DNA of 64,000 nucleotides, from positions 124,001 through 188,000 of the forward strand of contig NZ_CP104273.1 in NCBI RefSeq assembly GCF_025244865.1, given 5' to 3'. Below, in pieces: positions 1 through 64,000 of the stretch. Source of the stretch: Arthrobacter sp. zg-Y1110. GTDB taxonomy: Bacteria; Actinomycetota; Actinomycetes; Actinomycetales; Micrococcaceae. Under the pieces are notes generated by a model. The model saw only the letters and a list, made by a program, of their open reading frames with translations. It had not been told where the DNA came from and did not search any database. Position 1 is the first letter of the stretch, and the number at the start of each line of letters is the position of its first letter. Both the position numbers and the translations under genes were made by a program.

Positions 1-45
1 GGCCAGGCAGGCCAGCGTCTTACGGACGACGTCGTCGTAGGTCAT
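1..45 (-). CDS. hypothetical protein, N-terminal fragment (runs off the window)
   Basis: Minus-strand ORF opening at the ATG at 45 and running out of the window. Only 15 residues are visible (MTYDDVVRKTLACLA), so no function can be given. The start lies about 145 nt downstream of the CACACATA element at 191, which would leave a long leader; nothing else coding is seen in 46-229. Confidence 0.4.
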   Translation of the reverse strand, partial: MTYDDVVRKTLACLA

Positions 46-190
46 GGCACGACCCGGCACGGCATCTGCTGCCGGGCGGAAATCTGTGCGGCTTAAGACG
101 GGGTTGCCGCCTGATTTGCTCAAGTTGAACTCCAGTTCAAGTAGTCGGCTTCCGGCCGCCGGGCCCGGGCGGTAATGCCCCGGCACCCAC

Positions 191-221
191 TATGTGTGCG
201 GCGGCCGGCCGAAACAGCTGC
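191..221 (-). promoter_or_regulatory. CACACATA promoter element (no clear -35)
   Basis: Minus strand carries CCGCACACATA, the core of the element repeated through the window. The hexamer 17 bp upstream (GCAGCT) does not fit the GGKGAG pattern. It faces the partial gene at 45. Confidence 0.45.
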
Positions 222-229
222 AGATGCGG

Positions 230-1171
230 TTACTGTCCGGGTTCGAAGACGTCGTCGTAGTAGATCTCGAACTTCAGGTCAGGGTCGGCCAGGCCATCCA
301 CGGCACGGCTGCCGACGGGCCCTTTCCTGTTCGTGGTGCGGACCGGGGACCCATGCTGGAGGAGGTGGGGCAGCTGGTCCTCGAATTCAGCAAGCCCGTC
401 CCCCAGGTCATCGCGGCGTGACTTGGTCATGTCGGAGCCGACGATGAAGGAGTAGGGGGTGTCCTGCTCAGGGTCGCTGACGTTCTCGCCCCGGATCGTG
501 GCGGCGTACGTGTAGCCGATGAGGCTGGCGGCCTGTTTCCGCTCTTCTTCGCTGAGGGGCCGGTTGGCCTGGAAACGCATTGAGTACGGGGTTCCGGCAA
601 AGGTGCCCGGGCGCCGGCGGTGGAAGACGGTTCCGTCCTCGGTCATGACCCTGTCGAAGATCTCCCCGTTCTGCACCCTCTGGTCGGAAGTATCCACCGG
701 GGCGTTGATCCCGTCGGGCAGCAAACGGGAGGCCAGTTCTGCGAGTTCCTCGTCACTGGCAAAGGTGTCGTCGCCTTCGTTGAGGTAATCCATCGGGCTG
801 GCCGCTGCGACCCGGGCCAGCGCATTCGCTTCCTCGATCCGGCCCGCTTCGCGCAGCTCCTTTTCGAGGGTCGTAACGGTCCGGGCATCGTCGGCACCGT
901 AGCCGCGGTCGCGGCGCAGGATCCGGTCGGCGGTCTTTTCGATGCTCTGGTCCGTGAAGTCCAGGTCTGCGTTGAGTCCTTCGATGAGTTCGTCGGTCTG
1001 TTCAACGCTCATCCGCCCGTTCAGGCCGTAGACGCGGAGCCTCTCCCTGACGTAGGCGGGATTGACGGTGGGAGGGCCCAGGCTCACCTGGGACTCGGAG
1101 TGGGCAGCGCCGGCGAACTGGCCGCCCGTGGGGACCCCTGCCGGGGTTCGTTTCTGGATAATCAGTGTCAT
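230..1171 (-). CDS. GGQFA-tagged protein of unknown function (313 aa)
   Basis: No domain recognised beyond an N-terminal tag, residues about 8-31: KRTPAGVPTGGQFAG, then HSESQVSLG. The same tag opens seven other otherwise different proteins here. The body is acidic and soluble-looking with no membrane segment. The ATG at 1171 is chosen because CCGCACACA lies 8 nt upstream, as in the other tagged genes; there is no good Shine-Dalgarno, so a leaderless or near-leaderless message is likely. It follows secE and its terminator. Function unknown. Confidence 0.75.
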   Translation of the reverse strand: MTLIIQKRTPAGVPTGGQFAGAAHSESQVSLGPPTVNPAYVRERLRVYGLNGRMSVEQTDELIEGLNADLDFTDQSIEKTADRILRRDRGYGADDARTVTTLEKELREAGRIEEANALARVAAASPMDYLNEGDDTFASDEELAELASRLLPDGINAPVDTSDQRVQNGEIFDRVMTEDGTVFHRRRPGTFAGTPYSMRFQANRPLSEEERKQAASLIGYTYAATIRGENVSDPEQDTPYSFIVGSDMTKSRRDDLGDGLAEFEDQLPHLLQHGSPVRTTNRKGPVGSRAVDGLADPDLKFEIYYDDVFEPGQ

Positions 1172-1177
1172 GCCCTG

Positions 1178-1190
1178 ACTGTGTGCGGCT
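1178..1190 (-). promoter_or_regulatory. CCGCACACA leader element of a tagged gene
   Basis: Variant element lacking the final TA of CACACATA: GCCGCACACAGTCAGGGC directly abuts the ATG at 1171. The same variant precedes the tagged genes at 19295, 26766, 27425 and 33233. Confidence 0.5.
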
Positions 1191-1196
1191 GGGCAT

Positions 1197-1233
1197 GCGA
1201 AAAGGCGCCCCGCCGAAACGGGACGCCTTCCAT
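1197..1233 (-). terminator. rho-independent terminator after secE
   Basis: Minus strand: AAGGCGTCCCG, loop TTTCGG, CGGGGCGCCTT followed by TTTT. Located 9-45 nt after the secE stop. Confidence 0.75.
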
Positions 1234-1241
1234 GGCCGGTG

Positions 1242-1514
1242 CTACTGCTCGGCGCTGCCGCTGAAAATCATCGACGTAATGCTGCCGAACAGCAGGTCCA
1301 GGCCGGTGATGAGCAGGATCATGACCGCCACGAAGGCGAGCACGACGCCGGTCATCTTGAACAGCTCGCCGCGCGTCGGTTTGACGACCTTGCGCAACTC
1401 GGCGATGACCTGGCGGACGTAGAGGAAGATTGCGCCGAAGAATCCGCGCTTCTTCCCGTCGGACGGCACTCCGATCCGGTCGGGCTGCTCGTCGACTGTC
1501 AGGGTCTGGGTCAT
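1242..1514 (-). CDS. secE: SecE, preprotein translocase subunit
   Basis: 90-aa protein with the typical single-TM SecE layout: a soluble N-terminus, the amphipathic conserved stretch RQVIAELRKVVKPTRGEL (residues about 34-51) and one C-terminal membrane helix (GVVLAFVAVMILLITGLDLL). SecE clamps the SecY channel in the inner membrane. The ATG at 1514 follows a usable RBS (AAGGAACCG). It is the only gene between a CACACATA-type promoter (1584) and a strong terminator, so a one-gene unit. Its partners SecY and SecG are 34-36 kb away. In bacterial chromosomes secE normally sits beside nusG; here it does not. Confidence 0.93.
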   Translation of the reverse strand: MTQTLTVDEQPDRIGVPSDGKKRGFFGAIFLYVRQVIAELRKVVKPTRGELFKMTGVVLAFVAVMILLITGLDLLFGSITSMIFSGSAEQ

Positions 1515-1583
1515 TCGGGAACGGTTCCTTGCTGTCAGGTGGTGCCGGCACACCCGGTCAGGGTGCACAGGCCTCTCGGTACC

Positions 1584-1614
1584 TATGTGTACGGCAGGAC
1601 GGGGAAAGCTCCCC
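1584..1614 (-). promoter_or_regulatory. promoter for secE (CACATA-type, TACACATA variant)
   Basis: GGGGAG, 17 bp, TACACATA; leader of about 60 nt before the secE ATG at 1514. The same C-to-T variant occurs at 51530. Confidence 0.7.
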
Positions 1615-1632
1615 GCCCTGCCGTGCGGGCAT

Positions 1633-2103
1633 CTACGCTGCCTCTGCCTGGGCCGTTTCTGCTCCGGGAATACCGAAGAGCTGGACATGCCGCAGCCACG
1701 GGTCGGTGCCCGGCTTGGGCTGCATGGCATCGAGCAGGTCCATGGTGCAGGGCTCGAAGAACTGGACGTAGCGGAACCATGCGTCGGTGCCGGGTTCGGG
1801 GGTGAGTGCTTCAAGCAGCTCGGTGACCGATTCATCGACAGGGTCCTCGCTGTCGCCCTCGAAGGAACGCAGCAGGGTGCCTTCGCTGTTGAAGACTGCA
1901 GCGCTGTGGGCGCGGACGCCTTCCTCGAATTCCTCAGGCACCACTTCGAGGCGGACGGCGGAGGGTTCCAGCGTCAGGACCCTGCGGGCAAGGAGCGTCC
2001 GGGTGATGGTGCGGATGTTCTCCTGCGCCTTCATCAGGTCGGCGTTGTGCCGGGCGATCAGCTGGACGAGCATGGTGTCGCCGGGGTTGTTTTCGATGCT
2101 CAT
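1633..2103 (-). CDS. hypothetical protein (156 aa), coupled to the tagged gene upstream
   Basis: Unknown soluble acidic protein. The C-terminal half holds two similar segments, LTPEPGTDAWFRYVQFFEP and MQPKPGTDPWLRHVQLFG, i.e. a short internal repeat (PxPGTDxWxRxVQxF). The ATG at 2103 overlaps the stop of the upstream gene by 4 nt (ATGA), arguing for translational coupling in a two-gene operon driven from 2949. Function unknown. Confidence 0.7.
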   Translation of the reverse strand: MSIENNPGDTMLVQLIARHNADLMKAQENIRTITRTLLARRVLTLEPSAVRLEVVPEEFEEGVRAHSAAVFNSEGTLLRSFEGDSEDPVDESVTELLEALTPEPGTDAWFRYVQFFEPCTMDLLDAMQPKPGTDPWLRHVQLFGIPGAETAQAEAA

Positions 2104-2942
2104 GCGCCCGGCGCCCAGTCTGCAGCCTTGGCCAGGTTCAGGGTGCGGGAGTCCGATTCGAAGCTCGTGACGTTGAACTCTTCTGCACGGAGGGTGTATT
2201 CGGACCATGCCGCATTGTCGGCGTCAGGGCTCATTGAGCGCAGCAGGTCGGTGACGGCCGCTTCGTCTTCGGTGAGGTCTTCGCCATAGGTGGTGATGAC
2301 GTTGCCTTCGGCGTCCTTAATGGTTGCCTCGCCGAGGAACTCTCCGTCGTCGTATCCGACTGTTTCCAGCTCGGCGGATACAGCTTCAGGGTGGCGTTTG
2401 AGGATTTCGCGGCTGAACATGGCCATGGTTGCCAGCTCACCGGCGTTGCGGGCCTCGGAGGCAACACTGCCTGCATTGGCGATGAGGCTGTTGAGGTCTT
2501 CATCGGAGGCCCGGACCGGCTTTCCGGTGGCTTTGGCGGCGGTGCGTGCGCTAATGAAGTCCGCTGCCATTTTCATGTGCCGCCGAAGTTCCGTCTCCAT
2601 TTCCAGGTGCCGCTCAGAGGTCCAGGCGACGACCTTCTCCATGGTGTCCTCGTCGACGTCCTCGAATTCACCAACAAACTGCTCATAGTCGCAGCGGCCG
2701 GTACTCGGATTGTCTGTGAAGACCGTAATGGAGCCGTGCCCCTCAACCGTGAGCTTCGTGCTGACTTCCATTTCATCGCCCACTTCGATGCTCAGCTTAG
2801 GGTCGGGCAACGATGTGGGCCAGCCTTCGAGCTCAGGACGGCGCGGCTCTGCGAGGCTAATGGGAGCTTCTGGATGGAGGGCGAAAGCGAACTGTCCGCC
2901 GGCGGGGATGCCTTCAGGCTGGCGGGGCTTCATATCTGTCAT
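2100..2942 (-). CDS. GGQFA-tagged protein of unknown function (280 aa)
   Basis: N-terminal tag KPRQPEGIPAGGQFAF followed by HPEAPISLAE, residues about 5-32; the rest is acidic with no recognised domain. The ATG at 2942 is preferred over upstream starts because CACACATA ends 6 nt before it, the spacing seen in eight other genes, so the mRNA is probably leaderless. It ends ATGA-coupled to the 156-aa gene. Its C-terminal part contains MSPDADNAAWSEYTLRAEEF, loosely like the PGTDxWxRxVQxF segments of the next protein, so the two may be related. Confidence 0.75.
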   Translation of the reverse strand: MTDMKPRQPEGIPAGGQFAFALHPEAPISLAEPRRPELEGWPTSLPDPKLSIEVGDEMEVSTKLTVEGHGSITVFTDNPSTGRCDYEQFVGEFEDVDEDTMEKVVAWTSERHLEMETELRRHMKMAADFISARTAAKATGKPVRASDEDLNSLIANAGSVASEARNAGELATMAMFSREILKRHPEAVSAELETVGYDDGEFLGEATIKDAEGNVITTYGEDLTEDEAAVTDLLRSMSPDADNAAWSEYTLRAEEFNVTSFESDSRTLNLAKAADWAPGA

Positions 2943-2948
2943 GCCCTC

Positions 2949-2979
2949 TATGTGTGCGGCAGGGGCAGGGAATGTCACA
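2949..2979 (-). promoter_or_regulatory. CACACATA promoter (leaderless) for the 2942 operon
   Basis: TGTGAC, 17 bp, CACACATA, then 6 nt (GAGGGC) to the ATG at 2942. Confidence 0.75.
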
Positions 2980-3013
2980 TCGTCGGCTGCCGGTTACTCC
3001 CTGAATGCCCAAA

Positions 3014-3019
3014 TAGGAT
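3014..3019 (+). promoter_or_regulatory. sigma-A-like -10 box, leaderless start
   Basis: TAGGAT followed by TGGGTG and the ATG at 3026. The plus-strand genes at 6173 and 7095 have the same geometry (TANNNT, 6 nt, ATG). Confidence 0.5.
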
Positions 3020-3025
3020 TGGGTG

Positions 3026-3880
3026 ATGAGCCAGGATATTGATCAGTCCCCGGAGCCGCTGAACTTCTTTGATCCGTCCGGTGGCGGCAGGCAGCCCCGG
3101 ACTCTGGCTCAGCTGGTTGCCGCCGGGGAAGCTGCAGTGGCCGCGGTGAAGGCTTACCGCTCGGCCATGTACGACTGCATGACGCCGCTGAATCTGCTCC
3201 GCGAGAACACTGAGGCGAAGGCAGCGGCGACCGCCCTGGAAATGCAGGTCAGGGAGATCGCCCAGGCTCAGGAAGCCATTGAATCCGACGCCCCTCTTGC
3301 CCGCCGGCTCGAAGACAGCGACCCGTGGGCTGCCCGGGACACCGTTGTGCTGAGCCCGAGGCAGATCAACGCACTGGCGGCCCGCGGCCGGGTTGCCCGT
3401 GCCACTGCATCGACATACAGGCAGGTCCTCTCCAAAGCTGCCGGGGAAGCACTGGTCCCGCCGCTGATTGCCATGGACCGGGAATCCAGTGCCTCATCGG
3501 ACAGCCGCGGAGCCTCTGCCGAGACCGCTGCAGCCAGGAACGCTGAACGGGACCGCATGGTGCTGGAGATCCTCACCGAGATGGAGTCGGTTGAATGCGA
3601 GACCTGCTCGGTCCAGCCGGGCCTGCCCTGCCTGACCGCGTCCGGATATGTCGCCGAGCGGCCGCACGCTCCCCGGTTCCGGTCATCACCGCTGGCCCAA
3701 GCCAACAGGGAGGAATCCTGGCTGGCCACGCGCCGGAAGGCGGACGGCTGGGCCCCTGCGCCGCTGGCCGAGTACCAGGGCCCGCTTCCGCGGCTGTCCG
3801 ACGGCGTGCCGCGCTCCGCTGCAGCCCAGTCCGAGGCGTTACGCAGGCAGCGCACGGTTCCCGGCCGGACGGAACGCTGA
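3026..3880 (+). CDS. hypothetical protein with C-terminal Cys/His cluster (284 aa), paralogue of 58190-58876
   Basis: Unknown protein. It shares with the gene at 58190-58876 the order CMTPLNL (about residue 52), VLSPRQINALA (about 110) and the C-terminal zinc-type cluster ECETCSVQPGLPC...SG...HAPR (about 190-215). The middle is helical and Ala-rich. The ATG at 3026 is chosen because TAGGAT, a good sigma-A -10, ends exactly 6 nt upstream, which implies a leaderless message. It points away from the tagged operon and converges on the ABC exporter. Confidence 0.75.
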   Translation: MSQDIDQSPEPLNFFDPSGGGRQPRTLAQLVAAGEAAVAAVKAYRSAMYDCMTPLNLLRENTEAKAAATALEMQVREIAQAQEAIESDAPLARRLEDSDPWAARDTVVLSPRQINALAARGRVARATASTYRQVLSKAAGEALVPPLIAMDRESSASSDSRGASAETAAARNAERDRMVLEILTEMESVECETCSVQPGLPCLTASGYVAERPHAPRFRSSPLAQANREESWLATRRKADGWAPAPLAEYQGPLPRLSDGVPRSAAAQSEALRRQRTVPGRTER

Positions 3881-3882
3881 CC

Positions 3883-5097
3883 TTATGTGCGCCGGGACAG
3901 CTCCCTGAGTGAAACCTTCGAGCCGTAGCGGATGCTTCCGTGGCGGAAGAGCTTCACGGCGGCTGCGAGCATCAGGCCACCGGCGAGGAACATTTCGGCC
4001 GAAACGATGACCGCCTGCATCGTGGTGAGGGATCCGAGCCCGTTCAGGAGCATGGCGGCCACGGGGGCAGAAAACGGGAAGTAGAGGAAGACCTGGACAA
4101 GGGGTGAGCCGGGGTCGCTGACGAACAGGGAGACGGCGTAGAGCGGAACGAACAGCATGATGGTGATCGCGCTGAAGAGCCCGTTGGCCTCCTTCGCAGT
4201 GGGCATGACGGCTCCGATCGCCATCAGGGTCGCGGTGAAAAGGACGAATCCCCCGACCAGCAGGACCGCCCCGGTGATCATGGCCTCGGGCTGTGGATCC
4301 ATCCTGGCCAGCACGGCCGCCGCAGTTCCTCCGCCTCCGTCCGCAAGGAAGTACCCGGCAGCGGGCAGGGCGAATACCGCCATCTGCACCAGGCCGGTGA
4401 GAAGCAGGGCCAGGATCTTGCCGGTGATAAGCGTGGTCGGGTTCAGGGTCGTCAGGATCATCTCGGTAACCCGGTTCTCCTTCTCCTCCACGGTGCTGTT
4501 CAGTATCTGGTTGCCCAGGAACAGGGTCACCGCGTAGAAGAGCGCCAGGAAAAGAAGCGGCGGCACGACGGCGTACATTCCTCCGGTGGCCTGCCCGTCG
4601 GCGTACATCGTCGAGCTGAAGGATGTGCCGCCGCCTGCAAGGGCCGCAAGTTCCGGGGATCCGATCTCCGTTACCGCTGCCTTGCTGACCATCTGTCCGG
4701 CGACGGCACTGTAGGCCTCCGAGTCGAAGATGCCCAGGTCCTTCCCGTGGATCTCGATGTCCTGACGGGCGGGATCTTCGGGGATGGCGAAGAATGCCTG
4801 GGCGCGTCCGGCACGGACGTCGTCCATGGCAGCCTGCGGGTCATCGGTCCGGGTTCCTCCGTAGCCGGCCGCCAGTTCATCGGCGATGAGCCCGGAGGCG
4901 TCCGTGAACGTGAAGGTGATCGAGGCGTTCTTCTGCTCGTCGGCGCTGCGGCTGGCCGTACCCGAGGTGAGGATCATCAGGGCCATGACGATGCCGATGA
5001 CGACGGGGACGCCGAGGGTGCCGAGCCAGAAGGACTTCTTCTTTACTGCCCGCAGGAACTCGAACGCGGTGACTGTTCCGAGATTATGCCCGGCCAT
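3883..5097 (-). CDS. ABC-2 type exporter permease (NatB-like, 404 aa)
   Basis: Inner-membrane permease partner of the ATPase at 5084-6079. An N-terminal membrane helix (LGTLGVPVVIGIVMALMIL) is followed by a large extracytoplasmic domain (about residues 45-175) and then five or six C-terminal membrane helices, the layout of ABC-2 family permeases such as NatB. It contains NSTVEEKENRVTEMILTT, the cytoplasmic coupling segment typical of this family. The ATG at 5097 overlaps the ATPase end by 14 nt. The substrate cannot be read from sequence; NatAB exports Na+, other members export drugs or peptides. Confidence 0.85.
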   Translation of the reverse strand: MAGHNLGTVTAFEFLRAVKKKSFWLGTLGVPVVIGIVMALMILTSGTASRSADEQKNASITFTFTDASGLIADELAAGYGGTRTDDPQAAMDDVRAGRAQAFFAIPEDPARQDIEIHGKDLGIFDSEAYSAVAGQMVSKAAVTEIGSPELAALAGGGTSFSSTMYADGQATGGMYAVVPPLLFLALFYAVTLFLGNQILNSTVEEKENRVTEMILTTLNPTTLITGKILALLLTGLVQMAVFALPAAGYFLADGGGGTAAAVLARMDPQPEAMITGAVLLVGGFVLFTATLMAIGAVMPTAKEANGLFSAITIMLFVPLYAVSLFVSDPGSPLVQVFLYFPFSAPVAAMLLNGLGSLTTMQAVIVSAEMFLAGGLMLAAAVKLFRHGSIRYGSKVSLRELSRRT

Positions 5098-6079
5098 TGC
5101 CGCCGCCTTCGCTTGAGGTTCCGTAGATGTGCATGAAGATCTCCTCCAGGGATGTTCTGGAGGCGGTGTACGAGGTGACGGGCAGGCCCTGGTCCATGAG
5201 GCTGCGGAGGACTCCTTCTTCGGAGGCAGCCTCCTCCAGCTCCAGACGGGCAGACCCTCCGGTTCCGGCCGGCACATTGGCCAGGACCCTGTAAGCCCCT
5301 GTGCGGTCCTCGATCTCCCGGAGCCGGCCCGCGTAGGTGAGAGCGACGGTACGGCCGCCGTAGAGGTCCTGAACGTCCCTGATGGTCCCGTAGGCGTGGG
5401 CGGTGCCGTCCCGCAGCAGCAGGATCCGGTCGCACATCCTTTCCACTTCGTCCATGTGGTGGGTGACCATCATGACGGTGGCGCCGGCAGCCTTCTGTTC
5501 GTCGATGATGTCCATGAGGAGGCGGCGGTTGACGGGGTCGAAGCCCTTCGTGGGCTCATCCAGGATGAGCAGTGAGGGGTTGCTCATGACGGTGACGCCA
5601 AGCTGGACTTTCTGCTGCTGGCCGCCGGAGAGCTTGTCCAGGCGCTCCCCCGCCTTGCCGTCCAGTCCGACGCGCTCCAGATACTGCCGGGACCAGCGGG
5701 CAGCCTCCCGGCGGCCCATTCCCTTGAGCCGGCCGAAGTAGACCATGACATCCAGCACCGGCTCCTTGCGGTACAGTCCGCGCTCCTCCGGCAGGTACCC
5801 CAGGTCCGCTCCGTCCCGGGGTCCAAAGCGGCGTCCGTTGACCAGCAGTGTTCCGGCGGTGGGCTGGTGGATCCCCAGCAGCGCGCGGATCGTGGTGGTC
5901 TTGCCGGAGCCGTTGCCGCCCAGGAATCCGAAGGTCTCCCCGCGGCCGACGTCGAAGGAGAGGTTGCGGATAACCTTCCGGGGCCCGAAGTCCATGCGGA
6001 AGTCTTCAACGCTCACGATCGCCTCAGGGTTACTTAACGGCGGTCCTCCCGTGGCCCCTATGATCCTGTTTTTGCTCAT
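5084..6079 (-). CDS. ABC exporter ATP-binding protein (NatA-like, 331 aa)
   Basis: Complete ABC ATPase: Walker A GGNGSGKTTT (about residues 53-62), Q-loop region YLPEERGLYRK, signature LSGGQQQKVQ (about 148), Walker B LLILDEPTKGFDP, and switch histidine in MMVTHHMDEVE. A C-terminal extension (about residues 235-330) resembles the DUF4162 tail of NatA-type exporters. The ATG at 6079 is 7 nt after a CACACATA element, so probably leaderless, and the permease follows with a 14-nt overlap. Confidence 0.9.
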   Translation of the reverse strand: MSKNRIIGATGGPPLSNPEAIVSVEDFRMDFGPRKVIRNLSFDVGRGETFGFLGGNGSGKTTTIRALLGIHQPTAGTLLVNGRRFGPRDGADLGYLPEERGLYRKEPVLDVMVYFGRLKGMGRREAARWSRQYLERVGLDGKAGERLDKLSGGQQQKVQLGVTVMSNPSLLILDEPTKGFDPVNRRLLMDIIDEQKAAGATVMMVTHHMDEVERMCDRILLLRDGTAHAYGTIRDVQDLYGGRTVALTYAGRLREIEDRTGAYRVLANVPAGTGGSARLELEEAASEEGVLRSLMDQGLPVTSYTASRTSLEEIFMHIYGTSSEGGGNGRA

Positions 6080-6086
6080 ACCGTCC

Positions 6087-6117
6087 TATGTGTGCGGCAG
6101 CTCCGGATTCAGTACCC
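6087..6117 (-). promoter_or_regulatory. CACACATA promoter (leaderless) for the ABC exporter
   Basis: GGGTAC, 17 bp, CACACATA, 7 nt to the ATG at 6079. Confidence 0.72.
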
Positions 6118-6160
6118 GCCGAAAGTTATCAGGTCGAGGCATTCATACCGACGGGTAATT

Positions 6161-6166
6161 TACGAT
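6161..6166 (+). promoter_or_regulatory. sigma-A-like -10 box, leaderless start of the sigma-factor gene
   Basis: TACGAT, then CCTCGA, then the ATG at 6173. Confidence 0.5.
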
Positions 6167-6172
6167 CCTCGA

Positions 6173-7012
6173 ATGTGTTCGGTTCCATCATCTTCGGGAT
6201 CCTTATCCGTCCGTGACGAACGGCTCCGCCGGGAGCGTCTGGTCATGGAGCACCTGCCGCTGGTCGGGTATGCAGTCTCAGAGTTCAGCAGGCGCGTACC
6301 GGGGATAGTTACCCGGGATGAGCTTGCGTCTGCAGGCTTTCTTGGCCTTGTGTCGGCCGCTGCCGCCTACGATCCCTCACGTAAAGTCCCGTTCGGCGCC
6401 TATGCGCGCACCCGCATCAACGGAACAATTTCCGACGAACTGAGGTCATTGGACTGGGCCAGCCGCGGGACCCGCCGGCGGATAAAAAACGCACGCACCG
6501 CAACGGATTCCCTGACGGCCGCCCTGGGCAGGGATCCCTCGCAGAAGGAGGTCTCGGAGCTCCTGGGAGTGGATGCCGAAGCTGTCCGCCTGACGGCCGT
6601 AGACGCCGCCCGGACCGTGGGCGACCTCGACGCTGAAGACGTCCAGGAGGTCAGCGACCAGGACCCGACACCCGAAGGTGTTCTCATGGCCGCCGAGGAG
6701 GAACTCCAGTTGCGGGCCGGCGTCCGGACGCTGCCGGAGAGGGTTCGATACGTGATCGAGGAGGTGTACTTCAACGACCGGAGTGTCAAGGACATTGCGG
6801 AAGAGATGGGCCGGACCAGCTCGGCAGTCTCCCAGGTCAGGGCCGAGGGCATCAGGCTGCTTCGGGACTGCATGTCGGTCTACGAGACCGGTGAGGGTAC
6901 GGGTGCGGCACCGGACACGGTCTCCAAGAGGCGCAGGTCGGACTATCTGAGGAATGTCTCCGAAGCGACTGCCGGAGGTATTGTCCGCCAACGCCGCACA
7001 TTCCAATCGTGA
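6173..7012 (+). CDS. FliA/WhiG-type alternative sigma factor (279 aa)
   Basis: Directs RNA polymerase to a promoter class. Region 2 is clear: DELASAGFLGLVSAAAAYDP then VPFGAYARTRINGTISDELR (about residues 44-90), typical of FliA/WhiG/SigB-group sigmas (MRGAMLDELR-type block). Region 3 (RDPSQKEVSELLGVDAEAV) and region 4 with a helix-turn-helix (SVKDIAEEMGRTSSAVSQVRAEGIRLLRD, about 205-235) follow. Start at the ATG at 6173 because a TACGAT -10 lies 6 nt upstream. It has no CACACATA element of its own, so it could be the early-expressed factor that reads those elements; that is inference. Confidence 0.88.
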   Translation: MCSVPSSSGSLSVRDERLRRERLVMEHLPLVGYAVSEFSRRVPGIVTRDELASAGFLGLVSAAAAYDPSRKVPFGAYARTRINGTISDELRSLDWASRGTRRRIKNARTATDSLTAALGRDPSQKEVSELLGVDAEAVRLTAVDAARTVGDLDAEDVQEVSDQDPTPEGVLMAAEEELQLRAGVRTLPERVRYVIEEVYFNDRSVKDIAEEMGRTSSAVSQVRAEGIRLLRDCMSVYETGEGTGAAPDTVSKRRRSDYLRNVSEATAGGIVRQRRTFQS

Positions 7013-7082
7013 TGTAGAACGCATTTACTGCATACGCGGGTAATGACCGGTATCGGAATTCAAACCATTGCAAGCCGGCTGA

Positions 7083-7088
7083 TAATGT
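7083..7088 (+). promoter_or_regulatory. sigma-A-like -10 box, leaderless start of lsr2
   Basis: TAATGT, then ATTCGC, then the ATG at 7095. Confidence 0.5.
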
Positions 7089-7094
7089 ATTCGC

Positions 7095-7412
7095 ATGGCT
7101 CAGAAAATACAGGTAATCCTTGAAGATGATCTCGACGGTTCCCCCGCAGATGAAACTGTCAGGTTTGCTTTCGAGGAAGTCGAATATGAAATTGACCTCT
7201 CGACGGCACACTCAAAAGAGTTCAGGGATTCGCTGGCTCCATTTGTGAGCGCAGCACGCAGAATTCACCCCAGGGGGCGCCGGACTGCTGCGGTAAAGAC
7301 CGGACCTTCCACAGGAGAAATCCGGGCATGGGCAAAAGAGCAGAACATTGATGTCAACCCGTTCGGGCGCCTGGCCCGGTCCGTAATCGACGCCTACACG
7401 GCAGCCCACTAG
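7095..7412 (+). CDS. lsr2: Lsr2-family nucleoid-associated protein (105 aa)
   Basis: Small DNA-bridging silencer of AT-rich DNA, restricted to actinobacteria and their phages. The N-terminal dimerisation domain is recognisable (MAQKIQVILEDDLDGSPADETVRF, EIDLSTAHSKEFRDSL) and so is the C-terminal DNA-binding domain (IRAWAKEQNIDVNPFGRLARSVIDAY), where the usual RGR minor-groove hook reads FGR. Length is typical. Encoded next to the sigma factor on the same strand with its own promoter. It could silence either host or element genes. Confidence 0.9.
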   Translation: MAQKIQVILEDDLDGSPADETVRFAFEEVEYEIDLSTAHSKEFRDSLAPFVSAARRIHPRGRRTAAVKTGPSTGEIRAWAKEQNIDVNPFGRLARSVIDAYTAAH

Positions 7413-7424
7413 CCCTTCACGAAT

Positions 7425-7462
7425 GCGGGCCTGCATTCTCTTCCCGTCAGGCAGGCCCGCAG
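7425..7462. terminator. bidirectional hairpin between convergent genes
   Basis: GCGGGCCTGC and GCAGGCCCGC form a 10-bp stem between the convergent lsr2 and 7476-8213 genes. Confidence 0.6.
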
Positions 7463-7475
7463 GAAAGACTGCCGA

Positions 7476-8213
7476 TCAGGCTGCGGCAGCAGGGGCTTCG
7501 GCTGAATGGTTCTTGAGCAGCGCAGCGAAGCGGTTGATGAACAATGCCGCAGTATCGGGATGTTCGAGCGGATCGCGCAGCGTGGAGGAAATATTCAGCT
7601 GGATTGCGTCCCCGCCGCGGCCCTGGGCGTAAGTGCGGATCGTAGCCGGAGCCGGAGGGTTGAACCGGCCGCCGGCAACAACCTTGAACTCAGGGAAGGC
7701 ATCGCCGATGGCTTCGGCGGTCAGCATTGCCTCTTCGCTGGGGCGGGGCCCAAAACCGATGAAGATGTCCCCCGGTGCCCGAAGCGGTGCGGCCCGCAGG
7801 TCGATGACGAACTGTCCCCGGTCCAGTCCGGCGTCAAGGGCCTTGCGGAAGCGGTCCTGCCGCTCCTCCCAGCTGGACCATTCCGAGATGACGCCGTCGG
7901 CTGCCAGCCAGCTCTGCCCCGACCGGGTGGCCAGCAGCTGTGCCATCGACCCGGTGTACCGGTCGGCCATGCGCGGGCGCCCGTCAATCATGCGGTTCGA
8001 GGAGTGCGGCGCGACCAGGAGGAACCGTCCGGCGGTGGCATGCTGGCGGATCCTGTCCGGCAGATCACCGTTGTAGAACTGCCTGGCGAACTTGGCCTCC
8101 AGGCGGACGTATTCCTCGATCATCTTCATACCCGGGAGCATGCGTAGATATTCCGGGGACACCTGCTGGGGCGCGTCATCTGCCTCGGGGGATCCCCCCG
8201 TGCCCCGTTCCAT
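7476..8213 (-). CDS. N-formylglutamate amidohydrolase-like protein (245 aa)
   Basis: Resembles the FGase/carboxypeptidase-fold family: LLVAPHSSNRMIDGRPRMADRYTG (about residues 65-88; PHSS and the D as zinc/active-site region), an FIGFGPRPSEEA strand-loop, and the C-terminal AQGRGGDAIQLNISSTLRDP block that matches the family's IQLEIN region. FGases cleave N-formylglutamate in histidine breakdown, but relatives act on other amides or cell-wall peptides. The ATG at 8213 starts 2 nt after the 3' end of tRNA-Gln, so the gene and tRNA appear co-transcribed. Substrate unknown. Confidence 0.6.
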   Translation of the reverse strand: MERGTGGSPEADDAPQQVSPEYLRMLPGMKMIEEYVRLEAKFARQFYNGDLPDRIRQHATAGRFLLVAPHSSNRMIDGRPRMADRYTGSMAQLLATRSGQSWLAADGVISEWSSWEERQDRFRKALDAGLDRGQFVIDLRAAPLRAPGDIFIGFGPRPSEEAMLTAEAIGDAFPEFKVVAGGRFNPPAPATIRTYAQGRGGDAIQLNISSTLRDPLEHPDTAALFINRFAALLKNHSAEAPAAAA

Positions 8214-8215
8214 TG

Positions 8216-8286
8216 CTCCGCACCCGGGGTTCGAACCCGGTCCGACGGCTCCAAAGACCGTAGTGCTGCCGTTACACCAGCGCGGA
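8216..8286 (-). tRNA. tRNA-Gln (anticodon TTG)
   Basis: Acceptor TCCGCGC/GTGCGGA, anticodon arm ACGGT CTTTGGA GCCGT, canonical T-loop TTCGAAC. No encoded CCA, as with every tRNA checked here. It lies between trxB and the FGase-like gene. Confidence 0.92.
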
Positions 8287-8331
8287 AGGCGGGCAGCCCC
8301 GGATCACCGGAACCGCCCGCGGCTGCCTCTG

Positions 8332-9255
8332 TTAGAGGGATGCCAGGTAGTGCTCGACGTCCTGGGCGGCCACGCAGCCGGAGGCGGCGGCCGTGATCGC
8401 CTGCCTGTACGTGGGGTCGATAACGTCACCTGCAGCGAAGACGCCGGGCAGGGAGGTCACGGAGCTGCGTCCTTCAACGGTGATCGTACCGCTGTCCGGG
8501 TTGATGGGCAGCTGGCCTGCAACCAGTGCGGTACGCGGGTTGTTGCCGATGGCTACGAACAGTCCCTGCGCGGCCAGGGGCTTCCGGACGCCGGCGGTCA
8601 TGATCGTCAGACCGGTCACCTGCTGCTCGCCGTGCACTTCGAAGACCTCTGTGTTGTAGAGGAAGGTGATGCCCGGGTGCAGGCGTGCCCGGTCGGCCAT
8701 GACCTGGGATGCCTTCAGGTTCCCTCCGCGCACCAGGACGGTCACCAAGGAGGCGAATTTGGTGAGGAACAGGGCCTCCTCCATTGCCGAGTCTCCGCCG
8801 CCGACAACGACGACATCCCTGCCGCCGAAGAACGAACCGTCGCAGGTGGCGCAGTAGCTGACGCCGCGGCCGGAGTATTCAGCCTCTCCGGGGACGCCGA
8901 GGGGGCGGTAGAAGGACCCGGTGGCGATGATGACCGAGCGGGCACGGTAGGTGGTGCCTTCGGAGACAACCTGCTTGACCTCACTTTCAAGGTCGACCGA
9001 TTCGACGTCCTCGAAGAGGATCCGGGCGCCGAAGCGTTCAGCCTGGGCCTCCATCTTTTCCATGAGTTCCGGACCGAGGATGCCTTCAGGGAACCCGGGG
9101 AAGTTTTCCACTTCGGTGGTCTTCATGAGTTCGCCGCCGGCCTCCAGCATCCCGGCGAAGACCAGGGGCTTGAGGTTGGCGCGTGCGGCGTAGATGGCCG
9201 CTGTGTAGCCGGCGGGGCCGGAGCCGATGATGATGACGTCGTGAATCTTATCCAT
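8332..9255 (-). CDS. trxB: thioredoxin reductase (307 aa)
   Basis: NADPH-dependent FAD enzyme that re-reduces thioredoxin. Visible: FAD motif IIIGSGPAGYTAA (about 8-20), redox-active CATC in SYCATCDGSFF (about 133-143), NADPH motif VVVGGGDSAMEEA, and the C-terminal FAD stretch GVFAAGDVIDPTYRQ. Length is that of low-Mr bacterial TrxB. No thioredoxin gene is seen beside it; the DsbA-like protein at 38546 is extracytoplasmic and a different system. It would supply reducing power for ribonucleotide reduction or redox stress. Confidence 0.95.
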   Translation of the reverse strand: MDKIHDVIIIGSGPAGYTAAIYAARANLKPLVFAGMLEAGGELMKTTEVENFPGFPEGILGPELMEKMEAQAERFGARILFEDVESVDLESEVKQVVSEGTTYRARSVIIATGSFYRPLGVPGEAEYSGRGVSYCATCDGSFFGGRDVVVVGGGDSAMEEALFLTKFASLVTVLVRGGNLKASQVMADRARLHPGITFLYNTEVFEVHGEQQVTGLTIMTAGVRKPLAAQGLFVAIGNNPRTALVAGQLPINPDSGTITVEGRSSVTSLPGVFAAGDVIDPTYRQAITAAASGCVAAQDVEHYLASL

Positions 9256-9295
9256 GGTGGTGCTTTCAGGGTGGTTGGCGGTCAGTGGCTAAGGA

Positions 9296-9493
9296 TCAGC
9301 TCCACCAGCCGCGGCGGAAGCGTCCGTGCCGGTGCTGGGAGGGAAGGGTGTAGCTCTCTTCGATGTCGCCGGCGGCGTTGTACTCATCGCCCAGCCGCTT
9401 CAGGGAGGATCTTTCTGCTGCCCGTTCGGGCTTCCAGTAGAACTGCCTCAGATCATCCCTGGACGGCCGGTGTGATTTACCGGATCTGCTCAA
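9296..9493 (-). CDS. hypothetical small basic protein (65 aa)
   Basis: Unknown; basic and Arg/Ser-rich, ending HRHGRFRRGWWS. It probably starts at the TTG at 9493, which overlaps the stop of the upstream gene (TTGA), so translation is likely coupled. No domain recognised. Confidence 0.45.
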   Translation of the reverse strand: MSRSGKSHRPSRDDLRQFYWKPERAAERSSLKRLGDEYNAAGDIEESYTLPSQHRHGRFRRGWWS

Positions 9494-9705
9494 CGATGGG
9501 TTTTTGCCCAGGACCGGCTGACGAGCATCGGCTCCTCCGCCGGCGCCAGCTCCGGATGCACGGTATCGGCTTCGGTGCCGTCGGGATCCAGGGTGCCCAG
9601 AAGTTCCAGTGCCGCTTCAGCTTCCTCAGGCGGCATGTTCCCGCTGATGATCTGGTTGCTGATGAAGGCCTTGATGCCCTCGGTCTGCTGCTCTGCCTGT
9701 GACAT
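9490..9705 (-). CDS. hypothetical acidic small protein (71 aa)
   Basis: Unknown, acidic and helical (EGIKAFISNQIISGNMPPEEAEAALELL). The ATG at 9705 has a strong RBS (AAGGAGTTCCC). It is the first gene of a two-gene unit under the CGCATAGA element at 9767. Confidence 0.65.
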   Translation of the reverse strand: MSQAEQQTEGIKAFISNQIISGNMPPEEAEAALELLGTLDPDGTEADTVHPELAPAEEPMLVSRSWAKTHR

Positions 9706-9766
9706 GGGAACTCCTTGATGGTCTGGGCTGCGGGAAGCTGCCGGAGGGAAGCACCCTCTTCTTGCT

Positions 9767-9790
9767 TCTATGCGTCCCGGACCCTGACGG
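9767..9790 (-). promoter_or_regulatory. CCGTCA-N10-CGCATAGA element
   Basis: Minus strand: CCGTCA, 10 nt, CGCATAGA, 62 nt upstream of the ATG at 9705. The same element occurs at 25440, 34815, 37126, 39435 and 55100. Confidence 0.65.
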
Positions 9791-9804
9791 CGTATCCCGC
9801 AGCC

Positions 9805-9942
9805 TCAGTCCGTCCAGAATTTCCCGCTCCGGTAGCGCGGTTCCGGCTCTATTCCGCGGCGCAGCAGGCGGCGCGCCATCCGCCTCAGCCGGCGGTTCGT
9901 AAACGGCTCGGAACCGTATCGGATGATGCTCCGGCCCCTCAT
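9805..9942 (-). CDS. hypothetical small basic protein (45 aa)
   Basis: Very Arg-rich (RRLRRMARRLLRRGIEPEPRYR), possibly nucleic-acid binding. ATG at 9942 overlaps the upstream stop by 4 nt (ATGA). Last gene of the operon that begins at 10522. It lies in a different frame from the genes around it. Confidence 0.5.
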   Translation of the reverse strand: MRGRSIIRYGSEPFTNRRLRRMARRLLRRGIEPEPRYRSGKFWTD

Positions 9943-10226
9943 GCCCCTGCCCGGGTGAAGGCCCAGCAGGCGCCGCAGGGATGGCTCTCCTCGTCAAGAC
10001 GGAGGACCCCGGCATTAAGCAGGTGCAGGACAGCCTCCTCATACTCCGACCTGCCGCGGGGCGGATTCTTCGGCGCAGGAGTGCGGGCCAGGGTGTCGGC
10101 GAATGCGCTGACGGCCGCCGCGCGGGACGGGAGGCTGACACGGTGGCATCCTCCGGTCCCGGCGAGGAAACCTGTGACTTCGGCCGCTGCGTCGGGCATT
10201 GCTGCTTTGTCGATGATCTTGGGCAT
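9939..10226 (-). CDS. hypothetical protein (95 aa)
   Basis: Unknown. The C-terminal SHPCGACWAF is a possible metal or disulfide CxxC. Start codon overlaps the previous stop (TGATG), so it is coupled to the 98-aa gene; the next small ORF is ATGA-coupled in turn. Confidence 0.6.
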   Translation of the reverse strand: MPKIIDKAAMPDAAAEVTGFLAGTGGCHRVSLPSRAAAVSAFADTLARTPAPKNPPRGRSEYEEAVLHLLNAGVLRLDEESHPCGACWAFTRAGA

Positions 10227-10522
10227 CAGATGCCTTCGTGTCGGGCCGTCTGGCCGGTGCGGAGCAGTTCGACGGCGGCACGGACTTCTTCGGCTATGGC
10301 CTCCGCGCTCTTCCCGGCGAAAGTGACCACTGCCCGGTTGTGGATGGGGATGATCTCGATCGCGTCATCCACGACGTAGGCCGCCATCTCAGGGAACGGG
10401 CCGGTGCCGATTCTGTCGCCCACCGGGTTGGCGGCGATTTCAGCTTCGTCGAAGATTTCAGCCTCGGTGTAGATGACGCCGAGCTTGTTCAGTTCGGGGA
10501 TGACGTCGTTGAAGTTTGTCAT
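10226..10522 (-). CDS. hypothetical protein (98 aa)
   Basis: Unknown soluble acidic protein; no domain recognised. The ATG at 10522 has an RBS (GAGGAGTGCC). First gene of a three-gene coupled chain (10522, 10226, 9942). Confidence 0.65.
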   Translation of the reverse strand: MTNFNDVIPELNKLGVIYTEAEIFDEAEIAANPVGDRIGTGPFPEMAAYVVDDAIEIIPIHNRAVVTFAGKSAEAIAEEVRAAVELLRTGQTARHEGI

Positions 10523-10557
10523 GGCACTCCTCTCGTGCGGTCGTGCAGGTGCCGGTG

Positions 10558-11214
10558 TCATGCCCGGATGCCTGAGGGTGTGTCCGTGTAATCCCAGTGG
10601 ATGTCGTACCCATCCCAGTCGTCGCCCGTCCACCAGGACTCGATGATGCCGTCGCGCAGGACCGTCCTGCCGCCCTTGTGGGTGAAGGGGAGCAGGTCGT
10701 CTTCCTCGAACTCGGTTTTGTCGCAGTGCTCGGCCGCCTTGTGAAGGCAGGTCAGTCTGGCCTTGGCCACGCCGTCGCAGATGTACCAGCGCACGTCATG
10801 GAGCTGGGGCGGACGCGTCCTGTTCGAGCTGCCTAACAGGCCCGGGGAGGCCGGCGTGGTCTCGGCTGCTCCGCGCGGGCCGGATTCAGGAAACGCTGCC
10901 CGGACGACAGGGGCCTCCTCGTAAACCCAGCTGTAGGTTGCGCTTACTCCAGGCTGGGCCCACCAGGACCTGATAGTCCCGTCGCGCAGCGGCGTCTCGT
11001 CTCCCTCGTGGAATTCGACAAGCTCATCTGCACCCCCGGCCTCGAAGTTCACCGCGTCGCAGACCTCAGGCGCGGGAACCGGCGGATGCAGGCATTCGAA
11101 CTCTGCGCGGATTCCATTGTCAATGAACCACCTGACACGGTGGCGCTCCTCCCCGCGGTCAGCCGGGCGGACCGCATTGGAGAGCAGCAGCTGGATGTCG
11201 TTCGGCGTTCTCAT
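10558..11214 (-). CDS. hypothetical protein with two copies of a WF/SWW module (218 aa)
   Basis: Holds two copies of one module: HRVRWFIDNGIRAEFECLH...CD...LRDGTIRSWW (about residues 24-100) and HDVRWYICDGVAKARLTCLH...CD...LRDGIIESWW (about 138-205). Each keeps a Cys in the CLH segment, a second Cys, and the LRDGxIxSWW signature. A third copy is the 129-aa gene just upstream. The conserved Cys/His suggest metal binding. The ATG at 11214 is 6 nt after a CACACATA element, so leaderless. Function unknown. Confidence 0.75.
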   Translation of the reverse strand: MRTPNDIQLLLSNAVRPADRGEERHRVRWFIDNGIRAEFECLHPPVPAPEVCDAVNFEAGGADELVEFHEGDETPLRDGTIRSWWAQPGVSATYSWVYEEAPVVRAAFPESGPRGAAETTPASPGLLGSSNRTRPPQLHDVRWYICDGVAKARLTCLHKAAEHCDKTEFEEDDLLPFTHKGGRTVLRDGIIESWWTGDDWDGYDIHWDYTDTPSGIRA

Positions 11215-11219
11215 GACCC

Positions 11220-11609
11220 CTATGTGTGCGGCAGGACGGTTTTCTCTGCCCGGACCTGGTTGACGCGCCGGAGGGTTTCGGCGTGTACGGCTTCCCAGTC
11301 GATCTCAGGCTCTTCGTCCATCAGGTCCCAGAGCAGTTCCGACTCCGGCGAATCGTTCAGCGGCCAGGACTCGATGACACCGGTGCGCATATGATCCGGC
11401 TCCCTCTCGCCCTGGAACCCGTCGGCAAGGATGGCGTCGTCCGCTTCGACGTAGACCTTGAAGCATCCGAAGGGGTCGGCGACCTCGCCGTGCATGCAGG
11501 TGAGCACCGGATAGGAGACACCCCGGTCATCTTCAAACCAGACGAGGGCGTGGCGTTCGCGGAGTTCGGGGGCAGGGCGTTCGGACCGGGGCTGAATGAT
11601 CGTTTCCAT
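11220..11609 (-). CDS. hypothetical protein with one WF/SW module (129 aa)
   Basis: Single copy of the module found twice in the 218-aa neighbour: ALVWFEDDRGVSYPVLTCMH, a later Cys (FGCFKV) and MRTGVIESW. The ATG at 11609 is 7 nt after CACACATA. It ends just before the promoter of the 218-aa gene, which is embedded at its 3' end (11221-11251). Function unknown; the two genes look like a tandem duplication. Confidence 0.72.
   Translation of the reverse strand: METIIQPRSERPAPELRERHALVWFEDDRGVSYPVLTCMHGEVADPFGCFKVYVEADDAILADGFQGEREPDHMRTGVIESWPLNDSPESELLWDLMDEEPEIDWEAVHAETLRRVNQVRAEKTVLPHT
11221..11251 (-). promoter_or_regulatory. CACACATA promoter (leaderless) for 10558-11214
   Basis: GGGCAG, 17 bp, CACACATA, 6 nt to the ATG at 11214. 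It overlaps the end of the upstream coding region. Confidence 0.72.
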
Positions 11610-11616
11610 ACCCCTT

Positions 11617-11647
11617 ATGTGTGCGGAACCTTGCCGGCCGCTCCCCG
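11617..11647 (-). promoter_or_regulatory. CACACATA promoter (leaderless) for 11220-11609
   Basis: GGGGAG, 17 bp, CACACATA, 7 nt to the ATG at 11609. Confidence 0.75.
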
Positions 11648-11687
11648 CCGGAGGAGACGGGCACTCCCCCGGCGGTCTGTCGGCAGC

Positions 11688-12455
11688 TTAGGCTTTACGC
11701 TCCGCCGCGGCGTCTGCCAGTCCGGCTTCGAACAGGGCCCGCTCGTCATCGTCGAAGCAGTCGACGACTGCGGTCACGTCGCCGGTAATGCGGAAGACGA
11801 CGTTGCGCGCACCTGTCGTCTTCTCCGTAGCGATCCTCTCGGGGGTGGTCCCGATGTCCATGAGCAGTTCACTGCCCACGAGGGTGTTGCTGACGGTGTC
11901 ATTGTGCTGTTCTGCATCGTGGTCCACCATCTCGTCCAGGTCCAGGACGGCAAGGGCTGCCACGTAGCCGTCTTCGTCGATGCGCGCGCCGAGCTCGTAG
12001 GGGCTCAGTGGCGACTCGATGGGGACGTTGGGGTGGCGGACCGTCATTTCGTGCGGGTAAGGAGTAGCGAAATAGTCCGGGTTTTCCGCCAGTGCCTCAT
12101 CCAGGGACTCCTGGACATCGACTTCAAAGGGTCCGTCGTGGATGGGGATGAAGCCGCGGGCCATCGCCTCGTTGAAAATGTCGTCCCTGGTGCTGTAATC
12201 GAGGGCTGCCAGGTCCTCCCTGCTGAGGCTGGGTGCGATTCCGGCAAGAATCGGGGCGGCATCGAACTGGATGGTGCCGGCTTCCTCCGCTTCGTCGTCG
12301 TCATTCCATTCCTGCAGGGTGGCTGTGGCCATGATCGGCCTGGGCCGGACGGGGGTGCCCTGAGCCGAGAGCATGACGCCGACCGCCTCGGACTGCTCTT
12401 TGGGTGCCCATTTGCCGTCGCCTGCGCGCGGGTGTTCGTTTTCCTGGAACGTCAT
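11688..12455 (-). CDS. tagged protein of unknown function (255 aa), DGKW variant of the tag
   Basis: N-terminus NEHPRAGDGKWAPKEQSEAVGV is the second form of the shared tag (compare NEHPRSGNGQFENK at 19295). The rest is acidic, with no recognised domain. ATG at 12455 chosen for AAGGCAGGACC upstream; an in-frame ATG at 12484 is also possible. A CACACAG element sits about 48 nt upstream at 12503. Function unknown. Confidence 0.7.
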   Translation of the reverse strand: MTFQENEHPRAGDGKWAPKEQSEAVGVMLSAQGTPVRPRPIMATATLQEWNDDDEAEEAGTIQFDAAPILAGIAPSLSREDLAALDYSTRDDIFNEAMARGFIPIHDGPFEVDVQESLDEALAENPDYFATPYPHEMTVRHPNVPIESPLSPYELGARIDEDGYVAALAVLDLDEMVDHDAEQHNDTVSNTLVGSELLMDIGTTPERIATEKTTGARNVVFRITGDVTAVVDCFDDDERALFEAGLADAAAERKA

Positions 12456-12502
12456 GGTCCTGCCTTCACTGGTGCTGGACGGCATATTGCCGCTGTCACC
12501 CC

Positions 12503-12514
12503 TCTGTGTGCGGC
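12503..12514 (-). promoter_or_regulatory. CCGCACACAG element upstream of a tagged gene
   Basis: GTGCCGCACACAGAGG on the minus strand; no GGKGAG at -35, as in the other tagged-gene variants. Confidence 0.4.
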
Positions 12515-12618
12515 ACGGCAGGAGAAGGCGCATGTCGCCGGTTGTCAGAGGACCGCGGTATTTTGTCGTGAAGACGGACCCGCCGCAGGATCCGACGTTC
12601 AATCAACGGGGGATAGAT

Positions 12619-12690
12619 ATGGACTCTGACAGCCGCGCTCCGGAAGCGCACCTCAACGCCGGAACCCACACAGGTGCATTCAGTGGATAA
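12619..12690 (+). CDS. possible leader peptide (23 aa) overlapping the next gene
   Basis: ATG after GGGGGATAGAT; 23 residues ending TAA at 12690, overlapping the GTG start at 12683. It may couple translation of the 561-aa protein, or be chance. Confidence 0.35.
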   Translation: MDSDSRAPEAHLNAGTHTGAFSG

Positions 12691-14368
12691 GACCGCCTAC
12701 GAAGTCAGCTTCCCGTCGAGGGGATGGTTCGATCTGGAACCCGGACTGATCAACGCCATGAACACCCCCGGCTCCGGATCCCGGATGCGCCTGCCTGTGA
12801 GCCCCTGGCCGGCTGCCTTCAGCAGCGGGAACGGAGAGTACGGCACCCCGACCTTCACCGGTGAAGAAGCCGGCTGGCTTGGACACATCGTGGGAGAGAC
12901 CTTCAAGCCAGAACCGGCGTTCAGCCTTCCCCTGCATTCAGGCGGATGGACCGCCGAAAAGGTCGCTGACTACGTCGAGTCGCGTGAAGGTGCCCAGGTC
13001 GTAGTCGATGGCCAGATCAGCCCCACACTCGCTTTTCTGGCATGGTATTTCGGTACCTCCGTCGTGGTCAGCCAGCGACATGAGGATGGTTGGATGCTTT
13101 ACCTCATCAGCGGGCTCGGTGAGGTAACGCCGGCGCGGTACACCGGTGACCAGGAAGGGTTCGCCCGCTTCCGGTACACGTACCTGCAGAGAAGCCCCGA
13201 AGAGGGAATTGCACTGCCGGGCGTGGAGGTCCTGGCGTCTTTGCCGGCCGACCCCCTGCCGTGGGAACACCGCGCGGACACCTGCCGCAGCCAGCTGGCA
13301 GACTGGAAGCGCCGGCATGCCGACGGGTCGTTGCCTGCACCGGACGGAGCCGTGCTTGCCCCCGGGGATCTGGAGCTAACTCCTGTCGGATCAGGGGAAG
13401 TGCTGGCACGTGCCGACGTAGAAGACCACCGGTATGAGCTCCTCTACCCGCAGGACGGGGATCCGGAGAGCCTGGAAGTCCTGTGCACCGTGGACGGGGA
13501 ACGGCGCCGCTTCCTGAATCTGGTGACCGGTGTCGCCGAAGGCATGGGCGCGCCGGCCGCCGACTGGGCTCAGCGGATCCTGAAAGACTCCGCAGCCAAG
13601 GCCAAGGAGTCGACCCCGAAGCTTTGGGAGACGAACGAACCCGACGCCGACCTGTTCCGGATCGTGAACAACATCGTCCGTTACGACGAGCATGAAGCAG
13701 CCACATCCCACTTCCGGACATCCGATGAACTCCAGGAATGGCTCAAAGAGGCACTGGGCCATCACAACGCTCCGCTTTTTGTCCGCACCCTGGAGGACGT
13801 CCGTATGGTTCTGCGGCACGACAGCAAAGAGTTGCCGATGTTCCAGAACAACACCTTCGAACGCGCCGCCGGGCCCGAACCGACGACGACCTACGCTCCC
13901 CGGCCGTTCAACCCCTGGAAGGGGCTGGAGAACTGGCTGAACGGCGCAACCGGGATGTACTCGCGCCACCCCCTGCTTCAGACGGTCATGGACGGGCAGG
14001 AGCTGGAGTCATACGCTGCCAGGAACTGCCTGGACTATGAGTACGTGACCAACGAGCTGCTGCCGGGAGATGCGGAGGTCGGACCCAACTCCTGGTTCAT
14101 CCTCGGCATCCGGCACGGCCCGTACCCGCGGACCTGCATTGCCTTCCCGGCTGCAGAGAGCATGCTCTCGGTCGTCACTGACAATGACGGTGCATCCGCG
14201 ATGATCACCGCCCGTGACTACGACAGCCGGAACATTGAACTGCACCGCGAAGCCGACTTTGAGGACAGGTGGTCCGCCTGGCTTGATGAGGACCACCAGC
14301 TCACGAAGGACGAGATCCAGGCGGGGCTGGCGAAGGTAGAGGAACTGATCGAGGAGCACACGCCATGA
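12683..14368 (+). CDS. large protein of unknown function (561 aa)
   Basis: Not recognised. Soluble and acidic with many Trp residues (GWFDLEPG, EEAGWLGHIVGE, WENLNG-type segments), no signal peptide and no membrane span. Start taken at the GTG at 12683 (AGGTG 6 nt upstream); the GTG at 12674 is an alternative. It is ATGA-coupled to the 85-aa gene that follows, and a bidirectional terminator closes the unit. One of few long plus-strand genes in this half. Confidence 0.75.
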   Translation: MDKTAYEVSFPSRGWFDLEPGLINAMNTPGSGSRMRLPVSPWPAAFSSGNGEYGTPTFTGEEAGWLGHIVGETFKPEPAFSLPLHSGGWTAEKVADYVESREGAQVVVDGQISPTLAFLAWYFGTSVVVSQRHEDGWMLYLISGLGEVTPARYTGDQEGFARFRYTYLQRSPEEGIALPGVEVLASLPADPLPWEHRADTCRSQLADWKRRHADGSLPAPDGAVLAPGDLELTPVGSGEVLARADVEDHRYELLYPQDGDPESLEVLCTVDGERRRFLNLVTGVAEGMGAPAADWAQRILKDSAAKAKESTPKLWETNEPDADLFRIVNNIVRYDEHEAATSHFRTSDELQEWLKEALGHHNAPLFVRTLEDVRMVLRHDSKELPMFQNNTFERAAGPEPTTTYAPRPFNPWKGLENWLNGATGMYSRHPLLQTVMDGQELESYAARNCLDYEYVTNELLPGDAEVGPNSWFILGIRHGPYPRTCIAFPAAESMLSVVTDNDGASAMITARDYDSRNIELHREADFEDRWSAWLDEDHQLTKDEIQAGLAKVEELIEEHTP

Positions 14369-14622
14369 TCCGCACCAAGGATGACACCACCGACGACACC
14401 GGCCTGGCCGCAGGGTTCGGCAGCGGCAGGTGCGCCTGGGACCGTTCGGTCTGTGTGGACAAACCCACCCACTTCGTGACCAGCGACAGTGTCGAGGGCA
14501 GGAGTGCCGACGTCTACTGTCTGCGGCACTACGTGCTCTCGCTGGCACTTCTGTGCGAACTTCACCTGCCGGACTGCGCCGGCGACTTCCCCGGACACAT
14601 CACGCGGCACGGAAAGTTTTAG
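14365..14622 (+). CDS. hypothetical Cys-rich protein (85 aa)
   Basis: Five cysteines and several histidines (RCAWDRSVCV, YCLRHYV, LCELHLPDC) suggest zinc binding. ATG overlaps the upstream stop by 4 nt. Function unknown. Confidence 0.7.
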   Translation: MIRTKDDTTDDTGLAAGFGSGRCAWDRSVCVDKPTHFVTSDSVEGRSADVYCLRHYVLSLALLCELHLPDCAGDFPGHITRHGKF

Positions 14623-14636
14623 CCTGCAGGCAAAGC

Positions 14637-14677
14637 GAAAGGCCCCGGAACCCGCGCAGGGTCCCGGGGCCTTTCTT
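14637..14677. terminator. bidirectional rho-independent terminator
   Basis: AAAGGCCCCGG and CCGGGGCCTTT arms flanking a short loop, between convergent genes; T-runs on both sides. Confidence 0.85.
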
Positions 14678-14682
14678 CCGGC

Positions 14683-15504
14683 TTAGCTTCCGAAGGTGTC
14701 CTGGAAGAAGTGCCGGTTGGCATCAGCCTTGGCCAGCAGCTCCTCGCCGGTGAAGTATTTCCGGTCGAACTGCTCCCACTCCCCGACGTACATCGTCCAC
14801 TCGCCGTCGACCTGGACGGGCCAGCAGCGGCGCACCCGGTTCAGCTTCTCGCTGGCCTCGCCGGTCCCCGGGTCGGTGCCCGTGTACTGCAGGACGGTGC
14901 AGTTGTGCACGGTCTGGGACTTGTCCTGGTCGCGGGCCATGAACTCTTCGTCGCTCCAGCGCTCCAGCACGAGGCGGGTGGCCCACATGAACTCGCCGTG
15001 GGTGACCATCAGGACGTTTTCGCGGGCGTTCTCCCGGTGCAGGGTGTTCAGGACGTTCCGGACCCGGTTCTCGGCCACGTTGGCAATGGATTCCCCGGCC
15101 GGCGGCGCCCAGTACAGCGGGTCGGTGTCCCGGTACTCCGCATTGCGGGCATACCGCTTCCGGAAGTCCTGCTTGGACATGGAGCCGATCTCGCCCCACG
15201 AGCGTTCGCGGATGACGCGGTTCTCTTCCCAGCGCACGTCCAGGCCGAGGTTGGCCGCGGTCTCACGGGTGCGGGTGTACGTGGAGACGATGGAGCGGTC
15301 GAAGTCGATGCCCTGCTCGGCAATCCACGCGCCGGCTGCCTTAGCCTGCTGGACGCCCAGTGCCGTGAGGCGCCAGGAACGGTCAGGGACCGTCATCGTC
15401 TCTTCGGTGTAGAGGCTTTCGTCGCCGGCCTTGGAAGCCTTCTGCATGATGTTCGCTTCGCTCTGTCCGTGACGGACCAGGAAGAGATTGCGGGGCATGA
15501 CCAT
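14683..15504 (-). CDS. histidine phosphatase superfamily protein (phosphoglycerate mutase-like, 273 aa)
   Basis: N-terminal catalytic RHG motif in LFLVRHGQSEAN (about 7-18) and the second catalytic His in MVTHGEFMWATR (about 168-179). Between lie helices with RTRETAANLGL, the phosphate-pocket Arg region. The family covers phosphoglycerate mutases, fructose-bisphosphatases and phosphoprotein phosphatases; the substrate is not readable here. The ATG at 15504 has RBS AAGGAG 6 nt upstream and a CACACATA promoter 50 nt upstream. Confidence 0.85.
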   Translation of the reverse strand: MVMPRNLFLVRHGQSEANIMQKASKAGDESLYTEETMTVPDRSWRLTALGVQQAKAAGAWIAEQGIDFDRSIVSTYTRTRETAANLGLDVRWEENRVIRERSWGEIGSMSKQDFRKRYARNAEYRDTDPLYWAPPAGESIANVAENRVRNVLNTLHRENARENVLMVTHGEFMWATRLVLERWSDEEFMARDQDKSQTVHNCTVLQYTGTDPGTGEASEKLNRVRRCWPVQVDGEWTMYVGEWEQFDRKYFTGEELLAKADANRHFFQDTFGS

Positions 15505-15554
15505 CGGAGACTCCTTAGTGTGGCGTTGGCTCAGCCTTATCGGCTGTTACACCC

Positions 15555-15585
15555 TATGTGTGCGGCAGTCAGGCAGACGCTCCCC
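15555..15585 (-). promoter_or_regulatory. CACACATA promoter (leadered) for the histidine phosphatase
   Basis: GGGGAG, 17 bp, CACACATA; about 50 nt to the RBS-driven ATG at 15504. Confidence 0.72.
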
Positions 15586-15619
15586 GGGCGGTTCAAAGCC
15601 GGAGCCGGGGCACCGTCGG

Positions 15620-16099
15620 CTAAGCCCAGTTGACGGCCAGGCCCCGCTGCTGAGCGAACAAGGCAATGGCCTCCAGCTCCGGGAGGCGCTCCAGGAGGTA
15701 TCCCGACTGGGTCCCGAAAGCGCCGCGGGCAGCTGCCTCACTGCCTGCCCGGATGCCGCGAAGGACGGTACCCGCCGGCGCCGAACCGCAGTAATGATCC
15801 GGCAGACCAACGGCACGAAGGATGCGGTGGCCGTTGCTGCCTGAGACCTTAAGTGCCGGAGTTTCCTCGCGGGTCACCGGGATGATGGACATGCCGCCAG
15901 CTCCGGAGGTGCAGTACTCGTCACCGCAGACAGCCAGGGAACCTGCGTGCCCGTGCTGCGCGACGACGTTGCACAGGGAGGTGTAAGCATCAATCCGGCG
16001 CTCGAATGTGTGCGCGGTCTGGCCGTTCGGGTGGCCGCAGGCGAAGGCGTAACGCTCAACATCCGATTCACGGAATTCCGGCTCAAACTGGATACCCAT
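15620..16099 (-). CDS. hypothetical protein with Cys/His pairs (159 aa)
   Basis: Unknown. FACGHPNGQTAHTFERR and VCGDEYC offer a possible zinc site; the C-terminal half is helical. ATG at 16099 chosen for AAGGG upstream. Driven from 16151. Confidence 0.65.
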   Translation of the reverse strand: MGIQFEPEFRESDVERYAFACGHPNGQTAHTFERRIDAYTSLCNVVAQHGHAGSLAVCGDEYCTSGAGGMSIIPVTREETPALKVSGSNGHRILRAVGLPDHYCGSAPAGTVLRGIRAGSEAAARGAFGTQSGYLLERLPELEAIALFAQQRGLAVNWA

Positions 16100-16150
16100 G
16101 GTGATCTGCCCTTTCATCCGGCAGCCCACTGCGGCCTGCTCTCTAAGCCA

Positions 16151-16181
16151 TATGTGTGCGGACAACATCCTCCCGCTCACC
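16151..16181 (-). promoter_or_regulatory. CACACATA promoter (leadered) for 15620-16099
   Basis: GGTGAG, 17 bp, CACACATA; 51 nt to the ATG at 16099. Confidence 0.75.
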
Positions 16182-16300
16182 GCACCGACGCGCTCGATGT
16201 GCAGCCTCTCGTCAGAGATACGCCGGATCTCAATGCCTGCAGGCTTGCGCAGGAAAGGGATCGGGACCCTTAGGCGCCTTCGATCACGGGAGTGGGCCGG

Positions 16301-17032
16301 TCAGCCTACCCACACGGCGCGCGCCGGACGAAGCTGCAGGAGCTGCTGCGGGTCCAGGAAGTTCCCCAGGTGCTGGACCAGGTGAACAACCGCCCGCGGA
16401 ATGGCAGGAGCGATGCGGGATGCAGCCTCATCGGGGTGCGTGAAAGCCGGGGTGCTGTCCCCCTGGAACCGTACCCGTGCTGCGGCCTGGTTCCCGCGCT
16501 CGGTGCCGCGGAGGGTGACGGCGTCCCCTGCGGGCCCCGCCAGCGCACGTCCGGTGAGTGCATCCATCCACAGATGGGAGAGGGGGAACGGGTTCGAGCG
16601 CGTGTAGGTGATCCGGTTCTCTATCGGCCCGTCCTCGGCGAAGGCGCAGTCCAGGTCATCGTCCATCCGGTGCCAGTCCTTCAGGTAGGTCGGCGGAATG
16701 AGAAGCATGGTGCCGCCGTCGAGCTGCGGGACATGGAGGACGCATTCGTCGAGGGCCCGGTTCCGGTCCTGAACGAGCAGGTCAGCGTCGTAAGTGATCT
16801 CGTCGCTGGTTTCCTCATCACCGACCGCCGACGCTTTGTCCCGGAGCCAGCGGGCATGGTCTTCCAAGGACGGGAGCACCAGCACCGATTCGCCGTCCAT
16901 GGGGTCTGTCTTCCGGAAGAGCCATTCAGGATGGTCGCCTGCGGCGATGCGGGTCAGCATCGCTCCGCGGTCCAGAGGGTCTTCAGGACTGGGCACTGCC
17001 CATCCAATGGCTTTATGCAGGTGGTCGCCCAC
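16301..17032 (-). CDS. hypothetical protein (243 aa)
   Basis: Not recognised; soluble, acidic, with SVLVLPSLEDHARWL and LLIPPTYLKDWHRMDDD. The GTG at 17032 is preferred because of a strong RBS (GGAGGAAGACCA) and because it lies 45 nt after a CACACATT element, the common leadered spacing. Confidence 0.65.
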   Translation of the reverse strand: MGDHLHKAIGWAVPSPEDPLDRGAMLTRIAAGDHPEWLFRKTDPMDGESVLVLPSLEDHARWLRDKASAVGDEETSDEITYDADLLVQDRNRALDECVLHVPQLDGGTMLLIPPTYLKDWHRMDDDLDCAFAEDGPIENRITYTRSNPFPLSHLWMDALTGRALAGPAGDAVTLRGTERGNQAAARVRFQGDSTPAFTHPDEAASRIAPAIPRAVVHLVQHLGNFLDPQQLLQLRPARAVWVG

Positions 17033-17077
17033 TGGTCTTCCTCCGAGTCCGGGCCGCCGAGTGCAGCCTCTACACCT

Positions 17078-17108
17078 AATGTGTGCGGAAGACAGGAGGG
17101 CTCTGCCC
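17078..17108 (-). promoter_or_regulatory. CACACATT promoter (leadered) for 16301-17032
   Basis: GGGCAG, 17 bp, CACACATT; about 45 nt to the GTG at 17032. Confidence 0.65.
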
Positions 17109-17158
17109 ATCGCCGGCTGGCCTGTGAAGCTCCGTAGGCGCTGCCTGGCAGTCCGCTA

Positions 17159-18358
17159 CTACCGGCCCTGCTTCGCGAGCCAGATGATCTGGTCGTCAGT
17201 GGGTCCTCTCCGCGGGGGTTTACCCGGTGCATTGAGGACAGTGACCGGTACGGTCCACACTGTCTCTGCCTCCGCCTCCCTCAGCTGCCAGACGACCTGC
17301 TCCCTGCCGTACCGCCTCACGGTCCGACTTACCCGTTCCAGGTGGGTGTGCCGGACCTCGGCGCCCAGCCACCTTTCACGCCGGCGGGGCCGAGCACCTG
17401 ACGCCTGCAGGTGACGGTCAAGGATGCGCCGCATTGTCTCCCCGCCGATGTGCCCCCACACGACCATTTCGTCGGGGTCTTCCATGATGCTGCACAGGTG
17501 CCCCTCGGCGTCATAAGCCAACAGGGTGGATGTACGGAAGTCAGTTGGCTGGGGGATCGGGGTCGTGCCCCGTTCGGGGTTGGCCAGGGATGTCTCCATG
17601 AGGTGCAGGACCTGCTGCGCCCATTTGAGTGACTGCTCCGGGTGGAAACACCAGGGCGGAACATTCGACCCTTCGGCGTCCGGTTCACGGAGGAAGTCTC
17701 TTACGGTCTGTCTTAGCCGGTCACCGGTAGGTGCGTCCGCGTGGCCTGCCGGCCAGACATGAACTCTGTTGCCGATCTTCTCCGTGGCAAGGATCCCGAG
17801 TGCAGCGAGCTGGTCGACAAGGTAGCTGACCGTCTTGCGGTCCGTGCCCGGGCAGTGTGCCAGCAGGTCCACCTGGCGGATCCCGGGTTCGCGCTCGGCA
17901 GCGTCCCGGATGGACTGCAGGTGCGGGATCGACTCCCGGGCTTTCATCTGCACTGCGATCCTCGCATCGTAGTGCCCGCCGTTGTCCGTGTGGGCATCAC
18001 TGTTTGCCTGCTCGAGTGCGATGGCCCGGTCGATCAGGTCCGCCCTGCCGGCAATGGCCGCATCCTCCAGAAGGAACGGGTCGATGTATTGCAGGGTACG
18101 GAATCCGAAAGGACCGTGCGGTGTTTTGAAGACCTGCTCCCTGGCGTGGAGTGCCGTTTCCAGTAAGTCCATCGCTGCTGCAGTGTCGCCGCGCGTCATG
18201 GCCCGCTCCCCCGCGAGCAGGGCGTAGTTCACCACTTCTGAGTACAGCCCGTGCAGGGCCATGTCAGTTTCATGCGTCTCAAGATCAGGGTCGTGCTTCA
18301 GCCACTCGTCCAATTCAGCCGATCTTGCCTGGATAGACTCCTGCTCAGAAACGTCCAT
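17159..18358 (-). CDS. winged-helix-containing protein, possible regulator (399 aa)
   Basis: The middle (about residues 175-232) reads as a winged helix-turn-helix: IRQVDLLAHCPGTDRKTVSYL, then LVDQLAALGILATEKIGNRVHVW, similar to MarR/IclR-type DNA-binding folds. The N-terminal part is helical, TPR-like (ALLAGERAMTRGDTAAAMDLLETALHAREQ). The C-terminal half is unknown. The ATG at 18358 has GGGGGACC as RBS and TAGAGT about 35 nt upstream as a sigma-A-like -10, so it is outside the CACACATA set. Could control element or host genes; target unknown. Confidence 0.6.
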   Translation of the reverse strand: MDVSEQESIQARSAELDEWLKHDPDLETHETDMALHGLYSEVVNYALLAGERAMTRGDTAAAMDLLETALHAREQVFKTPHGPFGFRTLQYIDPFLLEDAAIAGRADLIDRAIALEQANSDAHTDNGGHYDARIAVQMKARESIPHLQSIRDAAEREPGIRQVDLLAHCPGTDRKTVSYLVDQLAALGILATEKIGNRVHVWPAGHADAPTGDRLRQTVRDFLREPDAEGSNVPPWCFHPEQSLKWAQQVLHLMETSLANPERGTTPIPQPTDFRTSTLLAYDAEGHLCSIMEDPDEMVVWGHIGGETMRRILDRHLQASGARPRRRERWLGAEVRHTHLERVSRTVRRYGREQVVWQLREAEAETVWTVPVTVLNAPGKPPRRGPTDDQIIWLAKQGR

Positions 18359-18422
18359 GGTCCCCCGTCATTGTCGATGCGGATACTCTAGCTCCCGGCA
18401 CGCAGGACTTCCGGACATGAAG

Positions 18423-18453
18423 AATCCCGGGAGCGGCATCCGCTCCCGGGATT
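18423..18453 (-). terminator. hairpin after tmRNA
   Basis: AATCCCGGGAGCGG and CCGCTCCCGGGATT form a long near-perfect stem with a 4-nt loop, just past the tmRNA 3' end. Confidence 0.7.
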
Positions 18454-18456
18454 GTG

Positions 18457-18843
18457 TGGAGATGGGGGGAGTTGAACCCCCGTCCACCCTCCGGTTCCAA
18501 ACTCTTCTACGGGCGTAGTCCGCCTTGATGTTTATCGACCCGGTTCCGTCACGGCGGACGACGGCGTGACCCGGTCTAGCTGCTGATACGAACGGCTGCT
18601 CGCAGCACAGCGGCCGTTCAGGACTCCTTTGGCTGATGCCTATCCTGCGGCCGAGTTCCGGTTGCCTGATGCAGGATGAGACAGACCACGCTTAGGTCCC
18701 GGCGTAACTAAACGGCGAGAGCGTAGTCGGAGCGAGTTGCGTTGGCATCTCTTGGGTGCACGAACTGTTTAGCCAGATGGCCGTGCATTTCTGGGCCCGC
18801 TTCTTTTCGGAAGCACCGAAGGATGTCGAAACCCGGCATCCCC
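18457..18843 (-). ncRNA. ssrA: tmRNA (tag ANATRSDYALAV)
   Basis: Transfer-messenger RNA rescues stalled ribosomes and tags the peptide for proteolysis. The 5' end GGGGATG pairs with the 3' CATCTCC; the 5' domain has CCGGGTTTCGACATCC and the 3' end carries the tRNA-like T-arm with TTCAACT. The tag ORF decodes as ANATRSDYALAV then TAG. Cellular tags normally end ALAA; here the last residue is Val, which may change recognition by ClpX. Located just downstream of a degenerate tRNA and a micro-ORF, probably transcribed from 19195. Confidence 0.93.
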
Positions 18844-18898
18844 TGGGGTGCCGGCCACTGGGACCGGGGTGATCTACTGCGGGAGGCCCCGCGGAAGC

Positions 18899-18925
18899 TA
18901 GTTCTTCCAGCCGGGAGTGCACATG
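18899..18925 (-). CDS. possible 8-codon micro-ORF upstream of tmRNA
   Basis: MCTPGWKN preceded by AGAGGAGCAGCC, a strong RBS. It lies between the tRNA-like element and tmRNA. May be chance or a short translated leader. Confidence 0.25.
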
Positions 18926-18949
18926 GCTGCTCCTCTCGTTCGTAGTTCG

Positions 18950-19021
18950 TGGGAGCGACAGGATTCGAACCTGCGTCTCATCCGTTTCCGGTGACGGCAT
19001 ACCCTTTAGCCGCACGCTCCC
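18950..19021 (-). ncRNA. tRNA-like element without a normal anticodon arm
   Basis: Perfect acceptor GGGAGCG/CGCTCCC, D-arm CGGC...GCCG with GG in the loop, and T-arm GCAGG TTCGAAT CCTGT. In place of the anticodon arm stands TCACCG-GAAA-CGG(A)TGA, a GNRA-capped hairpin with no 7-nt loop and no T33. The CCGGAAACGG core matches the variable arm of tRNA-Ser(GGA) at 22978, so this may be a class II tRNA that lost its anticodon arm. Confidence 0.6.
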
Positions 19022-19194
19022 GTGCGCAGGTTCCGCCCCGAACGGCTTCACCTGCGTTTCACTGCTCCAATCCGGATAACACCGGCCACGGTATGCAGCA
19101 CCGGCCCCGGTCTCGAACTGCCACGTCTCAAGGCTTGATCATCCGACGGGCGGGGAACCCGGCAGGGATCCGTTCGGGGAGCACCTGCAACTCC

Positions 19195-19225
19195 TATGTG
19201 TGCGGCAGCCGGCCGAAGTGTCACC
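19195..19225 (-). promoter_or_regulatory. CACACATA promoter for the tmRNA region
   Basis: GGTGAC, 17 bp, CACACATA, pointing into the tRNA-like element and tmRNA. The 19022-19190 leader shows one weak T-loop-like stretch near 19115 but no callable gene. Confidence 0.7.
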
Positions 19226-19278
19226 ATCACGCACCCAAGGGCTCCCCCGCCGGCCGGGCTGCACTTCCGACCCTGCAG

Positions 19279-19287
19279 CCGCACACA
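19279..19287 (+). promoter_or_regulatory. CCGCACACA leader element, plus strand
   Basis: CCGCACACAGGTGGGC abuts the ATG at 19295; the only plus-strand copy, and it precedes a tagged gene as the minus-strand copies do. Confidence 0.5.
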
Positions 19288-19294
19288 GGTGGGC

Positions 19295-20266
19295 ATGACG
19301 AACTTCAGCGAAAACGAGCATCCCCGAAGCGGCAACGGCCAGTTTGAGAACAAGATCCACTCCGAGTCGGGAGTAAGCCTCGCACCAACCAACCCGTACC
19401 TGGATGCCGACGGCACCGAATGGGAAACCGATGGCGACGAGTACACCGACACGGTTGTCTCAAACGTCGGCGGCATCAAGATCGAGGTGTCCAAAGACAT
19501 CCGCGGCGAAGAGCTCCACCTGAACGTCTCCGACCACCGCGGCGGCCGTCCTATCTGGCTGGCCCGCGACGTCGTAGACTCCATCGAAGAGGGTAAAGAG
19601 CGCGGCAAGGCCCTGAGGGAGCGGGCCCACGAGTACGAGCACAACAAGCTGGAAATCGGAATGCGTTCGCCCTGGGGAACAATCGACTACCACCGGGTGC
19701 ACGCGCCCGGCATCGACGAAGTCGGCACGGCCGGCCACGGCGGCTATAAGCTCTCCCGGAAGCGCCAGGCAGAGGTCGACCCACGCTGGCGCCAGAGGTC
19801 GGGTTGGTACGAAGAGGACTGCGCGTGGAGCATTGCCGAGATCACCCATCACCGTGACCTGACCAAGATGAAGCTCAAGGATGCCCACGAGACAGCACGG
19901 CGCTGGTACCCGGAAGAGTACACAGAGATCGTCGGCAAGAATCCGGAACACTACGGGCTCACCGAGTTCACGCCGATCACCGCCAAGGAATCGCACATCG
20001 TTGAGGAGCGGGAGTTCCTGGCGCCCCGTGCTGAGACCCACGACCGGATGCTCCGCCTGGATCTGGAACCCGAAGGCCACCCGGGCATGGTTGCCGTAGA
20101 CCTCTCCGACATCCCGGCCGACGGCAAAGTGAATGACGAGAAGCCGCTGAACCCACGGACGGTACTGATCCCGGCCGAGGAATGGAAGGAAACGGCGCCG
20201 GCCTGGAACGAACGCCGGACGCTGCCGAAGGCTGAAGGACGCCAGGTTTTCCAGCAGGCATCCTGA
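19295..20266 (+). CDS. tagged protein of unknown function (323 aa), GNGQF variant
   Basis: N-terminus NEHPRSGNGQFENKIHSESG then VSLAP is the shared tag. The body is hydrophilic and charged; IRGEELHLNVSDHRGG and later HETARRWYPEEYTEIVGKNPEHYG, no recognised fold. ATG at 19295 fixed by the CCGCACACA leader and by the tag register. It is the only plus-strand tagged gene. Closed by a strong bidirectional terminator. Confidence 0.75.
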   Translation: MTNFSENEHPRSGNGQFENKIHSESGVSLAPTNPYLDADGTEWETDGDEYTDTVVSNVGGIKIEVSKDIRGEELHLNVSDHRGGRPIWLARDVVDSIEEGKERGKALRERAHEYEHNKLEIGMRSPWGTIDYHRVHAPGIDEVGTAGHGGYKLSRKRQAEVDPRWRQRSGWYEEDCAWSIAEITHHRDLTKMKLKDAHETARRWYPEEYTEIVGKNPEHYGLTEFTPITAKESHIVEEREFLAPRAETHDRMLRLDLEPEGHPGMVAVDLSDIPADGKVNDEKPLNPRTVLIPAEEWKETAPAWNERRTLPKAEGRQVFQQAS

Positions 20267-20269
20267 CAT

Positions 20270-20308
20270 AAAAGAGGGGCCGGGAGATGATCTCCCGGCC
20301 CCTCTTTC
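20270..20308. terminator. bidirectional rho-independent terminator
   Basis: AAAGAGGGGCCGGGAGA and TCTCCCGGCCCCTCTTT arms, tight loop, between convergent genes. Confidence 0.9.
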
Positions 20309-20337
20309 GCTTTTCGGCTCAAGCAGCCGCGCAGAAT

Positions 20338-20652
20338 CTATGCCCGCGGGCCGCGCCCGGGGACAAAGCGGACACTGTCCGGCAGCCTGACCGCATCGGC
20401 CACGGCCCGGGAGATTTCCTCCCCCATCAGCACGCCGGCCGCGCCGTAGCGTTCACCGGCGTTCCGGATGATGGCGTCCACCGCTTCAAGTGCATCGGCC
20501 AGGTCGACCGCGTCCTTGTAGAGTGTCCGGCGGGCCGGATCGTCGGGGTCGCTGCAGGACATCCGGTGGGAGCGTTCGCTAACCCGCCTCATCTCCCGGA
20601 CCCGGGCCATCCCTTCCGCTTCACCGGCGGCGGGGAGGTTCTGTCCAGTCAT
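20338..20652 (-). CDS. hypothetical protein (104 aa)
   Basis: Unknown soluble protein, helical; ends RFVPGRGPRA. ATG at 20652 with RBS AAGGAG 6 nt upstream. It follows dut by 22 nt, so probably one operon. Confidence 0.65.
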   Translation of the reverse strand: MTGQNLPAAGEAEGMARVREMRRVSERSHRMSCSDPDDPARRTLYKDAVDLADALEAVDAIIRNAGERYGAAGVLMGEEISRAVADAVRLPDSVRFVPGRGPRA

Positions 20653-20674
20653 GTCCTGCTCCTTATCCGTAGGG

Positions 20675-21115
20675 TTAGTTGGTTCCGGTGTGCCCGAAGC
20701 CGCCTTCGCCGCGGACCGATTCGCTGAACTCAGCGGTCTCCTGGAAGGCCGGCACCAGGTATTCCTGGATGACAAGCTGGGCGATGCGCGTTCCGGCGTC
20801 GTAGACGAAATCCGTGTCCGAGGTGTTGGACAGCAGGACCTTGACCTCGCCGCGGTAGCCGGAGTCGATCGTGCCCGGTGCGTTCAGGACGGTGATGCCG
20901 TTCCTGGCGGCCAGCCCGGAGCGCGGGTGGACGAGGCCGACGGTGCCGGGCTCCAGCTCAATGGCGATGCCGGTGTCAACTGATGCCCACGAGCGGGCGG
21001 GGATGATGCCTCCGGTCAGCGAGGACAGGTCCGCGCCGGCGTCGCCGGGGGTTGCCGTCTTCGGGAGGACGGCTTCGGGGTACAGCTTCTTGATGAGGAC
21101 CTTGGTCTGGTTCAT
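20675..21115 (-). CDS. dut: dUTP diphosphatase (146 aa)
   Basis: Trimeric dUTPase, hydrolyses dUTP to dUMP, which keeps uracil out of DNA and feeds thymidylate synthase. Motifs in order: PGDAGADL (about 23-30), HPRSGLAARNGI (about 63-74), NAPGTIDSGYRGEVKV (about 77-92), TRIAQLVI, and the C-terminal RGEGGFGHTG flap. Length typical. With ThyA (54203) and DHFR (40980) it completes a dTMP supply pathway on this element. Confidence 0.96.
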   Translation of the reverse strand: MNQTKVLIKKLYPEAVLPKTATPGDAGADLSSLTGGIIPARSWASVDTGIAIELEPGTVGLVHPRSGLAARNGITVLNAPGTIDSGYRGEVKVLLSNTSDTDFVYDAGTRIAQLVIQEYLVPAFQETAEFSESVRGEGGFGHTGTN

Positions 21116-21221
21116 GTTCTCTTTCTTCGGCCCGGGCGCAGCCGGGCATGGAGGTCCGCACGGTAGGGCGGGAGGAGGTAGCCTCCGGGGATGGATCCCG
21201 AAGCCGGGACGGGGTGAAAGG

Positions 21222-21383
21222 CTAGAGCTTGAAGCTGAATCCCTTGCCAAGGCGGATGCTGGCTTTCCCGCGGCTGTTGATCGTGAGCGGCCCGATCCTC
21301 GTCGACGCCGAGATTCCCCTGCGGGAGGCGTTGAGGGTGGTCCGCTTGCCGATCTTCCTGCGGCGGTTGAAAACAAGTCCCAT
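21222..21383 (-). CDS. DUF4236-like small basic protein (53 aa)
   Basis: MGLVFNRRRKIGKRTTLN...GISASTRIGPLTINSRGKASIRLGKG resembles the N-terminal repeat of DUF4236 proteins (short Gly-rich beta strands). Very basic. ATG at 21383, 47 nt after a CACACATA element. Function of the family unknown. Confidence 0.6.
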   Translation of the reverse strand: MGLVFNRRRKIGKRTTLNASRRGISASTRIGPLTINSRGKASIRLGKGFSFKL

Positions 21384-21430
21384 GGCAATGCCCTTCGTTG
21401 TCCTGGCGGGGTAATTCCCCCGGCTCACTC

Positions 21431-21461
21431 TATGTGTGCGGCATTGGCGGAAGCTTTCCAC
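21431..21461 (-). promoter_or_regulatory. CACACATA promoter (leadered) for the DUF4236-like gene
   Basis: GTGGAA, 17 bp, CACACATA; 47 nt to the ATG at 21383. Confidence 0.65.
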
Positions 21462-21496
21462 AATGCCGGGCAGGCAGATGCTGGAGAGACTGAAAG

Positions 21497-21569
21497 GGTG
21501 CCTGACGGGGTTCGAACCCGCGACCTCCCGGACCACAACCGGGCGCTCTGCCACTGAGCTACAGGCACC
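21497..21569 (-). tRNA. tRNA-His (anticodon GTG)
   Basis: GTGCCTG/CAGGCAC acceptor with the encoded extra G at -1 opposite C73, the tRNA-His identity element. Anticodon loop TTGTGGT, T-loop TTCGAAC. Confidence 0.95.
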
Positions 21570-21655
21570 AAGGACACCGGCTAAGCCGCCGGCGCCAAAT
21601 CTGATCTTCCTGACTGCTGTCCGATAGTCTGCACGGACGACAACAGGGGGGAAAT

Positions 21656-21922
21656 ATGAAGAGCGAGGATCTGAACCTCAGCACGGCCCATTACAAGGCG
21701 TTGATTCCGGAGCGGGCTCCGCTCGGCGTCGGTGAGCGGGTCGTCTTCGTCAAGGACTACACGATCTATGACGGGAGGGTTTCCGCACTGAACGGGGACT
21801 CTGCCACCGTAGTCCGGGTCCTCCCGGGACAGACCGCCATCGAAGTGAAGATGGACGTCCCCCGCCAGCCGGACTACGCCACCCAGTTCACGTCAAGGGA
21901 CCACCTGGCACCTGAGCGCTAG
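21656..21922 (+). CDS. hypothetical protein (88 aa)
   Basis: Unknown; beta-rich (RVVFVKDYTIYDGRVSALNG, ATVVRVLPGQTAIEVKMD), perhaps an SH3/KOW-like fold. ATG at 21656 after a strong RBS (AGGGGGGAAAT). Its end overlaps the convergent 21919-22503 gene by 4 nt. Confidence 0.65.
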   Translation: MKSEDLNLSTAHYKALIPERAPLGVGERVVFVKDYTIYDGRVSALNGDSATVVRVLPGQTAIEVKMDVPRQPDYATQFTSRDHLAPER

Positions 21923-22503
21923 GCGAGGTAGAGGTAGGCCCTGCCTCCCGCCTGCAGGACGTCTGTAATCGACCAGGCGTCGTCGCTGCGGTGGTTCCGT
22001 TCGCGGACGCGCACCGGGAGGTCGGGCGTGATCGCCAGAGGATTGAAAGGCTCGCGGTCCAGGACCTTGTATTCGGCCAGCTGCTCCAGGAACTCGCCCA
22101 CTGTTGTGCGCTGCGCTGCAACGTTCAGGGAAACTTCCCGTTCCGTGCTGCCATGATGGAAGGGCCGGCCGGGACTCTTCATCTCGCCGTCAACGCGCAT
22201 GCGCAGGAGCATCTCGGGATCGAACGCCTCCAGCGCGGCCGTCAGCTCACCCATGGTCATCGTCGGGCCGGGGAGGAGCGCATCGACCCCGCCGGGGACA
22301 TAAGCAAGCTCCACGGACTGGAGCCCCCTGGCGTACAGCAAAGTCCATGCTGCAGGACCAACAAGCAGGGTGGACGCAACGGTCACATCCTGCTCATCAT
22401 CGTGCTTCAGGACGTTCCACTGCCTGTTCTCGCCCTGCAGTGTTACGAAGGCATAAGTTCCGGCGGGCAGGGAGTTCCACTGGTCGAGGGTAGGTGTCTT
22501 CAT
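21919..22503 (-). CDS. hypothetical protein (194 aa)
   Basis: Unknown. Opens TLDQWNSLPAGTYAFVTLQG, like the opening WDQLPVGTVARIETVEV of the 82-aa protein at 25441, so the two may share a small N-terminal domain. ATG at 22503 is 6 nt after CACACATA, implying a leaderless mRNA. Confidence 0.7.
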   Translation of the reverse strand: MKTPTLDQWNSLPAGTYAFVTLQGENRQWNVLKHDDEQDVTVASTLLVGPAAWTLLYARGLQSVELAYVPGGVDALLPGPTMTMGELTAALEAFDPEMLLRMRVDGEMKSPGRPFHHGSTEREVSLNVAAQRTTVGEFLEQLAEYKVLDREPFNPLAITPDLPVRVRERNHRSDDAWSITDVLQAGGRAYLYLA

Positions 22504-22509
22504 AACCAC

Positions 22510-22540
22510 TATGTGTGCGGACCCTGTCCGGGCCCTCACC
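22510..22540 (-). promoter_or_regulatory. CACACATA promoter (leaderless) for 21919-22503
   Basis: GGTGAG, 17 bp, CACACATA, 6 nt to the ATG. Confidence 0.8.
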
Positions 22541-22561
22541 GGCCGGCGGTTGAAGACGAAG

Positions 22562-22635
22562 AGCGGAGGACGGGATTTGAACCCGCGACACCCTGGGTGG
22601 AAGCCAGGTGCTCTGGCCAGCTGAGCTACCTCCGC
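22562..22635 (-). tRNA. tRNA-Gly (anticodon TCC)
   Basis: GCGGAGG/CCTCCGC acceptor; anticodon arm CCTGG CTTCCAC CCAGG; T-loop TTCAAAT; discriminator T as usual for bacterial tRNA-Gly. Confidence 0.95.
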
Positions 22636-22667
22636 ATGAGCCGTCCGGCAGCTGCCGTCCGACGTCG

Positions 22668-22739
22668 AGCCTGGTGCGGGGATTGAACCCGCGGCCTCGT
22701 CCTTACCAAGGACGCGCTCTGCCACTGAGCTAACCGGGC
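22668..22739 (-). tRNA. tRNA-Thr (anticodon GGT)
   Basis: GCCCGGT/ACCAGGC acceptor with one C-A mismatch; anticodon arm CGTCC TTGGTAA GGACG; T-loop TTCAATC. Confidence 0.9.
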
Positions 22740-22780
22740 GGAACCACCCGGGGGTGGCTGCCTGCTGAAGCAGGACTTCG

Positions 22781-22853
22781 AGTGGCTGACCGGGATCGAA
22801 CCGGCGACCTCCACCTTGGCAAGGTGGCGCTCTGCCAGCTGAGCTACAGCCAC
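22781..22853 (-). tRNA. tRNA-Gly (anticodon GCC)
   Basis: GTGGCTG/CAGCCAC acceptor; anticodon arm CCACC TTGCCAA GGTGG; discriminator T. Confidence 0.95.
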
Positions 22854-22873
22854 GAAGCGTGCAGGACACGCAG

Positions 22874-22946
22874 TGCTACCGGCCGGGTTCGAACCGGCGA
22901 CCTCTCGATTTTCAGTCGAGCGCTCTACCAACTGAGCTACAGCAGC
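22874..22946 (-). tRNA. tRNA-Phe (anticodon GAA)
   Basis: GCTGCTG/CGGTAGC acceptor (two wobble pairs); anticodon arm CTCGA CTGAAAA TCGAG; T-loop TTCGAAC. Confidence 0.94.
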
Positions 22947-22977
22947 GGGGCGGCCCGGACCAGGTCCAGGCCGTTTG

Positions 22978-23060
22978 CGGCGGGTGAGGGATTCGAACCC
23001 CCGACCGTTTCCGGTTACGACTTTCCAAGCCGCTGCCTTAGGCCGCTAGGCAAACCTGCC
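22978..23060 (-). tRNA. tRNA-Ser (anticodon GGA)
   Basis: Class II with variable arm AACCGGAAACGGTC; anticodon loop TTGGAAA; discriminator G. One mismatch in the acceptor. Confidence 0.92.
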
Positions 23061-23098
23061 ATTGGAGGGGCGCCGGGAGTGGCTCCCGATGCCCTTTG

Positions 23099-23172
23099 TC
23101 GGAGTGACAGGATTTGAACCTGCGGCCTCGTCGTCCCGAACGACGCGCGCTACCAAGCTGCGCCACACTCCG
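23099..23172 (-). tRNA. tRNA-Pro (anticodon CGG)
   Basis: CGGAGTG/CACTCCG acceptor; anticodon arm CGTCG TTCGGGA CGACG; T-loop TTCAAAT. Confidence 0.95.
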
Positions 23173-23203
23173 AAACCCGGGACGATGCCCGGGGTACTGC
23201 AAG

Positions 23204-23286
23204 CGGAGGATGAGGGATTCGAACCCCCGCCGGTTTCCCGGGACGGTTTTCAAGACCGCTGCCTTCGGCCGCTCAGCCAATCCTCC
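23204..23286 (-). tRNA. tRNA-Ser (anticodon TGA)
   Basis: Class II; GGAGGAT/ATCCTCC acceptor, anticodon arm GCGGT CTTGAAA ACCGT. The spacer to tRNA-Pro(CGG) resembles the Pro(GGG)-Ser(GCT) spacer at 30382-30411. Confidence 0.95.
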
Positions 23287-23294
23287 ATATTTCG

Positions 23295-23627
23295 CTACCC
23301 GCGGGATGCCTTGTACCCGTCCAGGATGCGTATTTCCTCCCCGGTCGGGTAACCGCTGTACCGGTCCTCCTCCAACTCCGGGTGGTCGGCAATCCGCTGC
23401 CAGCCTCCCGACAGAACCAGGAACGGGGAGTCTGTGAGCCGGTGTACGAGTTCAGGCTCAATCTGGGCCTTGAACTGCGGGTACAGGACGACTTTCTCCG
23501 CCATGGTCAGGCCCTCGCTGTGGGTCTCGAAGAGGGTCTCGTACACGTAGTCGTAATGCACCGCGCCGATCCCGTTCAGGATGCTGAAGGCCTCGGAGAC
23601 CATTGTGTCGACCAGATGCGAAGCCAT
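23295..23627 (-). CDS. hypothetical protein (110 aa) inside the tRNA array
   Basis: Unknown soluble acidic protein (MASHLVDTMVSEAFSILNGIG...). ATG at 23627 with AAAGG upstream. It lies between two RNA genes, so its mRNA is probably released by tRNA processing. Confidence 0.6.
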   Translation of the reverse strand: MASHLVDTMVSEAFSILNGIGAVHYDYVYETLFETHSEGLTMAEKVVLYPQFKAQIEPELVHRLTDSPFLVLSGGWQRIADHPELEEDRYSGYPTGEEIRILDGYKASRG

Positions 23628-23648
23628 TTCCAGAGCCTTTCGTTGAAG

Positions 23649-23720
23649 TTGTTGCCCTGCCGGCCACGGATTCGTACCGTGACCTCCACGCTGCACGCGC
23701 AGTGTGACTGTTACACCAGC
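23649..23720 (-). ncRNA. tRNA-like element, degenerate anticodon arm and T-loop
   Basis: Acceptor TGCCGGC/GCCGGCA is perfect and the T-stem CACGG/CCGTG too, but the T-loop is TACGAAT and the anticodon arm ACTGC GCGTGCA GCGTG pairs in three positions at most and lacks T33. If read, the anticodon would be GTG. Probably a decayed or repurposed tRNA. Confidence 0.5.
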
Positions 23721-23801
23721 CGGCAGTTGTCCGTCGGGGCGGCCCGGCTTGATGACGGCCGGCGTTCCCCGCCAGGGGGAATCATCCCCTTACGGACTGC
23801 G

Positions 23802-23874
23802 AGCCCCATGCCGGGTTCGAACCGACGACCTGCCGCTTACGAAACGGCTGCTCTACCAACTGAGCTAACGGGGC
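23802..23874 (-). tRNA. tRNA-Thr (anticodon CGT)
   Basis: GCCCCGT/ATGGGGC acceptor; anticodon arm GCCGT TTCGTAA GCGGC; T-loop TTCGAAC. The following 23875-24009 gap shows no gene. Confidence 0.94.
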
Positions 23875-24009
23875 AATGACGACGGACCCGCTAAAGTACC
23901 GCCGGGCAGTTGTGCGCGTCAGGCCAGGTTCCGCCGCCGCCGGGCGTTAGCGCGCACCGACATTGCCTTTCCCTGGCTTCACCGCTGGGGGAATTCACCA
24001 GCCCCCTCG

Positions 24010-24083
24010 AGCCTCCTGCCGGATTCGAACCGGCGACCCCCGTATTACAAGTACGGTGCTCTGGCCAACTGAGCTAAGGAGGC
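24010..24083 (-). tRNA. tRNA-Thr (anticodon TGT)
   Basis: GCCTCCT/AGGAGGC acceptor; anticodon arm CCGTA CTTGTAA TACGG; T-loop TTCGAAT. Confidence 0.95.
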
Positions 24084-24155
24084 ATTACGACCACTCCGGG
24101 ACACCCGAAGTGACCGCCGCTTCGACCTCAGCCGGGCATATGCGGACAAGCCCCG

Positions 24156-24227
24156 TACCTGACCGGGGTGCTGACCCCCGTACCTCCCGCGTGTCGGGCG
24201 GGTGCTCTACCGATGAGCTAGACAGGC
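24156..24227 (-). tRNA. tRNA-Val-like (anticodon GAC), odd T-loop and position 33
   Basis: Anticodon stem CCCGC/GCGGG with loop CCGACAC (C at position 33 instead of T). T-stem CGGGG/CCCCG encloses GTCAGCA, not TTCRANY. Acceptor has one mismatch and one wobble. Sister of the next tRNA. Confidence 0.7.
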
Positions 24228-24308
24228 CTGTCGGCCGTTCCGGTTGGGGCCGGAACGGCCGCCGCTTGACGGGGAATCTCAGCCCCTGGGCGTATGCGGG
24301 AAGCCCCG

Positions 24309-24380
24309 TGCCTGTACGAGGTGCCGACCCTCGGACCTCCCGCGTGTGAAGCGGGCGCTCTACCGCTGAGCTATACAGGC
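24309..24380 (-). tRNA. tRNA-Val (anticodon CAC), odd T-loop
   Basis: GCCTGTA/TACAGGC acceptor, D-arm normal, anticodon arm CCCGC TTCACAC GCGGG. T-stem CGAGG/CCTCG encloses GTCGGCA instead of TTCRANY. Confidence 0.8.
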
Positions 24381-24428
24381 CTTGTCCCGGAGCCGGAGCA
24401 CCTGGACGTCGCAGCAGTCAGCTGCGCG

Positions 24429-24725
24429 TTATGCCGTCACCTCGTAAACCATGTGGCGGCAGGTCTTGCCTTCCTCCATGTAGCGGACGTCTGCGACGAC
24501 AGGGAGCCTGCCGTCCCGGGTGCCCCAGGAGGTGAAGATGAGTGCTTCCCCGAATGTGCCCTCCGTGTCCGTGAGGCTCGACCAGACAGACAGCTCGCGG
24601 CCGGGTCGTGCCGCTTCGCTTTCGGCGCAGGTTGCCTCACGCCACTGTCCCGGCCGGACTTTATGGTCCGAGGAGTCGGGGTCGGTGTCGTGCTCTGCCA
24701 GCTGGCATCCGCCAAGTGTCGCCAT
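24429..24725 (-). CDS. hypothetical protein (98 aa)
   Basis: Unknown; beta-rich, ends YMEEGKTCRHMVYEVTA. ATG at 24725, 51 nt after a CACACATA element, the common leadered spacing. Confidence 0.6.
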   Translation of the reverse strand: MATLGGCQLAEHDTDPDSSDHKVRPGQWREATCAESEAARPGRELSVWSSLTDTEGTFGEALIFTSWGTRDGRLPVVADVRYMEEGKTCRHMVYEVTA

Positions 24726-24776
24726 TGGATTGCTCTCGCTTCTTCATGAGGGAGTAGGTGCATTGTGCTTACTCCC

Positions 24777-24807
24777 TATGTGTGCGGCGAACCTGAAGCT
24801 TCTCACC
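24777..24807 (-). promoter_or_regulatory. CACACATA promoter (leadered) for 24429-24725
   Basis: GGTGAG, 17 bp, CACACATA; 51 nt to the ATG at 24725. Confidence 0.78.
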
Positions 24808-24812
24808 GCGGC

Positions 24813-24859
24813 GCCTGTAAGGGCTGCCGGCAAGTGGTCTGCCGCTGAGCCATGCAGGC
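24813..24859 (-). ncRNA. truncated tRNA-like element (47 nt)
   Basis: 5' GCCTGCA and a D-arm (TGGCTCAGCGGCAGACC) are followed by a short GCCGGC-containing hairpin and 3' TACAGGC; 6 of 7 acceptor pairs form. Anticodon and T arms are missing. The acceptor matches tRNA-Val(CAC) at 24309, so it may be a deletion derivative. Confidence 0.5.
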
Positions 24860-24885
24860 TGAAACCTGCCGAAGCAGGAGTTTCG

Positions 24886-24959
24886 AGGCAATGAGGGGAC
24901 TCGAACCCCCAAATTCCGGCTTTGCAGGCCGTCGGCTCTACCAATTCGCCTACATCGCC
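24886..24959 (-). tRNA. tRNA-Cys (anticodon GCA)
   Basis: GGCGATG/CATTGCC acceptor, anticodon loop CTGCAAA, T-loop TTCGAGT, discriminator T (Cys identity is U73). Confidence 0.94.
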
Positions 24960-24991
24960 AGGTGCCGGGCCCGAAAGTCCGGCAGGTGAAG

Positions 24992-25270
24992 CTAGATTGC
25001 ATCCCCGCAGCTGCCGCAGGATCCCCCGTCGAGCTGGGTGCGGAAGACTGCCTTCGGGAACTCGTCGGCGTCGAAAGTGGCCTCCTCATCACGGTTGATG
25101 CTGAACGCTGCAGCTATCTCGTCAAGGTTCTTCTCGACGGTCATCGTGATGCCGGCGGCCAGGCCCCATCCTTCGAACTCCGGAGTGGATGCCATGACGT
25201 CGACGATGCACGCCGGGTCGTAAATGTCAGCCTTGAAGGTGTAGGCGGCGGGAGCAGTGGCAACAGACAT
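24992..25270 (-). CDS. hypothetical protein with C-terminal CGSCGD (92 aa)
   Basis: Unknown; ends GGSCGSCGDAI, a possible metal site. The ATG at 25270 has RBS AGGAGGAACCC and lies 46 nt after CACACATT. An in-frame ATG at 25312, only 4 nt after the element, would give a leaderless form with 14 extra residues. Confidence 0.65.
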   Translation of the reverse strand: MSVATAPAAYTFKADIYDPACIVDVMASTPEFEGWGLAAGITMTVEKNLDEIAAAFSINRDEEATFDADEFPKAVFRTQLDGGSCGSCGDAI

Positions 25271-25316
25271 GGGTTCCTCCTGGAAGTCCTGGGGCTGTAT
25301 CGCCCCGTTCATTTCC

Positions 25317-25347
25317 AATGTGTGCGGAGACCCATGGGGCTCTCACC
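25317..25347 (-). promoter_or_regulatory. CACACATT promoter for 24992-25270
   Basis: GGTGAG, 17 bp, CACACATT. Confidence 0.72.
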
Positions 25348-25361
25348 ACTGCATCCTGCAG

Positions 25362-25385
25362 CTAGTCCTCTTCGATCTCGGCCAT
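25362..25385 (-). CDS. possible 7-residue micro-ORF (MAEIEED)
   Basis: ATG at 25385 has a near-perfect RBS (GGAGGTGTC) and lies 55 nt downstream of a CCGTCA-N10-CGCATAG element, the same distance as in the five larger genes under that element. Too short for certainty. Confidence 0.35.
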   Translation of the reverse strand: MAEIEED

Positions 25386-25439
25386 GACACCTCCCTGTCC
25401 TTCGCAGCGGATTCCGCACCGGCGCCCGTGGAAGGGCTT

Positions 25440-25463
25440 CCTATGCGAAGAGTTCCGTGACGG
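25440..25463 (-). promoter_or_regulatory. CCGTCA-N10-CGCATAGG element inside the end of a gene
   Basis: Exact spacing of the second promoter class, overlapping the last codons of 25441-25689. It faces the micro-ORF. Confidence 0.4.
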
Positions 25464-25689
25464 GGGCGACCAGCGCATCCTGATCCCATTCGAAGGCAAT
25501 ATGCCAGTGCTTGCCGCCGGCGAGCATGTAGTCCCCGGCATCTACCCGGATGTCGCCTTCAACGCGCAGCACGAAGATGATGATGTCTGTCTCGCCGCCG
25601 TCATCGTCGACTTCGACCGTCTCGATGCGAGCGACGGTTCCCACCGGCAGCTGATCCCATTCGGACTGGTCCGATACTTTCCTGGCCAT
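25441..25689 (-). CDS. hypothetical protein (82 aa)
   Basis: Unknown; opens SEWDQLPVGTVARIETVEVDD (compare 21919-22503) and is beta-rich with GGKHWHIAFEWD. ATG at 25689 with AGGTGG as RBS, 25 nt after a CACACATA element. Confidence 0.65.
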   Translation of the reverse strand: MARKVSDQSEWDQLPVGTVARIETVEVDDDGGETDIIIFVLRVEGDIRVDAGDYMLAGGKHWHIAFEWDQDALVAPVTELFA

Positions 25690-25714
25690 GGCCACCTTTC
25701 TGTTTGGTGCCCAC

Positions 25715-25745
25715 TATGTGTGCGGCATGGCTGCCGGCAGTGCCC
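25715..25745 (-). promoter_or_regulatory. CACACATA promoter for 25441-25689
   Basis: GGGCAC, 17 bp, CACACATA; overlaps the 3' end of the mini tRNA-like element at 25741. Confidence 0.68.
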
Positions 25746-25792
25746 GCCCCGGGACTCGAACCCGGCGCCTCTAGCCATTGGGCCAGGCGGGC
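25741..25792 (-). ncRNA. mini tRNA-like element with no anticodon arm (52 nt)
   Basis: Perfect acceptor GCCCGCC/GGCGGGC, D-arm GCCCAATGGCTAGAGGC and a canonical T-arm CCGGG TTCGAGT CCCGG. The D-arm runs straight into the T-arm: anticodon arm and variable loop are absent. Clean stems argue against random decay. Confidence 0.65.
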
Positions 25793-25796
25793 GGAG

Positions 25797-25870
25797 TCCC
25801 TCCAGCTGGACTTGAACCAGCGGCCTTCGAATTATGAGTTCGCTGCTCTACCAGGCTGAGCTATGGAGGA
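25797..25870 (-). tRNA. tRNA-Met (anticodon CAT), elongator type
   Basis: TCCTCCA/TGGAGGG acceptor (first pair wobble), anticodon loop CTCATAA. It lacks the C1-A72 mismatch of the initiator at 31192. An Ile(CAU) role after lysidine modification cannot be excluded. Confidence 0.88.
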
Positions 25871-25881
25871 TCAATGGTGCG

Positions 25882-25954
25882 TGCCCCGGGCAGGATTCGA
25901 ACCTGCGGCCTCCTGATCCGTAGTCAGGTGCTCTATCCGCTGAGCCACCGGGGC
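25882..25954 (-). tRNA. tRNA-Arg (anticodon ACG)
   Basis: GCCCCGG/CCGGGGC acceptor; anticodon arm CCTGA CTACGGA TCAGG. Confidence 0.95.
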
Positions 25955-25967
25955 GGGTCGTGCTGAG

Positions 25968-26040
25968 TACCCCCAACGGGATTCGAACCCGTGTCTCCGC
26001 CGTGAGAGGGCGGTGTCCTAGGCCACTGGACGATGGGGGC
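25968..26040 (-). tRNA. tRNA-Glu (anticodon CTC)
   Basis: GCCCCCA/TGGGGGT acceptor; anticodon arm CCGCC CTCTCAC GGCGG. Near-identical outer parts to tRNA-Glu(TTC) at 26811. Confidence 0.95.
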
Positions 26041-26067
26041 AGGTGCCCGGCCGGAGCCGGGACTGGT

Positions 26068-26766
26068 TTAGTGGTGGCTGGATTCGAAGCGGGCTTTCAC
26101 TTCGCTGATCCAGGCCGAGACCTTTTCGGGGTCGGTGCCGTGGGTGAAGGTCGGGTGGCTTTCCCTGAAGTCGCCGCCGGTGGATTCGACGTACCAGGTG
26201 GCGTTCGGGTCATCGTTGGCGGCCACCGGGCATCCGGAGGCGAGGATCTCATCCTCCACCGATGTCGGAACGGTCAGGTAGATGCCGTCGCCGTCGTTGT
26301 GGGACTCCGAGCCCTCCAGCACATCCTGGACACGCAATGCGGCCCGGTCCGCGTTCAGGCCGGCGTCGTAGCGGTCCTTCGTTTCGTAGATCCACGCAGC
26401 AACTGCACCCGGGTCCGCGTCGTGGCCGAAGTCCGGGTGGTCCCGGCGGAAGGCCCCGTCAGGGGATTCCACGTACCATTTCGCGTCCGGATCCCCGGTA
26501 GCCGAGACGGGGCATACCGCCCGCAGGCTGTCCTCTCCGAAGTGATCGTAGTCAACCCGAAGATGCAGGCCGAGATCGTCCCCGTTGTCGACGGCGGCGG
26601 TGTCGGGCATGCGTTCCTGCACTCTGGTGGCTGCAATCCAGGTCATCAGTGTGTGGTCCCGGGAAGCCGGGCTATTCAGTTCAACCTTTGGCTCCTGGTG
26701 CTTGACGCCGGCAAACTGCCCGCCGGACGGGATGCCCTGGGGCTGCCGGTTCATGTTTTCTGTCAT
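26068..26766 (-). CDS. GGQFA-tagged protein with two WYVES modules (232 aa)
   Basis: Tag NRQPQGIPSGGQFAG then HQEPKVEL at residues 6-30. The rest has two copies of one module: CPVSATGDPDAKWYVESPDG...HPDFGHDADPGAVAAWI and CPVAANDDPNATWYVESTGG...HPTFTHGTDPEKVSAWI. The next tagged gene has one diverged copy. ATG at 26766, preceded by CCGCACACTGTGGGGC. Function unknown. Confidence 0.75.
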   Translation of the reverse strand: MTENMNRQPQGIPSGGQFAGVKHQEPKVELNSPASRDHTLMTWIAATRVQERMPDTAAVDNGDDLGLHLRVDYDHFGEDSLRAVCPVSATGDPDAKWYVESPDGAFRRDHPDFGHDADPGAVAAWIYETKDRYDAGLNADRAALRVQDVLEGSESHNDGDGIYLTVPTSVEDEILASGCPVAANDDPNATWYVESTGGDFRESHPTFTHGTDPEKVSAWISEVKARFESSHH

Positions 26767-26773
26767 GCCCCAC

Positions 26774-26783
26774 AGTGTGCGGC
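26774..26783 (-). promoter_or_regulatory. CCGCACAC leader element of a tagged gene
   Basis: GCCGCACACTGTGGGGC abuts the ATG at 26766. Confidence 0.45.
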
Positions 26784-26810
26784 AATTTCGGGATTGCGCA
26801 GAATCCCTCG

Positions 26811-26883
26811 TACCCCCAACGGGATTCGAACCCGTGTCGCTGCCTTGAAAGGGCAGTGTCCTAGGCCGCTAGACGATGGGGGC
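26811..26883 (-). tRNA. tRNA-Glu (anticodon TTC)
   Basis: GCCCCCA/TGGGGGT acceptor; anticodon arm CTGCC CTTTCAA GGCAG. Confidence 0.95.
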
Positions 26884-26900
26884 CTGGTATTGGTGCTGCG

Positions 26901-26973
26901 TGCCCGCGGCAGGATTCGAACCTGCAACCTTCCGCGCCGGAGGCGGATGCTCTGTCCATTGAGCTACGGGGGC
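26901..26973 (-). tRNA. tRNA-Arg (anticodon CCG)
   Basis: GCCCCCG/CGCGGGC acceptor with one mismatch; anticodon arm TCCGC CTCCGGC GCGGA. Confidence 0.92.
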
Positions 26974-26978
26974 ATCCC

Positions 26979-27425
26979 TCACAGTGCCGGTCGGAAACCG
27001 CCCTGCATCGGGGAGTCATACATGTTGAGGCTCTCCCTGACTTCGTAAAGCCAGCCAGCTACCTCACCGGGGTCGGCCGTGTGATCGAATGCCTGGTGCT
27101 CGATCGCGTATCCGCCGTCCATAGTGTGGCACTGCCACTTGGCGGTGATTTCCCCGCTGGCCAGGGTCGGGCATGAGGCAACCAGCTCGCTGCCCTCGTA
27201 CTCCCCCAGGTTCAGGTACATCCCTGCGCCGTCGTCTCCCACGGTGACGTAGTCATCCTCCATGGCTGCGTAAACAGCGGTAGCTGCGTCATTTCCGGCC
27301 TGCTCCAGCCGGGCCTGGAGCGCGTCAGGAGATGCCAGGGACACTCCTTCTGCTTCGTGGTGGCCGGTGGGTGCGAACTGTCCGCCTGCGGGTGTGCCTT
27401 CTGGGTGGCGCCTGATGTTATCCAT
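26979..27425 (-). CDS. GGQFA-tagged protein with one WYVES-type module (148 aa)
   Basis: Tag RRHPEGTPAGGQFAP then HHEAEGVSLA. One diverged copy of the module in the 232-aa neighbour: CPTLASGEITAKWQCHTMDGG...HQAFDHTADPGEVAGWLYEV. The two genes flank tRNA-Glu and tRNA-Arg, so the tandem copies were split by or inserted with tRNAs. ATG at 27425 after CCGCACACAGGAGGGC. Function unknown. Confidence 0.75.
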   Translation of the reverse strand: MDNIRRHPEGTPAGGQFAPTGHHEAEGVSLASPDALQARLEQAGNDAATAVYAAMEDDYVTVGDDGAGMYLNLGEYEGSELVASCPTLASGEITAKWQCHTMDGGYAIEHQAFDHTADPGEVAGWLYEVRESLNMYDSPMQGGFRPAL

Positions 27426-27431
27426 GCCCTC

Positions 27432-27441
27432 CTGTGTGCGG
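27432..27441 (-). promoter_or_regulatory. CCGCACACA leader element of a tagged gene
   Basis: GCCGCACACAGGAGGGC abuts the ATG at 27425. Confidence 0.45.
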
Positions 27442-27479
27442 CTAACCGCCGGAACTGCGCGCCCCGGACGTCAGCCGTA

Positions 27480-27542
27480 CTCATACAGGTATGAGGCCCT
27501 GCAGTCGCGGGGCAGGGATTCAACGGGTCGAATGTGCCCCGC
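27480..27542. repeat. two inverted repeats in a divergent intergenic gap
   Basis: CTCATA-CAGG-TATGAG (27480-27495) and GCGGGGCA...TGCCCCGC (27507-27542). The first could be an operator for the Nudix gene; the second encloses a sequence faintly like a T-loop and may be a tRNA remnant. Confidence 0.35.
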
Positions 27543-27588
27543 TAACCAGTACGCCGGCAGATGAAGACCACCGGCAGAGAGCAGGATC

Positions 27589-28155
27589 ATGACCGTGGCC
27601 CAAATCCAGACAGAAGCCATCCGGCGTGTGGACGGCGGAGTGGTGTACTCCAGCCCCTACCTCGAAGTTGTCGAGGACAGGATCATCCGGCCCGACGGGT
27701 CATCCGGACAGTACATGTACACGCGCGGCGGCCTTGGAGTCTCGTGCATTGCCATTGCCGATATTGACGGCATCGACCATATCGCCCTGGTCCGCCAGCA
27801 CCGGTACCCGGTGGGTGAGTTCGTTCTCGAGCTTCCCGGCGGCGGTGCGGACACCCTCACATCTGATCATGCCGTCCGCGAGCTGAAGGAAGAGACCGGG
27901 CTTCACGCTGAAACCGCCAAGCTGCTGGGCACCTTCTACGAAGCACCGGGCACCACCACGACCATGGGGTCGGTATGGCTGACCCGGGTCAGTATGGAAG
28001 ACGCCGACCGGGACTTCATCGAAGGCGAGTCCGGCGCCGTCACCGAGTGGTACAGCGTCGACGAGGTCCGCGACCTCATGGGCAACGGCGGAATCAGCAG
28101 CGGGGTCACCCTCGCAGCACTTGCCATTGCGTTCGCCGGCGGACACCTGTCCTAG
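27589..28155 (+). CDS. Nudix hydrolase, ADP-ribose pyrophosphatase-like (188 aa)
   Basis: Layout matches ADP-ribose pyrophosphatases: LVRQHRYPVGEFVLELPGGGAD (about 65-86) then the Nudix core AVRELKEETGLHAE (about 93-106). The first Nudix Glu position is changed (the GX5E spacing reads Ser/Asp), but RELKEETG is intact. ATG at 27589. It may hydrolyse ADP-ribose or dinucleotides; together with the NAD-degrading RES toxin it hints at NAD turnover. Alone on the plus strand within the tRNA region. Confidence 0.82.
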   Translation: MTVAQIQTEAIRRVDGGVVYSSPYLEVVEDRIIRPDGSSGQYMYTRGGLGVSCIAIADIDGIDHIALVRQHRYPVGEFVLELPGGGADTLTSDHAVRELKEETGLHAETAKLLGTFYEAPGTTTTMGSVWLTRVSMEDADRDFIEGESGAVTEWYSVDEVRDLMGNGGISSGVTLAALAIAFAGGHLS

Positions 28156-28210
28156 CAGGTCGTGCCGGCCGCACCCGCAGGGGGTTGATTCCTCACGGGT
28201 ACGGCCACCG

Positions 28211-28283
28211 CTGCGCCGCCTGGACTCGAACCAGGAATCCCCTGCTCCAGAGGCAGGTGGGTTGCCAATTACCCTACGGCGCA
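28211..28283 (-). tRNA. tRNA-Gln (anticodon CTG)
   Basis: TGCGCCG/CGGCGCA acceptor; anticodon arm CCTGC CTCTGGA GCAGG. Confidence 0.94.
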
Positions 28284-28284
28284 T

Positions 28285-28320
28285 CATCCGGACTTGAACC
28301 GGCCACCCCAAAAAGGGATG
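28285..28320 (-). ncRNA. tRNA fragment or mini tRNA-like hairpin (36 nt)
   Basis: CATCC/GGATG ends enclose a CCC-TTTTT-GGG hairpin and a T-arm-like GCCGG TTCAAGT CCGG. It abuts the 5' end of tRNA-Gln(CTG). Likely a remnant. Confidence 0.35.
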
Positions 28321-28326
28321 GGTGAG

Positions 28327-28401
28327 CGGAAATGACGGGATTCGAACCCGCGGTCTCCCGCGTGACAGGCGGGTGCTCTAGGCCAACTGAGCCACATCTC
28401 C
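28327..28401 (-). tRNA. tRNA-Asp (anticodon GTC)
   Basis: GGAGATG/CATTTCC acceptor; anticodon arm CCCGC CTGTCAC GCGGG; discriminator G (Asp identity). Confidence 0.95.
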
Positions 28402-28481
28402 AGATCCGGACTTTTACCGGGCACATCCGCGACGGTGGGAAGCCGCCCGTCAATGCGCATCTACGGCCGTGTGCCGCATAG

Positions 28482-28554
28482 CTCCCCCACCTGGATTCGA
28501 ACCAGGAACCTGCCGATTAACAGTCGGCCGCTCTGCCAGTTGAGCTATAGGGGA
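28482..28554 (-). tRNA. tRNA-Asn (anticodon GTT)
   Basis: TCCCCTA/TGGGGGA acceptor; anticodon arm GCCGA CTGTTAA TCGGC; discriminator G. Confidence 0.95.
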
Positions 28555-28576
28555 TCAAAGGACCTGACGGTCCCGG

Positions 28577-28650
28577 TAGCTGCTCGGGGAGTTGAACCCC
28601 GGACCTCCGCCTTATCAGGGCGGCGCTCTAACCTTCTGAGCTAAACAGCC
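28577..28650 (-). tRNA. tRNA-Ile (anticodon GAT)
   Basis: GGCTGTT/AGCAGCT acceptor (wobbles), anticodon arm CCGCC CTGATAA GGCGG. Confidence 0.93.
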
Positions 28651-28658
28651 TCACGCGC

Positions 28659-28739
28659 GTTCCACCGGTTTCGGCTTTCCCTTGCGGGGCCCGGCGTCGG
28701 CGGCCGGGTTTGTAGCCCGGACTTCAGCACTGGTGGAAC
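28659..28739 (-). ncRNA. unusual tRNA-like fold with 8-bp closing stem
   Basis: GTTCCACC/GGTGGAAC closes an 81-nt segment containing a perfect anticodon-type arm CCGGG CTACAAA CCCGG (would read ACA, Cys) and a CCC-CGCAA-GGG hairpin. No TTCRANY T-loop is present. Non-coding; identity unknown. Confidence 0.4.
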
Positions 28740-28742
28740 TGC

Positions 28743-28775
28743 GGCCGGATTTCGGATTTCTCCGAGGGGAGCCGG
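28743..28775 (-). ncRNA. GNRA-capped hairpin in an inter-tRNA gap
   Basis: GCCGG...CCGGC encloses TCGGA-GAAA-TCCGA. The rest of the 28776-28850 gap has nothing recognisable. Confidence 0.3.
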
Positions 28776-28850
28776 CGCCCGGTTCGGCACAGTGATGTTT
28801 TCCCGGCATTCATGTAGGTGCGTCCTGCCGCGGATGCTTTCACTGCTGCG

Positions 28851-28924
28851 TGCCCTCGCTGGGATTCGAACCCAGGACCCTCCGATTAAGAGTCGGATGC
28901 TCTAACCAACTGAGCTACAAAGGC
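28851..28924 (-). tRNA. tRNA-Lys (anticodon CTT)
   Basis: GCCTTTG/CGAGGGC acceptor (two wobbles); anticodon arm TCCGA CTCTTAA TCGGA. Confidence 0.94.
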
Positions 28925-28953
28925 GCTGCCGTCTTTCCGGCTGTCATAGTGCG

Positions 28954-29026
28954 TGCCTCCACAGGGGCTCGAACCCTGGACCCACGGATTAAAAGTCCGT
29001 TGCTCTACCAGCTGAGCTATAGAGGC
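28954..29026 (-). tRNA. tRNA-Lys (anticodon TTT)
   Basis: GCCTCTA/TGGAGGC acceptor; anticodon arm ACGGA CTTTTAA TCCGT. Confidence 0.95.
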
Positions 29027-29061
29027 GCATCCGTCTTTCCGGACCGTCATTTTTCCGTTCC

Positions 29062-29253
29062 CTAGCCGGCCGGGGCGTTCATGATGAGCCAGGCTCCGAA
29101 TCCAATGAACACGGCGAAGCCGAGAGCGCATCCGCCCAGGAAGGCCGCAATCTGCTGGCCCTCCGTCGGAGCCGGCCTGGCTGCACGTTTGGCCTTGCGT
29201 ACTTCTCTTTTGGAAACCGTCAGGTCTTCCGTGGAGACGGCCTGCGTTGTCAT
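29062..29253 (-). CDS. small single-TM membrane protein (63 aa)
   Basis: Basic N-terminus (SKREVRKAKRAARPAP) then one hydrophobic segment IAAFLGGCALGFAVFIGFGAWLIM; likely N-in membrane protein. ATG at 29253 with GGAAGG as RBS, 46 nt after a CATGTGTG-type element. Function unknown. Confidence 0.65.
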   Translation of the reverse strand: MTTQAVSTEDLTVSKREVRKAKRAARPAPTEGQQIAAFLGGCALGFAVFIGFGAWLIMNAPAG

Positions 29254-29291
29254 GATGCACCTTCCGGAGTGTGGATCAGGACTGGATGTCC

Positions 29292-29849
29292 TCACTCCCC
29301 ATGTGTGCGGACACCCATGGAAACCTCACCGATGAACGCCTCGATTTCCGCAATGTGGTCCCGGGTCACGCCGACGGCGGTCTTCGGGGAGATCACCAGA
29401 TGCGGGATGGCCACGGTCTGCAGCCAGACGATCGTGTTCGGGTCGAAGGGGACGTCGTCCTCGATCCAGATGAACGCGTCCGGCCTTGTTGCTGCCAGAT
29501 CGTTCTTCAGGGCGGCGAGCTTCCACCACTGCCATTTGGCCGGATTGTCATACTCGACCCCGACGATCACAGGCCAGTCGGCACCGCCGGCGATGGAAAG
29601 TGCCGGGGCAAGCTGCTCCGGCGCCCCTTCCTCCCATGTCGTCAGCCACTTGGGCACCACCAGCGGATGCCCGGTGAGGCGATTAGTCTCTGCGACCATT
29701 TCCTCGGACCACCAGCCGGGGAACGCTCCCCCGATTTCCATCGGCTTCCAGTTCCCGTCCCAGCCTGACGCAGCTTGCGGAGCCGGATCGAAACGGTGGT
29801 CGGTGTACGCGTTGTAGACGCCGTCGACGTCCGAGTACCAGTTGATCAC
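29292..29849 (-). CDS. HAD-like protein, Swiss-army-knife RNA-repair HAD family (185 aa)
   Basis: Opens WYSDVDGVYNAY, the HAD motif I DxDGV, and continues with LTTWEEGAPEQLAPAL and FIWIEDDVPFD (motif III/IV acidic pair), the pattern of the HAD_SAK family found in bacterial and phage RNA-repair contexts. Starts at the GTG at 29849. It sits in the middle of the tRNA array, suggesting a tRNA end-healing phosphatase role, but that is inference. Confidence 0.6.
   Translation of the reverse strand: MINWYSDVDGVYNAYTDHRFDPAPQAASGWDGNWKPMEIGGAFPGWWSEEMVAETNRLTGHPLVVPKWLTTWEEGAPEQLAPALSIAGGADWPVIVGVEYDNPAKWQWWKLAALKNDLAATRPDAFIWIEDDVPFDPNTIVWLQTVAIPHLVISPKTAVGVTRDHIAEIEAFIGEVSMGVRTHGE
29300..29330 (-). 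promoter_or_regulatory. CACACATG promoter (leadered) for 29062-29253
   Basis: GGTGAG, 17 bp, CACACATG; overlaps the end of the HAD-like gene; 46 nt to the ATG at 29253. Confidence 0.72.
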
Positions 29850-29897
29850 CGTGATTCCTTCCTTCGGGCCCTGGCAGCCGGAGGATCCGGCCGCTCG

Positions 29898-29970
29898 TGG
29901 AAACTGCGGGGTTCGAACCCGCGACCTCCTGTTTGCAAAACAGGCGCTCTACCAACTGAGCTAAGCCCCC
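29898..29970 (-). tRNA. tRNA-Ala (anticodon TGC)
   Basis: GGGGGCT/AGTTTCC acceptor includes the G3-U70 Ala identity pair; anticodon arm CCTGT TTTGCAA ACAGG. Confidence 0.94.
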
Positions 29971-29971
29971 G

Positions 29972-30044
29972 TGGAGATACCGGGACTCGAACCCGGGACC
30001 TTCTGCATGCCATGCAGACGCGCTACCAACTGCGCCATACCCCC
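29972..30044 (-). tRNA. tRNA-Ala (anticodon GGC)
   Basis: GGGGGTA/TATCTCC acceptor with G3-U70; anticodon arm TCTGC ATGGCAT GCAGA. One nt from tRNA-Ala(TGC). Confidence 0.94.
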
Positions 30045-30144
30045 TAGTGGAGGAAGCTTTGCCCGCCCGCATCGCAGACGTAACCCGGCCGTACCGGGAG
30101 GGGCTTCCAAACCCTGTCCTGCACATGGATCCACCGTGCAGCCG

Positions 30145-30218
30145 TCGGGGTGACAGGATTTGAACCTGCGACTTCCTGGTCCCAAACCAGGCGCTCTGCC
30201 AAGCTGAGCTACACCCCG
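30145..30218 (-). tRNA. tRNA-Pro (anticodon TGG)
   Basis: CGGGGTG/CACCCCG acceptor; anticodon arm CCTGG TTTGGGA CCAGG. Confidence 0.95.
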
Positions 30219-30307
30219 TCATGCGCTGTTTCATCCCCGTCGAGGGGAACCCGGGCCGTCACCGGGAGGGGCGCGAGCCCTGGGGCAGTTCGGGTTGCCC
30301 AGCCACG

Positions 30308-30381
30308 TCGGGATGACAGGATTTGAACCTGCGGCCCCCTGGCCCCCAGCCAGGTGCGCTACCAAACTGCGCCACATCCCG
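30308..30381 (-). tRNA. tRNA-Pro (anticodon GGG)
   Basis: CGGGATG/CATCCCG acceptor; anticodon arm CCTGG CTGGGGG CCAGG. The spacers before this and the previous tRNA-Pro share AACCCGG...ACCGGGAGGGGC. Confidence 0.95.
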
Positions 30382-30411
30382 AAACCGGACCGAAGCCCGG
30401 GGTACTGCCAG

Positions 30412-30498
30412 CGGAGAGCCCGGGATTTGAACCCGGACGACGGGTCGCCCCGTCTTGACCGATTAGCAGTCGGCCCGCTGGCCACTCGCTTACTCTCC
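30412..30498 (-). tRNA. tRNA-Ser (anticodon GCT)
   Basis: Class II; GGAGAGT/GCTCTCC acceptor; anticodon arm GCCGA CTGCTAA TCGGT; discriminator G. Confidence 0.95.
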
Positions 30499-30511
30499 AG
30501 GTGTTACTGCG

Positions 30512-30599
30512 CGGAGACCGGGAGGTTCGAACTCCCACGCGTTTTACCGCAACCGAATTTCGAATCCGGCGCCGCCGCCATCATTCGGCTGGGGCCTCC
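30512..30599 (-). tRNA. tRNA-Ser (anticodon CGA)
   Basis: Class II; GGAGGCC/GGTCTCC acceptor; anticodon arm CCGGA TTCGAAA TTCGG. Confidence 0.94.
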
Positions 30600-30618
30600 A
30601 GTGTCGTGCTGTACTGCG

Positions 30619-30701
30619 TGCCCATCCCGGGACTTGAACCCGGACGCCCTTACGGGCACCGACTCCTCAAGCCGGCGCGTCTGCCGTTCCGCCAGACGGG
30701 C
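30619..30701 (-). tRNA. tRNA-Leu (anticodon GAG)
   Basis: Class II; GCCCGTC/GATGGGC acceptor; anticodon arm CCGGC TTGAGGA GTCGG. Nearly identical to tRNA-Leu(CAG) outside the anticodon loop. Confidence 0.95.
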
Positions 30702-30888
30702 GAAGATCACCGGGGCGCTTCCCTGGGCTACCGGCGCTGACTGGGCGCTTTCACCGTCCGGAACCCTTCTGGACCGAAGTCCACCCCGGGGCAGCCGATT
30801 ATTTGTCACGGTCGGGGCAGACTGTCGCCGGTCAAGGCGCTTGTGTCCGCGGATCCTTCCCGCTTAGGCCGTACTGCAACAGCCCTCG

Positions 30889-30971
30889 TGCCCACCCCGG
30901 GACTTGAACCCGGACGCCCTTACGGGCACCGACATCTGAAGCCGGCGCGTCTGCCGTTCCGCCAGACGGGC
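30889..30971 (-). tRNA. tRNA-Leu (anticodon CAG)
   Basis: Class II; GCCCGTC/GGTGGGC acceptor; anticodon loop TTCAGAT. The 187-nt spacer before it (30702-30888) shows no gene. Confidence 0.95.
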
Positions 30972-31070
30972 ATTGCAGGCATTTGTATTCCAATCGGTTC
31001 GCCACCCTGGTCGGCCGGTCATTGCCGGCTCCCCTGTGTCCCCCCGCGGGGCCGCCCTGCAGCGGCTGCG

Positions 31071-31154
31071 TGCCTATCCCGGGGCTCGAACCCGGACGTC
31101 CATTACGGACACCGGCTCCTAAGACCGGCGCGTCTGCCATTTCGCCAGACAGGC
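31071..31154 (-). tRNA. tRNA-Leu (anticodon TAG)
   Basis: Class II; GCCTGTC/GATAGGC acceptor; anticodon arm CCGGT CTTAGGA GCCGG. Confidence 0.95.
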
Positions 31155-31191
31155 GTTGCGGCTGCCGGACACGGATGCCCGGCGGCCTACG

Positions 31192-31265
31192 TTGCACAGA
31201 CGGGATTTGAACCCGTGACCTCCTGGTTATGAGCCAGGCGAGCTGCCGAACTGCTCTACTGTGCG
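31192..31265 (-). tRNA. initiator tRNA-fMet (anticodon CAT)
   Basis: Starts CGCACAG and ends CTGTGCA, giving the unpaired C1-A72 that marks bacterial initiator tRNA. The D-arm GAGCAGTTCGGCAGCTC and loop CTCATAA also fit. The anticodon stem has two rather than three consecutive G-C pairs near the loop. Confidence 0.88.
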
Positions 31266-31268
31266 GAG

Positions 31269-31351
31269 TGGCAGGGGTGGGAATCGAACCCACGAAGGCG
31301 TATGCCGGACGATTTACAGTCGCCATCCTTTGGCCGCTTGGATAACCTGCC
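31269..31351 (-). tRNA. tRNA-Tyr (anticodon GTA)
   Basis: Class II; GGCAGGT/CCCTGCC acceptor; anticodon loop CTGTAAA; variable arm CCGGCATACGCCTTCG region; discriminator A. Confidence 0.94.
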
Positions 31352-31536
31352 GAGATTCCTCCGGCGTCCGGTCCCGGCACCTCTGTGGGTACCCGGCCGG
31401 CTCACCGGAGGAGTCGGTATTGCTCACGGATTCGTACTGTCTGCTCCGGGTTTGGCGACCCGGGGCCCGATCCGTGTATTTCTCGTTCACTATGGAGTTC
31501 TCAATATGCTGTTGCATCACCTTCCGGTGTGCGTTG

Positions 31537-31610
31537 CGGGGCTGGCAGGGCTCGAACCTGCGGCCTTCGGTTTTGGAGACCGACGCTCTATCCAACTGAG
31601 CTACATCCCC
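31537..31610 (-). tRNA. tRNA-Trp (anticodon CCA)
   Basis: GGGGATG/CAGCCCC acceptor with one mismatch; anticodon arm TCGGT CTCCAAA ACCGA; discriminator G. Confidence 0.94.
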
Positions 31611-31661
31611 TTTTCCGGTTTCCCGGCGGAGGCGGTCATTCATTGGCCCGTTTTTGGGCAA

Positions 31662-31704
31662 AAAGAAAGCCGCCTCGGTGTGGACTTACCCGAAGCGGCT
31701 TCGA
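31662..31704 (-). terminator. rho-independent terminator after the 52-aa gene
   Basis: Minus strand: GAAGCCGCTTCGG, loop, CCGAGGCGGCTTTC then TTTTT. Confidence 0.85.
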
Positions 31705-31724
31705 CTGCATTGCAGCGTAAAAGT

Positions 31725-31883
31725 CTAGCTTCGGTGCCTCTTGTGGGCCGTCCATGCCTGATCCTGTCCATAAGCTTTCGGGGCACGGAGGCTCAACGGC
31801 TTTTCGACGGACAGGGAATTCACGGGCAGGGCAAAGCCACGGCCGCAGGCGGTCGAAATGCTGGGCATGATTGCTGCTGACAT
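31725..31883 (-). CDS. small protein in its own transcription unit (52 aa)
   Basis: MSAAIMPSISTACGRGF... to TAG at 31725; RBS GAAAGGAAAGCC before the ATG at 31883. Basic, no recognised domain. It has a promoter at 32012, a 128-nt AT-richer leader with a perfect inverted repeat, and a strong terminator, so the transcript could also be a regulatory RNA. Confidence 0.5.
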   Translation of the reverse strand: MSAAIMPSISTACGRGFALPVNSLSVEKPLSLRAPKAYGQDQAWTAHKRHRS

Positions 31884-31964
31884 GGCTTTCCTTTCGTGAA
31901 ACGTTCGGCACCCGAAGGTGGTTTGTAGGGATTACTGTACGTGAGAGAAATCGGTTCTGTAAAC

Positions 31965-31985
31965 ATTTACGGTTGACCCGTAAAT
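31965..31985. promoter_or_regulatory. inverted repeat ATTTACGG-N5-CCGTAAAT (operator or leader hairpin)
   Basis: Perfect 8-bp dyad with 5-bp spacer, 27-47 nt downstream of the CACACATG core at 32012, in the leader of the 52-aa gene. Unique in the window as far as seen. Confidence 0.55.
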
Positions 31986-32011
31986 ACACCTGCCGGTTAG
32001 CCGGTATTACT

Positions 32012-32042
32012 CATGTGTGCGGCAGGTGCAAGGAATCTACCC
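32012..32042 (-). promoter_or_regulatory. CACACATG promoter for the 52-aa gene
   Basis: GGGTAG, 17 bp, CACACATG. Confidence 0.68.
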
Positions 32043-32054
32043 ATCGCGTTCCGC

Positions 32055-32657
32055 TTAGCCGGCTGCCGCCCTCATGCGGGTGTCGATGGTGTCGGTGGTG
32101 GCCCGGTCGCAGTCCATGATGTCCGCCCAGATGTTCATCTCCGCCAGCCAGTCGTCGGTGCCGGGGGTGACGTATTGGGCGGCGTCCTGGAACAGCTCGA
32201 TGTCCTCGGCGCTGACGCCGGTCTCACGGGATAGGAGGGCCGCTTCGTCCTTCAGCCTGACAGTGCGGAGTTCCTCCGGGGACCGTACGGCCACGGTCGA
32301 GGCGGCGTCGAAGATCTCGCCCATGGCGTCGTAGTACCCGTCGGTGCTGTCGGCACGGTAGGTACCGGTGAGGTTCCTGGCCCATTCGACCTTTTCCGCA
32401 CTGAGTTCCCGGTTCCCGGCGGTTCCCTGTTCGGCTACTGTCCGGGCGGCGTCGAAGATCTCGCCCATGGCGTCGTAGTACCCGTCGGTGGAGTCCGCGT
32501 CGTAGGTGCCGGTGAGGTTCCTGGCCCATTCAACGGTCGATGCTGCGAGGACGGGGTTGGCCGGCAGGATGACGGCGGACTCAGCGTGCTCTTCGGAGGC
32601 GAAGCGGCCGGCAATACCGGTGCCGGTTTCACGGCGGCGGCTGGAGACATCAGGCAT
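32055..32657 (-). CDS. tagged protein with a tandem VEWARNLTGTY repeat (200 aa)
   Basis: N-terminal tag variant TGTGIAGRFASEEHAESAVIL. Two tandem copies of about 50 residues: VEWARNLTGTYDADSTDGYY then DAMGEIFDAARTVA, and the same with TYRADST. At DNA level the copies (about 32290-32400 and 32450-32530) are nearly identical, so the duplication is recent. ATG at 32657, 15 nt after the previous gene. Function unknown. Confidence 0.72.
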   Translation of the reverse strand: MPDVSSRRRETGTGIAGRFASEEHAESAVILPANPVLAASTVEWARNLTGTYDADSTDGYYDAMGEIFDAARTVAEQGTAGNRELSAEKVEWARNLTGTYRADSTDGYYDAMGEIFDAASTVAVRSPEELRTVRLKDEAALLSRETGVSAEDIELFQDAAQYVTPGTDDWLAEMNIWADIMDCDRATTDTIDTRMRAAAG

Positions 32658-32672
32658 GGGTCTGTTCCTTCG

Positions 32673-33233
32673 TCAGGCCGCAGTGCGGCGGTTGGAGGCT
32701 TCAAGGGCCTTGTTGATGTCGAGGGTGAAGGTGCAGCCGCCGGCATAGACGCCGAAGTTGCCTTCGCGGGGCTTGGAGGTGAGCGTGGCGGCTTCGCCAA
32801 GGTGGTCGAGCCTGCCCTGGAGGTCCGCAGTCAGTGCAGCCGTGGATTCTTCCCCGCGGCCCATGGACGCCCATCGGGAGTAGACCTCGGAGGGGGTTCT
32901 GGATGATCCGCCGCGGCGGGCAAGGAGCCTGTCTTCCGGACCGCGGATCCCGGTGACCCTGGCTCCGTTGCCGTGGACATCGTCGGCAGTGATCTCCAGG
33001 TATTCGGCGTCGGGGAAAACGTCCCGCGTGTGGGAGGCGAGAGCTGCTGCGGACTCGATGGCGATCTCTGCCTGCAGCTCGGCGGCACGGCGGGCAAGTT
33101 CCTCCCGTCGGCTCAGGCTCTGCCTGGTCGTTTCGGAGGGCTGGGCGGCCAGCGGTCCGATACCTGGTTCGGCGTGGGTGTCGAAGTCGAATCTGCCGCC
33201 GCGGTCACGTTTCTGGAAAGGGTTGGAAGTCAT
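32673..33233 (-). CDS. tagged protein of unknown function (186 aa)
   Basis: Short tag FQKRDRGGRFDFDTHAEPGI. Helical middle rich in Ala/Glu (LARRAAELQAEIAIESAAALA). ATG at 33233 after CCGCACACAGAGGGGC. It is followed by the 200-aa tagged gene in a probable two-gene unit. Function unknown. Confidence 0.7.
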   Translation of the reverse strand: MTSNPFQKRDRGGRFDFDTHAEPGIGPLAAQPSETTRQSLSRREELARRAAELQAEIAIESAAALASHTRDVFPDAEYLEITADDVHGNGARVTGIRGPEDRLLARRGGSSRTPSEVYSRWASMGRGEESTAALTADLQGRLDHLGEAATLTSKPREGNFGVYAGGCTFTLDINKALEASNRRTAA

Positions 33234-33238
33234 GCCCC

Positions 33239-33249
33239 TCTGTGTGCGG
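33239..33249 (-). promoter_or_regulatory. CCGCACACA leader element of a tagged gene
   Basis: GCCGCACACAGAGGGGC abuts the ATG at 33233. Confidence 0.45.
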
Positions 33250-33364
33250 CGGCTCCGGCAGCCGAGCGGAACCGGGGGCGGCCGCTGTTAGTCTGGCACT
33301 CCACCTGGACCGGGTGGCCGGCGGCCGGGGTGGCTTCCGGGTGACGACCGCTGGGGGCGGATCC

Positions 33365-34189
33365 ATGATCGGCAGCGGGCGCAGTCCTGCCCATAGGGCC
33401 CACAGGCCACGGGACAGATTCCTGTCGGGCGCGGTGCCGGGGATGGCCGTGGCAGGTGCGTTCTGGCTGGCGACGATGGTTCCGATGACCTCTGCCGGGG
33501 TGGGAGCAGGGCTCGAGGCACTCCGCGGTGACTGGCCCCGCGCCGGCGGCGGCACAACCCGGGCAGGAAACGTCACAGCTGATCCTTCTCCGGATGCTCC
33601 CTACGCTTTCACGGGCACAGCCGGCCAGGCAGTTGTTGCCTTCGATCCGTGCGATCCGGTCCGGTACGTGATCGCCGAACAGGGCCGCCCGGACGGCAGC
33701 GACGAGCTGGTGTTCGAGGCGGTCGACGACGTCGCCGCAGCAACCGGACTGGATTTCGTCTACGAGGGGTTGTCCTCGGAGCGGCCTTCCACGGACCGGG
33801 AGAAATATCAGCAGGCCCTGTACGGAGACAGGTGGGCACCGGTGCTTATCGCATGGTCCGGCCCTGCGGAGGTTCAGGCCCTGGAGGGTCCCGCTGCCGG
33901 GCTGGGCGGCAGCACGCCGGTGAAGGCCGGGTCCCAGCCGTGGATTTACGCCACCGGTCAGGTGATCCTGGACGCCCCGCAGCTCGGGCCGCTGCTCGGT
34001 GACCGGGACGGTGCCGGTGTGGTGCGTTCGGTCATCGGACATGAACTGGGGCATGTGGCCGGACTGGCCCATGTCGGGGACCCGGATCAGCTCATGAATC
34101 CGGAGGCCGGTGAGGTGGCTGTATTTGCTGCCGGGGATCTTGAGGGCCTGTCGGTGCTTGGCCGTGGATCCTGCGTGGCCGAATACTAG
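33365..34189 (+). CDS. secreted zinc metalloprotease, metzincin type (274 aa)
   Basis: Zinc site HELGHVAGLAH at about residues 226-236 (HExxHxxGxxH, the extended metzincin motif) with a following Met-turn-like DQLMNP. An N-terminal hydrophobic stretch (GMAVAGAFWLATMVPMTSAG, about 26-45) after RPRDR fits an export signal or anchor. Most similar in layout to matrixin-like proteases of actinobacteria. ATG at 33365 with GGGGGCGG upstream. It could use the element's own SecYEG; substrates may be cell-surface proteins. Ends overlapping the convergent gene. Confidence 0.8.
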   Translation: MIGSGRSPAHRAHRPRDRFLSGAVPGMAVAGAFWLATMVPMTSAGVGAGLEALRGDWPRAGGGTTRAGNVTADPSPDAPYAFTGTAGQAVVAFDPCDPVRYVIAEQGRPDGSDELVFEAVDDVAAATGLDFVYEGLSSERPSTDREKYQQALYGDRWAPVLIAWSGPAEVQALEGPAAGLGGSTPVKAGSQPWIYATGQVILDAPQLGPLLGDRDGAGVVRSVIGHELGHVAGLAHVGDPDQLMNPEAGEVAVFAAGDLEGLSVLGRGSCVAEY

Positions 34190-34767
34190 GCTGCCTCGGC
34201 GTGGGGCAGGCCCAGGCCGGCTTCCTCGTTGGCGGCAATCCGGTCCACCGCCTCCTTCAGGCTGCGGCTCACTGCCAGCCGCTGGCGCTCACATTCAAGG
34301 GCCAGGTCCGGGAATACCCGGGCAATCTCTGCCAGGCATTTGATCTTGAGCTCGATGTTGTACGAGCGGCGCAGGTCATTGGAGTTCAGGCTGTTGACGA
34401 TCAGGGTGTGGTCGTACTTGGTCCTGTTGTGCCGGATGTAATTCACGGTGACGCGGTCAAGGTTCTCCGGGCGCATCTTCTCTATGTCCGGGACCCGGCG
34501 TCCGTCATCCCAGGCCAGTTCCGCATAGGTGTTGTACGCGAGAACCCGAAGGTCGGCGAGGGTTTCGTCGCAGGTCATGGTGATCTTCAGGCTGCGTGCC
34601 GAGCGGCGGACTTTGTTCAGTTCGCTGCGCGTGGTCAGCCGGACCGCTTTGCGTACGTCCGGGTTGGAGGAGCGGTAGGCGGCCAGCCGTCCGCGCCCCT
34701 TCCGGAGCCGTTCCATGGGTTCCTGATCGCTGTCGACAAATGCCTGGTACCGCGGCGGGATGTGCAT
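34186..34767 (-). CDS. hypothetical basic protein (193 aa)
   Basis: Unknown; helical and basic with YNTYAELAWDDGRRVPDIEK and YIRHNRTKYDHTL. The phrase RHNRTxYD recalls DUF2293-like or phage nucleic-acid proteins, but no firm match. ATG at 34767 with AAAGGGG upstream; under the CGCATAGA element at 34815. Confidence 0.65.
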   Translation of the reverse strand: MHIPPRYQAFVDSDQEPMERLRKGRGRLAAYRSSNPDVRKAVRLTTRSELNKVRRSARSLKITMTCDETLADLRVLAYNTYAELAWDDGRRVPDIEKMRPENLDRVTVNYIRHNRTKYDHTLIVNSLNSNDLRRSYNIELKIKCLAEIARVFPDLALECERQRLAVSRSLKEAVDRIAANEEAGLGLPHAEAA

Positions 34768-34814
34768 GCGATGGGTCCCCTTTCAGGAAATAGTGTGAAG
34801 TGCTCCTATCTCTC

Positions 34815-34838
34815 TCTATGCGCTCCGGGCGCTGACGG
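34815..34838 (-). promoter_or_regulatory. CCGTCA-N10-CGCATAGA element
   Basis: 48 nt upstream of the ATG at 34767; lies between it and the zinc-ribbon gene. Confidence 0.65.
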
Positions 34839-34854
34839 GGGTTTCCGGTCGCCC

Positions 34855-35004
34855 TCAGGCGGCCAGGGCCTCTTCGCCGGCCTGCGGCACTGCCAGTCCC
34901 TGGAGCTCGCAGAGGGCACAGACGGTATGGGCGCCGTTGATGTCACGGCCGCCTCCGCTGCAGATGATGCACAGGAGCTCGGGACGCTTGTTCTTCTTCG
35001 GCAT
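34855..35004 (-). CDS. small zinc-ribbon protein (49 aa)
   Basis: LLCIICSGGG and TVCALCELQG form a CxxC...CxxC zinc ribbon; basic N-terminus MPKKNKRP. ATG at 35004 is 6 nt after CACACATA, so leaderless. It could be a transcription or ribosome-associated factor; no specific family recognised. Confidence 0.72.
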   Translation of the reverse strand: MPKKNKRPELLCIICSGGGRDINGAHTVCALCELQGLAVPQAGEEALAA

Positions 35005-35010
35005 GGTTTC

Positions 35011-35041
35011 TATGTGTGCGGCAGGACGTTGTTCACTCGAC
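35011..35041 (-). promoter_or_regulatory. CACACATA promoter (leaderless) for the zinc-ribbon gene
   Basis: GTCGAG, 17 bp, CACACATA, 6 nt to the ATG at 35004. Confidence 0.7.
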
Positions 35042-35476
35042 CGGGCTGGTCCCGGCGGAGGCCACACGGACCATGGCCCGTGCGGCGCGGGCCAGATCCC
35101 CGGCAGGGTCCGCGTTCCGGTTGGCAAGGCTCAGCTGCAGCAGCTGTACCCGAAGGAAGTCTGCGTCCGGGTCCCGGGTGCGGGAGGTTGTGAGGCCCAT
35201 GGAGTATTCCGTCACGTCCCACAGCGCCTCGTGCAGCTGCCATGCCCGGATGAGGCGTCCGGAGAGCAGTGCGGCCCGGTAGCGGCGGGCGATGAGGCGG
35301 CGAAGGGCCCCGGACATGTAGATGAGCACCATGGTTCGGGCACTCGTTTCCGTGTCCGGGGGCGAAGCGGCGATGGCGCTGTTCATGGTGCGGACCAGGT
35401 CCAGTTCCGTGGTGTCGCCGCTCCGCAGCTGCCCGTCCAGGATTTCCACCAGGACGGGCCTTCCTTCCCCTGTCAC
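35033..35476 (-). CDS. hypothetical protein coupled to secY (147 aa)
   Basis: Unknown helical protein. The GTG at 35476 overlaps the secY stop by 4 nt (GTGA), so it is translated with SecY; a role at the translocon is a guess. No signal peptide or clear membrane helix. Confidence 0.68.
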   Translation of the reverse strand: MTGEGRPVLVEILDGQLRSGDTTELDLVRTMNSAIAASPPDTETSARTMVLIYMSGALRRLIARRYRAALLSGRLIRAWQLHEALWDVTEYSMGLTTSRTRDPDADFLRVQLLQLSLANRNADPAGDLARAARAMVRVASAGTSPVE

Positions 35477-36780
35477 CTCAGGAGGCTGCCGTAGTTGCGC
35501 TGGTCGACCTGCGAGCTGATCTGCTTGATGGTTTCCAGTCCCACCCCGACGATGATCAGGATGGCTGCGCCGCCGAACGGGAAGTTCTGGTTGGCGTTGA
35601 TCAGCACGAGGGCAATCAGCGGGATGAGCGACAGGATGCCGATGTAGAGGGCACCGAAAGCCGTGATGCGGTTCGAGGTGTACGCCAGCAGGTCGCGGGT
35701 CTGTTTGCCGGCACGGTAGCCGGGAATGAAGCCGCCGTACTTGCGCATGTTCTCGGCGATCTCGTCCGGCTCGAAGGTGATGGAGACGTAGAAGAACGCG
35801 AATCCGACGATGAGCAGGAAGTAGACCGCCATGTACAGCGGGTGGTCACCGACGGTCAGGTAGCGGGTGATCCAGACGGCCCAGTCGGGGCTGGTCCCGT
35901 CCGGCTTCGTGGCGAACTGGGCGGCCATGGACGGCAGGGAGAGCAGCGCTGACGCGAAGATGACGGGAACGATGCCGGCCATGTTGACCTTGATGGGCAG
36001 GAACGTGGCGTTGCCGCCGTAGGTCTTGCCTGCCACGACGCGCTTGGAGTAGACGACCTTCAGGCGGCGCTGGGACTGTTCGACCAGAACGACCAGCGTC
36101 ATGGTGAGCAGGCCGACGGCGATGACGGCAGCGAAGACGCCCCAGCCCTGGGTCTGTCCGATGGCTCCGAGGGAGGACGGGAAGCCGGCGGCAATGGAGG
36201 TGAAGATGAGCAGGGAAAGACCGTTGCCGACGCCGTGCTCGGTGATCTTTTCACCCATCCACATGACCAGCATGGCGCCTGCGGTCAGGGCAATGATCAT
36301 GATGAGTGCGGTCATGACGGAATCGTTGGCCACGATCGGCAGCTGGCAGCCGCCCATGAGAGTGCCGTTGCGGGCCATGGTGACGACGGTGGTGGCGTTG
36401 ACCGCGGCGAGGCCGACGGCGACGTAGCGGGTGTACTGGGTGGTCTTGGCTGTGCCGGAGGCGCCTTCCTTGTGCAGTTCCTGCAGACGGGGGACGATCA
36501 CGCGCAGCAGCTGCATGAGGATGGACGCAGTGATGTACGGCATGACGCCCAGGGCGAGGATCGACACGGAGAGCAGTGCCCCGCCGGAGAACATGTTCAC
36601 CAGGTCATAGACGCCGCCGGTGGTGGTGCCGCCGTCCAGGCACTGCTTGACGTTGGTGGCGTTGATGCCCGGGGCGGGAATGAATGATCCCAGGCGGTAG
36701 AGGGCGAGAACGCCCAGGGTGAAGAAGATCTTCGTGCGCAGATCAGGGCTCTGAAATACGCGTTTGATAGGTTCCAGCAC
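35473..36780 (-). CDS. secY: SecY, preprotein translocase channel (435 aa)
   Basis: Full-length ten-helix channel. N-terminus PIKRVFQSPDLRTKIFFTLG and FRLGSF-type TM1 (LYRLGSFIPAPGIN), plug region GGALLSVSILALGVMPYITASI, and the conserved C-terminal cytoplasmic loops (RPG-type FIPGYRAGKQT, IGILSLIPLIALV). GTG start at 36780 with a strong RBS (AAGGAGGACC). Lies 44 nt after secG and is coupled to a 147-aa gene. Chromosomal secY sits in the spc ribosomal operon with adk; here there are no ribosomal genes. Confidence 0.96.
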   Translation of the reverse strand: MLEPIKRVFQSPDLRTKIFFTLGVLALYRLGSFIPAPGINATNVKQCLDGGTTTGGVYDLVNMFSGGALLSVSILALGVMPYITASILMQLLRVIVPRLQELHKEGASGTAKTTQYTRYVAVGLAAVNATTVVTMARNGTLMGGCQLPIVANDSVMTALIMIIALTAGAMLVMWMGEKITEHGVGNGLSLLIFTSIAAGFPSSLGAIGQTQGWGVFAAVIAVGLLTMTLVVLVEQSQRRLKVVYSKRVVAGKTYGGNATFLPIKVNMAGIVPVIFASALLSLPSMAAQFATKPDGTSPDWAVWITRYLTVGDHPLYMAVYFLLIVGFAFFYVSITFEPDEIAENMRKYGGFIPGYRAGKQTRDLLAYTSNRITAFGALYIGILSLIPLIALVLINANQNFPFGGAAILIIVGVGLETIKQISSQVDQRNYGSLLR

Positions 36781-36824
36781 GGGCTGGTCCTCCTTTGAGG
36801 AGTCGGGGCGGGGTGGAAGGAGGA

Positions 36825-37070
36825 TCAGGCGTTGAAGCGCACGAGCACACCGGTCGCGGCAATGGACAGGGTCCAGAGCACGGCGATGGTGACGGTCACG
36901 CGCAGCATGTTCTTCTCGGCGACACCGGTGGAGGCCAGACTGCTGGTCATTCCTCCGCCGAAGATGTCGGTTGCTCCCCCGCCCTTGGATTTGTGCAGCA
37001 GGACCATGCCGATCAGCGCGAGGCTAAGGGCCGCGGTCAGGACCTGCAGGGCGATAGTCAGAAAATTCAT
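36825..37070 (-). CDS. secG: SecG, preprotein translocase subunit (81 aa)
   Basis: Two-helix SecG layout: ALQVLTAALSLALIGMVLLHKSKGGGATDIFGGG (the conserved KGGG...FGGG loop, about residues 27-40) and a second helix VTVTIAVLWTLSIAATGVLV. It assists SecA-driven translocation. ATG at 37070; first gene of the secG-secY-147 aa operon under the CGCATAGA element at 37126. secG-secY adjacency is not the usual chromosomal order. Confidence 0.93.
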   Translation of the reverse strand: MNFLTIALQVLTAALSLALIGMVLLHKSKGGGATDIFGGGMTSSLASTGVAEKNMLRVTVTIAVLWTLSIAATGVLVRFNA

Positions 37071-37125
37071 GGGGGTGGGAATCCTTCGTGGTGGTGCCGG
37101 CAGGGGATTTTTCCGGCATATGTTC

Positions 37126-37149
37126 TCTATGCGTTCCGCGGGTTGACGG
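37126..37149 (-). promoter_or_regulatory. CCGTCA-N10-CGCATAGA element for secG-secY
   Basis: 56 nt upstream of the secG ATG. Confidence 0.68.
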
Positions 37150-37161
37150 CGCGCCGCGCCT

Positions 37162-37740
37162 TCAGGCGATGCTCAGTGCCGGTGCGTGCGCGGGGGTTTC
37201 GGCCGCACGTTCCACCGGGGGTTTCGCCGGTGCCGGGGAGCGGGGGACCTCGACGGATTCCGCTGGCTTGCGTGCGGTTGAACGGCGTGCCGCGGCAGGC
37301 TTCTTGACGGGCTTCGCAGCGGACTTCTGCACGAGGATCACTGTCAGGTGGGTGATGGCCAGGAGTACGACCGGCGGCATGGCGGCAACGATGGCTGAAA
37401 CAACTGCGGGCACCGCCCCGTCTCCGCCGACGGCCAGGATTGCGTGGACGGCGTTAGCGGCCGTGCTGACGACGGCGCCGAAGAAGAGCAGCGCCCACGG
37501 GTAGGCGAGGACCCGCTTTTCATGGCCGGCCAGCGCCACGATGGCCACGGTGGCGGCCACGATGAGGCCGTCGACGATGATCGGCCAGATCCAGGCGAGG
37601 TCAGGGTTCAGGCCCGACATGACGGCAAGGTCTGTCAGGGCCGAGAAGGAAAGGATGAACGCTCCGGCGGCAATGATGACCGTGGTGGCGAAGCCGGTCA
37701 TGACGATGGGGCGGGACAGGGGTGTGGCGTTCTTGCTCAT
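37162..37740 (-). CDS. DUF2637 (SpdB-like) membrane protein (192 aa)
   Basis: Four membrane helices (TVIIAAGAFILSFSALTDLAVMSG, IWPIIVDGLIVAATVAIVAL, AYPWALLFFGAVVSTAANAVHAIL, VVLLAITHLTVILVQ) followed by a Lys/Ala/Pro-rich cytoplasmic tail, the DUF2637 pattern seen in Streptomyces spread proteins and other actinobacterial plasmids and phages. Located in an operon with the 220-aa gene at 37786. Role may be in conjugal spread or membrane remodelling. Confidence 0.78.
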   Translation of the reverse strand: MSKNATPLSRPIVMTGFATTVIIAAGAFILSFSALTDLAVMSGLNPDLAWIWPIIVDGLIVAATVAIVALAGHEKRVLAYPWALLFFGAVVSTAANAVHAILAVGGDGAVPAVVSAIVAAMPPVVLLAITHLTVILVQKSAAKPVKKPAAARRSTARKPAESVEVPRSPAPAKPPVERAAETPAHAPALSIA

Positions 37741-37785
37741 GGGGTTTCTGGTGCTCCGGTGTGGTTCGTCGTCGGCGGATGGCCG

Positions 37786-38448
37786 TTAGCGGGTCTCGAG
37801 GCCGTCTTTTTCACGGGCGATGTCCACTGCGGTGCTGAGGATCAGGCGGACGGTTCCGGCCAGCTTGTCGGGATCGACGCCGGCGCCGGAGTCGAGGATG
37901 CGCTGTGCGATGGCCCGGGTGTCGCATGACATGCGCTGGATGCGGCGGGAGTCGTCGAACAGGTCTGCCAGGATCAGCGCGTCGGCTGCCGTTACGGGGC
38001 CGATGGACCCTCCGCTGCCGTCGCCGGCAAGTCCGGCCTTGGCGTACCGCGGTTCGGACTTGGCCTCGGCGGGGTTGCCTGCCGTCTCGATCTCACCGGC
38101 GATCTTCTCCACCGCGCGGTCCACGCAGCCGACATGGGTCTCGGCGCGGAAGGCTTCACGGTAGAGCCGGAAGCGCATCGGAATCTCGAAGAGGTAATCG
38201 TAGAGCGGGCGCTTGTCTTCCAGCCCGAACTTGTCCGTCAGCACGTCGCAGGCATCCAGGATGGCCGTGGTGGTCTGGTGTTCCAGCCTCCGTACGAGCT
38301 GGCTTACGGTGCCTGCGGATTCCATGGCCCGATAGGCCGGGGATCCGGTGCGTTCATCGGCGGCAGCCTTGGACATGGCGGTCAGCAGGGAACCGAGGGC
38401 GTCAGTGTCGAGGGCATCGGATTCTTCGGGGGCGGGGGTTTCGCTCAT
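37786..38448 (-). CDS. hypothetical protein (220 aa)
   Basis: Unknown helical acidic protein, no membrane segment. ATG at 38448 lies 6 nt after CACACATA, so leaderless. Followed by the DUF2637 gene 45 nt downstream. Confidence 0.68.
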   Translation of the reverse strand: MSETPAPEESDALDTDALGSLLTAMSKAAADERTGSPAYRAMESAGTVSQLVRRLEHQTTTAILDACDVLTDKFGLEDKRPLYDYLFEIPMRFRLYREAFRAETHVGCVDRAVEKIAGEIETAGNPAEAKSEPRYAKAGLAGDGSGGSIGPVTAADALILADLFDDSRRIQRMSCDTRAIAQRILDSGAGVDPDKLAGTVRLILSTAVDIAREKDGLETR

Positions 38449-38454
38449 GCTTTC

Positions 38455-38485
38455 TATGTGTGCGGCATCCCGGGACCCTCTCCCC
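38455..38485 (-). promoter_or_regulatory. CACACATA promoter (leaderless) for 37786-38448
   Basis: GGGGAG, 17 bp, CACACATA, 6 nt to the ATG. Confidence 0.78.
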
Positions 38486-38490
38486 GGACA

Positions 38491-38535
38491 TGAAGAAGGC
38501 CGCCGCGGATCTCTCCGTAGCGGCGGCCTTCTCTT
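38491..38535 (-). terminator. rho-independent terminator after the DsbA-like gene
   Basis: GAAGGCCGCCGC...GCGGCGGCCTTC stem, symmetric; located 11 nt after the stop codon at 38546. Confidence 0.85.
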
Positions 38536-38545
38536 CTCGTCGGCG

Positions 38546-39373
38546 TTATCCGGCGATGGCTTCATTCAGGACGGTGTCGAAGTCGCCCTGCAGGTCCCAC
38601 ATTTCCCCGTTGATGAAGATGGTGGGGGTGCCGGTGATGCCGTGCTCGGTGGCGGCCTCGGTCGTGAACTTCACGAAGGGACGGAACTTGCCGTCCTTCA
38701 CGCAGTCGCTGATTCCGGTGACGCCGTGCTCTTCGGCAAGATCCACCAGGCCCTGGTTGGCCAGTTCGCCGTTGGGGTAGTTGGCAAAGACGGCGCCGGT
38801 GAACTCCAGGTACTTCTCCGGCTTGGCGTCGGCCACGCAGGCCATGGCGTTTGCTGCCCGGGATGAGTAGTTCGTCGGGGAGTTGCGGTCCAGGATGGCG
38901 ATGGTCCGGGTTTCCAGGCTGATGGCCCCTTCCTCTGCCTTCTGCTTGAGGGAATCGCCGTACATGGTCTCGAATTCGGCGCAGTGCACGCAGTTCGGGT
39001 CGACGTAAAGGACTACGGAGGCCGGGTCTGCTTCGGCGGGTGCGGTGATGCCTGCAGGCTTGCCGTCCACTGAGCCTGGAATTTTCTCCGCATCCACGGA
39101 TGCATCTGCCCCGCTCTCGGGTGCTGCGGCGTTGACGCCTCCGTAGATGTTCGCTGCCGACGGCACGGGCCCGCTGGAGGCGACTTCCTGGGGGCGGTTG
39201 TTGATCATGAGGGCGGCGACGGCGGCCAGGACGGCTATCACGGCCAGGACGATTCCGGTCCGGAACATCATTGCGCGCCGGCGGCTGCGGGCCTTCTCTG
39301 CGTTGAGCCTGGCTGCTGCCCGGGCCCTGCGCTGCTCGGTCTTGTCCTTTTTGCTCAGCTCTTCTTCGGTCAT
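38546..39373 (-). CDS. membrane-anchored DsbA/thioredoxin-fold oxidoreductase (275 aa)
   Basis: Basic N-terminus, one membrane helix (GIVLAVIAVLAAVAALMINN, about 37-56), then an extracytoplasmic thioredoxin fold with the active site DPNCVHCAEFE (CVHC, about 131-134) and the cis-Pro region GITGTPTIFINGEMWD. This is the DsbA-like layout of actinobacterial disulfide oxidoreductases that act on exported proteins. Under the CGCATAGA element at 39435; closed by a terminator. It would fold substrates delivered by the element's SecYEG. Confidence 0.88.
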   Translation of the reverse strand: MTEEELSKKDKTEQRRARAAARLNAEKARSRRRAMMFRTGIVLAVIAVLAAVAALMINNRPQEVASSGPVPSAANIYGGVNAAAPESGADASVDAEKIPGSVDGKPAGITAPAEADPASVVLYVDPNCVHCAEFETMYGDSLKQKAEEGAISLETRTIAILDRNSPTNYSSRAANAMACVADAKPEKYLEFTGAVFANYPNGELANQGLVDLAEEHGVTGISDCVKDGKFRPFVKFTTEAATEHGITGTPTIFINGEMWDLQGDFDTVLNEAIAG

Positions 39374-39434
39374 CTTGTGCCTTTCACGGAGGGTGCCGGT
39401 GCGGAGGGTTTTCCGCCGCGGCGTATCTCTTGTG

Positions 39435-39458
39435 TCTATGCGCCCCGGGCTCCGGCGG
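39435..39458 (-). promoter_or_regulatory. CCGTCA-like-N10-CGCATAGA element for the DsbA-like gene
   Basis: CCGCCG, 10 nt, CGCATAGA, 62 nt upstream of the ATG at 39373; overlaps the end of the nuclease-like gene. Confidence 0.55.
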
Positions 39459-40422
39459 CTGTCCTTGCGGCGCCCAGGGGACGTCCGGAACGGCGCGCAG
39501 AGAGTTTGGCGGTGATGACGTAGTCATTGCTTGGGGCCAGCGTCCGGGTCGCCTCGTCGAAGACCGCTGTGGCAGCGAAACGGTAGGCGGCTGCGACGTC
39601 TGCCGGGGACTGCAGTGCGATGGGGTCCGGTTCCAGCAGTGCTTTGAGCCGGGACGGTGCCGGGCGGCGTGCCTTGGCGATGCCGTCTGCTTCCACGCTG
39701 TCCCAGGGTTCACCGGCGGGCACTGCCCCCTCACGGCCGAAGGTGGCATAGGTGAGGTCCGCCTTGCCTGCAGGCGAACGCGTGACCAGGGTGTGCACCG
39801 CCCGGCCGGGACCCGGCTTGGCCAGGGATCCTCCGATGAGCAGCTTCCGGGACGGTGTGTAGGGCGCCTCGCGCAGCGGTACGGGCATCGGTCCGGCGAT
39901 GGTGGCGATGATCTTGGCCATTGATCCGGCGTCCATGAATGCCGCCCCCTTCACTTCCAGCCAGAGCTCGTGCTGCGGCAGGTAGAAGTCGGGGAGGTAC
40001 CAGAGGTGGGGGCCGACCTGGTAGTGGGATGGCTCGTAGTCCCAGTTGATGTCCAGCAGGTCCATGAGGATGGCCCAGCGTGCCTCCAGGCGGGAGCGGA
40101 AGATCTTGCCTGAGTAGAGCGCCTCCATGGCCTTCGGTTTCGGGGCCCGGGAGGTGTGCTTGCGCACCGGAGCCTTCGAGGCAGGCTTCCTGGTGCCCGC
40201 CGCAGGCTTCCTCTTGGCTGCTGCCGGCTTGGCAGGAGCTTTCCTACGTCCTGCCGGTGTTGCCTTTGCCGTGGCCGCAGGAGCCTTCCTGGCGGTTTTC
40301 CGCGCCGGCGTGGCCGCGGGTTTCTTCTTTGCGGGTGCGGCAGCTTTGGGAGCCGCTTTCACGGCTGGTTTCGTAGTCATGGCAGGGGCGGCCTTGGGGC
40401 GGCCCGCTTTCTTCTCCGGCAT
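39436..40422 (-). CDS. PD-(D/E)XK nuclease-like protein with histone-like tail (328 aa)
   Basis: The N-terminal 95 residues are Lys/Ala/Pro-rich (AAPKAAAPAKKKPAATPARK...), like histone H1 or HU tails, and could bind DNA. The core has RSRLEARWAILMDLLDINWDYEP, YLPDFYLP and WLEVKG (about 108-162), the E...D...ExK pattern of phage and transposon-type PD-(D/E)XK nucleases. ATG at 40422 with AGGAGGAACCAC. The C-terminal third is unknown. Nuclease activity is inferred. Confidence 0.72.
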   Translation of the reverse strand: MPEKKAGRPKAAPAMTTKPAVKAAPKAAAPAKKKPAATPARKTARKAPAATAKATPAGRRKAPAKPAAAKRKPAAGTRKPASKAPVRKHTSRAPKPKAMEALYSGKIFRSRLEARWAILMDLLDINWDYEPSHYQVGPHLWYLPDFYLPQHELWLEVKGAAFMDAGSMAKIIATIAGPMPVPLREAPYTPSRKLLIGGSLAKPGPGRAVHTLVTRSPAGKADLTYATFGREGAVPAGEPWDSVEADGIAKARRPAPSRLKALLEPDPIALQSPADVAAAYRFAATAVFDEATRTLAPSNDYVITAKLSARRSGRPLGAARTAAGARGA

Positions 40423-40979
40423 GTGGTTCCTCCTGGCAGAGGACATGCGCAGACCATCGGCACCGGGCCGGATCGGCTGCCGACTGGTCCGCCAACCGGA
40501 ACCAACCGGGTGCCGACCTGAGAGTCGGTGAAAAAATCCGCGGAATCAAAGGGGAAAAGAGGGGCCCCCATATAGAACCAACTTAACCAACCTGTTAAGA
40601 GAGAGATATATATAAGGGGCTCCTATATGTGCTCTTTCCTCGGGCTCATATATAGCCCTTTCTCTCTTATGGAGGCCTCCCCCTCCTGTCGGCAAGGTTG
40701 GTTTAGTCGGCAGAATTTCCGGAAACTGCGGAAGCACGCGGCAAAACGGGGGAACGGCACCTGGCTGCGGGTCGGTTCACCTGCTGTTTTAGGTCGCCGG
40801 ACGGTTGGCAGGGCCCCTCCGAAGACCTGTTCCCGGCCTCTTTCGCCTGGTGGGTCGCCGCCAAAAGCACCCCGGGCAGCACAAAGCCCCGCAGATGGGG
40901 GACAGCTGCGGGGCTTTGCTGCCTCTACTTTACCTTGTCCGAAACCCTTCCCGGGATCGCGTTTAGGACAGTTTCGTGT
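40423..40979. other. 557-bp AT-rich, palindrome-rich non-coding region (candidate origin)
   Basis: No credible gene. About 40555-40680 is strikingly AT-rich for this genome (ATATATATAAGG, CATATATAGCC). It holds nested dyads: AACCAACCT (40585) with AGGTTGGTTT (40695); AAGAGAGAGA (40598) with TCTCTCTT (40661); GGGCT-catatat-AGCCC (40642-40658); and the short palindromes GGGGCCCC (40561) and GGAGGCCTCC (40671). 40720-40880 shows nothing further. A replication origin, partition site or strong regulatory region are options. Confidence 0.5.
40882..40919 (-). terminator. rho-independent terminator after DHFR
   Basis: CAAAGCCCCGCAG and CTGCGGGGCTTTG arms; 60 nt after the DHFR stop. Confidence 0.85.
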
Positions 40980-41552
40980 CTAACGGGAGGTCCAGCGTTC
41001 GTAGCGGTAGCGGACGCCGTTGGCGGCGGTCGCGACACCTGAGGCAGGCTCTTCCTCCTCGAGCTCCCATTCAGGTCCGAGCCCGGGGGCGAAGGTGTCC
41101 CCCTCCACGTCCAGGTCAACCCTGGTGATCACGACCGTGTCGGCCAGGCTCAGTGCTTCCCGGTACAGGCTCGCTCCGCCGATGATCCAGATCTGTTCCG
41201 AGCCGGAGCCGCTCATGCTGGCTTCGATGAGCGCTGCATAAAGGTTGCCTGCACGCACCGCACCGGGGGCGGTGAAGTCCGGGTTGGATGTCACCACGAT
41301 ATTCGTACGTCCGGGCAGCGGGCGGGCGGCTTCGGGGAGGGATTCCCACGTCCGGCGGCCCATGATGACCGGGTGTCCGGAAGTGATCTTACTGAAGTGT
41401 GAAAGGTCCTCGGGCAGGCGCCAGGGGATGGAACCGCCGGAGCCGATCACCCCGGAGGTTCCCTGGGCCCAGATGAGCCCTATCACCGCGTTGTCGGCAC
41501 GCATTACGGGTGCCTCCCGGGTTGTCTGCTTATTGGTGGCTGTTGCTGTCAT
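40980..41552 (-). CDS. folA: dihydrofolate reductase (190 aa)
   Basis: Reduces dihydrofolate to tetrahydrofolate, needed because ThyA consumes reduced folate. Motifs: VIGLIWAQGTSGVIG, IPWRLPEDLSHFSKITSGHPVIMGRRTWESLP (catalytic Asp in PED), and IWIIGGASLYREALSLADTVVITRV. About 25 residues longer at the N-terminus than typical DHFR (MTATATNKQTTREAPVMRADNA). ATG at 41552 lies 6 nt after CACACATA, so leaderless. Confidence 0.95.
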   Translation of the reverse strand: MTATATNKQTTREAPVMRADNAVIGLIWAQGTSGVIGSGGSIPWRLPEDLSHFSKITSGHPVIMGRRTWESLPEAARPLPGRTNIVVTSNPDFTAPGAVRAGNLYAALIEASMSGSGSEQIWIIGGASLYREALSLADTVVITRVDLDVEGDTFAPGLGPEWELEEEEPASGVATAANGVRYRYERWTSR

Positions 41553-41558
41553 GACCCC

Positions 41559-41589
41559 TATGTGTGCGGCAGATCGGGTCCATGTCCCC
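41559..41589 (-). promoter_or_regulatory. CACACATA promoter (leaderless) for DHFR
   Basis: GGGGAC, 17 bp, CACACATA, 6 nt to the ATG at 41552. Confidence 0.77.
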
Positions 41590-41593
41590 GATC

Positions 41594-42301
41594 TTAGAGG
41601 GTGAACTTGTTGTGCGATGCCCTGACGGAGCGGCCGTTGCGCATATGGGCCTTCCTGCCGCCCAGGATGTTGTTGGCGTTGTTGAAGCTGCCGTCGGCGT
41701 GGAAGAGTTCTCCGCCGCGGCCCTTGACCGGTGCGCCGCCCTGCAGCTCCATGCCTCCGACGCTGTTGTTCATGCCGCGGACCACTGCACCGATGCCGAG
41801 GGAGATCAGCACGGCGCCGATGGCGTTGTTCCGCCACTGCCGGGCGATCAGTTCCCTGGAGCGCATGGTCACTGTCCCGTCCGGCAGGGTCACCGGATAA
41901 TCACGGAAGGTGGGAACGAACCCGTAGAAGAACAGTGCGGGCGGGAAGAACAGGAACCACAGGTAGGCAGCCGGATTGGCAAGCTGGTCACGAAGGCGGC
42001 GGATGGTCAGCGCGAAGACCGGGAACCGCATCACCACGATGAGGGCGAGGAGGAAGAAGGGCAGGTACTGTCCCGGGATCCGGGGCCACAGGGACGGCTG
42101 GCCCTCATCGTTGAGCATCTCGGGCGGCAGGATGACGTACCAGTTCAGGACAAGGCTGTTGGCGATCATGATCGTCAGCACCACGAAGGACGTAAAGAAG
42201 CCCGAGACGACAGTGTGGGTGAAGTACTCCGCCCTGTTCGAAGTTCCGGTGAAGTCGAACATGCGCCGAATAGGCAGGAAAAGGTAGCGAAGTGCTTTCA
42301 A
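41594..42301 (-). CDS. DUF805 membrane protein (235 aa)
   Basis: Integral membrane protein: FDFTGTSNRAEYFTHTVV is the DUF805 N-terminal signature, then four helices (VSGFFTSFVVLTIMIAN, LPFFLLALIVVMRFPVFALTIRRLRD, AAYLWFLFFPPALFFYGFV, IGAVLISLGIGAVV). The C-terminal tail is Gly/Asn-rich. Start taken at the TTG at 42301 (GGGGGACCC upstream). Function of DUF805 unknown. Confidence 0.8.
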   Translation of the reverse strand: MKALRYLFLPIRRMFDFTGTSNRAEYFTHTVVSGFFTSFVVLTIMIANSLVLNWYVILPPEMLNDEGQPSLWPRIPGQYLPFFLLALIVVMRFPVFALTIRRLRDQLANPAAYLWFLFFPPALFFYGFVPTFRDYPVTLPDGTVTMRSRELIARQWRNNAIGAVLISLGIGAVVRGMNNSVGGMELQGGAPVKGRGGELFHADGSFNNANNILGGRKAHMRNGRSVRASHNKFTL

Positions 42302-42386
42302 GGGTCCCCCAGTGAGTGTGTGAATCAGGTCAGATCGTAGTGCGTAACGGGGGTGCCGGATGGTTCCGGCACGGTGTCCCGAATCC

Positions 42387-42417
42387 CATGTGTGCGGCAA
42401 ACGTGGTAAAGCTTCCG
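42387..42417 (-). promoter_or_regulatory. CACACATG promoter for the DUF805 gene
   Basis: CGGAAG, 17 bp, CACACATG; 85 nt to the TTG at 42301. Confidence 0.55.
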
Positions 42418-42574
42418 TCTGAGGTTCACCGGAAGGCGGCCGGCCCGGACAGTTTCCGGGGCCGAAACCGACCGATGCAGGCATCTGCTGCACAGGAACC
42501 CGATACAGACCACGCGCCTGATGGCGCATCCAAGACGCCGGAACGATAGCCGGCCAGCAACAGGGGGAACACCA

Positions 42575-43840
42575 ATGGCACGAATCGGCTCAGCATCGAC
42601 CAGCATGAAGTGCTCGTTCTGCGGCAAAGGCCGTGAAGCGGTGCGCAAGCTCGTCTCAGGCCCCGGAGTCTCTGTCTGCGACGAGTGCATCGAGCTGTGC
42701 AACGAAATCCTCGAAGAGGAGACTGCAGCCGAAGCCCCCGCCCCTGCAGCACCCGAATTCGAGCTGCCCCGCCCGCGGGAAATCTTCGACCACCTCCAGG
42801 AGTACGTCGTTGGCCAGGAGCCGGCCAAGCGCGCCCTGTCGGTGGCCGTCTACAACCACTACAAGCGGATCGGGCTGGGCACCCCCGCGGCCGATGACGA
42901 AGGCGCCTTCGAGGGTGTGGAGGTCGGCAAGTCCAACGTCCTGCTCGTGGGCCCGACCGGCTGCGGCAAGACGTACCTGGCACAGACCCTGGCCAAGCGC
43001 CTCGACGTCCCGTTCGTCGTGGCGGATGCCACCTCGCTGACCGAGGCCGGCTACGTTGGCGAAGACGTGGAGACGATCCTGCTCAAACTCATCCAGGCTG
43101 CCGACGGCGACATCGAGCGCGCCCAGCGCGGGATCATCTACATCGACGAGATCGACAAGATCGCCCGCAAGTCCGAAAACCCCTCGATCACCCGGGACGT
43201 CTCCGGTGAAGGCGTGCAGCAGGCCCTGCTGAAGATCATCGAAGGCACCGTCGCCAACGTGCCCCCGCAGGGCGGCCGGAAGCACCCGAACCAGGAACTC
43301 ATCCAGATCGACACGAAGAACGTCCTGTTCATCGTCGCCGGCGCCTTTGCAGGACTCGAGGGCGTCATCGCGGAACGCTCCGGACGCAAGGGCATCGGGT
43401 TCGGCGCAAGCCTTTCCAGCTCCGTCCCGGATGTCTCGCACTCCGACGTCCGGCCCGAGGACCTGGTCAAGTTCGGGCTCATCCCCGAATTCATCGGCCG
43501 TCTGCCCATCATCACCGCTGTCAGCCCGCTTGATGACGCCGCCCTCGTGGACATCATGAGCGGGCCCCGCAATGCCCTCGTGAAGCAGTACGGCAAGCTC
43601 TTCCACCAGGACGGAGTGGACCTGCGTTTCGAGGACGCCGCGCTGACGGCCATCGCCGGCATGGCACTGGAGCGCGGCACCGGCGCCCGCGGCCTGCGCG
43701 CCATCATGGAGGAAGTCCTGATGCCGCTGATGTTCGATCTGCCCGGGCGTGACGACATCGTCTCGGTGACCGTGACCGAAGCCCTCGTGAGCGGAACCGG
43801 CGAGGCGGAGCTGGGCCTGCGGCACAAAACGGCGGCCTAA
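42575..43840 (+). CDS. clpX: ClpX, ATP-dependent Clp protease unfoldase (421 aa)
   Basis: Hexameric AAA+ unfoldase that feeds ClpP and recognises SsrA tags. The zinc-binding domain is intact ([15 protein letters not shown]...[11 protein letters not shown], about 10-45). Walker [19 protein letters not shown] (about 125), Walker [12 protein letters not shown], sensor and pore regions ([14 protein letters not shown]), and the IGF-type ClpP loop (GIGFGAS). Full length. ATG at 42575 with AGGGGGAACACC. No ClpP is seen, so it would pair with host ClpP or act alone. It could process the Val-ended tmRNA tag. Confidence 0.97.
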
Positions 43841-43916
43841 CCTGAATGCAGCCTGGGGATTGATCTAACGTTGCTTTCCTGTTGCTTTCGTGACGCCCAG
43901 GGTGAAAGATGCGTGC

Positions 43917-44300
43917 ATGGAGACTACCTCCCGCAACGACATTTTCAACGAGGCCATGAGAATGGACTTCCACGACCTGGTCAAGGTACTCAACGAGAAC
44001 GTTGGCGCTACCGTGGTTCAAACCATGGCCGGAGTCAGGGACCGGACCTCGCCGTACAAATGGGCAAAACCTGACGGTCCACTCCCGGATCGGCCGGAAG
44101 TTGTCGCCAGAGTCCGACTGGGATACCGCGTCTGGCGGACCCTTACCCAGTTCGAGGCCCCCAGCGTTGCGCTGGCGTGGCTGATGGGGGCCAACCCGCG
44201 GTTAGACGAGGAGATGCCGGTGCTGTACGTCCAGCGCCAGCTCGGCCAGGAGGTTCTCGGCGCCGCTGAAGCCTTCGTGTACGACACCTACGCCCCGTGA
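43917..44300 (+). CDS. MbcA/ParS-type antitoxin (127 aa)
   Basis: C-terminal half matches the toxin-binding domain of MbcA/DUF2384 antitoxins: VWRTLTQFEAPSVALAWLMGANPRLDEEMPVLYV, then EVLGAAEAFV. It binds and blocks the RES-domain toxin encoded next. GTGA overlap with the toxin start fits a two-gene operon. ATG at 43917 is the conservative start; a GTG at 43902 would add five residues. Confidence 0.82.
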   Translation: METTSRNDIFNEAMRMDFHDLVKVLNENVGATVVQTMAGVRDRTSPYKWAKPDGPLPDRPEVVARVRLGYRVWRTLTQFEAPSVALAWLMGANPRLDEEMPVLYVQRQLGQEVLGAAEAFVYDTYAP

Positions 44301-45100
44301 CAGGGAAAACCTGCAGCCGAACCGGCCTCCACCTCATCAAGGCGGACGGGCAGACAGGATTCCGCGTCACTCAGGACCGTTACCACCCCTTGTCCGCCAT
44401 GGAGAACAAATACGTTGGCCCACTTCCGACGCCGGAGCCGGGGGCAGCGCTGGTCGACAGGCGCGGTCGATACGACACTGTCGGTTGCACCGTCTACGCG
44501 GGGGATTCCGAAATGTGCGCCTATGCCGAAGTGCTCGGCGTCTTCCGGAAGAAACTCGCTGCAGTCGCCGCGGCCGCGGAGTCTATCGGCTGGAAGGTCG
44601 ATGAGTACGTCAACAAGGTTCTGGAGGATGCGAAGCTCAATGGCGTTGAGCCGCCCTGGGCGATCCCCGCCGCCTGGCAGATGGACCGATCCATCCACGA
44701 GCTGTCTCTTCCTTCCAAAGGCTGGTGGGTGCGGATCGACCACCGCGACACGCTCACCGCCTTGGAGCGTCTGACATCGGCCGCTGCTGTCCAGGGCATG
44801 GCAGAGGAACTGCAGTTGCTCACAATCGGCTCGATCACGGGTGAAAACCGGGCACTCACCACGCTGCTGGCACAGACCCTGCGGATGCAGACGCTGGAGG
44901 ACGGCTCTGAACCACTGGGTATTTCATTCGAATCAAAGACCCTGTTCGGTCGCTGCTGGGCCTTCTGGGACCGCAGGGAAGATCTGGGGCTGCCCCCTGG
45001 AAGCAACGACCCGCAGGTGGTCACTTCCGGAGGCATCGGCACTGACCCTCACTTCGCCTTCGTTGCCGACTACTACCGGCTCCCCCGCCCGAGCCGATAA
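44297..45100 (+). CDS. RES-domain toxin, NAD+-degrading (MbcT-like, 267 aa)
   Basis: RES domain features: GRYDTVGCTVYAGDSEMCAYAEVLGVFR (about 52-79; the R..., Y and E of the fold) and PLGISFESKTLFGRCWAFWDRREDLGL (about 213-240), which holds the Ser/active region. Related toxins break NAD+ to arrest cells. GTG start overlaps the antitoxin stop. The central 100 residues look longer than compact RES proteins. It may help stable inheritance or exclusion of other elements; activity not shown. Confidence 0.8.
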   Translation: MTGKTCSRTGLHLIKADGQTGFRVTQDRYHPLSAMENKYVGPLPTPEPGAALVDRRGRYDTVGCTVYAGDSEMCAYAEVLGVFRKKLAAVAAAAESIGWKVDEYVNKVLEDAKLNGVEPPWAIPAAWQMDRSIHELSLPSKGWWVRIDHRDTLTALERLTSAAAVQGMAEELQLLTIGSITGENRALTTLLAQTLRMQTLEDGSEPLGISFESKTLFGRCWAFWDRREDLGLPPGSNDPQVVTSGGIGTDPHFAFVADYYRLPRPSR

Positions 45101-45152
45101 CCTTTTTGCCCGCCGACTCATCGGCACTCAGCCGGGTGCTACCCTGAATTAG

Positions 45153-45168
45153 TTCGAAAGTATGTTCT
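45153..45168 (+). promoter_or_regulatory. LexA SOS box before umuDC
   Basis: TTCGAAAGTATGTTCT matches the actinobacterial SOS box (CGAAC-N4-GTTCG) with mismatches, 15-30 nt before the umuD ATG. It implies control by host LexA. Confidence 0.75.
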
Positions 45169-45182
45169 ATGCGAGGTGTGCC

Positions 45183-45614
45183 ATGGCAGCTGTATCGGAG
45201 GTCAAGCCACTCCCCGGGAACCATCCTGGCCTTGAAATACCGGTCAGCCCCTCTTCGGTTCCGGCCGGGTTTCCGTCGCCGTCCCAGGACTACTACGACG
45301 GCGGACTGGACCTGAACAAACACCTGATTTCCGACGCGACTTCCACCTTCATCGTGAGGGTCAGCGGCGACTCCATGACCGGTGCCGGCATCAGCGACGG
45401 CGACGAGCTGATCGTGGACAGATCCCTGGAACCGCGGGACGGCAACGTCGTTGTGGCCATCCTCGACGGCGAGCTGACCGTGAAGCGTCTTGTACTGAAC
45501 AGCCGCGGGGTGGTTCTGCACCCTGAGAACCGGGACTATCCGGACATCGAGATCCCGGAGATCTGCGATCTAGTCGTGTGGGGTGTCGCCACCCGGTGCC
45601 TCCATAAGCTCTAG
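45183..45614 (+). CDS. umuD: UmuD-like LexA/S24-family self-cleaving protein (143 aa)
   Basis: Accessory subunit of an error-prone polymerase. AGFPSPSQDYY (about 34-44) is the cleavage region, SGDSMTGAGI (about 64-73) has the catalytic Ser, and GELTVKRLV has the Lys. Length typical. Stops 6 nt before umuC, whose start follows an RBS. Confidence 0.9.
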   Translation: MAAVSEVKPLPGNHPGLEIPVSPSSVPAGFPSPSQDYYDGGLDLNKHLISDATSTFIVRVSGDSMTGAGISDGDELIVDRSLEPRDGNVVVAILDGELTVKRLVLNSRGVVLHPENRDYPDIEIPEICDLVVWGVATRCLHKL

Positions 45615-45620
45615 GAGCAG

Positions 45621-46913
45621 GTGTTGTATCCGCCCGGGCCCCGCATCGCCCTTGTAGATGTCAACAGTGCTTACGTGTCCATGGAGCGTGTTTTCGACCC
45701 GAAACTGGCCGGCCGGCCGGTCGTGGTGCTTTCCAATAACGACGGAATGGTGGTCGCCCGCTCAGATGAAGCCAAGGCCCTGGGCATCGAAAACGGTACC
45801 CCGTGGTTCAAGCTGGCCGAGGCGGCACCCCGCATGGGCCTGATCCAGCGCAGCAGCAACTATGAGCTTTACGGGGAGATGTCGGCACGCGTCATGAAGC
45901 TGCTGGACCGCTACTCATCCTTCACTGAGGTCTATTCGATTGACGAGGCATTCCTGCACATGGCGGGCGAGCCGGTGGACCTGCATTCCCGCGGCCGGGA
46001 GATCAAGGCAGCCGTCCTGCGCAACATCGGACTGCCGGTCTGTGTGGGGATCGCGCCCACGAAAACACTGTCCAAGCTGGCGAACCGCATCGCCAAGCAG
46101 AACCCGCATCTGGGCGGCGTCTGCAACCTGGACACTATGCCGGCCGGCGCCGTCGACACCATCATGTCGCGGGTGCCCGTCACCGGGCTCTGGGGTGTGG
46201 CCTCCAGGATCGGCAAGAAGCTGAACACCCTGGGCATCTACACGATTGCCGACCTGCGCGCCGCTGACCCTGTCATGATCCGCAGCCGGTTCTCCGTCGT
46301 CCTGCAGCGCACCGTCCTGGAGCTGAACGGCATCCCGTGCGTGCCCATGGAATCGGAGCGCGCCGACAAGAAACAGATGATCTTCTCCCGGTCCTTCTCC
46401 ACCCCGGTCACCACCCGCGATGAGATGCGCCAGGTGATGAGCGTTTACGCCCAGAAAGCGGCCGTCCGCCTGGCCAAGGAGAACCAGCTGACACGGATCC
46501 TGACCGTCTTCGCCGGCACCTCCCACTTCAACGACAAGGAATCGTCCTTCCCGTCCGCGGCAGCGCACCTGGAAGTACCCACGGCGGATCCGGTTGTCCT
46601 CACCAAGGCCGCAGTGGAAACCATGGACGCCCAGATGACCGAAGGGATCCGCTACGCCAGGGCAGGGGTTATGCTCACCGACCTCTCCCCCGCCGGCGCC
46701 CAGCCGGTCTTCGAGGAATTCGTCACGACCCACGAGAAGCGCCGCATCGGAGAGCTGCTGGGTAAGGTGACCGACAAGTACGGGTCAGCGTCCATCGGCC
46801 TCGGCCTGGCGGGTATGAATTCCGCGCAGCCGGACTGGACGATGACCAGGAAATTCTCCTCCCCGCGCTACACCACGGAGTGGAGCGAACTGCCTGTCGT
46901 CAAGGCCGGCTAG
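45621..46913 (+). CDS. umuC: UmuC, Y-family translesion DNA polymerase (430 aa)
   Basis: Catalytic Y-family motifs: [20 protein letters not shown] (first Asp, about 8-27), [19 protein letters not shown], and [11 protein letters not shown] (catalytic DE, about 106-116). Followed by the HhH region [10 protein letters not shown] and little-finger domain. GTG at 45621 (AGGAG upstream), TTG at 45624 is an alternative. With UmuD it gives damage-induced replication across lesions. Same operon and SOS box. Confidence 0.94.
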
Positions 46914-46931
46914 GGACGTGAATCCCGCAGA

Positions 46932-46975
46932 GTCAAATAACCGTGGACCGATTTATCAGGCATAGGTTATTTGAC
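46932..46975. repeat. perfect 11-bp inverted repeat with 22-bp spacer
   Basis: GTCAAATAACC (46932-46942) and GGTTATTTGAC (46965-46975), in AT-richer DNA 19 nt after umuC. It could be a binding site, a terminator without U-tract, or a recombination site. The remaining 46976-47153 shows no other feature. Confidence 0.6.
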
Positions 46976-47153
46976 ACCAGAGCGATCCTCTGACTGCAGC
47001 TGCCTGTGGCATCTACCACTTCTGTCGTCATTTTGCGCAGCCTGGCACTTCTTATAGCGGAACCTTCTGCCTTGCATTCATGCAGGGCCTTCCTCGGATC
47101 CATCCCGTCACCATCGGCCTTACGGCTGGACGCCACGGGAACGCCCCCATTTC

Positions 47154-50100
47154 ATGGACATCCCGCACAGGAGTATTGCTTTGCGACCACCAGCATTACC
47201 GGACCTCAGGAAGAGTTCCGGTGCCTTTGACCTTCCATCCATCATCACGGGGGTGGTCGTGGTCGGGATCCTGGCCGCCGGCGTCCTCGCCGCCATCTTC
47301 GGCGTCATCCCCTTCGCCCAGGACCGCGGAGCCAAACAGGACCTCTCCTCCATCCGAACGGCCGAAGGCGTAGCCAAATCCAAGGACAACCGGTTCATGG
47401 ACCACGCCGGACTGCTCGACACCGGATACCTGCAGCCCTCCAGCACCGAGAAGACCACGGTCAAAGCAGACGCCAAGGGCACCTGCTACGTCGGGCTGGC
47501 CAAATCCGGCACCGGAAAGATCTTCTACTCAACCGACGCCAAAACCGACCCCGAAGTCTTCGAAGCCGATACCGACACCGGCTGCCTCACCCCGGAGGAA
47601 CTGGCTGAACTGATCGAAGAAGTCGGCGGCATCGAAGCCCCCAAGGGTGCCCCAGAGAATCTGAAGCTCGTGGCCGTTTCCCCGCTGCAGGCCAAGGCCT
47701 CCTGGGATCCGGTGAAGAAGGCGTCCGGTTATAAGGTCGAATACCGTGTTGGAGAGGGCGCCTGGATTCTCAAAGAGGCGAAGACTACTGCGACCGCTGT
47801 GACTATCTCGGCCCTGCCGGAGGAAACCGTCCATGTCCAGGTCTACGCGGTCACAGGCGAATCCACGTCAGAGCCGTCAACCGCCACGGTCAAGCTTCCC
47901 GATTCCGTCCTGAAGAACCCGAGCTTCGAGCAGGGTGCCGAGGGCTGGTACACATCCAACGCCCCCATCAGCAGCGCCAAAGCCCACTTCGGGACAAAGT
48001 CCGCCCAGTTCTCGAATTACGGTGAGGTTTCCCAGACGGCCACTGTTCCGGCCGGCAGCCCGGTCCTGACCTACTGGACCACCGGCGCGCCTGAAGTCCA
48101 CATCAACAACGTCAAGTACACCCCCGCCTCTGCAACTACAGAGTCGGGCTGGGCCCAGTACCGTCTGGATCTTTCCGGTTCAGTCGGCAAGTACGTGACC
48201 ATCAAGTTCAAAGGCTCCTCCGGCTACCTCGACGATGTGACCCTTGAAGCACCGATGGCTGCCTTCGCCCCGGTATCTACTGCCGCCAGCTCCAACAACA
48301 GCACTGCAACCGTGACCTGGGGAACCCCGCTCTTCGCCGGCGGAACCCCCATCACCTCCTACACCGCGACAGCCTGGCTCGGCGGCGAGGAGCAGGCCAG
48401 CACCAACGTTGGCCCGGACAATCGCGCAGCCGTCGTCCGCGGACTGAAGGTCGGTACCGAATACACCTTCACAGTGCGTGCGAACAACGCTGTCGGGGAA
48501 TCAGAGCCCGGGAAAACAGGACCGGTGGAAATCATTGCCGGCGCCGTCTCCAACCCGAGCTTCGAACTCGGAACCCAGGGCTGGCGCAATTACAACGCCA
48601 CAATTATCAGCACCAGGGCCCACTCCGGGACGAAGTCAGCCGAGTTCTCCACATACGGCGAGGTCTCCCAGACGGTCACTGTCCCTGCCGACAAGCCGGT
48701 GCTCACCTACTGGACCACCACCACCCCTGAGATCCACATCAACAACGCCAAGCACATACCGGCCCGGGAAACCACGGACTCTGGCTGGTCCAAGTACCGC
48801 CTTGACCTCTCCGCCTCAGCCGGTAAATCCGTAACCCTCCTGTTTAAGAGCAGCGCCGGGCACCTCGACGACGTCACCCTCGAAGCACCGATGGCTGCCT
48901 TCGCTCCGGTGTCTGCTGCCGCCAGCTCCCGCAACGGCACTGCGACCGTGACCTGGGGAGCCCCGCTCTTCTCCGGCGGAACGCCCATCACCTCCTACAC
49001 CGCAACTGCCTGGCTGGACGGTGAGGAGCAGGCCAGCACCAACGTTGGCCCGGACAATCGCGCAGCCGTCGTCCGCGGACTGAAGGTTGGTACCGAATAC
49101 ACCTTCACAGTGCGTGCGAACAACGCTGTCGGGGAATCAGAGCCCGGGAAAACAGGACCGGTGGAAATCATTGCCGGCGCCGTCTCCAACCCGAGCTTCG
49201 AACTCGGAACCCAGGGCTGGAGCACTTACAACGCCACAATTATCAGCACCAGGGCCCACTCCGGGACGAAGTCAGCCGAGTTCTCCACATACGGCGACGT
49301 CTCCCAGACGGTCACTGTTACTGCCGACAAGCCGGTGTTCACCTACTGGACCACCACCACACCTGAAGTTCGCATCAACGGCGTCAAGTACACACCGGCC
49401 CGGGAAACCACGGACTCTGGCTGGTCCCAGTACCGCCTTGACCTCTCCGCTTTGGCTGGTAAATCCGTCGCCCTCCTCTTTGAGAGCAGCGCCGGGCACC
49501 TCGACGACGTGACCCTCGAAGCACCGGTAGCTCCGTCTGTGCCTCAGTCTGTATCAGCTGTCTCCGCCAGCGGCACGGCGAAAGTAACTTGGAATGCCCC
49601 TGCCTTCTCAGGCGGTGTCCCCGTAACCTCATACACCGTTGCTGCATTGCTGGACGGAAAAGAAGTCACCAACGTCCAGGTCGCAGGCAGCCAGCGTGCC
49701 GCCACCCTGGCCAACGTAACTACCGGTGCTTCCTACTCCTTCCGCGTGACCGCCAACAACTCCGTCGGAGCGTCCGTTCCCTCGGCAGTGTTTGGACCTC
49801 TCACGATCAATGCCGGGGCTTTCGTCAACCCCGGCTTCGAAGAAGGCACCACCGGGTGGACTGGTTCGGCGATAATCACGACACCACACTCCGGCAAGGG
49901 ATCAGCATTCCTTCAGTATGCCTCGCTCTCCCAGGTTGTCACGGTCAAGGATGAAGCACCGGTTCTGACGTACTGGTTCTACCGGGCTAACCCTGTGGTC
50001 AGCGTCAACGGCAAAATCATATCCACCAAATCGACGGGGGTCGTTTCGGGATCGTGGATCCAGGTGTCGGCAGATCTGTCTGCCTACGCTGGAAGCAACG

Positions 50101-50171
50101 TGACCCTGATGTTCAAAAACGGCACTGGGTCCGATGTCACCTTCGATGATGTCTCCCTCGAGGCAAAATAG
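47154..50171 (+). CDS. pilin-like, repeat-built adhesin with Fn3 and carbohydrate-binding modules (1005 aa)
   Basis: N-terminus: short basic leader, then DLPSIITGVVVVGILAAGVLAAIFGVIPFAQDR (about 27-58), a hydrophobic helix like prepilins, followed by a SSIRTAEGVAKS-type helix and a small Cys-pair domain (TCYVGL, GCLTPEE). Then four alternating pairs of fibronectin type III modules (for example APENLKLVAVSPLQAKASWD; PITSYTATAWL) and NPSFExGxxGW carbohydrate-binding-like modules, ending at VTFDDVSLEAK. Copies 2 and 3 are nearly identical in DNA (about 48240-48900 and 48890-49520). Likely a surface or pilus-tip adhesin; could be exported through the Sec and pilus-like machinery. Confidence 0.85.
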   Translation: MDIPHRSIALRPPALPDLRKSSGAFDLPSIITGVVVVGILAAGVLAAIFGVIPFAQDRGAKQDLSSIRTAEGVAKSKDNRFMDHAGLLDTGYLQPSSTEKTTVKADAKGTCYVGLAKSGTGKIFYSTDAKTDPEVFEADTDTGCLTPEELAELIEEVGGIEAPKGAPENLKLVAVSPLQAKASWDPVKKASGYKVEYRVGEGAWILKEAKTTATAVTISALPEETVHVQVYAVTGESTSEPSTATVKLPDSVLKNPSFEQGAEGWYTSNAPISSAKAHFGTKSAQFSNYGEVSQTATVPAGSPVLTYWTTGAPEVHINNVKYTPASATTESGWAQYRLDLSGSVGKYVTIKFKGSSGYLDDVTLEAPMAAFAPVSTAASSNNSTATVTWGTPLFAGGTPITSYTATAWLGGEEQASTNVGPDNRAAVVRGLKVGTEYTFTVRANNAVGESEPGKTGPVEIIAGAVSNPSFELGTQGWRNYNATIISTRAHSGTKSAEFSTYGEVSQTVTVPADKPVLTYWTTTTPEIHINNAKHIPARETTDSGWSKYRLDLSASAGKSVTLLFKSSAGHLDDVTLEAPMAAFAPVSAAASSRNGTATVTWGAPLFSGGTPITSYTATAWLDGEEQASTNVGPDNRAAVVRGLKVGTEYTFTVRANNAVGESEPGKTGPVEIIAGAVSNPSFELGTQGWSTYNATIISTRAHSGTKSAEFSTYGDVSQTVTVTADKPVFTYWTTTTPEVRINGVKYTPARETTDSGWSQYRLDLSALAGKSVALLFESSAGHLDDVTLEAPVAPSVPQSVSAVSASGTAKVTWNAPAFSGGVPVTSYTVAALLDGKEVTNVQVAGSQRAATLANVTTGASYSFRVTANNSVGASVPSAVFGPLTINAGAFVNPGFEEGTTGWTGSAIITTPHSGKGSAFLQYASLSQVVTVKDEAPVLTYWFYRANPVVSVNGKIISTKSTGVVSGSWIQVSADLSAYAGSNVTLMFKNGTGSDVTFDDVSLEAK

Positions 50172-50184
50172 TCCTTAAACCGCG

Positions 50185-50216
50185 GAACGGCGGCCTCCAT
50201 TGTGGGGGCCGCCGTT
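50185..50216. terminator. bidirectional hairpin
   Basis: AACGGCGGCC and GGCCGCCGTT arms between the convergent adhesin and Clp N-domain genes. Confidence 0.8.
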
Positions 50217-50229
50217 CTTGTCTTCGGAC

Positions 50230-50832
50230 CTAAGCGGCCCGGGTGAGTCCGACTGCGGCCAGCTGCGCGGCGCGCAGGGCTTCGGTCATGGCGGCTTTCA
50301 GCTCGGAGTACGGGACGTCCAGCTCTCCGCCAAGTGCGTGCTGGAAAGCGACGATGGCTTCGGCGACGGGTGTGCCGGCGTCTTCCTCGGTGGGACCAGC
50401 GGATCTGAGGTGGCCTTCGATTTCTGCGGCTGCCTCATCCACGGGCACTCCCATGCGCTGCAGGGTCAGGCAGGCGACTCCGCCGTTCGCACGCAGCAGG
50501 CTCAACAGGATGTGGTCCTCGGTGATGCTGCCGGATTCCAGGGCCAGCGACTCCTTCAGCGCCTGTTCCAGTGCTGCGCGGGCACGGGGCGTGAAAGGGA
50601 TGTGCCCGCTCGGCGGGATGAGTCCGCGGCCGATCATTTCCACTATGGCTGCGCGGACGCCTTCAATGGTCACGCCGTGGTTGCCGAGCGTGCGGGCACC
50701 GGTGCCGGCTCCTTCATGCAGGACGCCGAGCAGCAGGTGTTCGGTGCCGATGTAGTTGTGGTCGAGCATCCGCGCTTCTTCCTGGGCGAAGACGACAACG
50801 CGCTTGGCGGAGTGGGTGAACCGATCGAACAT
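50230..50832 (-). CDS. stand-alone Clp N-domain protein (200 aa)
   Basis: Two Clp_N repeats as in ClpC: MFDRFTHSAKRVVVFAQEEARMLDHNYIGTEHLLLGVLHEG (residues 1-41) and FTPRARAALEQALKESLALESGSITEDHILLSLL (about 80-113), then a helical tail. There is no AAA+ module. Such single N-domain proteins could act as adaptors, decoys or phospho-arginine readers for host ClpC. ATG at 50832 with RBS AAGGAGAGAT. With ClpX and tmRNA it points to proteolysis control. Confidence 0.9.
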   Translation of the reverse strand: MFDRFTHSAKRVVVFAQEEARMLDHNYIGTEHLLLGVLHEGAGTGARTLGNHGVTIEGVRAAIVEMIGRGLIPPSGHIPFTPRARAALEQALKESLALESGSITEDHILLSLLRANGGVACLTLQRMGVPVDEAAAEIEGHLRSAGPTEEDAGTPVAEAIVAFQHALGGELDVPYSELKAAMTEALRAAQLAAVGLTRAA

Positions 50833-50849
50833 ATCTCTCCTTGAGAAAA

Positions 50850-50884
50850 GCCAAGGCACCCCGACGTATCGGAGTGCCTTGGCG
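50850..50884 (-). terminator. rho-independent terminator upstream of the Clp N-domain gene
   Basis: CCAAGGCACTCCGA/TCGGGGTGCCTTGG stem with loop TACG; terminates the YqeY gene 10 nt after its stop. Confidence 0.8.
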
Positions 50885-50893
50885 GGGTGGTAT

Positions 50894-51484
50894 CTAGGCC
50901 AGTGCCGTGCGGACGATGTCGCTGACGGCTTTACCGTCGAAGCGGCCGGCCACCTTGGCGGTAACTACCTTCATGACGGCACCCATGGAGCGCATGTTCA
51001 CCTTCGTGCCGTCGCCTTCCAGTGCGCTGATCACGCTGGCAACGATTTTCTCGACGTCGGCGCGCTCCAGCGGTTTGGGCAGGTATGCCTCGATGATGAC
51101 AGCCTCGGCAATCTCAGCAGCGGCGCGGGTGTCCTCTCCGGCTTCGGTGTAGATACGGGCGGTGTCGCGGCGCTTGGCCGCTTCCTTCTGCATCAGGGCA
51201 GTCACCTGGGCGTCGTCCAGCTCGACAGGCGTCTTGCCTGACTTCTCGCGGGTGCCGATCTCGCCCAGAACGTTGCGTACGGTGACCAGCTCAAGCTTCC
51301 GGCCGGCCTTCATGTGGGCGGTAACGTCAGCCTGCAGTTTCTCTTTCAGGGTCATGGTCTTCACTTTCGTGTTCAGGCCGCCGGCGGGGCGGCTCATGGG
51401 TTCGGTCGTCCGGGCCTGCGGGCCAGCGGACCGGGCTTCAGCGGCGAGGGCCGCCATGCCTTCGGATTTGAGCTGGAAAGTCAT
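50894..51484 (-). CDS. GatB/YqeY domain protein (196 aa)
   Basis: MTLKEKLQADVTAHMKAGRKLELVTVRNVLGEI and RKRDTARIYTEAGEDTRAAAEIAEAVIIEAYLP (about residues 44-135) are typical YqeY, a tRNA-binding domain related to the tail of GatB amidotransferase. A 43-residue N-terminal extension with its own good RBS (CAGGAGATCC before the ATG at 51484) is unusual; an internal ATG at 51355 would give the standard YqeY. In a tRNA-rich element it could act on tRNA. Under a TACACATA-type promoter. Confidence 0.88.
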   Translation of the reverse strand: MTFQLKSEGMAALAAEARSAGPQARTTEPMSRPAGGLNTKVKTMTLKEKLQADVTAHMKAGRKLELVTVRNVLGEIGTREKSGKTPVELDDAQVTALMQKEAAKRRDTARIYTEAGEDTRAAAEIAEAVIIEAYLPKPLERADVEKIVASVISALEGDGTKVNMRSMGAVMKVVTAKVAGRFDGKAVSDIVRTALA

Positions 51485-51529
51485 GGATCTCCTGGATCGG
51501 GGATGGCCGGAGGTGCCCGGCTCATCTCC

Positions 51530-51560
51530 TATGTGTACGGACGGCAGCACCGCGCTCCCC
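51530..51560 (-). promoter_or_regulatory. promoter for the YqeY gene (TACACATA variant)
   Basis: GGGGAG, 17 bp, TACACATA; 45 nt to the ATG at 51484. Same variant as secE. Confidence 0.72.
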
Positions 51561-51668
51561 GCAGGGTCGATGCCGCTGTTTGGGTCTCTCAGCTACCCTG
51601 GCCGGGATCCTTCCCGGCATATCTGCCGGTTCTTCCCGGGTCTCCCCGCATCGAAAGAAAGCCGATCC

Positions 51669-52838
51669 ATGCCCTCACCTGTCCAGCCGGCCAACACGAC
51701 CACCGGCCCAGGAAGCTACTGGAGCGGGCCCCTGGGCCGCGCCGGCCAACGCTCTGCGCAGCTGCTGCTGGTGCTCATCCTTGTCGGAGCCGTGGTGTAC
51801 GGCCTGACCCGGATCACCCTGGTCGTCATCCCCTTACTGCTGGCGCTGATCCTGGCTGCAGCCATTGCACCGTTCGTGAGGTGGCTCCGTGACAAGGGGT
51901 GGCCGCGCGCCCTGGCAACCGGGATTTCCTTCCTGCTCCTACTGGGCGTGTTCGGCGGACTGGTCACCGGCATCATCTTTGCCATCCGCGGCGAGTGGGA
52001 AAACCTTGCAGGACAGGCCTCCCAGGGGTTCGACGAGTTGTACGCCTTCGTGGAGCACGGTCCGATTCCCGTTGACTCGGCAACCATCGCGGCCGCACGC
52101 GAGAGCGCGGTGGACTTCGCCACGAGCAGCACGGCAGGCAGCGGTGCAATGGCCGGCATCAGCGCTGCCACCTCCTTCGTTACCGGATTCGTCCTCATGG
52201 CCGTGGTGCTGTTCTATTTCCTGAAGGACGGCGACCGGATCTGGGCCTTCCTTCTGCGCTGGTTCACCGGGGACAAGCTGGAGAAGGCACGCCTTTCAGG
52301 CAGCCGCGCCATGGAAGTCCTGGGCGCCTACGTCCGCGGGACCGCCATCGTGGCTGCGGTAGATGCCATCTGTATCGGCGCCGCGCTGTTCATCATGGAT
52401 GTGCCGCTGGCCCTGCCGCTTTCGGTGATCGTGTTCGTCGGATCCTTCGTCCCGCTGGTGGGCGCCACGGCGGCCGGTGTTCTGGCTGCGCTGATTGCAC
52501 TGGTTGCCAACGGTCCGGTCGTCGCCCTGATCGTTGTCATCGTCATCGTGGCCGTAAACCAGCTGGAAGGAAACCTGCTTCAGCCGGTGGTCATGGGACG
52601 GTCACTGAGCATCCATGCCCTGGTCATTCTCCTGGCACTGACGGTGGGCACCATCCTGGCCGGCATCGTCGGAGCCATCCTGTCAGTGCCGATCGCCGCC
52701 GTCGGGTGGGCCGTCATCAAGGTATGGACCGGCGAGGATACGGGCGACGAGACTGATACGGAATCCACTACCGGCGGGACCGAGGGAGAGCCGGACGTGC
52801 AGCCGGCCGAGGTTACCGCGGGCGTTACGCCGGTCTGA
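51669..52838 (+). CDS. AI-2E family (TqsA/PerM-type) transporter (389 aa)
   Basis: Eight or so membrane helices in the family order: LLLVLILVGAVVYGLTRITLVVIPLLLALILAAAIAPFVRWLRDKGWPRALATGISFLLLLGVFGGLV, then a soluble segment (about 105-165), then the C-terminal half with SVIVFVGSFVPLVGATAAGVLAALIALVANGPVVALIVVIVIVAVNQLEGNLLQPVVMGRSLSIHALVILLALTVG. The family moves signals or Na+/H+; the substrate is not readable. Hydrophilic N-terminus, acidic C-tail. Overlaps the convergent gene by 14 nt. Confidence 0.88.
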   Translation: MPSPVQPANTTTGPGSYWSGPLGRAGQRSAQLLLVLILVGAVVYGLTRITLVVIPLLLALILAAAIAPFVRWLRDKGWPRALATGISFLLLLGVFGGLVTGIIFAIRGEWENLAGQASQGFDELYAFVEHGPIPVDSATIAAARESAVDFATSSTAGSGAMAGISAATSFVTGFVLMAVVLFYFLKDGDRIWAFLLRWFTGDKLEKARLSGSRAMEVLGAYVRGTAIVAAVDAICIGAALFIMDVPLALPLSVIVFVGSFVPLVGATAAGVLAALIALVANGPVVALIVVIVIVAVNQLEGNLLQPVVMGRSLSIHALVILLALTVGTILAGIVGAILSVPIAAVGWAVIKVWTGEDTGDETDTESTTGGTEGEPDVQPAEVTAGVTPV

Positions 52839-53208
52839 CCGCTTTCCGAAGCGGCAGGCTGAACCTCACGAGGGATGCTCCGGCGTGTGCCAGGATCAGG
52901 CAGATGATCAGGTACGCGCCGGCTGCGGTGTGGCTGTTATTGCAAAGGCCTGCTGCCACCGCGACGGCAACTACATCGGCTGTGATTCCCGTGATCTTCA
53001 GATTCATGCCGAAATACCCGCAGGCGGAGAAGGCGACAAATGTGCTGACTACGGCCATCCCGGTGAGAGCGATACTCTCCACGACGGTGTTTTCCGGGCT
53101 CGGAGCTGCTGCTGCAACGAAGGCCAGCAGGAACATCAGACCTATGAGAAACAGGATGGGCCGCGGCCGGCGGCCGGCTGTTCCGGCGGTGAAGCTGGGC
53201 ATTGCCAT
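52825..53208 (-). CDS. hypothetical membrane protein (127 aa)
   Basis: Four hydrophobic segments (PILFLIGLMFLLAFVAAAAP, SIALTGMAVVSTFVAFSACG, ITADVVAVAVAAGLCNN, GAYLIICLILAHAGASLVRF). No domain recognised. ATG at 53208; tail overlaps the AI-2E gene. Confidence 0.65.
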   Translation of the reverse strand: MAMPSFTAGTAGRRPRPILFLIGLMFLLAFVAAAAPSPENTVVESIALTGMAVVSTFVAFSACGYFGMNLKITGITADVVAVAVAAGLCNNSHTAAGAYLIICLILAHAGASLVRFSLPLRKAVRPA

Positions 53209-53250
53209 GAGGTACTTTCCGGTGCTGTGACCGGAGGGCTCCGGCTATAG

Positions 53251-53323
53251 AGCCCGCGACGGGATTCGAACCCGTGACCTTCCCCTTAGGAGGGGGACGC
53301 TCTTTCCACTGAGCTACGCAGGC
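53251..53323 (-). tRNA. tRNA-Arg (anticodon CCT)
   Basis: GCCTGCG/CGCGGGC acceptor; anticodon arm TCCCC CTCCTAA GGGGA; T-loop TTCGAAT. Away from the main array. Confidence 0.94.
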
Positions 53324-53327
53324 AGGT

Positions 53328-53357
53328 GCCCGGCAGGTTTCCCTGCCGGGCTTTTGT
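53328..53357. terminator. GC hairpin with T-run (GCCCGGCAG/CTGCCGGGC)
   Basis: 9-bp stem, loop GTTTCC, TTTT on the plus side. It lies between the promoter at 53371 and tRNA-Arg, so on the minus strand it would be a leader hairpin; on the plus strand it is a terminator. Confidence 0.6.
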
Positions 53358-53370
53358 GGCTAACACCCTC

Positions 53371-53401
53371 TATGTGTGCGGCTGGCTCAGGAAATCTCAC
53401 C
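53371..53401 (-). promoter_or_regulatory. CACACATA promoter for tRNA-Arg(CCT)
   Basis: GGTGAG, 17 bp, CACACATA; just downstream lies a hairpin and then the tRNA. Confidence 0.75.
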
Positions 53402-53791
53402 ACCGTCACTCCAGGTCCCGTTCCGGACCCTTACCAGCAGCTTCCCCAGCCCCGTACGGGCCCTTTCACCGGCCAGAGCGTCAGCTGCCTCCCGGTAGCC
53501 GTTCCAGCCCGCCAGCGACCCGTGACGGTGCGCATAGCCGACCTTGAGCAGGGAGGGCACCGTGCGGGTATAGGCCGTGATGAACATGGCCGCGGCCGCG
53601 GCAAGGATCCCCGCCAGTGCGTATGCACCTGCTTCCGCCGACCCTGCTGCACCGGTCCCGTGGAACTCGGAGGCGACGCAGAGGGACATGAAGAGGCTGC
53701 CGGCCGCCAGCGCGGTCAGGCCGCGACGGTAAAGGACACCTTCAGGCGCAGCGTTCCGCCGCAGCGGGACGGATACAGGAAGAATATTCAT
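53387..53791 (-). CDS. membrane protein, paralogue of 53838-54203 (134 aa)
   Basis: Two hydrophobic segments (GLTALAAGSLFMSLCVASEF; AYALAGILAAAAAMFITAY) and the shared C-terminus GYREAADALAGERARTGLGKLLVRVRNGTW. ATG at 53791 is 6 nt after CACACATA, so leaderless. Function unknown. Confidence 0.68.
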   Translation of the reverse strand: MNILPVSVPLRRNAAPEGVLYRRGLTALAAGSLFMSLCVASEFHGTGAAGSAEAGAYALAGILAAAAAMFITAYTRTVPSLLKVGYAHRHGSLAGWNGYREAADALAGERARTGLGKLLVRVRNGTWSDGGEIS

Positions 53792-53797
53792 ACCGGA

Positions 53798-53828
53798 TAT
53801 GTGTGCGGCAGGCACCGCCGGGATACCC
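53798..53828 (-). promoter_or_regulatory. CACACATA promoter (leaderless) for 53387-53791
   Basis: GGGTAT, 17 bp, CACACATA, 6 nt to the ATG. Confidence 0.72.
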
Positions 53829-53837
53829 GGGGCATGT

Positions 53838-54203
53838 TCACCAGGTGCCGTTCCTCAGGCCGACCACCCAGCGGCCGAACCTTGTATTGGCCCTTGAGGC
53901 TGCTGTTTCGTCAACGGTTTCCCGGTAGGCGCGGTATTCCCCCTCGGTGCCTCCCCGGTGGCGCAGGGCCCACCTGATCTTCGCCACGGCGGGGAACCAC
54001 GCAAGGTAGGCGTACACGATCAGTACCGGCGGGGACGCCATGACCATCACGGTGAGGATGGATGTCACGGTCTCCGCGCCGGGGAGCAGGAATTTCCCCC
54101 ACAGCCCGAGGACTACGGCCAGAAGCAGGTAGCCCACCAGGGCGGCCCTGATTTTCTGTCCGGGCGTGGCGCCGCCGAGCCCGAGAACGCGGAGGTCAGG
54201 CAT
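53838..54203 (-). CDS. membrane protein coupled to thyA (121 aa)
   Basis: Two or three membrane helices (AALVGYLLLAVVLGLWGKFL; SILTVMVMASPPVLIVYAYLAWF) and C-terminus YRAYRETVDETAASRANTRFGRWVVGLRNGTW, like the neighbouring paralogue. ATG overlaps the thyA stop (TGATG). Function unknown. Confidence 0.68.
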   Translation of the reverse strand: MPDLRVLGLGGATPGQKIRAALVGYLLLAVVLGLWGKFLLPGAETVTSILTVMVMASPPVLIVYAYLAWFPAVAKIRWALRHRGGTEGEYRAYRETVDETAASRANTRFGRWVVGLRNGTW

Positions 54204-55048
54204 CAGACCGACACCTCGGCCTTGATAGCCGGATGCGGGTCGTACCCTTCGATGGTGAAGTCCTTGAGCTCGTAGTCGAAGATGCTCTCCGGCGTCCGGT
54301 TCAGCACCAGGTGCGGGTAGGGGCGGGGCTCACGGGAGAGCTGTTCCTTCACCTGGTCAACGTGGTTGAGGTAGATATGGGCGTCGCCGAAGGTGTGGAT
54401 GAATTCTCCCGGCACCAGGTCTGTCTGGGCGGCCAGCATGTGGGTAAGGATTGCGTAGGAGGCGATGTTGAAAGGCACACCAAGGAACAGGTCCCCGGAG
54501 CGCTGGTAGAGCTGGCAGTTCAGCTTCCACGGGTTGCCCTCGGCGTCAGGGGTGACATGCAGCTGGAACATGGTGTGGCACGGCGGCAAGGCCATGTCTG
54601 CCAGCTTTCCGACATTCCAGGCGCTGACGATGTGCCGGCGGCTGAACGGATCGTTCATCAGGCCGTCCACGAGGGCTTCGATCTGGTCGATATATCCGCC
54701 GCCCTCGGACTCGGGGATGTCCCAGTGGCGCCACTGGTGCGAGTATCCGGGGCCGATGGTGCCATCCTCCAGCTCCCACTCATCCCAGATGTGCACGTTC
54801 CGGTCCCGGAGGCTGGACACCCGGGTGTCCCCCGAGAGGAACCAGAGCAGCTCCTCGATGATGCCGCGCGTGAAGACCTTCTTGGTGGTGAGCAGCGGGA
54901 AGCCGTCGGCGAGGTCGAAGCGGATCTGGCGGCCGAAGACGCCGATGGTTCCGGTCCCCGTCCGGTCCGCACGCCGCGAGCCGTTCTCCAGGACGTCGCG
55001 CAGGAGATCTTCGTAGGGTGTTGCTACGGGTGTGGTTGGTGCGGGCAT
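54203..55048 (-). CDS. thyA: thymidylate synthase ThyA (281 aa)
   Basis: Makes dTMP from dUMP with methylene-tetrahydrofolate. Motifs: [18 protein letters not shown] (phosphate loop Arg), [40 protein letters not shown], catalytic Cys in [11 protein letters not shown] (about 152), and [22 protein letters not shown]. Full length. Under the CGCATAGA element at 55100 and followed by a coupled membrane protein. Works with the DHFR and dUTPase of the window. Confidence 0.97.
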
Positions 55049-55099
55049 TGCGGACCTTTCGGGTTTGGAAGGCCGCCGCGGGATAGACGGCCTGTTGTT

Positions 55100-55123
55100 T
55101 CTATGCGTTCGCGGTCCTGACGG
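55100..55123 (-). promoter_or_regulatory. CCGTCA-N10-CGCATAGA element for thyA
   Basis: 52 nt upstream of the thyA ATG; directly abuts the end of the antiporter gene. Confidence 0.68.
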
Positions 55124-56695
55124 CTATTTCTGGAGCATGACCGTGCGCAGGTCCAGACGCCGCAGCACCCGGTCGGCGGTCTCGGGGTCCACACCCACTT
55201 CGTTGCGGGCCAGCAGGATTTCCTGGCGTGCAGCGTCAAGGGCGATGGTCCGGATGGCCACAGCCGAGTCGTGGCGTACTTTGACGGCCCCCTTCTTGTC
55301 GTGCGGAACCGGTACGTCGATCACGAGGTCTTCGCTGAGCCGTTTGATGCCGCGCGTGATCGCTTCCTGACGCTGGGCGGGAAGGTCATGCAGGAACGGC
55401 ACCTCGTGCAGGGCTGCCAGTGCGGCATCTTCCGCCCTCTGCGCCAGGATCTTCTCCTCCTCGTGCTCGGCGGCCGGGGACTCCTGCGCTTTCAGGCGGC
55501 GCATCAGCCACGGGAGGGTGAAGCCGGGAAGGACAAGGGTGGCGAAGAGGACGCACACGGCAGTGACGATGATCTGGTCGCGGGCCGGGAACGGGGATCC
55601 GTCGGCCGTCACTTCGGGAAGTGCCAGGGCGAGGGCAAGTGTTGCCAGGCCGCGCATTCCGCACCAGGTCAGGATGACGACGTCCTTGACCCCTCCGGGA
55701 GGCAGCCCGTCGCCGCGGCGGCGGTTGCCGGGGATGAGCAGGCTCAGCCAGGCGGCACGGACGAGGATGACGACGGCGCAGATGATTCCGGCCTGCCCGA
55801 GCATCGGGAAGATGTCGTTGCCGGTCTCCTGGATGACTGCACGGGCTTCGAGTCCGATCAGGCCGAAGGCAATGCCGGTCGCCAGCAGCTCCACGACGTC
55901 CCAGAACGAGCTTGAGGTAATCCGCTCGGCAGCGTCGTGCGGCCGGGCCCGGCGCTTCATTTCCAGTGCGGCGACCACCACGGCGATGACACCCGAGGCG
56001 TGGAACTCCTCGGCAGCAATGTAGACGGCGAAGGGCAGGATGAGCGTCACTGCGGAGCGGGCCGTCGAAGACTCGATGAAGTGCATCAGCTTCTTTGCGG
56101 CCCAGGCCATGGCAAAGCCCAGGATGACGGCAATCGCAGCACCGGCAATGAATTTCACTGCCAGCCATGCGTTGATTTCGCTTCCGTGGACGGCGGCAGC
56201 AACGGCGGTCTGGAAGATCACGATGGCTGCAGCGTCGTTGAAGAGGCCCTCGGACTGCATCACGGTCATCAGGCGGCGGGGCATGTGGACACGGCCGGCC
56301 ACGGATTCGACGGCTACAGGATCCGGAGGGGCGACCATGGCACCGAGGGCGATGGCGGCGGGGATGCCGATTCCGGGGATGAGCACCCAGGCGGCGCCGG
56401 CGACAAGAGCCGTGGTGACGACAACCAGCGCGATGGAGAGCAGGACAACGGAACGCCAGCGGATGCGGAAGACCGACCAGGATGTCTTCTTTGCGGTCGC
56501 GTACAGCAGCGGCGGCAGGAACAGCGGCAGGATAAGTTCGGCCGGCAGCTCCAGGTGCGGGATGCCGGGCACGAAGGCAACCCCGAGGGCGATGAGGACC
56601 ATGATGACGGGGTACGGCAGTTTCAGGCGGTCCCCGAGGCCGACGGCGATGACGGTGGCCAGGAGGAGCCCGATGACGAGGGCAAGCTGATGCAA
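55124..56695 (-). CDS. Na+/H+ antiporter, CPA1 family (523 aa)
   Basis: About twelve membrane helices in the CPA1 order, with ALGAMVAPPDPVAVESVAGRVHMPRRLMTVMQSEGLFNDAAAIVIFQTAV (about 110-160), which carries the ion-binding N-D region, and the C-terminal cytoplasmic tail (about 400-523). TTG start at 56695 with AGGAAAACCC. It exchanges Na+ or other cations for H+ in the membrane. An unusual cargo for a phage-like element; it could counter ion stress in the host. Confidence 0.88.
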   Translation of the reverse strand: MHQLALVIGLLLATVIAVGLGDRLKLPYPVIMVLIALGVAFVPGIPHLELPAELILPLFLPPLLYATAKKTSWSVFRIRWRSVVLLSIALVVVTTALVAGAAWVLIPGIGIPAAIALGAMVAPPDPVAVESVAGRVHMPRRLMTVMQSEGLFNDAAAIVIFQTAVAAAVHGSEINAWLAVKFIAGAAIAVILGFAMAWAAKKLMHFIESSTARSAVTLILPFAVYIAAEEFHASGVIAVVVAALEMKRRARPHDAAERITSSSFWDVVELLATGIAFGLIGLEARAVIQETGNDIFPMLGQAGIICAVVILVRAAWLSLLIPGNRRRGDGLPPGGVKDVVILTWCGMRGLATLALALALPEVTADGSPFPARDQIIVTAVCVLFATLVLPGFTLPWLMRRLKAQESPAAEHEEEKILAQRAEDAALAALHEVPFLHDLPAQRQEAITRGIKRLSEDLVIDVPVPHDKKGAVKVRHDSAVAIRTIALDAARQEILLARNEVGVDPETADRVLRRLDLRTVMLQK

Positions 56696-56746
56696 GGGTT
56701 TTCCTATGTTCGGGGGCGGCGGACGGCCGCAGCCGGGGGCTGGAGG

Positions 56747-56851
56747 TTAGCGGCCTGTGGAAGGCGGGACGTCAGCAGCCGGACGGACCTGAGCGCGTTC
56801 CTGCAACGCATCGGGGTCCCGGGCGTCGGGAATGGTGAATGCTGTGGCCAT
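56747..56851 (-). CDS. small protein (34 aa)
   Basis: MATAFTIPDARDPDALQERA... to TAA at 56747; strong RBS GGAGGACAGC before the ATG at 56851; promoter core 32 nt upstream. Function unknown. Confidence 0.5.
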   Translation of the reverse strand: MATAFTIPDARDPDALQERAQVRPAADVPPSTGR

Positions 56852-56883
56852 GCTGTCCTCCATAGAGCGGCAGTGATGCTCTC

Positions 56884-56914
56884 TATGTGTGCGGACAGGG
56901 CGGGGAATATCCCC
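56884..56914 (-). promoter_or_regulatory. CACACATA promoter for the 34-aa gene
   Basis: GGGGAT, 17 bp, CACACATA; 32 nt to the ATG at 56851. Confidence 0.62.
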
Positions 56915-56921
56915 GCGTGAG

Positions 56922-56995
56922 AGCCCCCAGCGGGATTCGAACCCGCGGCACCCGGATTAGAAGTCCGGTGCTCTGTCCATCTGAGCTATGGAGGC
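56922..56995 (-). tRNA. tRNA-Arg (anticodon TCT)
   Basis: GCCTCCA/TGGGGGC acceptor; anticodon arm CCGGA CTTCTAA TCCGG; T-loop TTCGAAT. Outside the main array. Confidence 0.94.
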
Positions 56996-57027
56996 GTTGG
57001 CGGCACTGGGCCGTCCCGGACCGGCTT

Positions 57028-57354
57028 CTACGCAGCCTTCGCCGCGGCAGCCGCTTCGGCATCGGCGCGTTCATCATTGATGGTCCACACCCAGCAGGGG
57101 GTTTCCGCGCAGAGGTGTCCTTCGCCGGAGAAGTCGTAGGTCTTCGGGTGGATCTTGCCCAGGATGAGGACGAGCTTCCCCGAGCCGATGGTGCGGATCT
57201 GGCCCTGGGGTGTGAATTTCAGGAACGGGAACGTAACCCGCAGGAATGAACGGCTCTTGGGCCTGAGGTCGTCATGGCGCTCGGCCAGTTCACCGAGGGT
57301 CATGGCCATTGCACCGGTGGGGGCGTAATCCGGACGCGGCATTGATTCAGGCAT
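57028..57354 (-). CDS. hypothetical protein (108 aa)
   Basis: Unknown; basic beta-rich core FLRVTFPFLKFTPQGQIRTIG, two Cys (HLCAETPCW) and an Ala-rich tail. ATG at 57354 with AAGGAGCACTCC; 39 nt after CACACATA. Confidence 0.65.
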   Translation of the reverse strand: MPESMPRPDYAPTGAMAMTLGELAERHDDLRPKSRSFLRVTFPFLKFTPQGQIRTIGSGKLVLILGKIHPKTYDFSGEGHLCAETPCWVWTINDERADAEAAAAAKAA

Positions 57355-57393
57355 GGAGTGCTCCTTACAGGACGGGGATGTGTGTTCAGAACC

Positions 57394-57424
57394 TATGTGT
57401 GCGGCAAAGGTCCTTCTTCTCATC
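57394..57424 (-). promoter_or_regulatory. CACACATA promoter for 57028-57354
   Basis: GATGAG, 17 bp, CACACATA. Confidence 0.72.
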
Positions 57425-57444
57425 GCCCGCGGGCACCTGCGTTC

Positions 57445-57948
57445 TCACCAGACGTGCAGTGAGGGATGCTTTTCGTCCGTGTCGGTGAAGTTACGGGTGA
57501 GCATGAGCCCTCCCCCTACGTGCCCGAAGCCGTATCTCTCCCAATGCGCACGCAGTGCTGCCCTGCCCCTGGCGTAGGCCGCGTCAGCATCCGGTCCTGT
57601 TCCCCTGACGACGGGAGCTGCGTTGATGGCTACCAGGGATCCGGCACGGCCCATGACCGAACGGATGGAGTCCATGACCGTGTAACTGAGGTTCCGCCCC
57701 CGGAAGCTCGGTTCGATATTCAGGCTCGAGACAATAATGAGGTTGTTGTCCCATGCCCCTTCCTGATATTCGACGAGCGTCTCGACGGGGGTTCGGAGGT
57801 ACAGGTCGGCAAAGTCCTGCAGCTCCGGGACGTCGAAGACCTCCATAGGTGCCCGGCTGGCTTCAGGGAGCAGGTGGATGACAGCGTGGGCGACGCGCCG
57901 CCCCTTGGGCAGCAGGTACCCGTGCGCGACGTCGGCAGTGACGTCCAA
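57445..57948 (-). CDS. GNAT-like acetyltransferase (167 aa as annotated)
   Basis: SSLNIEPSFRGRNLSYTVMDSIRSVMGRAGSLVAINAAPV (about 85-125) resembles GNAT motif A (acetyl-CoA loop) plus motif B. TTG at 57948 chosen for AGGACCAC upstream, but the same frame stays open to about 58065 with residues that look N-terminal (VDQLIYDYHLHFQKSPFIG), so a longer form from a rare start is possible. Substrate unknown. A TTGACA box lies near 58132 on the minus strand. Confidence 0.6.
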   Translation of the reverse strand: MDVTADVAHGYLLPKGRRVAHAVIHLLPEASRAPMEVFDVPELQDFADLYLRTPVETLVEYQEGAWDNNLIIVSSLNIEPSFRGRNLSYTVMDSIRSVMGRAGSLVAINAAPVVRGTGPDADAAYARGRAALRAHWERYGFGHVGGGLMLTRNFTDTDEKHPSLHVW

Positions 57949-58189
57949 AGTGGTCCTGCTTGCAGCAGGGGTGCCGCCGGGGCCGATGAACGGGGACTTC
58001 TGGAAATGCAGGTGGTAGTCGTAAATGAGCTGGTCGACTGTAAGGGGGATTATGGCGGGTCACCTGTCCAAGGAGGGGAAACAGTGGATAGTGGTGTCGT
58101 CAGATTGCTGTTATGCGAGCTAAGTGGATGTCAACTTTACCGGCAAAATAAGCCAACTGAGTAATCCCCTGCGGCCCTTCCGCTCACCT

Positions 58190-58876
58190 TTACCTGTGGA
58201 GGAATTTGGGGTCCACGCGGCGTACGCCGGCGGCAGCTTCGGGGTGGCCGGCAGCCAGTGGAGAAGTGTGCCTCCGGGCAGCATGAGGCCCTGTCAGGTT
58301 GCCCGATGCAGCCGTGCAGGGATCGCCCGGCGCCGCGCCGCAGGATGCACAGCTGCGCGACTCCATATCGGCGAGCAGTTCGTCGTGCAATTCCTGCCCT
58401 TCGGCCCTGCTCTGTTCGCGCGCTTCCATTTTCTGCTTGTCGGCAATGAGAGCAGGGAGGGGCTTCAGCTCCTGTATGGCAGCGCTGTACGTTGTGGTCT
58501 CTTCCGGGGCAAGCCCTCCTGCTGTCTTTGCCAGGCTGAGGATCTGCAGCGGCGAAAGGACCGGGCCTCCGCGGGCTTCGGTCCAGGGCTCCTCGCCGTC
58601 ACCGAACTTCAAGGCCAGCGGGACCCCCGAATTGATGCTCTGTGCCGCCTCGGAGAGGGCGCGGGCGGTTCTTTCCAGCATCTGGGTGGCGTACTCGACG
58701 TCCCTGTATACAGGCCGCAGGTTCATCGGTGTCATGCACCCGGTGAGGGCCTGGAGGAAGTCGGCTGCAGCTTCTGCTGCCCGGTGCCCGGCAGCGGCCA
58801 CCTCCGCTGCGGTCTTCGGCTCGATCCCGTCACCGGAAGTGTCATAGATGTCGGCAGGTCCGTGCTCGGCAGCCAT
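58190..58876 (-). CDS. hypothetical protein with Cys/His cluster (228 aa), paralogue of 3026-3880
   Basis: CMTPMNL (about 47), VLSPLQILSLA (about 107) and C-terminal SCASCGAAPGDPC...ASG...HAAR (about 180-205) match the 284-aa protein 55 kb away. It likely binds zinc. ATG at 58876 with AAGGGG. A tRNA-like element lies 43 nt upstream, so the mRNA may be matured from it. Confidence 0.72.
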   Translation of the reverse strand: MAAEHGPADIYDTSGDGIEPKTAAEVAAAGHRAAEAAADFLQALTGCMTPMNLRPVYRDVEYATQMLERTARALSEAAQSINSGVPLALKFGDGEEPWTEARGGPVLSPLQILSLAKTAGGLAPEETTTYSAAIQELKPLPALIADKQKMEAREQSRAEGQELHDELLADMESRSCASCGAAPGDPCTAASGNLTGPHAARRHTSPLAAGHPEAAAGVRRVDPKFLHR

Positions 58877-58918
58877 AACCGGCCCCTTCCAGTTCAGTGC
58901 CCGGGTCCGGGCTGTCAG

Positions 58919-59016
58919 TGCGGGCGAGGGGAATCGAACCCTTCCGCCGGGCAGGGTGCGGCAGCGCCCCGCCGGTCGATAATTTCTTATCGGGAGTCTC
59001 CAGACTCCATGCCCGC
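58919..59016 (-). ncRNA. class II tRNA-like element with GAAA-capped arm in place of anticodon
   Basis: Acceptor GCGGGCA/CGCCCGC (one mismatch), D-arm GGAGTC-TGGA-GACTCC (6 bp, 4-nt loop), then CGATAA-GAAA-TTATCG, a perfect 6-bp stem with a GNRA loop where the anticodon arm should be, a long variable arm of about 32 nt, and T-loop TTCGATT. The 6-bp D-stem and long arm recall tRNA-Sec, but no TCA anticodon exists. Confidence 0.5.
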
Positions 59017-59179
59017 GTCCATTCCTTTAACGTGAGGCTTGGAAGCCTCCCCTGCCGGGGGTAGCCACCGCACGCGGCACTGTCGCAGCTCAGGCGCCGA
59101 TGTCATTTGATCTGCCGGCTCCCATCAGGTAATTACCCCCGATGCCGGCGGGCAGCAGTCATCAGAGTTGCTGCCGGCG

Positions 59180-59228
59180 TGGACTGTCCGGAGTTGAACC
59201 GGTCCGCGGGATGCGGATCCTTGAGTCC
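59180..59228 (-). ncRNA. mini tRNA-like element (49 nt)
   Basis: GGACT.../...AGTCC ends (five pairs), one hairpin GGAT-CCGC-ATCC, and a T-arm CCGG TTCAACT CCGG. D and anticodon arms are not separable. Downstream of the promoter at 59255. The 59020-59175 gap toward 58919 has no other call. Confidence 0.45.
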
Positions 59229-59254
59229 TGACCGGATTATTCCGGCCTCGAACC

Positions 59255-59285
59255 CTATGTGTGCGGACGGTCCTGGTTCTCTCCA
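59255..59285 (-). promoter_or_regulatory. CACACATA promoter for the tRNA-like elements
   Basis: GTGGAG, 17 bp, CACACATA; first feature downstream is the 49-nt tRNA-like element. Confidence 0.65.
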
Positions 59286-59333
59286 CAGGCCGGCGTGGGA
59301 AGGCTGCAGCCTCACAGCCTTCCCGCAACCCGG

Positions 59334-60185
59334 TCACTCGCCGATCAGGCTCGTCACCCGGATATGGCTGACTTTCCATTCCCCGTCGGATGCCAGCTTC
59401 ATCTCAATCCGGTATTCGGCCTCGTCGGATTCAATGCTGTCGCTCCCGTTATGGGTCGCACGGAGCGAGTAGGACACCTGCCCCCTGAAGGTAAGCAGAC
59501 CCATATCCGCCTGCCCCGGCTCATAACCGGAAAGGAAGATCTCGCCGGGGATGATGCTGCGGTTCACCATCCTCATCTTGTCCTCGCCGTACTGGTATTC
59601 GAAGGGGCTTTCCTGCTTCCAGTCGGAAGTGCCGCTCGGGTCTCCGTTAGGCCAGCCGTTCAGGGCCAGCCGCTCCGGCGTCATCGTCGCCATGTACGTG
59701 ATGGAGTTGTCCATTGAGAACTCCACATCGTCGGCAAAATGGTCCTTGTTTGCGGCAACCCATTCGTCCCAGGCCTTCTGGCTTTCGCCGTTCCTCGGGG
59801 CGCGCAGCGTGCTGTCTATTCCTTCGGTGGCCAGGAAGCGCATGGCAACCGCCTGTGCCTGTGTCACCTGCTCCTCAGTGAGTCCCGCGTCCCAGACTTC
59901 AGGGTCCACGAGGTTCCGGGAAAACGTAAGTGCAGGATCGTCATCGGCGATAGTGGACTGAAGGTAGGAACCGTATCCATCGTTTTTCACCCCGTTGTCC
60001 GGGAACAGATTCACCGACTCCCCGTCTGCGCCTACGCCGGCAAACCCTTCAGGTGCCGTCTGCTCGGCCTGCGCCGGCTCATCAACCTTTTCGGGAGAGG
60101 CAGCACAGCCGCCCACCAGCAGCGGAATGGCCAGTGCAATGCCAAGCGCAGACCTCCAGCGGGCCCTCTTTGAGACAAATTCCAT
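59334..60185 (-). CDS. lipoprotein of unknown function (283 aa)
   Basis: Signal peptide SALGIALAIPLLVGGC with lipobox LVGGC (Cys about 27), then an acidic soluble domain. C-terminal half is beta-rich (TFRGQVSYSLRATHNGSDSIESDEAEYRIEMKLASDGEWKVSHI) like NTF2 or DUF-type ligand folds of actinobacterial lipoproteins. ATG at 60185 with AAGGAAAATC. Anchored on the outer face of the membrane after Sec export. Confidence 0.82.
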   Translation of the reverse strand: MEFVSKRARWRSALGIALAIPLLVGGCAASPEKVDEPAQAEQTAPEGFAGVGADGESVNLFPDNGVKNDGYGSYLQSTIADDDPALTFSRNLVDPEVWDAGLTEEQVTQAQAVAMRFLATEGIDSTLRAPRNGESQKAWDEWVAANKDHFADDVEFSMDNSITYMATMTPERLALNGWPNGDPSGTSDWKQESPFEYQYGEDKMRMVNRSIIPGEIFLSGYEPGQADMGLLTFRGQVSYSLRATHNGSDSIESDEAEYRIEMKLASDGEWKVSHIRVTSLIGE

Positions 60186-60333
60186 TAAGATTTTCCTTCC
60201 ATCGGGCGGAATGCCCGCCCCCCATCTGCAGATCGCAGGATCGACAGTCTAGCGGGGCCGTCCCGGTCACCACGCCTCAAATATCCTGCGGTCCGCTGCG
60301 CGCCTATCAACAGCACACGCGCCGGCTTCACCC

Positions 60334-60373
60334 TCCTGCTGGATAGCCCCATGCGCGGCCGAACAGGAGGGTG
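60334..60373 (-). terminator. inverted repeat CACCCTCCTG/CAGGAGGGTG
   Basis: Perfect 10-bp arms, about 20-nt loop, 23 nt after the stop of the 120-aa gene. Region 60186-60333 shows only the lipoprotein RBS. Confidence 0.5.
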
Positions 60374-60395
60374 AGCGTTACGGCGGCCTAGGCCG

Positions 60396-60758
60396 CTACC
60401 CGTCGTCACCGCGGCGGCCGAGGTCATAGGGGTCGATCCAGGATGATTCCGAGCGGCTGATCGGCTTGGCATTCCGCGACGGGATCCAGAACGAATGCAC
60501 CTCACCGGCGTCGTCGAAGTAGATCAGCAGCCATTTGCCGTCACCCGTCCGGGCCTGGACCATGACGTCGCGGACATGGTCTTCTCCCCCGCCGACCAGG
60601 GCGAGCCGCGCGCGGGCATACGGTTCCCGCCGGTAGGGGAACCTGACGACACCGGATTCGAAGTCCGGGTGCCAGCCCTCGCCGATGTAGGAGTTCCTGG
60701 GTTGCACCCGCCCATTGTGGCCGTCCACAGGGTGGTTGCAGGCACGGCACGCCAGCAT
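60396..60758 (-). CDS. hypothetical protein with CxxC...H motif (120 aa)
   Basis: Opens MLACRACNHPVDGHNGR, CxxC followed by His, like a small zinc knuckle; the rest is beta-rich. The ATG at 60758 is chosen for AAGGAAACTTA; an upstream in-frame ATG at 60779 would add MALQGNL. Divergent from the ATPase gene. Confidence 0.6.
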   Translation of the reverse strand: MLACRACNHPVDGHNGRVQPRNSYIGEGWHPDFESGVVRFPYRREPYARARLALVGGGEDHVRDVMVQARTGDGKWLLIYFDDAGEVHSFWIPSRNAKPISRSESSWIDPYDLGRRGDDG

Positions 60759-60932
60759 TAAGTTTCCTTGCAGCGCCATCCCGGTGGCGGACTTCCGAGC
60801 AGTCGACGGCCCTGTGCGCCATGACCGCGAAGAGGACAAGGTTCTTCGAATCCCGGACTGCACGACCATCCCTCTGTACTCCACAGGTGATGGGCACAGG
60901 ACGTCTCCGCGTGTCGAAGGACAGATACCCCC

Positions 60933-62960
60933 ATGGTCAAAAACCGTGCCGCAAAAGAAGCGGCCCGCAAACTCAAAGCAGAATCCGGCATCACCTACCC
61001 CCGTGCACTGGACCTGGTCCGCACGGCAGGCAAGGCATCCGGCTATCCCGCACTGACGGTCGGCCTCATCGGCGGCGCCCCGGTCAACTGGCGGCCCCGC
61101 CCGGGCTCCCGCCTGGAAATCACCGGCGCCACAGGCACGGGCAAGTCGGAACTGATGGCTTTCATGGCCACCCAGGCGGCAGCGGCCGGCACCGAGGTCT
61201 TCATCCTGGACCTGGACAAGCGGGGTCCGGACTACACAGACATCACCGGCGCCGTTATCGCAGCAGACGTGGATGCAGCCAGGATGCTTTTCAATGACCT
61301 TGAGACCGCCGTCCGTCCGGCAATCATCTTCTTCGAGGGCATCCCCCGGCTGGCCCCCGATATGGATGCCGCGAGGGAAGAGCTGGCCGCCGCCGCCGGG
61401 CGGCTCGCCGACGCCGGCTACCCCGTCGTCGCCTCCTGGCAGTTCCCCGAACCCCTGTGGGAGGGCTCCGAGCGGATCCTCCTCGGGCGTTCCGTTGCAC
61501 GGCAGCGGACCGGATTCTTCGGCGCCGAAGTCAAGCAGGGCGCCGGCCCCCTGGAAGGGCATTTCCTTCAGGCCGGCAGCAGGGAGCCACTCCTGTTCGA
61601 ACTGTGCCGCGATGGGGGCATCCCCGCCCTGCTCTCCGGCTACTGCCCGCACTTCGATGACCTCGGGCTGCCGCAGGCGGTGCGCGGGTTCGCTACTGTC
61701 GCACCGGGGCTCTTCGTTTTTGCAGGCCCCACCGGATCCGGCCGGACGACGTCCATGGCAGCGGTAGCCAACCTGATCACCGAGCGCTTCGCCCGGCGGG
61801 TAGCAGTGCTCGAATCAGTACGGGAACTGGCCATCCGTCCCGGGCGCTCCGAGATCACCCGCTGGGACGTCGGTGACAGCGGGTCGCTGGCCAAGGTCAT
61901 CGACGCAGCGGTGAGCCAGGTTCCCGACATCATCGTGATTGGAGAGGTCAACAACGGCGCCGCCGTGATTGCAGCCGTGAAGGCGGCACAGGCCGGGCAT
62001 ACGGTTTTCATGACAATGCACGCCGATTCTGCCGCTCACGCTCCGTCCCGGCTCATCGACATGGTTTCGGCGGAGGGCTGGCCCGAGGTCAGGGCCGGCC
62101 TGTCTCAGGTCCTGAAGGGGGTGCTCTTCCAGAAGCTCCTCGCCGCTTCAGCAACTGACCGTGCCACCGTCCCCGCCGTCGAGTTCCTTCCCATGAACGG
62201 GATTGCCAACCGCATGGTCCGCGACTTCGATGATGAAGGCCTTACGGGGAGGATCGCCAATATGGAGGAGGGGTGCATCTCCCTGGCCGTGTCCCTGAGC
62301 CAGCTCGTCCTGGACGGCCATATCAGTGAACGCACAGCGGAGAAAGCAATAAAGACCCCCATGGCATTCCGGCGGGCGTTCCATGCCGGCCTCCGCCACA
62401 GCACCCCGTTCATCACCCTGGGTGTCCAGGACTCAGGCGATCACGTCAGGCACGACCTGAGCCGCTACCCGCATCTCCTGGTTATCTCCGGCGACGCAGG
62501 CCGGCGTACGTCCGCACTGGAGGACATCGCAGCCGGATTCCCCGGCCGGCTCATGCGGGTGGACACTGCCGGCGCCCTGGCAGACGTGAGGCAGAGGGCT
62601 ACGGAGATCATCGCTCTCGTTCGCGGCAAGGGGGCGGCGAGCTTCCAGTACCTGCCGCAGGAGATCCGGCCGGAACGCTGCGGCGTGCTGGTGGACATCC
62701 CTCACGATGTGCTGATGTCGGGCGCCGATGCTGCTGAGTGGCGCATTCAGCTGGCTTGGCTCAGCCGCGAAGCAGCCTCGGCAGGAGTGACACTCTTTGT
62801 GGGTGTTGAGTCCGAATCGCAGCTGGAGCTCCTGGGCCCGGAGTTCCATGCCTTCTTCGGGCAGCTGGCACTGGACGGCACCGCCCGCTACCGTCCCTTC
62901 AGCATTGCTGACCCTATTCGGTTCAGCCCTGGCTGGGAGGACAAACCGGAAGCGGCGTAG
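60933..62960 (+). CDS. multi-ATPase protein, FtsK-like plus PilT/GspE-like domains (675 aa)
   Basis: Two P-loop modules and a third degenerate one. Module 1: ITGATGTGKSELMAFMATQAA (about 62-82) and FILDLDKRGPDY, FtsK/VirD4-like. Module 2: VFAGPTGSGRTTSMAAVANLI (about 261-281), Asp box REL, Walker-B-like IIVIGEVNNGAAV and His box GHTVFMTMHADSA, the order of PilT/GspE secretion ATPases. Module 3 (about 500-640): HLLVISGDAGRRTSALEDIAAGF, weaker P-loop (GDAGRRTS). ATG at 60933. It could power DNA translocation or pilus assembly for the pilin-like protein. Confidence 0.8.
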   Translation: MVKNRAAKEAARKLKAESGITYPRALDLVRTAGKASGYPALTVGLIGGAPVNWRPRPGSRLEITGATGTGKSELMAFMATQAAAAGTEVFILDLDKRGPDYTDITGAVIAADVDAARMLFNDLETAVRPAIIFFEGIPRLAPDMDAAREELAAAAGRLADAGYPVVASWQFPEPLWEGSERILLGRSVARQRTGFFGAEVKQGAGPLEGHFLQAGSREPLLFELCRDGGIPALLSGYCPHFDDLGLPQAVRGFATVAPGLFVFAGPTGSGRTTSMAAVANLITERFARRVAVLESVRELAIRPGRSEITRWDVGDSGSLAKVIDAAVSQVPDIIVIGEVNNGAAVIAAVKAAQAGHTVFMTMHADSAAHAPSRLIDMVSAEGWPEVRAGLSQVLKGVLFQKLLAASATDRATVPAVEFLPMNGIANRMVRDFDDEGLTGRIANMEEGCISLAVSLSQLVLDGHISERTAEKAIKTPMAFRRAFHAGLRHSTPFITLGVQDSGDHVRHDLSRYPHLLVISGDAGRRTSALEDIAAGFPGRLMRVDTAGALADVRQRATEIIALVRGKGAASFQYLPQEIRPERCGVLVDIPHDVLMSGADAAEWRIQLAWLSREAASAGVTLFVGVESESQLELLGPEFHAFFGQLALDGTARYRPFSIADPIRFSPGWEDKPEAA

Positions 62961-62964
62961 CGGC

Positions 62965-63000
62965 CGGTAGGGGCCGCCGGTGTTACGCGCGGCCCCTACC
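62965..63000. terminator. hairpin GGTAGGGGCCGC/GCGGCCCCTACC
   Basis: 12-bp perfect stem, 11-nt loop, just after the ATPase stop; no clear T-run. Confidence 0.6.
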
Positions 63001-63114
63001 TCACGGCAGGCGTTTCAAGGTGTCGCTTCGACGGGCACCGCGCCTGCTCACTGCCTGAGCGCTCTTGTGCAAGAATCGCCGGTAAATCATACGACCAGAT
63101 CGGGACGTGGGGGC

Positions 63115-64000
63115 ATGGCCAGCATCAAGTTTCATTTGACGGCATCCGGGCCGGAGAGGTGCAAGCGGTCTCTGGATCTGTGCCCGCATGCAAGCCACTA
63201 CCGTTCCACGGAGGAAGCGCTTGAGGCGCAAAGCCTGCTGGGAATGGCGGCCAAGCACGATAGGGACGTGGAGGATCTCAAGCGCGCTGCCAGGGTAAGC
63301 GGCCCGGTCCGGGCGATCAGCCTGGCGAGCTACTCGACCTCTTTGAGGAAGTTCGGCAACGAATTTGCTGCCCGGGAGAAGGACGGGAAGCCCCGGTTGG
63401 AGAACCTGACCGGGTCAATCTCAGCCATCGTCGATGCCGGGGCAGGCAGAAGAATTGAAGTCATATTGCGCCGGGAGAACGCTGTTGATGAGGAGGAGAT
63501 GCGCCTTTACGGGAGATACCGGGCGTCCGCAAAGCTGATGGGTCCGGTGGACCGGAAGGTGTTGGAGGACGAGCCCTCTGTCTTCGGTTTCGCCGATCAC
63601 GCGGAGGCAGCCGGAAGCTTCCAGCAGATCAGGGACTACTTCGTCGCTGCAGCCGTTGAGGCCGGCGCCGTCAATGATCCGGTGGGTGACCAGGCGGATC
63701 CGGATGTGATCGCTGATGACCTGATGTCCCGGTTCCGTCCGGCCTTCGACGCGCTGGAGGGGCGCATCATCGGAGAAGAGGCGCTGTTCGAGATAGGGCT
63801 CGGGCCCTTCCAGGACTACGTCGGGAACTTCTTCACGCTGGAAGTCGACTTTGACTACAGCAAGTCAGCGCTCACCTTTCAGCCCATCACGGAGTTCATT
63901 CTGGGGAAACGGCGTTGGTTCCATACCGGGACAAAGGTGGAGGTGCGGATGCACGAGGCTCACCGTAATGGGGCGATGTGGGCTGCCGAGTTCACGGAAG
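63115..64000 (+). CDS. hypothetical protein with CKxSxxxCP N-terminal motif, partial (295 aa to the edge)
   Basis: Open at the window end. N-terminus KFHLTASGPERCKRSLDLCP then HASHYRSTEEAL is a Cys-containing module repeated at the start of many actinobacterial phage and plasmid proteins. The rest is soluble and mixed. ATG at 63115 with GGGGG upstream. Function unknown. Confidence 0.72.
   Translation, partial: MASIKFHLTASGPERCKRSLDLCPHASHYRSTEEALEAQSLLGMAAKHDRDVEDLKRAARVSGPVRAISLASYSTSLRKFGNEFAAREKDGKPRLENLTGSISAIVDAGAGRRIEVILRRENAVDEEEMRLYGRYRASAKLMGPVDRKVLEDEPSVFGFADHAEAAGSFQQIRDYFVAAAVEAGAVNDPVGDQADPDVIADDLMSRFRPAFDALEGRIIGEEALFEIGLGPFQDYVGNFFTLEVDFDYSKSALTFQPITEFILGKRRWFHTGTKVEVRMHEAHRNGAMWAAEFTE

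Follow-up and report, generated by a model that had tools for sequence, protein, structure and literature searches.

The genes of the Sec channel are commonly taken to be universal, chromosomal and not easily transferred. Why, then, would the genes of a whole channel sit on an element that looks mobile? The question comes from a window of 64,000 nucleotides of Arthrobacter sp. zg-Y1110 (the whole stretch of DNA that was analysed), which is part of a 400,603-bp contig, C2, the chromosome being represented by another contig, C1. A sequence-only reading of the window had located there secY, secG and secE, all three full length; the coordinates turned out to be exact, and NCBIfam and Pfam profiles identify three intact family members. 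The features are as follows, core meaning the set of genes common to C2 and three related plasmids.

230-1171, minus strand: conserved uncharacterised protein adjoining secE; core gene, its order with secE preserved in four of four plasmids
1242-1514, minus strand: secE, 90 aa, separated from secGY by about 34 kb; TIGR00964, PF00584
1583-1590, minus strand: exact element-specific motif ACACATAG upstream of secE
34186-34767, minus strand: conserved uncharacterised protein downstream of secY; core gene
35473-36780, minus strand: secY, GTG start, 435 aa; TIGR00967, PF00344
36825-37070, minus strand: secG, 81 aa, with 44 bp between it and the downstream secY; TIGR00810, PF03840
37126-37133, minus strand: variant motif CGCATAGA upstream of secG, where the exact ACACATAG is not present
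37162-37740, minus strand: DUF2637 membrane protein upstream of secG; PF10935, order preserved in four of four plasmids
37786-38448, minus strand: conserved protein of the secGY cluster, 220 aa, without Pfam match; in the four-plasmid core
38546-39373, minus strand: DsbA-like thioredoxin-fold protein; PF13462, in the A. caoxuetaonis plasmid, outside the four-plasmid core
39436-40422, minus strand: conserved protein of the secGY cluster, 328 aa, without Pfam match; in the four-plasmid core
47154-50171: Fn3 protein with a pilin-like start
59334-60185: lipoprotein-like open reading frame

A second set of Sec channel genes and its surroundings

The three subunits of a canonical SecYEG each score above the curated NCBIfam cut-off: SecY reaches 390.8 bits against TIGR00967 (cut-off 253.6), SecG 54.2 bits against TIGR00810 (30.85) and SecE 59.7 bits against TIGR00964 (27.55). 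For secE the list of open reading frames also offers a longer frame of 197 aa; the 90-aa start was taken because its MTQTL beginning is common to close homologues. The set is a second one, since C1 already has its own secY, secE and secG, together with the sole secA found. Element SecY is 63% identical to its chromosomal counterpart, and the subunits as a whole 54-63% identical to those of the host. With the SecA_DEAD profile no match was obtained on C2 or on the five plasmid records tested, so that the element channel would run on host SecA. The earlier proposal that the element duplicates the host channel is thus borne out, whereas its other branch, a reprogramming of that channel, finds no support, host secY, secE and secG being present and no SecA match having been obtained on the element. 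Neither outcome named beforehand as fatal, a host chromosome devoid of secYEG or lost channel residues, was encountered.

Element SecY is strongly similar in sequence to SecYs of solved structure. Alignment to E. coli SecY places V79, I83, I192, I274 and I409 opposite positions 82, 86, 191, 278 and 408, which we take to be those of the pore ring, and R356 opposite R357, presumably the loop arginine (the numbering offset being likewise assumed), the sixth ring position (282) being mapped doubtfully. Four of the ring equivalents are identical in 16/16 element rows, the fifth is V (I or V in the chromosomal SecYs), and the element also retains the conserved loop arginine. More broadly, of the 169 near-invariant columns in a set of 71 chromosomal SecYs, 126 are retained; in eleven SecY columns the element clade carries a different fixed residue. 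An AlphaFold model of low confidence (mean pLDDT 65.5) was left out of the argument.

While chromosomal SecYEG of Micrococcaceae belongs to the same families, with full-length subunits and the same key residues, here secG adjoins secY and no ribosomal protein or nusG neighbour is seen, as had been claimed: ten window proteins, of which nine lie close to these genes, gave no such Pfam match, and ribosomal protein or NusG names are absent from the annotated stretches flanking the Sec genes in three relatives. The promoter-like motif announced as specific to the element is real, ACACATAG occurring 99 times on C2 vs 3 times in 400 kb of chromosome, and CGCATAGA 22 vs 5 times. Among the four plasmids, C2 and that of A. 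caoxuetaonis are the only ones rich in the former (99 and 112 copies vs 16 and 21). The idea that export clients and a DsbA-like oxidoreductase lie nearby held in part. DsbA-like, lipoprotein-like and Fn3/pilin-like frames are present, but the matrixin match (33242/33443-34189; 20.4 and 21 bits) falls under the Pfam gathering cut-off of 24, and conservation is only partial, a reciprocal best hit of the DsbA-like gene being found in just one of the three related plasmids.

The megaplasmid family and other plasmid-borne Sec genes

C2 belongs to a family of Micrococcaceae megaplasmids of 375-440 kb, which occur in soil bacteria akin to Arthrobacter, with pACHL01 (Pseudarthrobacter chlorophenolicus A6), pYJN5-1 (Paenarthrobacter sp. 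YJN-5) and the plasmid of A. caoxuetaonis zg-Y453; 177 genes are common to the four. All four replicons have secY, secE and secG in preserved order, secE and secGY at separate places, and the three genes also occur on a contig of A. terrae (C56). Compared with the three relatives, identity is 72-90% for SecY, 53-80% for SecG and 55-79% for SecE. The core includes VirB4-, VirD4-, FtsK-like and type IV pilus genes, as well as genes for a sigma factor, DNA polymerase III alpha and ribonucleotide reductase. Four of the genes expected of a conjugative megaplasmid are found: a VirB4-type ATPase (an AAA_10 match on C2 that we read as VirB4-like), a VirD4-type coupling protein (assigned from the annotation of a homologue, the C2 protein having no Pfam match at 1e-5), a wall hydrolase (CHAP) and a partition gene (ParA, a name again taken from a homologue). 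The three relatives are non-mobilizable according to MOB-suite, and no relaxase is named. They are recorded as circular, and it is on them that the circularity of C2 rests, because its ends show no overlap. C2 further carries 42 tRNAs and a tmRNA; in the A. caoxuetaonis plasmid a tmRNA was found neither by ARAGORN nor, in a 41-kb stretch, by Rfam. Together with the sigma factor, the polymerase and the reductase, these RNAs may make expression of plasmid genes less dependent on the host, an outfit into which a SecYEG set fits.

Plasmid-borne Sec genes are known, in the form of an accessory system with its own SecA. The SecA2-SecY2-Asp4-Asp5 system of Gram-positive bacteria (PMC5076819) resembles the present set: it, too, adds another channel of SecY type whose partner subunits are small, and its genes are sometimes found on a plasmid; pWW1 of Lactobacillus kefiranofaciens has a set annotated as secG-, secE-, secA- and secY-type. 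Element SecY, however, stays far under both SecY2 cut-offs (143.8 vs 353; 137 vs 249.6), and neither C2 nor any of the five plasmids tested has a SecA_DEAD match, so that this identity was rejected. A canonical SecYEG without SecA on a plasmid was not found in the literature searched.

Among 95 PLSDB records with SecY, context was examined for 13. Five have it in ribosomal protein operons (Tsukamurella, C. difficile, Comamonas, Sphingopyxis and Parabacteroides) and three have no SecE match (two Streptomyces, one Paraburkholderia); the others are a Lactobacillus set with secA, a Bifidobacterium megaplasmid and three plasmids of the C2 family. As a caution, plasmid SecY matches are unsafe as chromosomal markers.

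In Bifidobacterium, pMP7017 is reported to be a conjugative megaplasmid; it shares with C2 a tRNA array, a tmRNA, VirB4-, FtsK- and RNA-ligase-like genes, secE and secG (in part from PMC10832533). It gave no SecY match, while secY as well as secE and secG occur in a B. longum relative. C2 and pMP7017 have 20 reciprocal best hits, 22-51% identical, among them the VirB4-like protein (28% over 870 aa, E 2.8e-76), long backbone matches being just 24-36% identical. SecY of the B. longum plasmid shares 95% identity with a SecY encoded on a contig of more than 548 kb, of a family taken as Bifidobacteriaceae, and pMP7017 SecG is closer to a chromosomal SecG (62%; genome G000) than to that of C2 (49%); a separate capture is therefore likely. 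Sec genes of apparently different origin on the two kinds of megaplasmid suggest convergence. One might go further and propose, quite tentatively, that large actinobacterial conjugative plasmids with tRNA arrays and tmRNA recruited a complete SecYEG independently (at least once in Micrococcaceae, once in Bifidobacterium), so that each plasmid would take along every step between transcription, translation and membrane insertion and would be insulated from the host's supply of translocons during transfer and the building of surface organelles.

Ancestry and constraint

Element-type SecYs form one clade (16 rows, SH-aLRT 100) on a stem of 0.61-0.63, within the SecYs of Micrococcaceae: the grouping of element and Micrococcaceae rows has support 99, and the clade is nested beside 21 Micrococcaceae rows with support 92 and 84. 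From this tree we infer one old capture from a chromosome of the Micrococcaceae lineage. SecE behaves in parallel, with a clade of 11 rows (support 96), three of the 12 SecE matches (P0010-P0012) lying outside. The dN/dS ratios (SecY 0.15, SecG 0.21, SecE 0.34; median 0.22 over 273 gene pairs) show purifying selection as far as sequence comparison can tell, SecE being the most loosely constrained of the three subunits (rank 243 of 273).

What the second channel may do

We favour, with a probability of about 60%, the following reading of the sequences: the core of these conjugation-type megaplasmids includes a second canonical SecYEG, which would act as an auxiliary channel, driven by host SecA, for the element's own envelope proteins. 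Element SecY, SecE and SecG would assemble with each other, substrates being fed by the SRP and ribosomes of the host. The clients to be inserted or exported could be type IV pilus or prepilin-like and conjugation proteins, a penicillin-binding protein, LysM/CHAP and Fn3 surface proteins, and having its own channel would relieve competition for host translocons. A complete SecYEG in addition to that of the host, with no export motor found, suggests that the mobile element supplies its own gateway for building its surface machinery.

Signal-bearing proteins, as counted with a crude home-made predictor, are enriched on C2 (55/465 vs 25/388 in 400 kb of chromosome; OR 1.95, P 0.009); the membrane plus exported fraction is not raised (131/465 vs 115/388, P 0.65). 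The prepilin motif TIGR02532 is found in one core protein, and a role specific to pilins is weak because strict prepilin motifs are few (4/465 on C2 vs 3/388). Two distant contigs have homologues of the DUF2637 protein and no SecY or SecE match; pilus genes are absent there as well, but with 36 and 41 of the 177 core genes found these contigs say little. Type IV pilins as sole clients are weakened on all three counts. Were the auxiliary channel real, an old, selected plasmid SecYEG working with host SecA across genera would test, as a natural experiment, both the host range of plasmids and translocon orthogonality; whether translocon supply limits megaplasmid conjugation or pilus building becomes a testable question.

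A simpler account is that of dosage: the extra subunits would mix freely with those of the host and give more translocons, with neither dedicated clients nor partner preference. The 54-63% identity, the retention of most near-invariant SecY columns and the sharing of the host motor are all in keeping with it. Yet mere dosage does not account well for the long clade-specific stem and the parallel SecY and SecE lineages, for the retention of all three subunits rather than SecY only, or for the greater divergence of element SecYs relative to those of chromosomes (72% vs 84% identity, in a single Arthrobacter-Pseudarthrobacter pair for each, with different Pseudarthrobacter strains), and we consider it rather unlikely.

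It is less probable still that the element channel has a changed cytosolic face and hence prefers other ribosome or SecA states, or resists agents that exploit host SecY; CDI toxins are reported to enter via SecY (PMC7858069). Six of the eleven clade-fixed substitutions fall in the C4 loop or the C-terminal tail, which hold 31 of the 169 near-invariant columns (hypergeometric P 0.006, the loop limits having been chosen by us after the list of substitutions was seen). The numbers are small, however, with P 0.03 for C4 alone, 0.15 for C6 alone and 0/11 in C5, and PADLOC returned no match for the Sec genes or four of their neighbours. That the genes are passengers or decaying copies devoid of function is very improbable: a complete host set makes them dispensable in principle, but all frames are open, dN/dS is 0.15-0.34, and the genes persist in 4/4 replicons although they lie at two separate places.

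Least credible is a large phage or phage-plasmid with a takeover translocon, disfavoured since no structural genes are named and no viral relatives were found. Giant phages, too, may have tRNA arrays, nucleotide-metabolism genes, their own polymerase and ligases, as this element does, and residues 280-447 of a 769-aa core protein match tail tape-measure and virion-protein profiles (in a PHROGs scan of 52 of the 91 large core proteins, with 25 of the 62 matching families listed). The same stretch also matches an endolysin profile, though, and a CHAP domain forms the end of the protein, which makes a cell-wall hydrolase likelier. VirB4/VirD4-like genes are present, the annotation of the A. caoxuetaonis plasmid names no capsid, portal, terminase or tail gene, and an IMG/VR pattern scan yielded relatives neither of SecY nor of the VirB4-like ATPase; within the scope of these scans the viral interpretation is not supported. 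SecY matches do occur in 14 phage records. Two, under Salmonella names, are contigs of more than 500 kb, and two more, named Acinetobacter phage, measure 240 kb; SecY is named in each of these four. The remaining ten, of 2-153 kb, are unannotated. In our judgement, all 14 look like bacterial sequence.

A second set of Sec genes

The sequence-only reading had announced a complete SecYEG on a mobile-looking element. The positions that it gave for secY, secE and secG proved exact, and all three genes are full length and score above curated cut-offs. They lie on a megaplasmid-type contig of 400,603 bp (C2, the window being its positions 124001-188000), in an assembly of two contigs and 3.9 Mb; secG and secY, on the minus strand, are separated by 44 bp, and secE lies about 34 kb apart from them. 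They make up a second set and not a replacement: the chromosome (C1, 3,506,099 bp) has its own secY, secE and secG. It also carries the sole secA found.

Sec genes of Arthrobacter sp. zg-Y1110 (window positions for the element, contig positions for C1)
35473-36780, minus strand: element secY
36825-37070, minus strand: element secG
1242-1514, minus strand: element secE
C1 2728143-2729447: chromosomal secY
C1 2783348-2783569: chromosomal secE
C1 1813397-1813606: chromosomal secG
C1 2538625: chromosomal secA

The element's SecY shares 63% identity with that of the host. A SecY match was found in 196 of the 197 Micrococcaceae genomes searched, and two matches in three of them: the source genome, G115 (second copy at 72%) and G065. 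Two SecE matches were seen in three of 396 genomes of the order searched (the source genome, G398 and G569).

A family of megaplasmids

By tblastn, SecY is present in 95 of 72,556 PLSDB plasmids. The nearest are three Micrococcaceae megaplasmids, all of which also carry secE and secG.

Relatives of C2, with SecY identity to C2 (tblastn)
A. caoxuetaonis plasmid (strain zg-Y453): 374,851 bp, 90%
Paenarthrobacter pYJN5-1: 440,465 bp, 72.5%
Pseudarthrobacter pACHL01: 426,858 bp, 72%

With our own gene caller (465 genes on C2) and reciprocal best hits, C2 has 363 genes in common with the A. caoxuetaonis plasmid, 210 with pACHL01 and 205 with pYJN5-1; a core of 177 is common to all. Judging by Pfam and by the names given to the A. 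caoxuetaonis counterparts, it comprises among others an AAA_10 ATPase termed VirB4-like, a VirD4-like protein, two FtsK-like proteins, ParA, DNA polymerase III alpha, ribonucleotide reductase, NAD ligase, an RNA ligase, a sigma factor, a penicillin-binding protein, and the ATPases and a membrane protein of a type IV pilus. ARAGORN found 42 tRNA genes on C2, 37 on the A. caoxuetaonis plasmid, 41 on pACHL01 and 43 on pYJN5-1, with a tmRNA in C2, pACHL01 and pYJN5-1. The window holds 40 of these tRNA genes (8215-56995), 37 of them clustered at about 21.5-31.6 kb, and the tmRNA (18456-18843). A CCGCACACATAG-like motif recurs in many intergenic regions of C2. Exact ACACATAG occurs 99 times on this contig, against 3 times in 400 kb of the chromosome; it lies at most 100 bp upstream of 74 of the 465 called genes. 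Ahead of the 37786-38448 gene, the motif ends five bases short of the start codon, a spacing that would fit a leaderless transcript.

The suggestion that the element might be viral found no support: among the genes annotated across the entire A. caoxuetaonis plasmid, none bears a capsid, portal, terminase or tail name, and pattern scans of IMG/VR gave no contig on which SecY or the VirB4-like ATPase has a relative. Of the large core proteins, 91 in all, 52 were scanned against PHROGs, with matches to 62 families, 25 of which were listed; among nine proteins scanned singly, two drew virion-type names. One, a LysM protein, has numerous endolysin matches. The other, of 769 residues, matches two tape-measure profiles, one virion-protein and one endolysin profile at residues 280-447, and has a CHAP domain at its end. 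We read both as probable wall hydrolases; that the latter is distantly related to a tail protein is conceivable.

Scanning 84,980 species genomes with a pattern for the VirB4-like ATPase returned seven loci, including A. terrae, Cellulosimicrobium and Ornithinimicrobium murale. Contig C56 of A. terrae holds a second SecY and SecE, and tblastn places a SecG there too, along with 74 genes of the 177-gene core; as the VirB4-like gene sits on a different contig, we only infer that the two are parts of one element. The Cellulosimicrobium (215 kb) and O. murale (472 kb) contigs have 36 and 41 core genes and 32 and 36 tRNAs, respectively; profile search found neither SecY nor SecE on them, and they may be incomplete. 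Searched at genome level, the genomes of the other four loci yielded no more than a single SecY and a single SecE apiece. SecY negatives at that level are soft, because the SecY model overlooked three genomes in a set of seven, and one control in a set of 14.

Origin of the genes and parallels on other plasmids

In a SecY tree of 90 rows, the 16 element-type rows (nine of them database proteins only, some from short metagenome contigs and classed by sequence alone, with two further pairs of near-duplicates) form one clade (SH-aLRT 100, stem 0.61) that adjoins 21 other Micrococcaceae rows with support of 92. When six long or plasmid rows are dropped, leaving 84, the clade persists (support 100, stem 0.63) and forms a single clade with the Micrococcaceae chromosomal rows (support 99), its join with the 21 rows standing at 84. 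With that join supported only at 84-92, the exact position of the element SecY inside the family is moderately secure at best, and its long stem could pull it. Eleven element SecEs likewise form a clade (support 96), outside which three other SecE matches fall, and this clade splits as SecY does, into a C2/caoxuetaonis and a pACHL01/pYJN5-1 group. We read these SecY and SecE lineages as probably one old capture, subsequently inherited with the element.

Megaplasmids of Bifidobacterium offer a parallel. Like C2, pMP7017 of B. breve has secE and secG, as well as a tRNA array and a tmRNA (see also PMC10832533, in whose main text 'SecY', 'SecE' and 'translocase' do not appear), and a B. longum relative has all three genes; four B. 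longum plasmids carry SecY (PLSDB, tblastn). Between pMP7017 and C2 there are 20 reciprocal best hits, at 22-51% identity, the VirB4-like ATPase leading. The SecY of the B. longum plasmid shares 95% identity with one from a contig of more than 548 kb, in a genome whose family is taken as Bifidobacteriaceae, and pMP7017 SecG is closer to the chromosomal type than to C2 SecG. A capture separate from that of C2 therefore seems likely, on a backbone that is a distant relative. The secE-secG pair of pMP7017 lies at 14604-15243, and its SecE has 21 matches on contigs up to 185 kb.

Plasmid-borne accessory Sec systems with their own SecA are already known, as judged from the pWW1 record and PMC5076819; pWW1 of Lactobacillus kefiranofaciens has secG-, secE-, secA- and secY-type genes clustered at 522-5293. 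Among the open-access papers listed in literature searches, none dealt with a plasmid- or phage-encoded SecYEG of the present kind; within that search, such a plasmid SecYEG, found without SecA, appears new. On Paraburkholderia fungorum pBIL (1866-6270), secY adjoins lgt, and the record gave no SecE match. Four other PLSDB records (L251, L252, L253, L255) have secY within ribosomal-protein operons, and are either plasmids that bear essential genes or parts of a chromosome deposited under the name of plasmid.

Selection, partners and putative clients

Comparison of C2 with the plasmid of A. caoxuetaonis gives dN/dS values (Nei-Gojobori, own script) of 0.15 for secY, 0.21 for secG and 0.34 for secE, with a median of 0.22 over 273 gene pairs of at least 60% identity. 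SecY may be changing faster on the element than on the chromosome: the SecYs of C2 and pACHL01 share 72% identity, against 84% between the chromosomal SecYs of our strain and of a Pseudarthrobacter strain other than the pACHL01 host (one pair each). Across 71 chromosomal SecYs, 169 columns are near-invariant; the element clade retains 126 of them and has a different residue fixed in 11. Four of the 11 fall within the C4 loop and two within the C-terminal tail (limits of both set by us). As we take these to be cytosolic faces contacting ribosome or SecA, an altered partner surface is possible, in a test both small and post hoc.

A search for SecA gave no match on C2 or on any of five plasmids, so that the element channel, if working, would have to rely on host SecA and host SRP. 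A crude predictor gave signal-like N-termini to 55 of 465 C2 proteins, against 25 of 388 in a sample of the chromosome (P 0.009), the membrane-plus-exported total being equal in both. Such N-termini occur in 17 of the 177 core proteins, including a prepilin, lipoprotein-like proteins, a penicillin-binding protein and a LysM protein. Prepilin signal peptides direct proteins to the Sec machinery (review PMC9360617). The strict prepilin motif is rare on C2, at a frequency no higher than the chromosome's, and for this reason we favour, over a pilin-only role, a general auxiliary translocon that would serve envelope proteins of the element; its assembly, partner choice and clients are predicted from sequence. 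A 1005-residue fibronectin type III protein (47154-50171) has a pilin-like N-terminus (SGAFDLPSI...), which by eye resembles those of the C2 proteins at 70499-71023 and 231528-237953.
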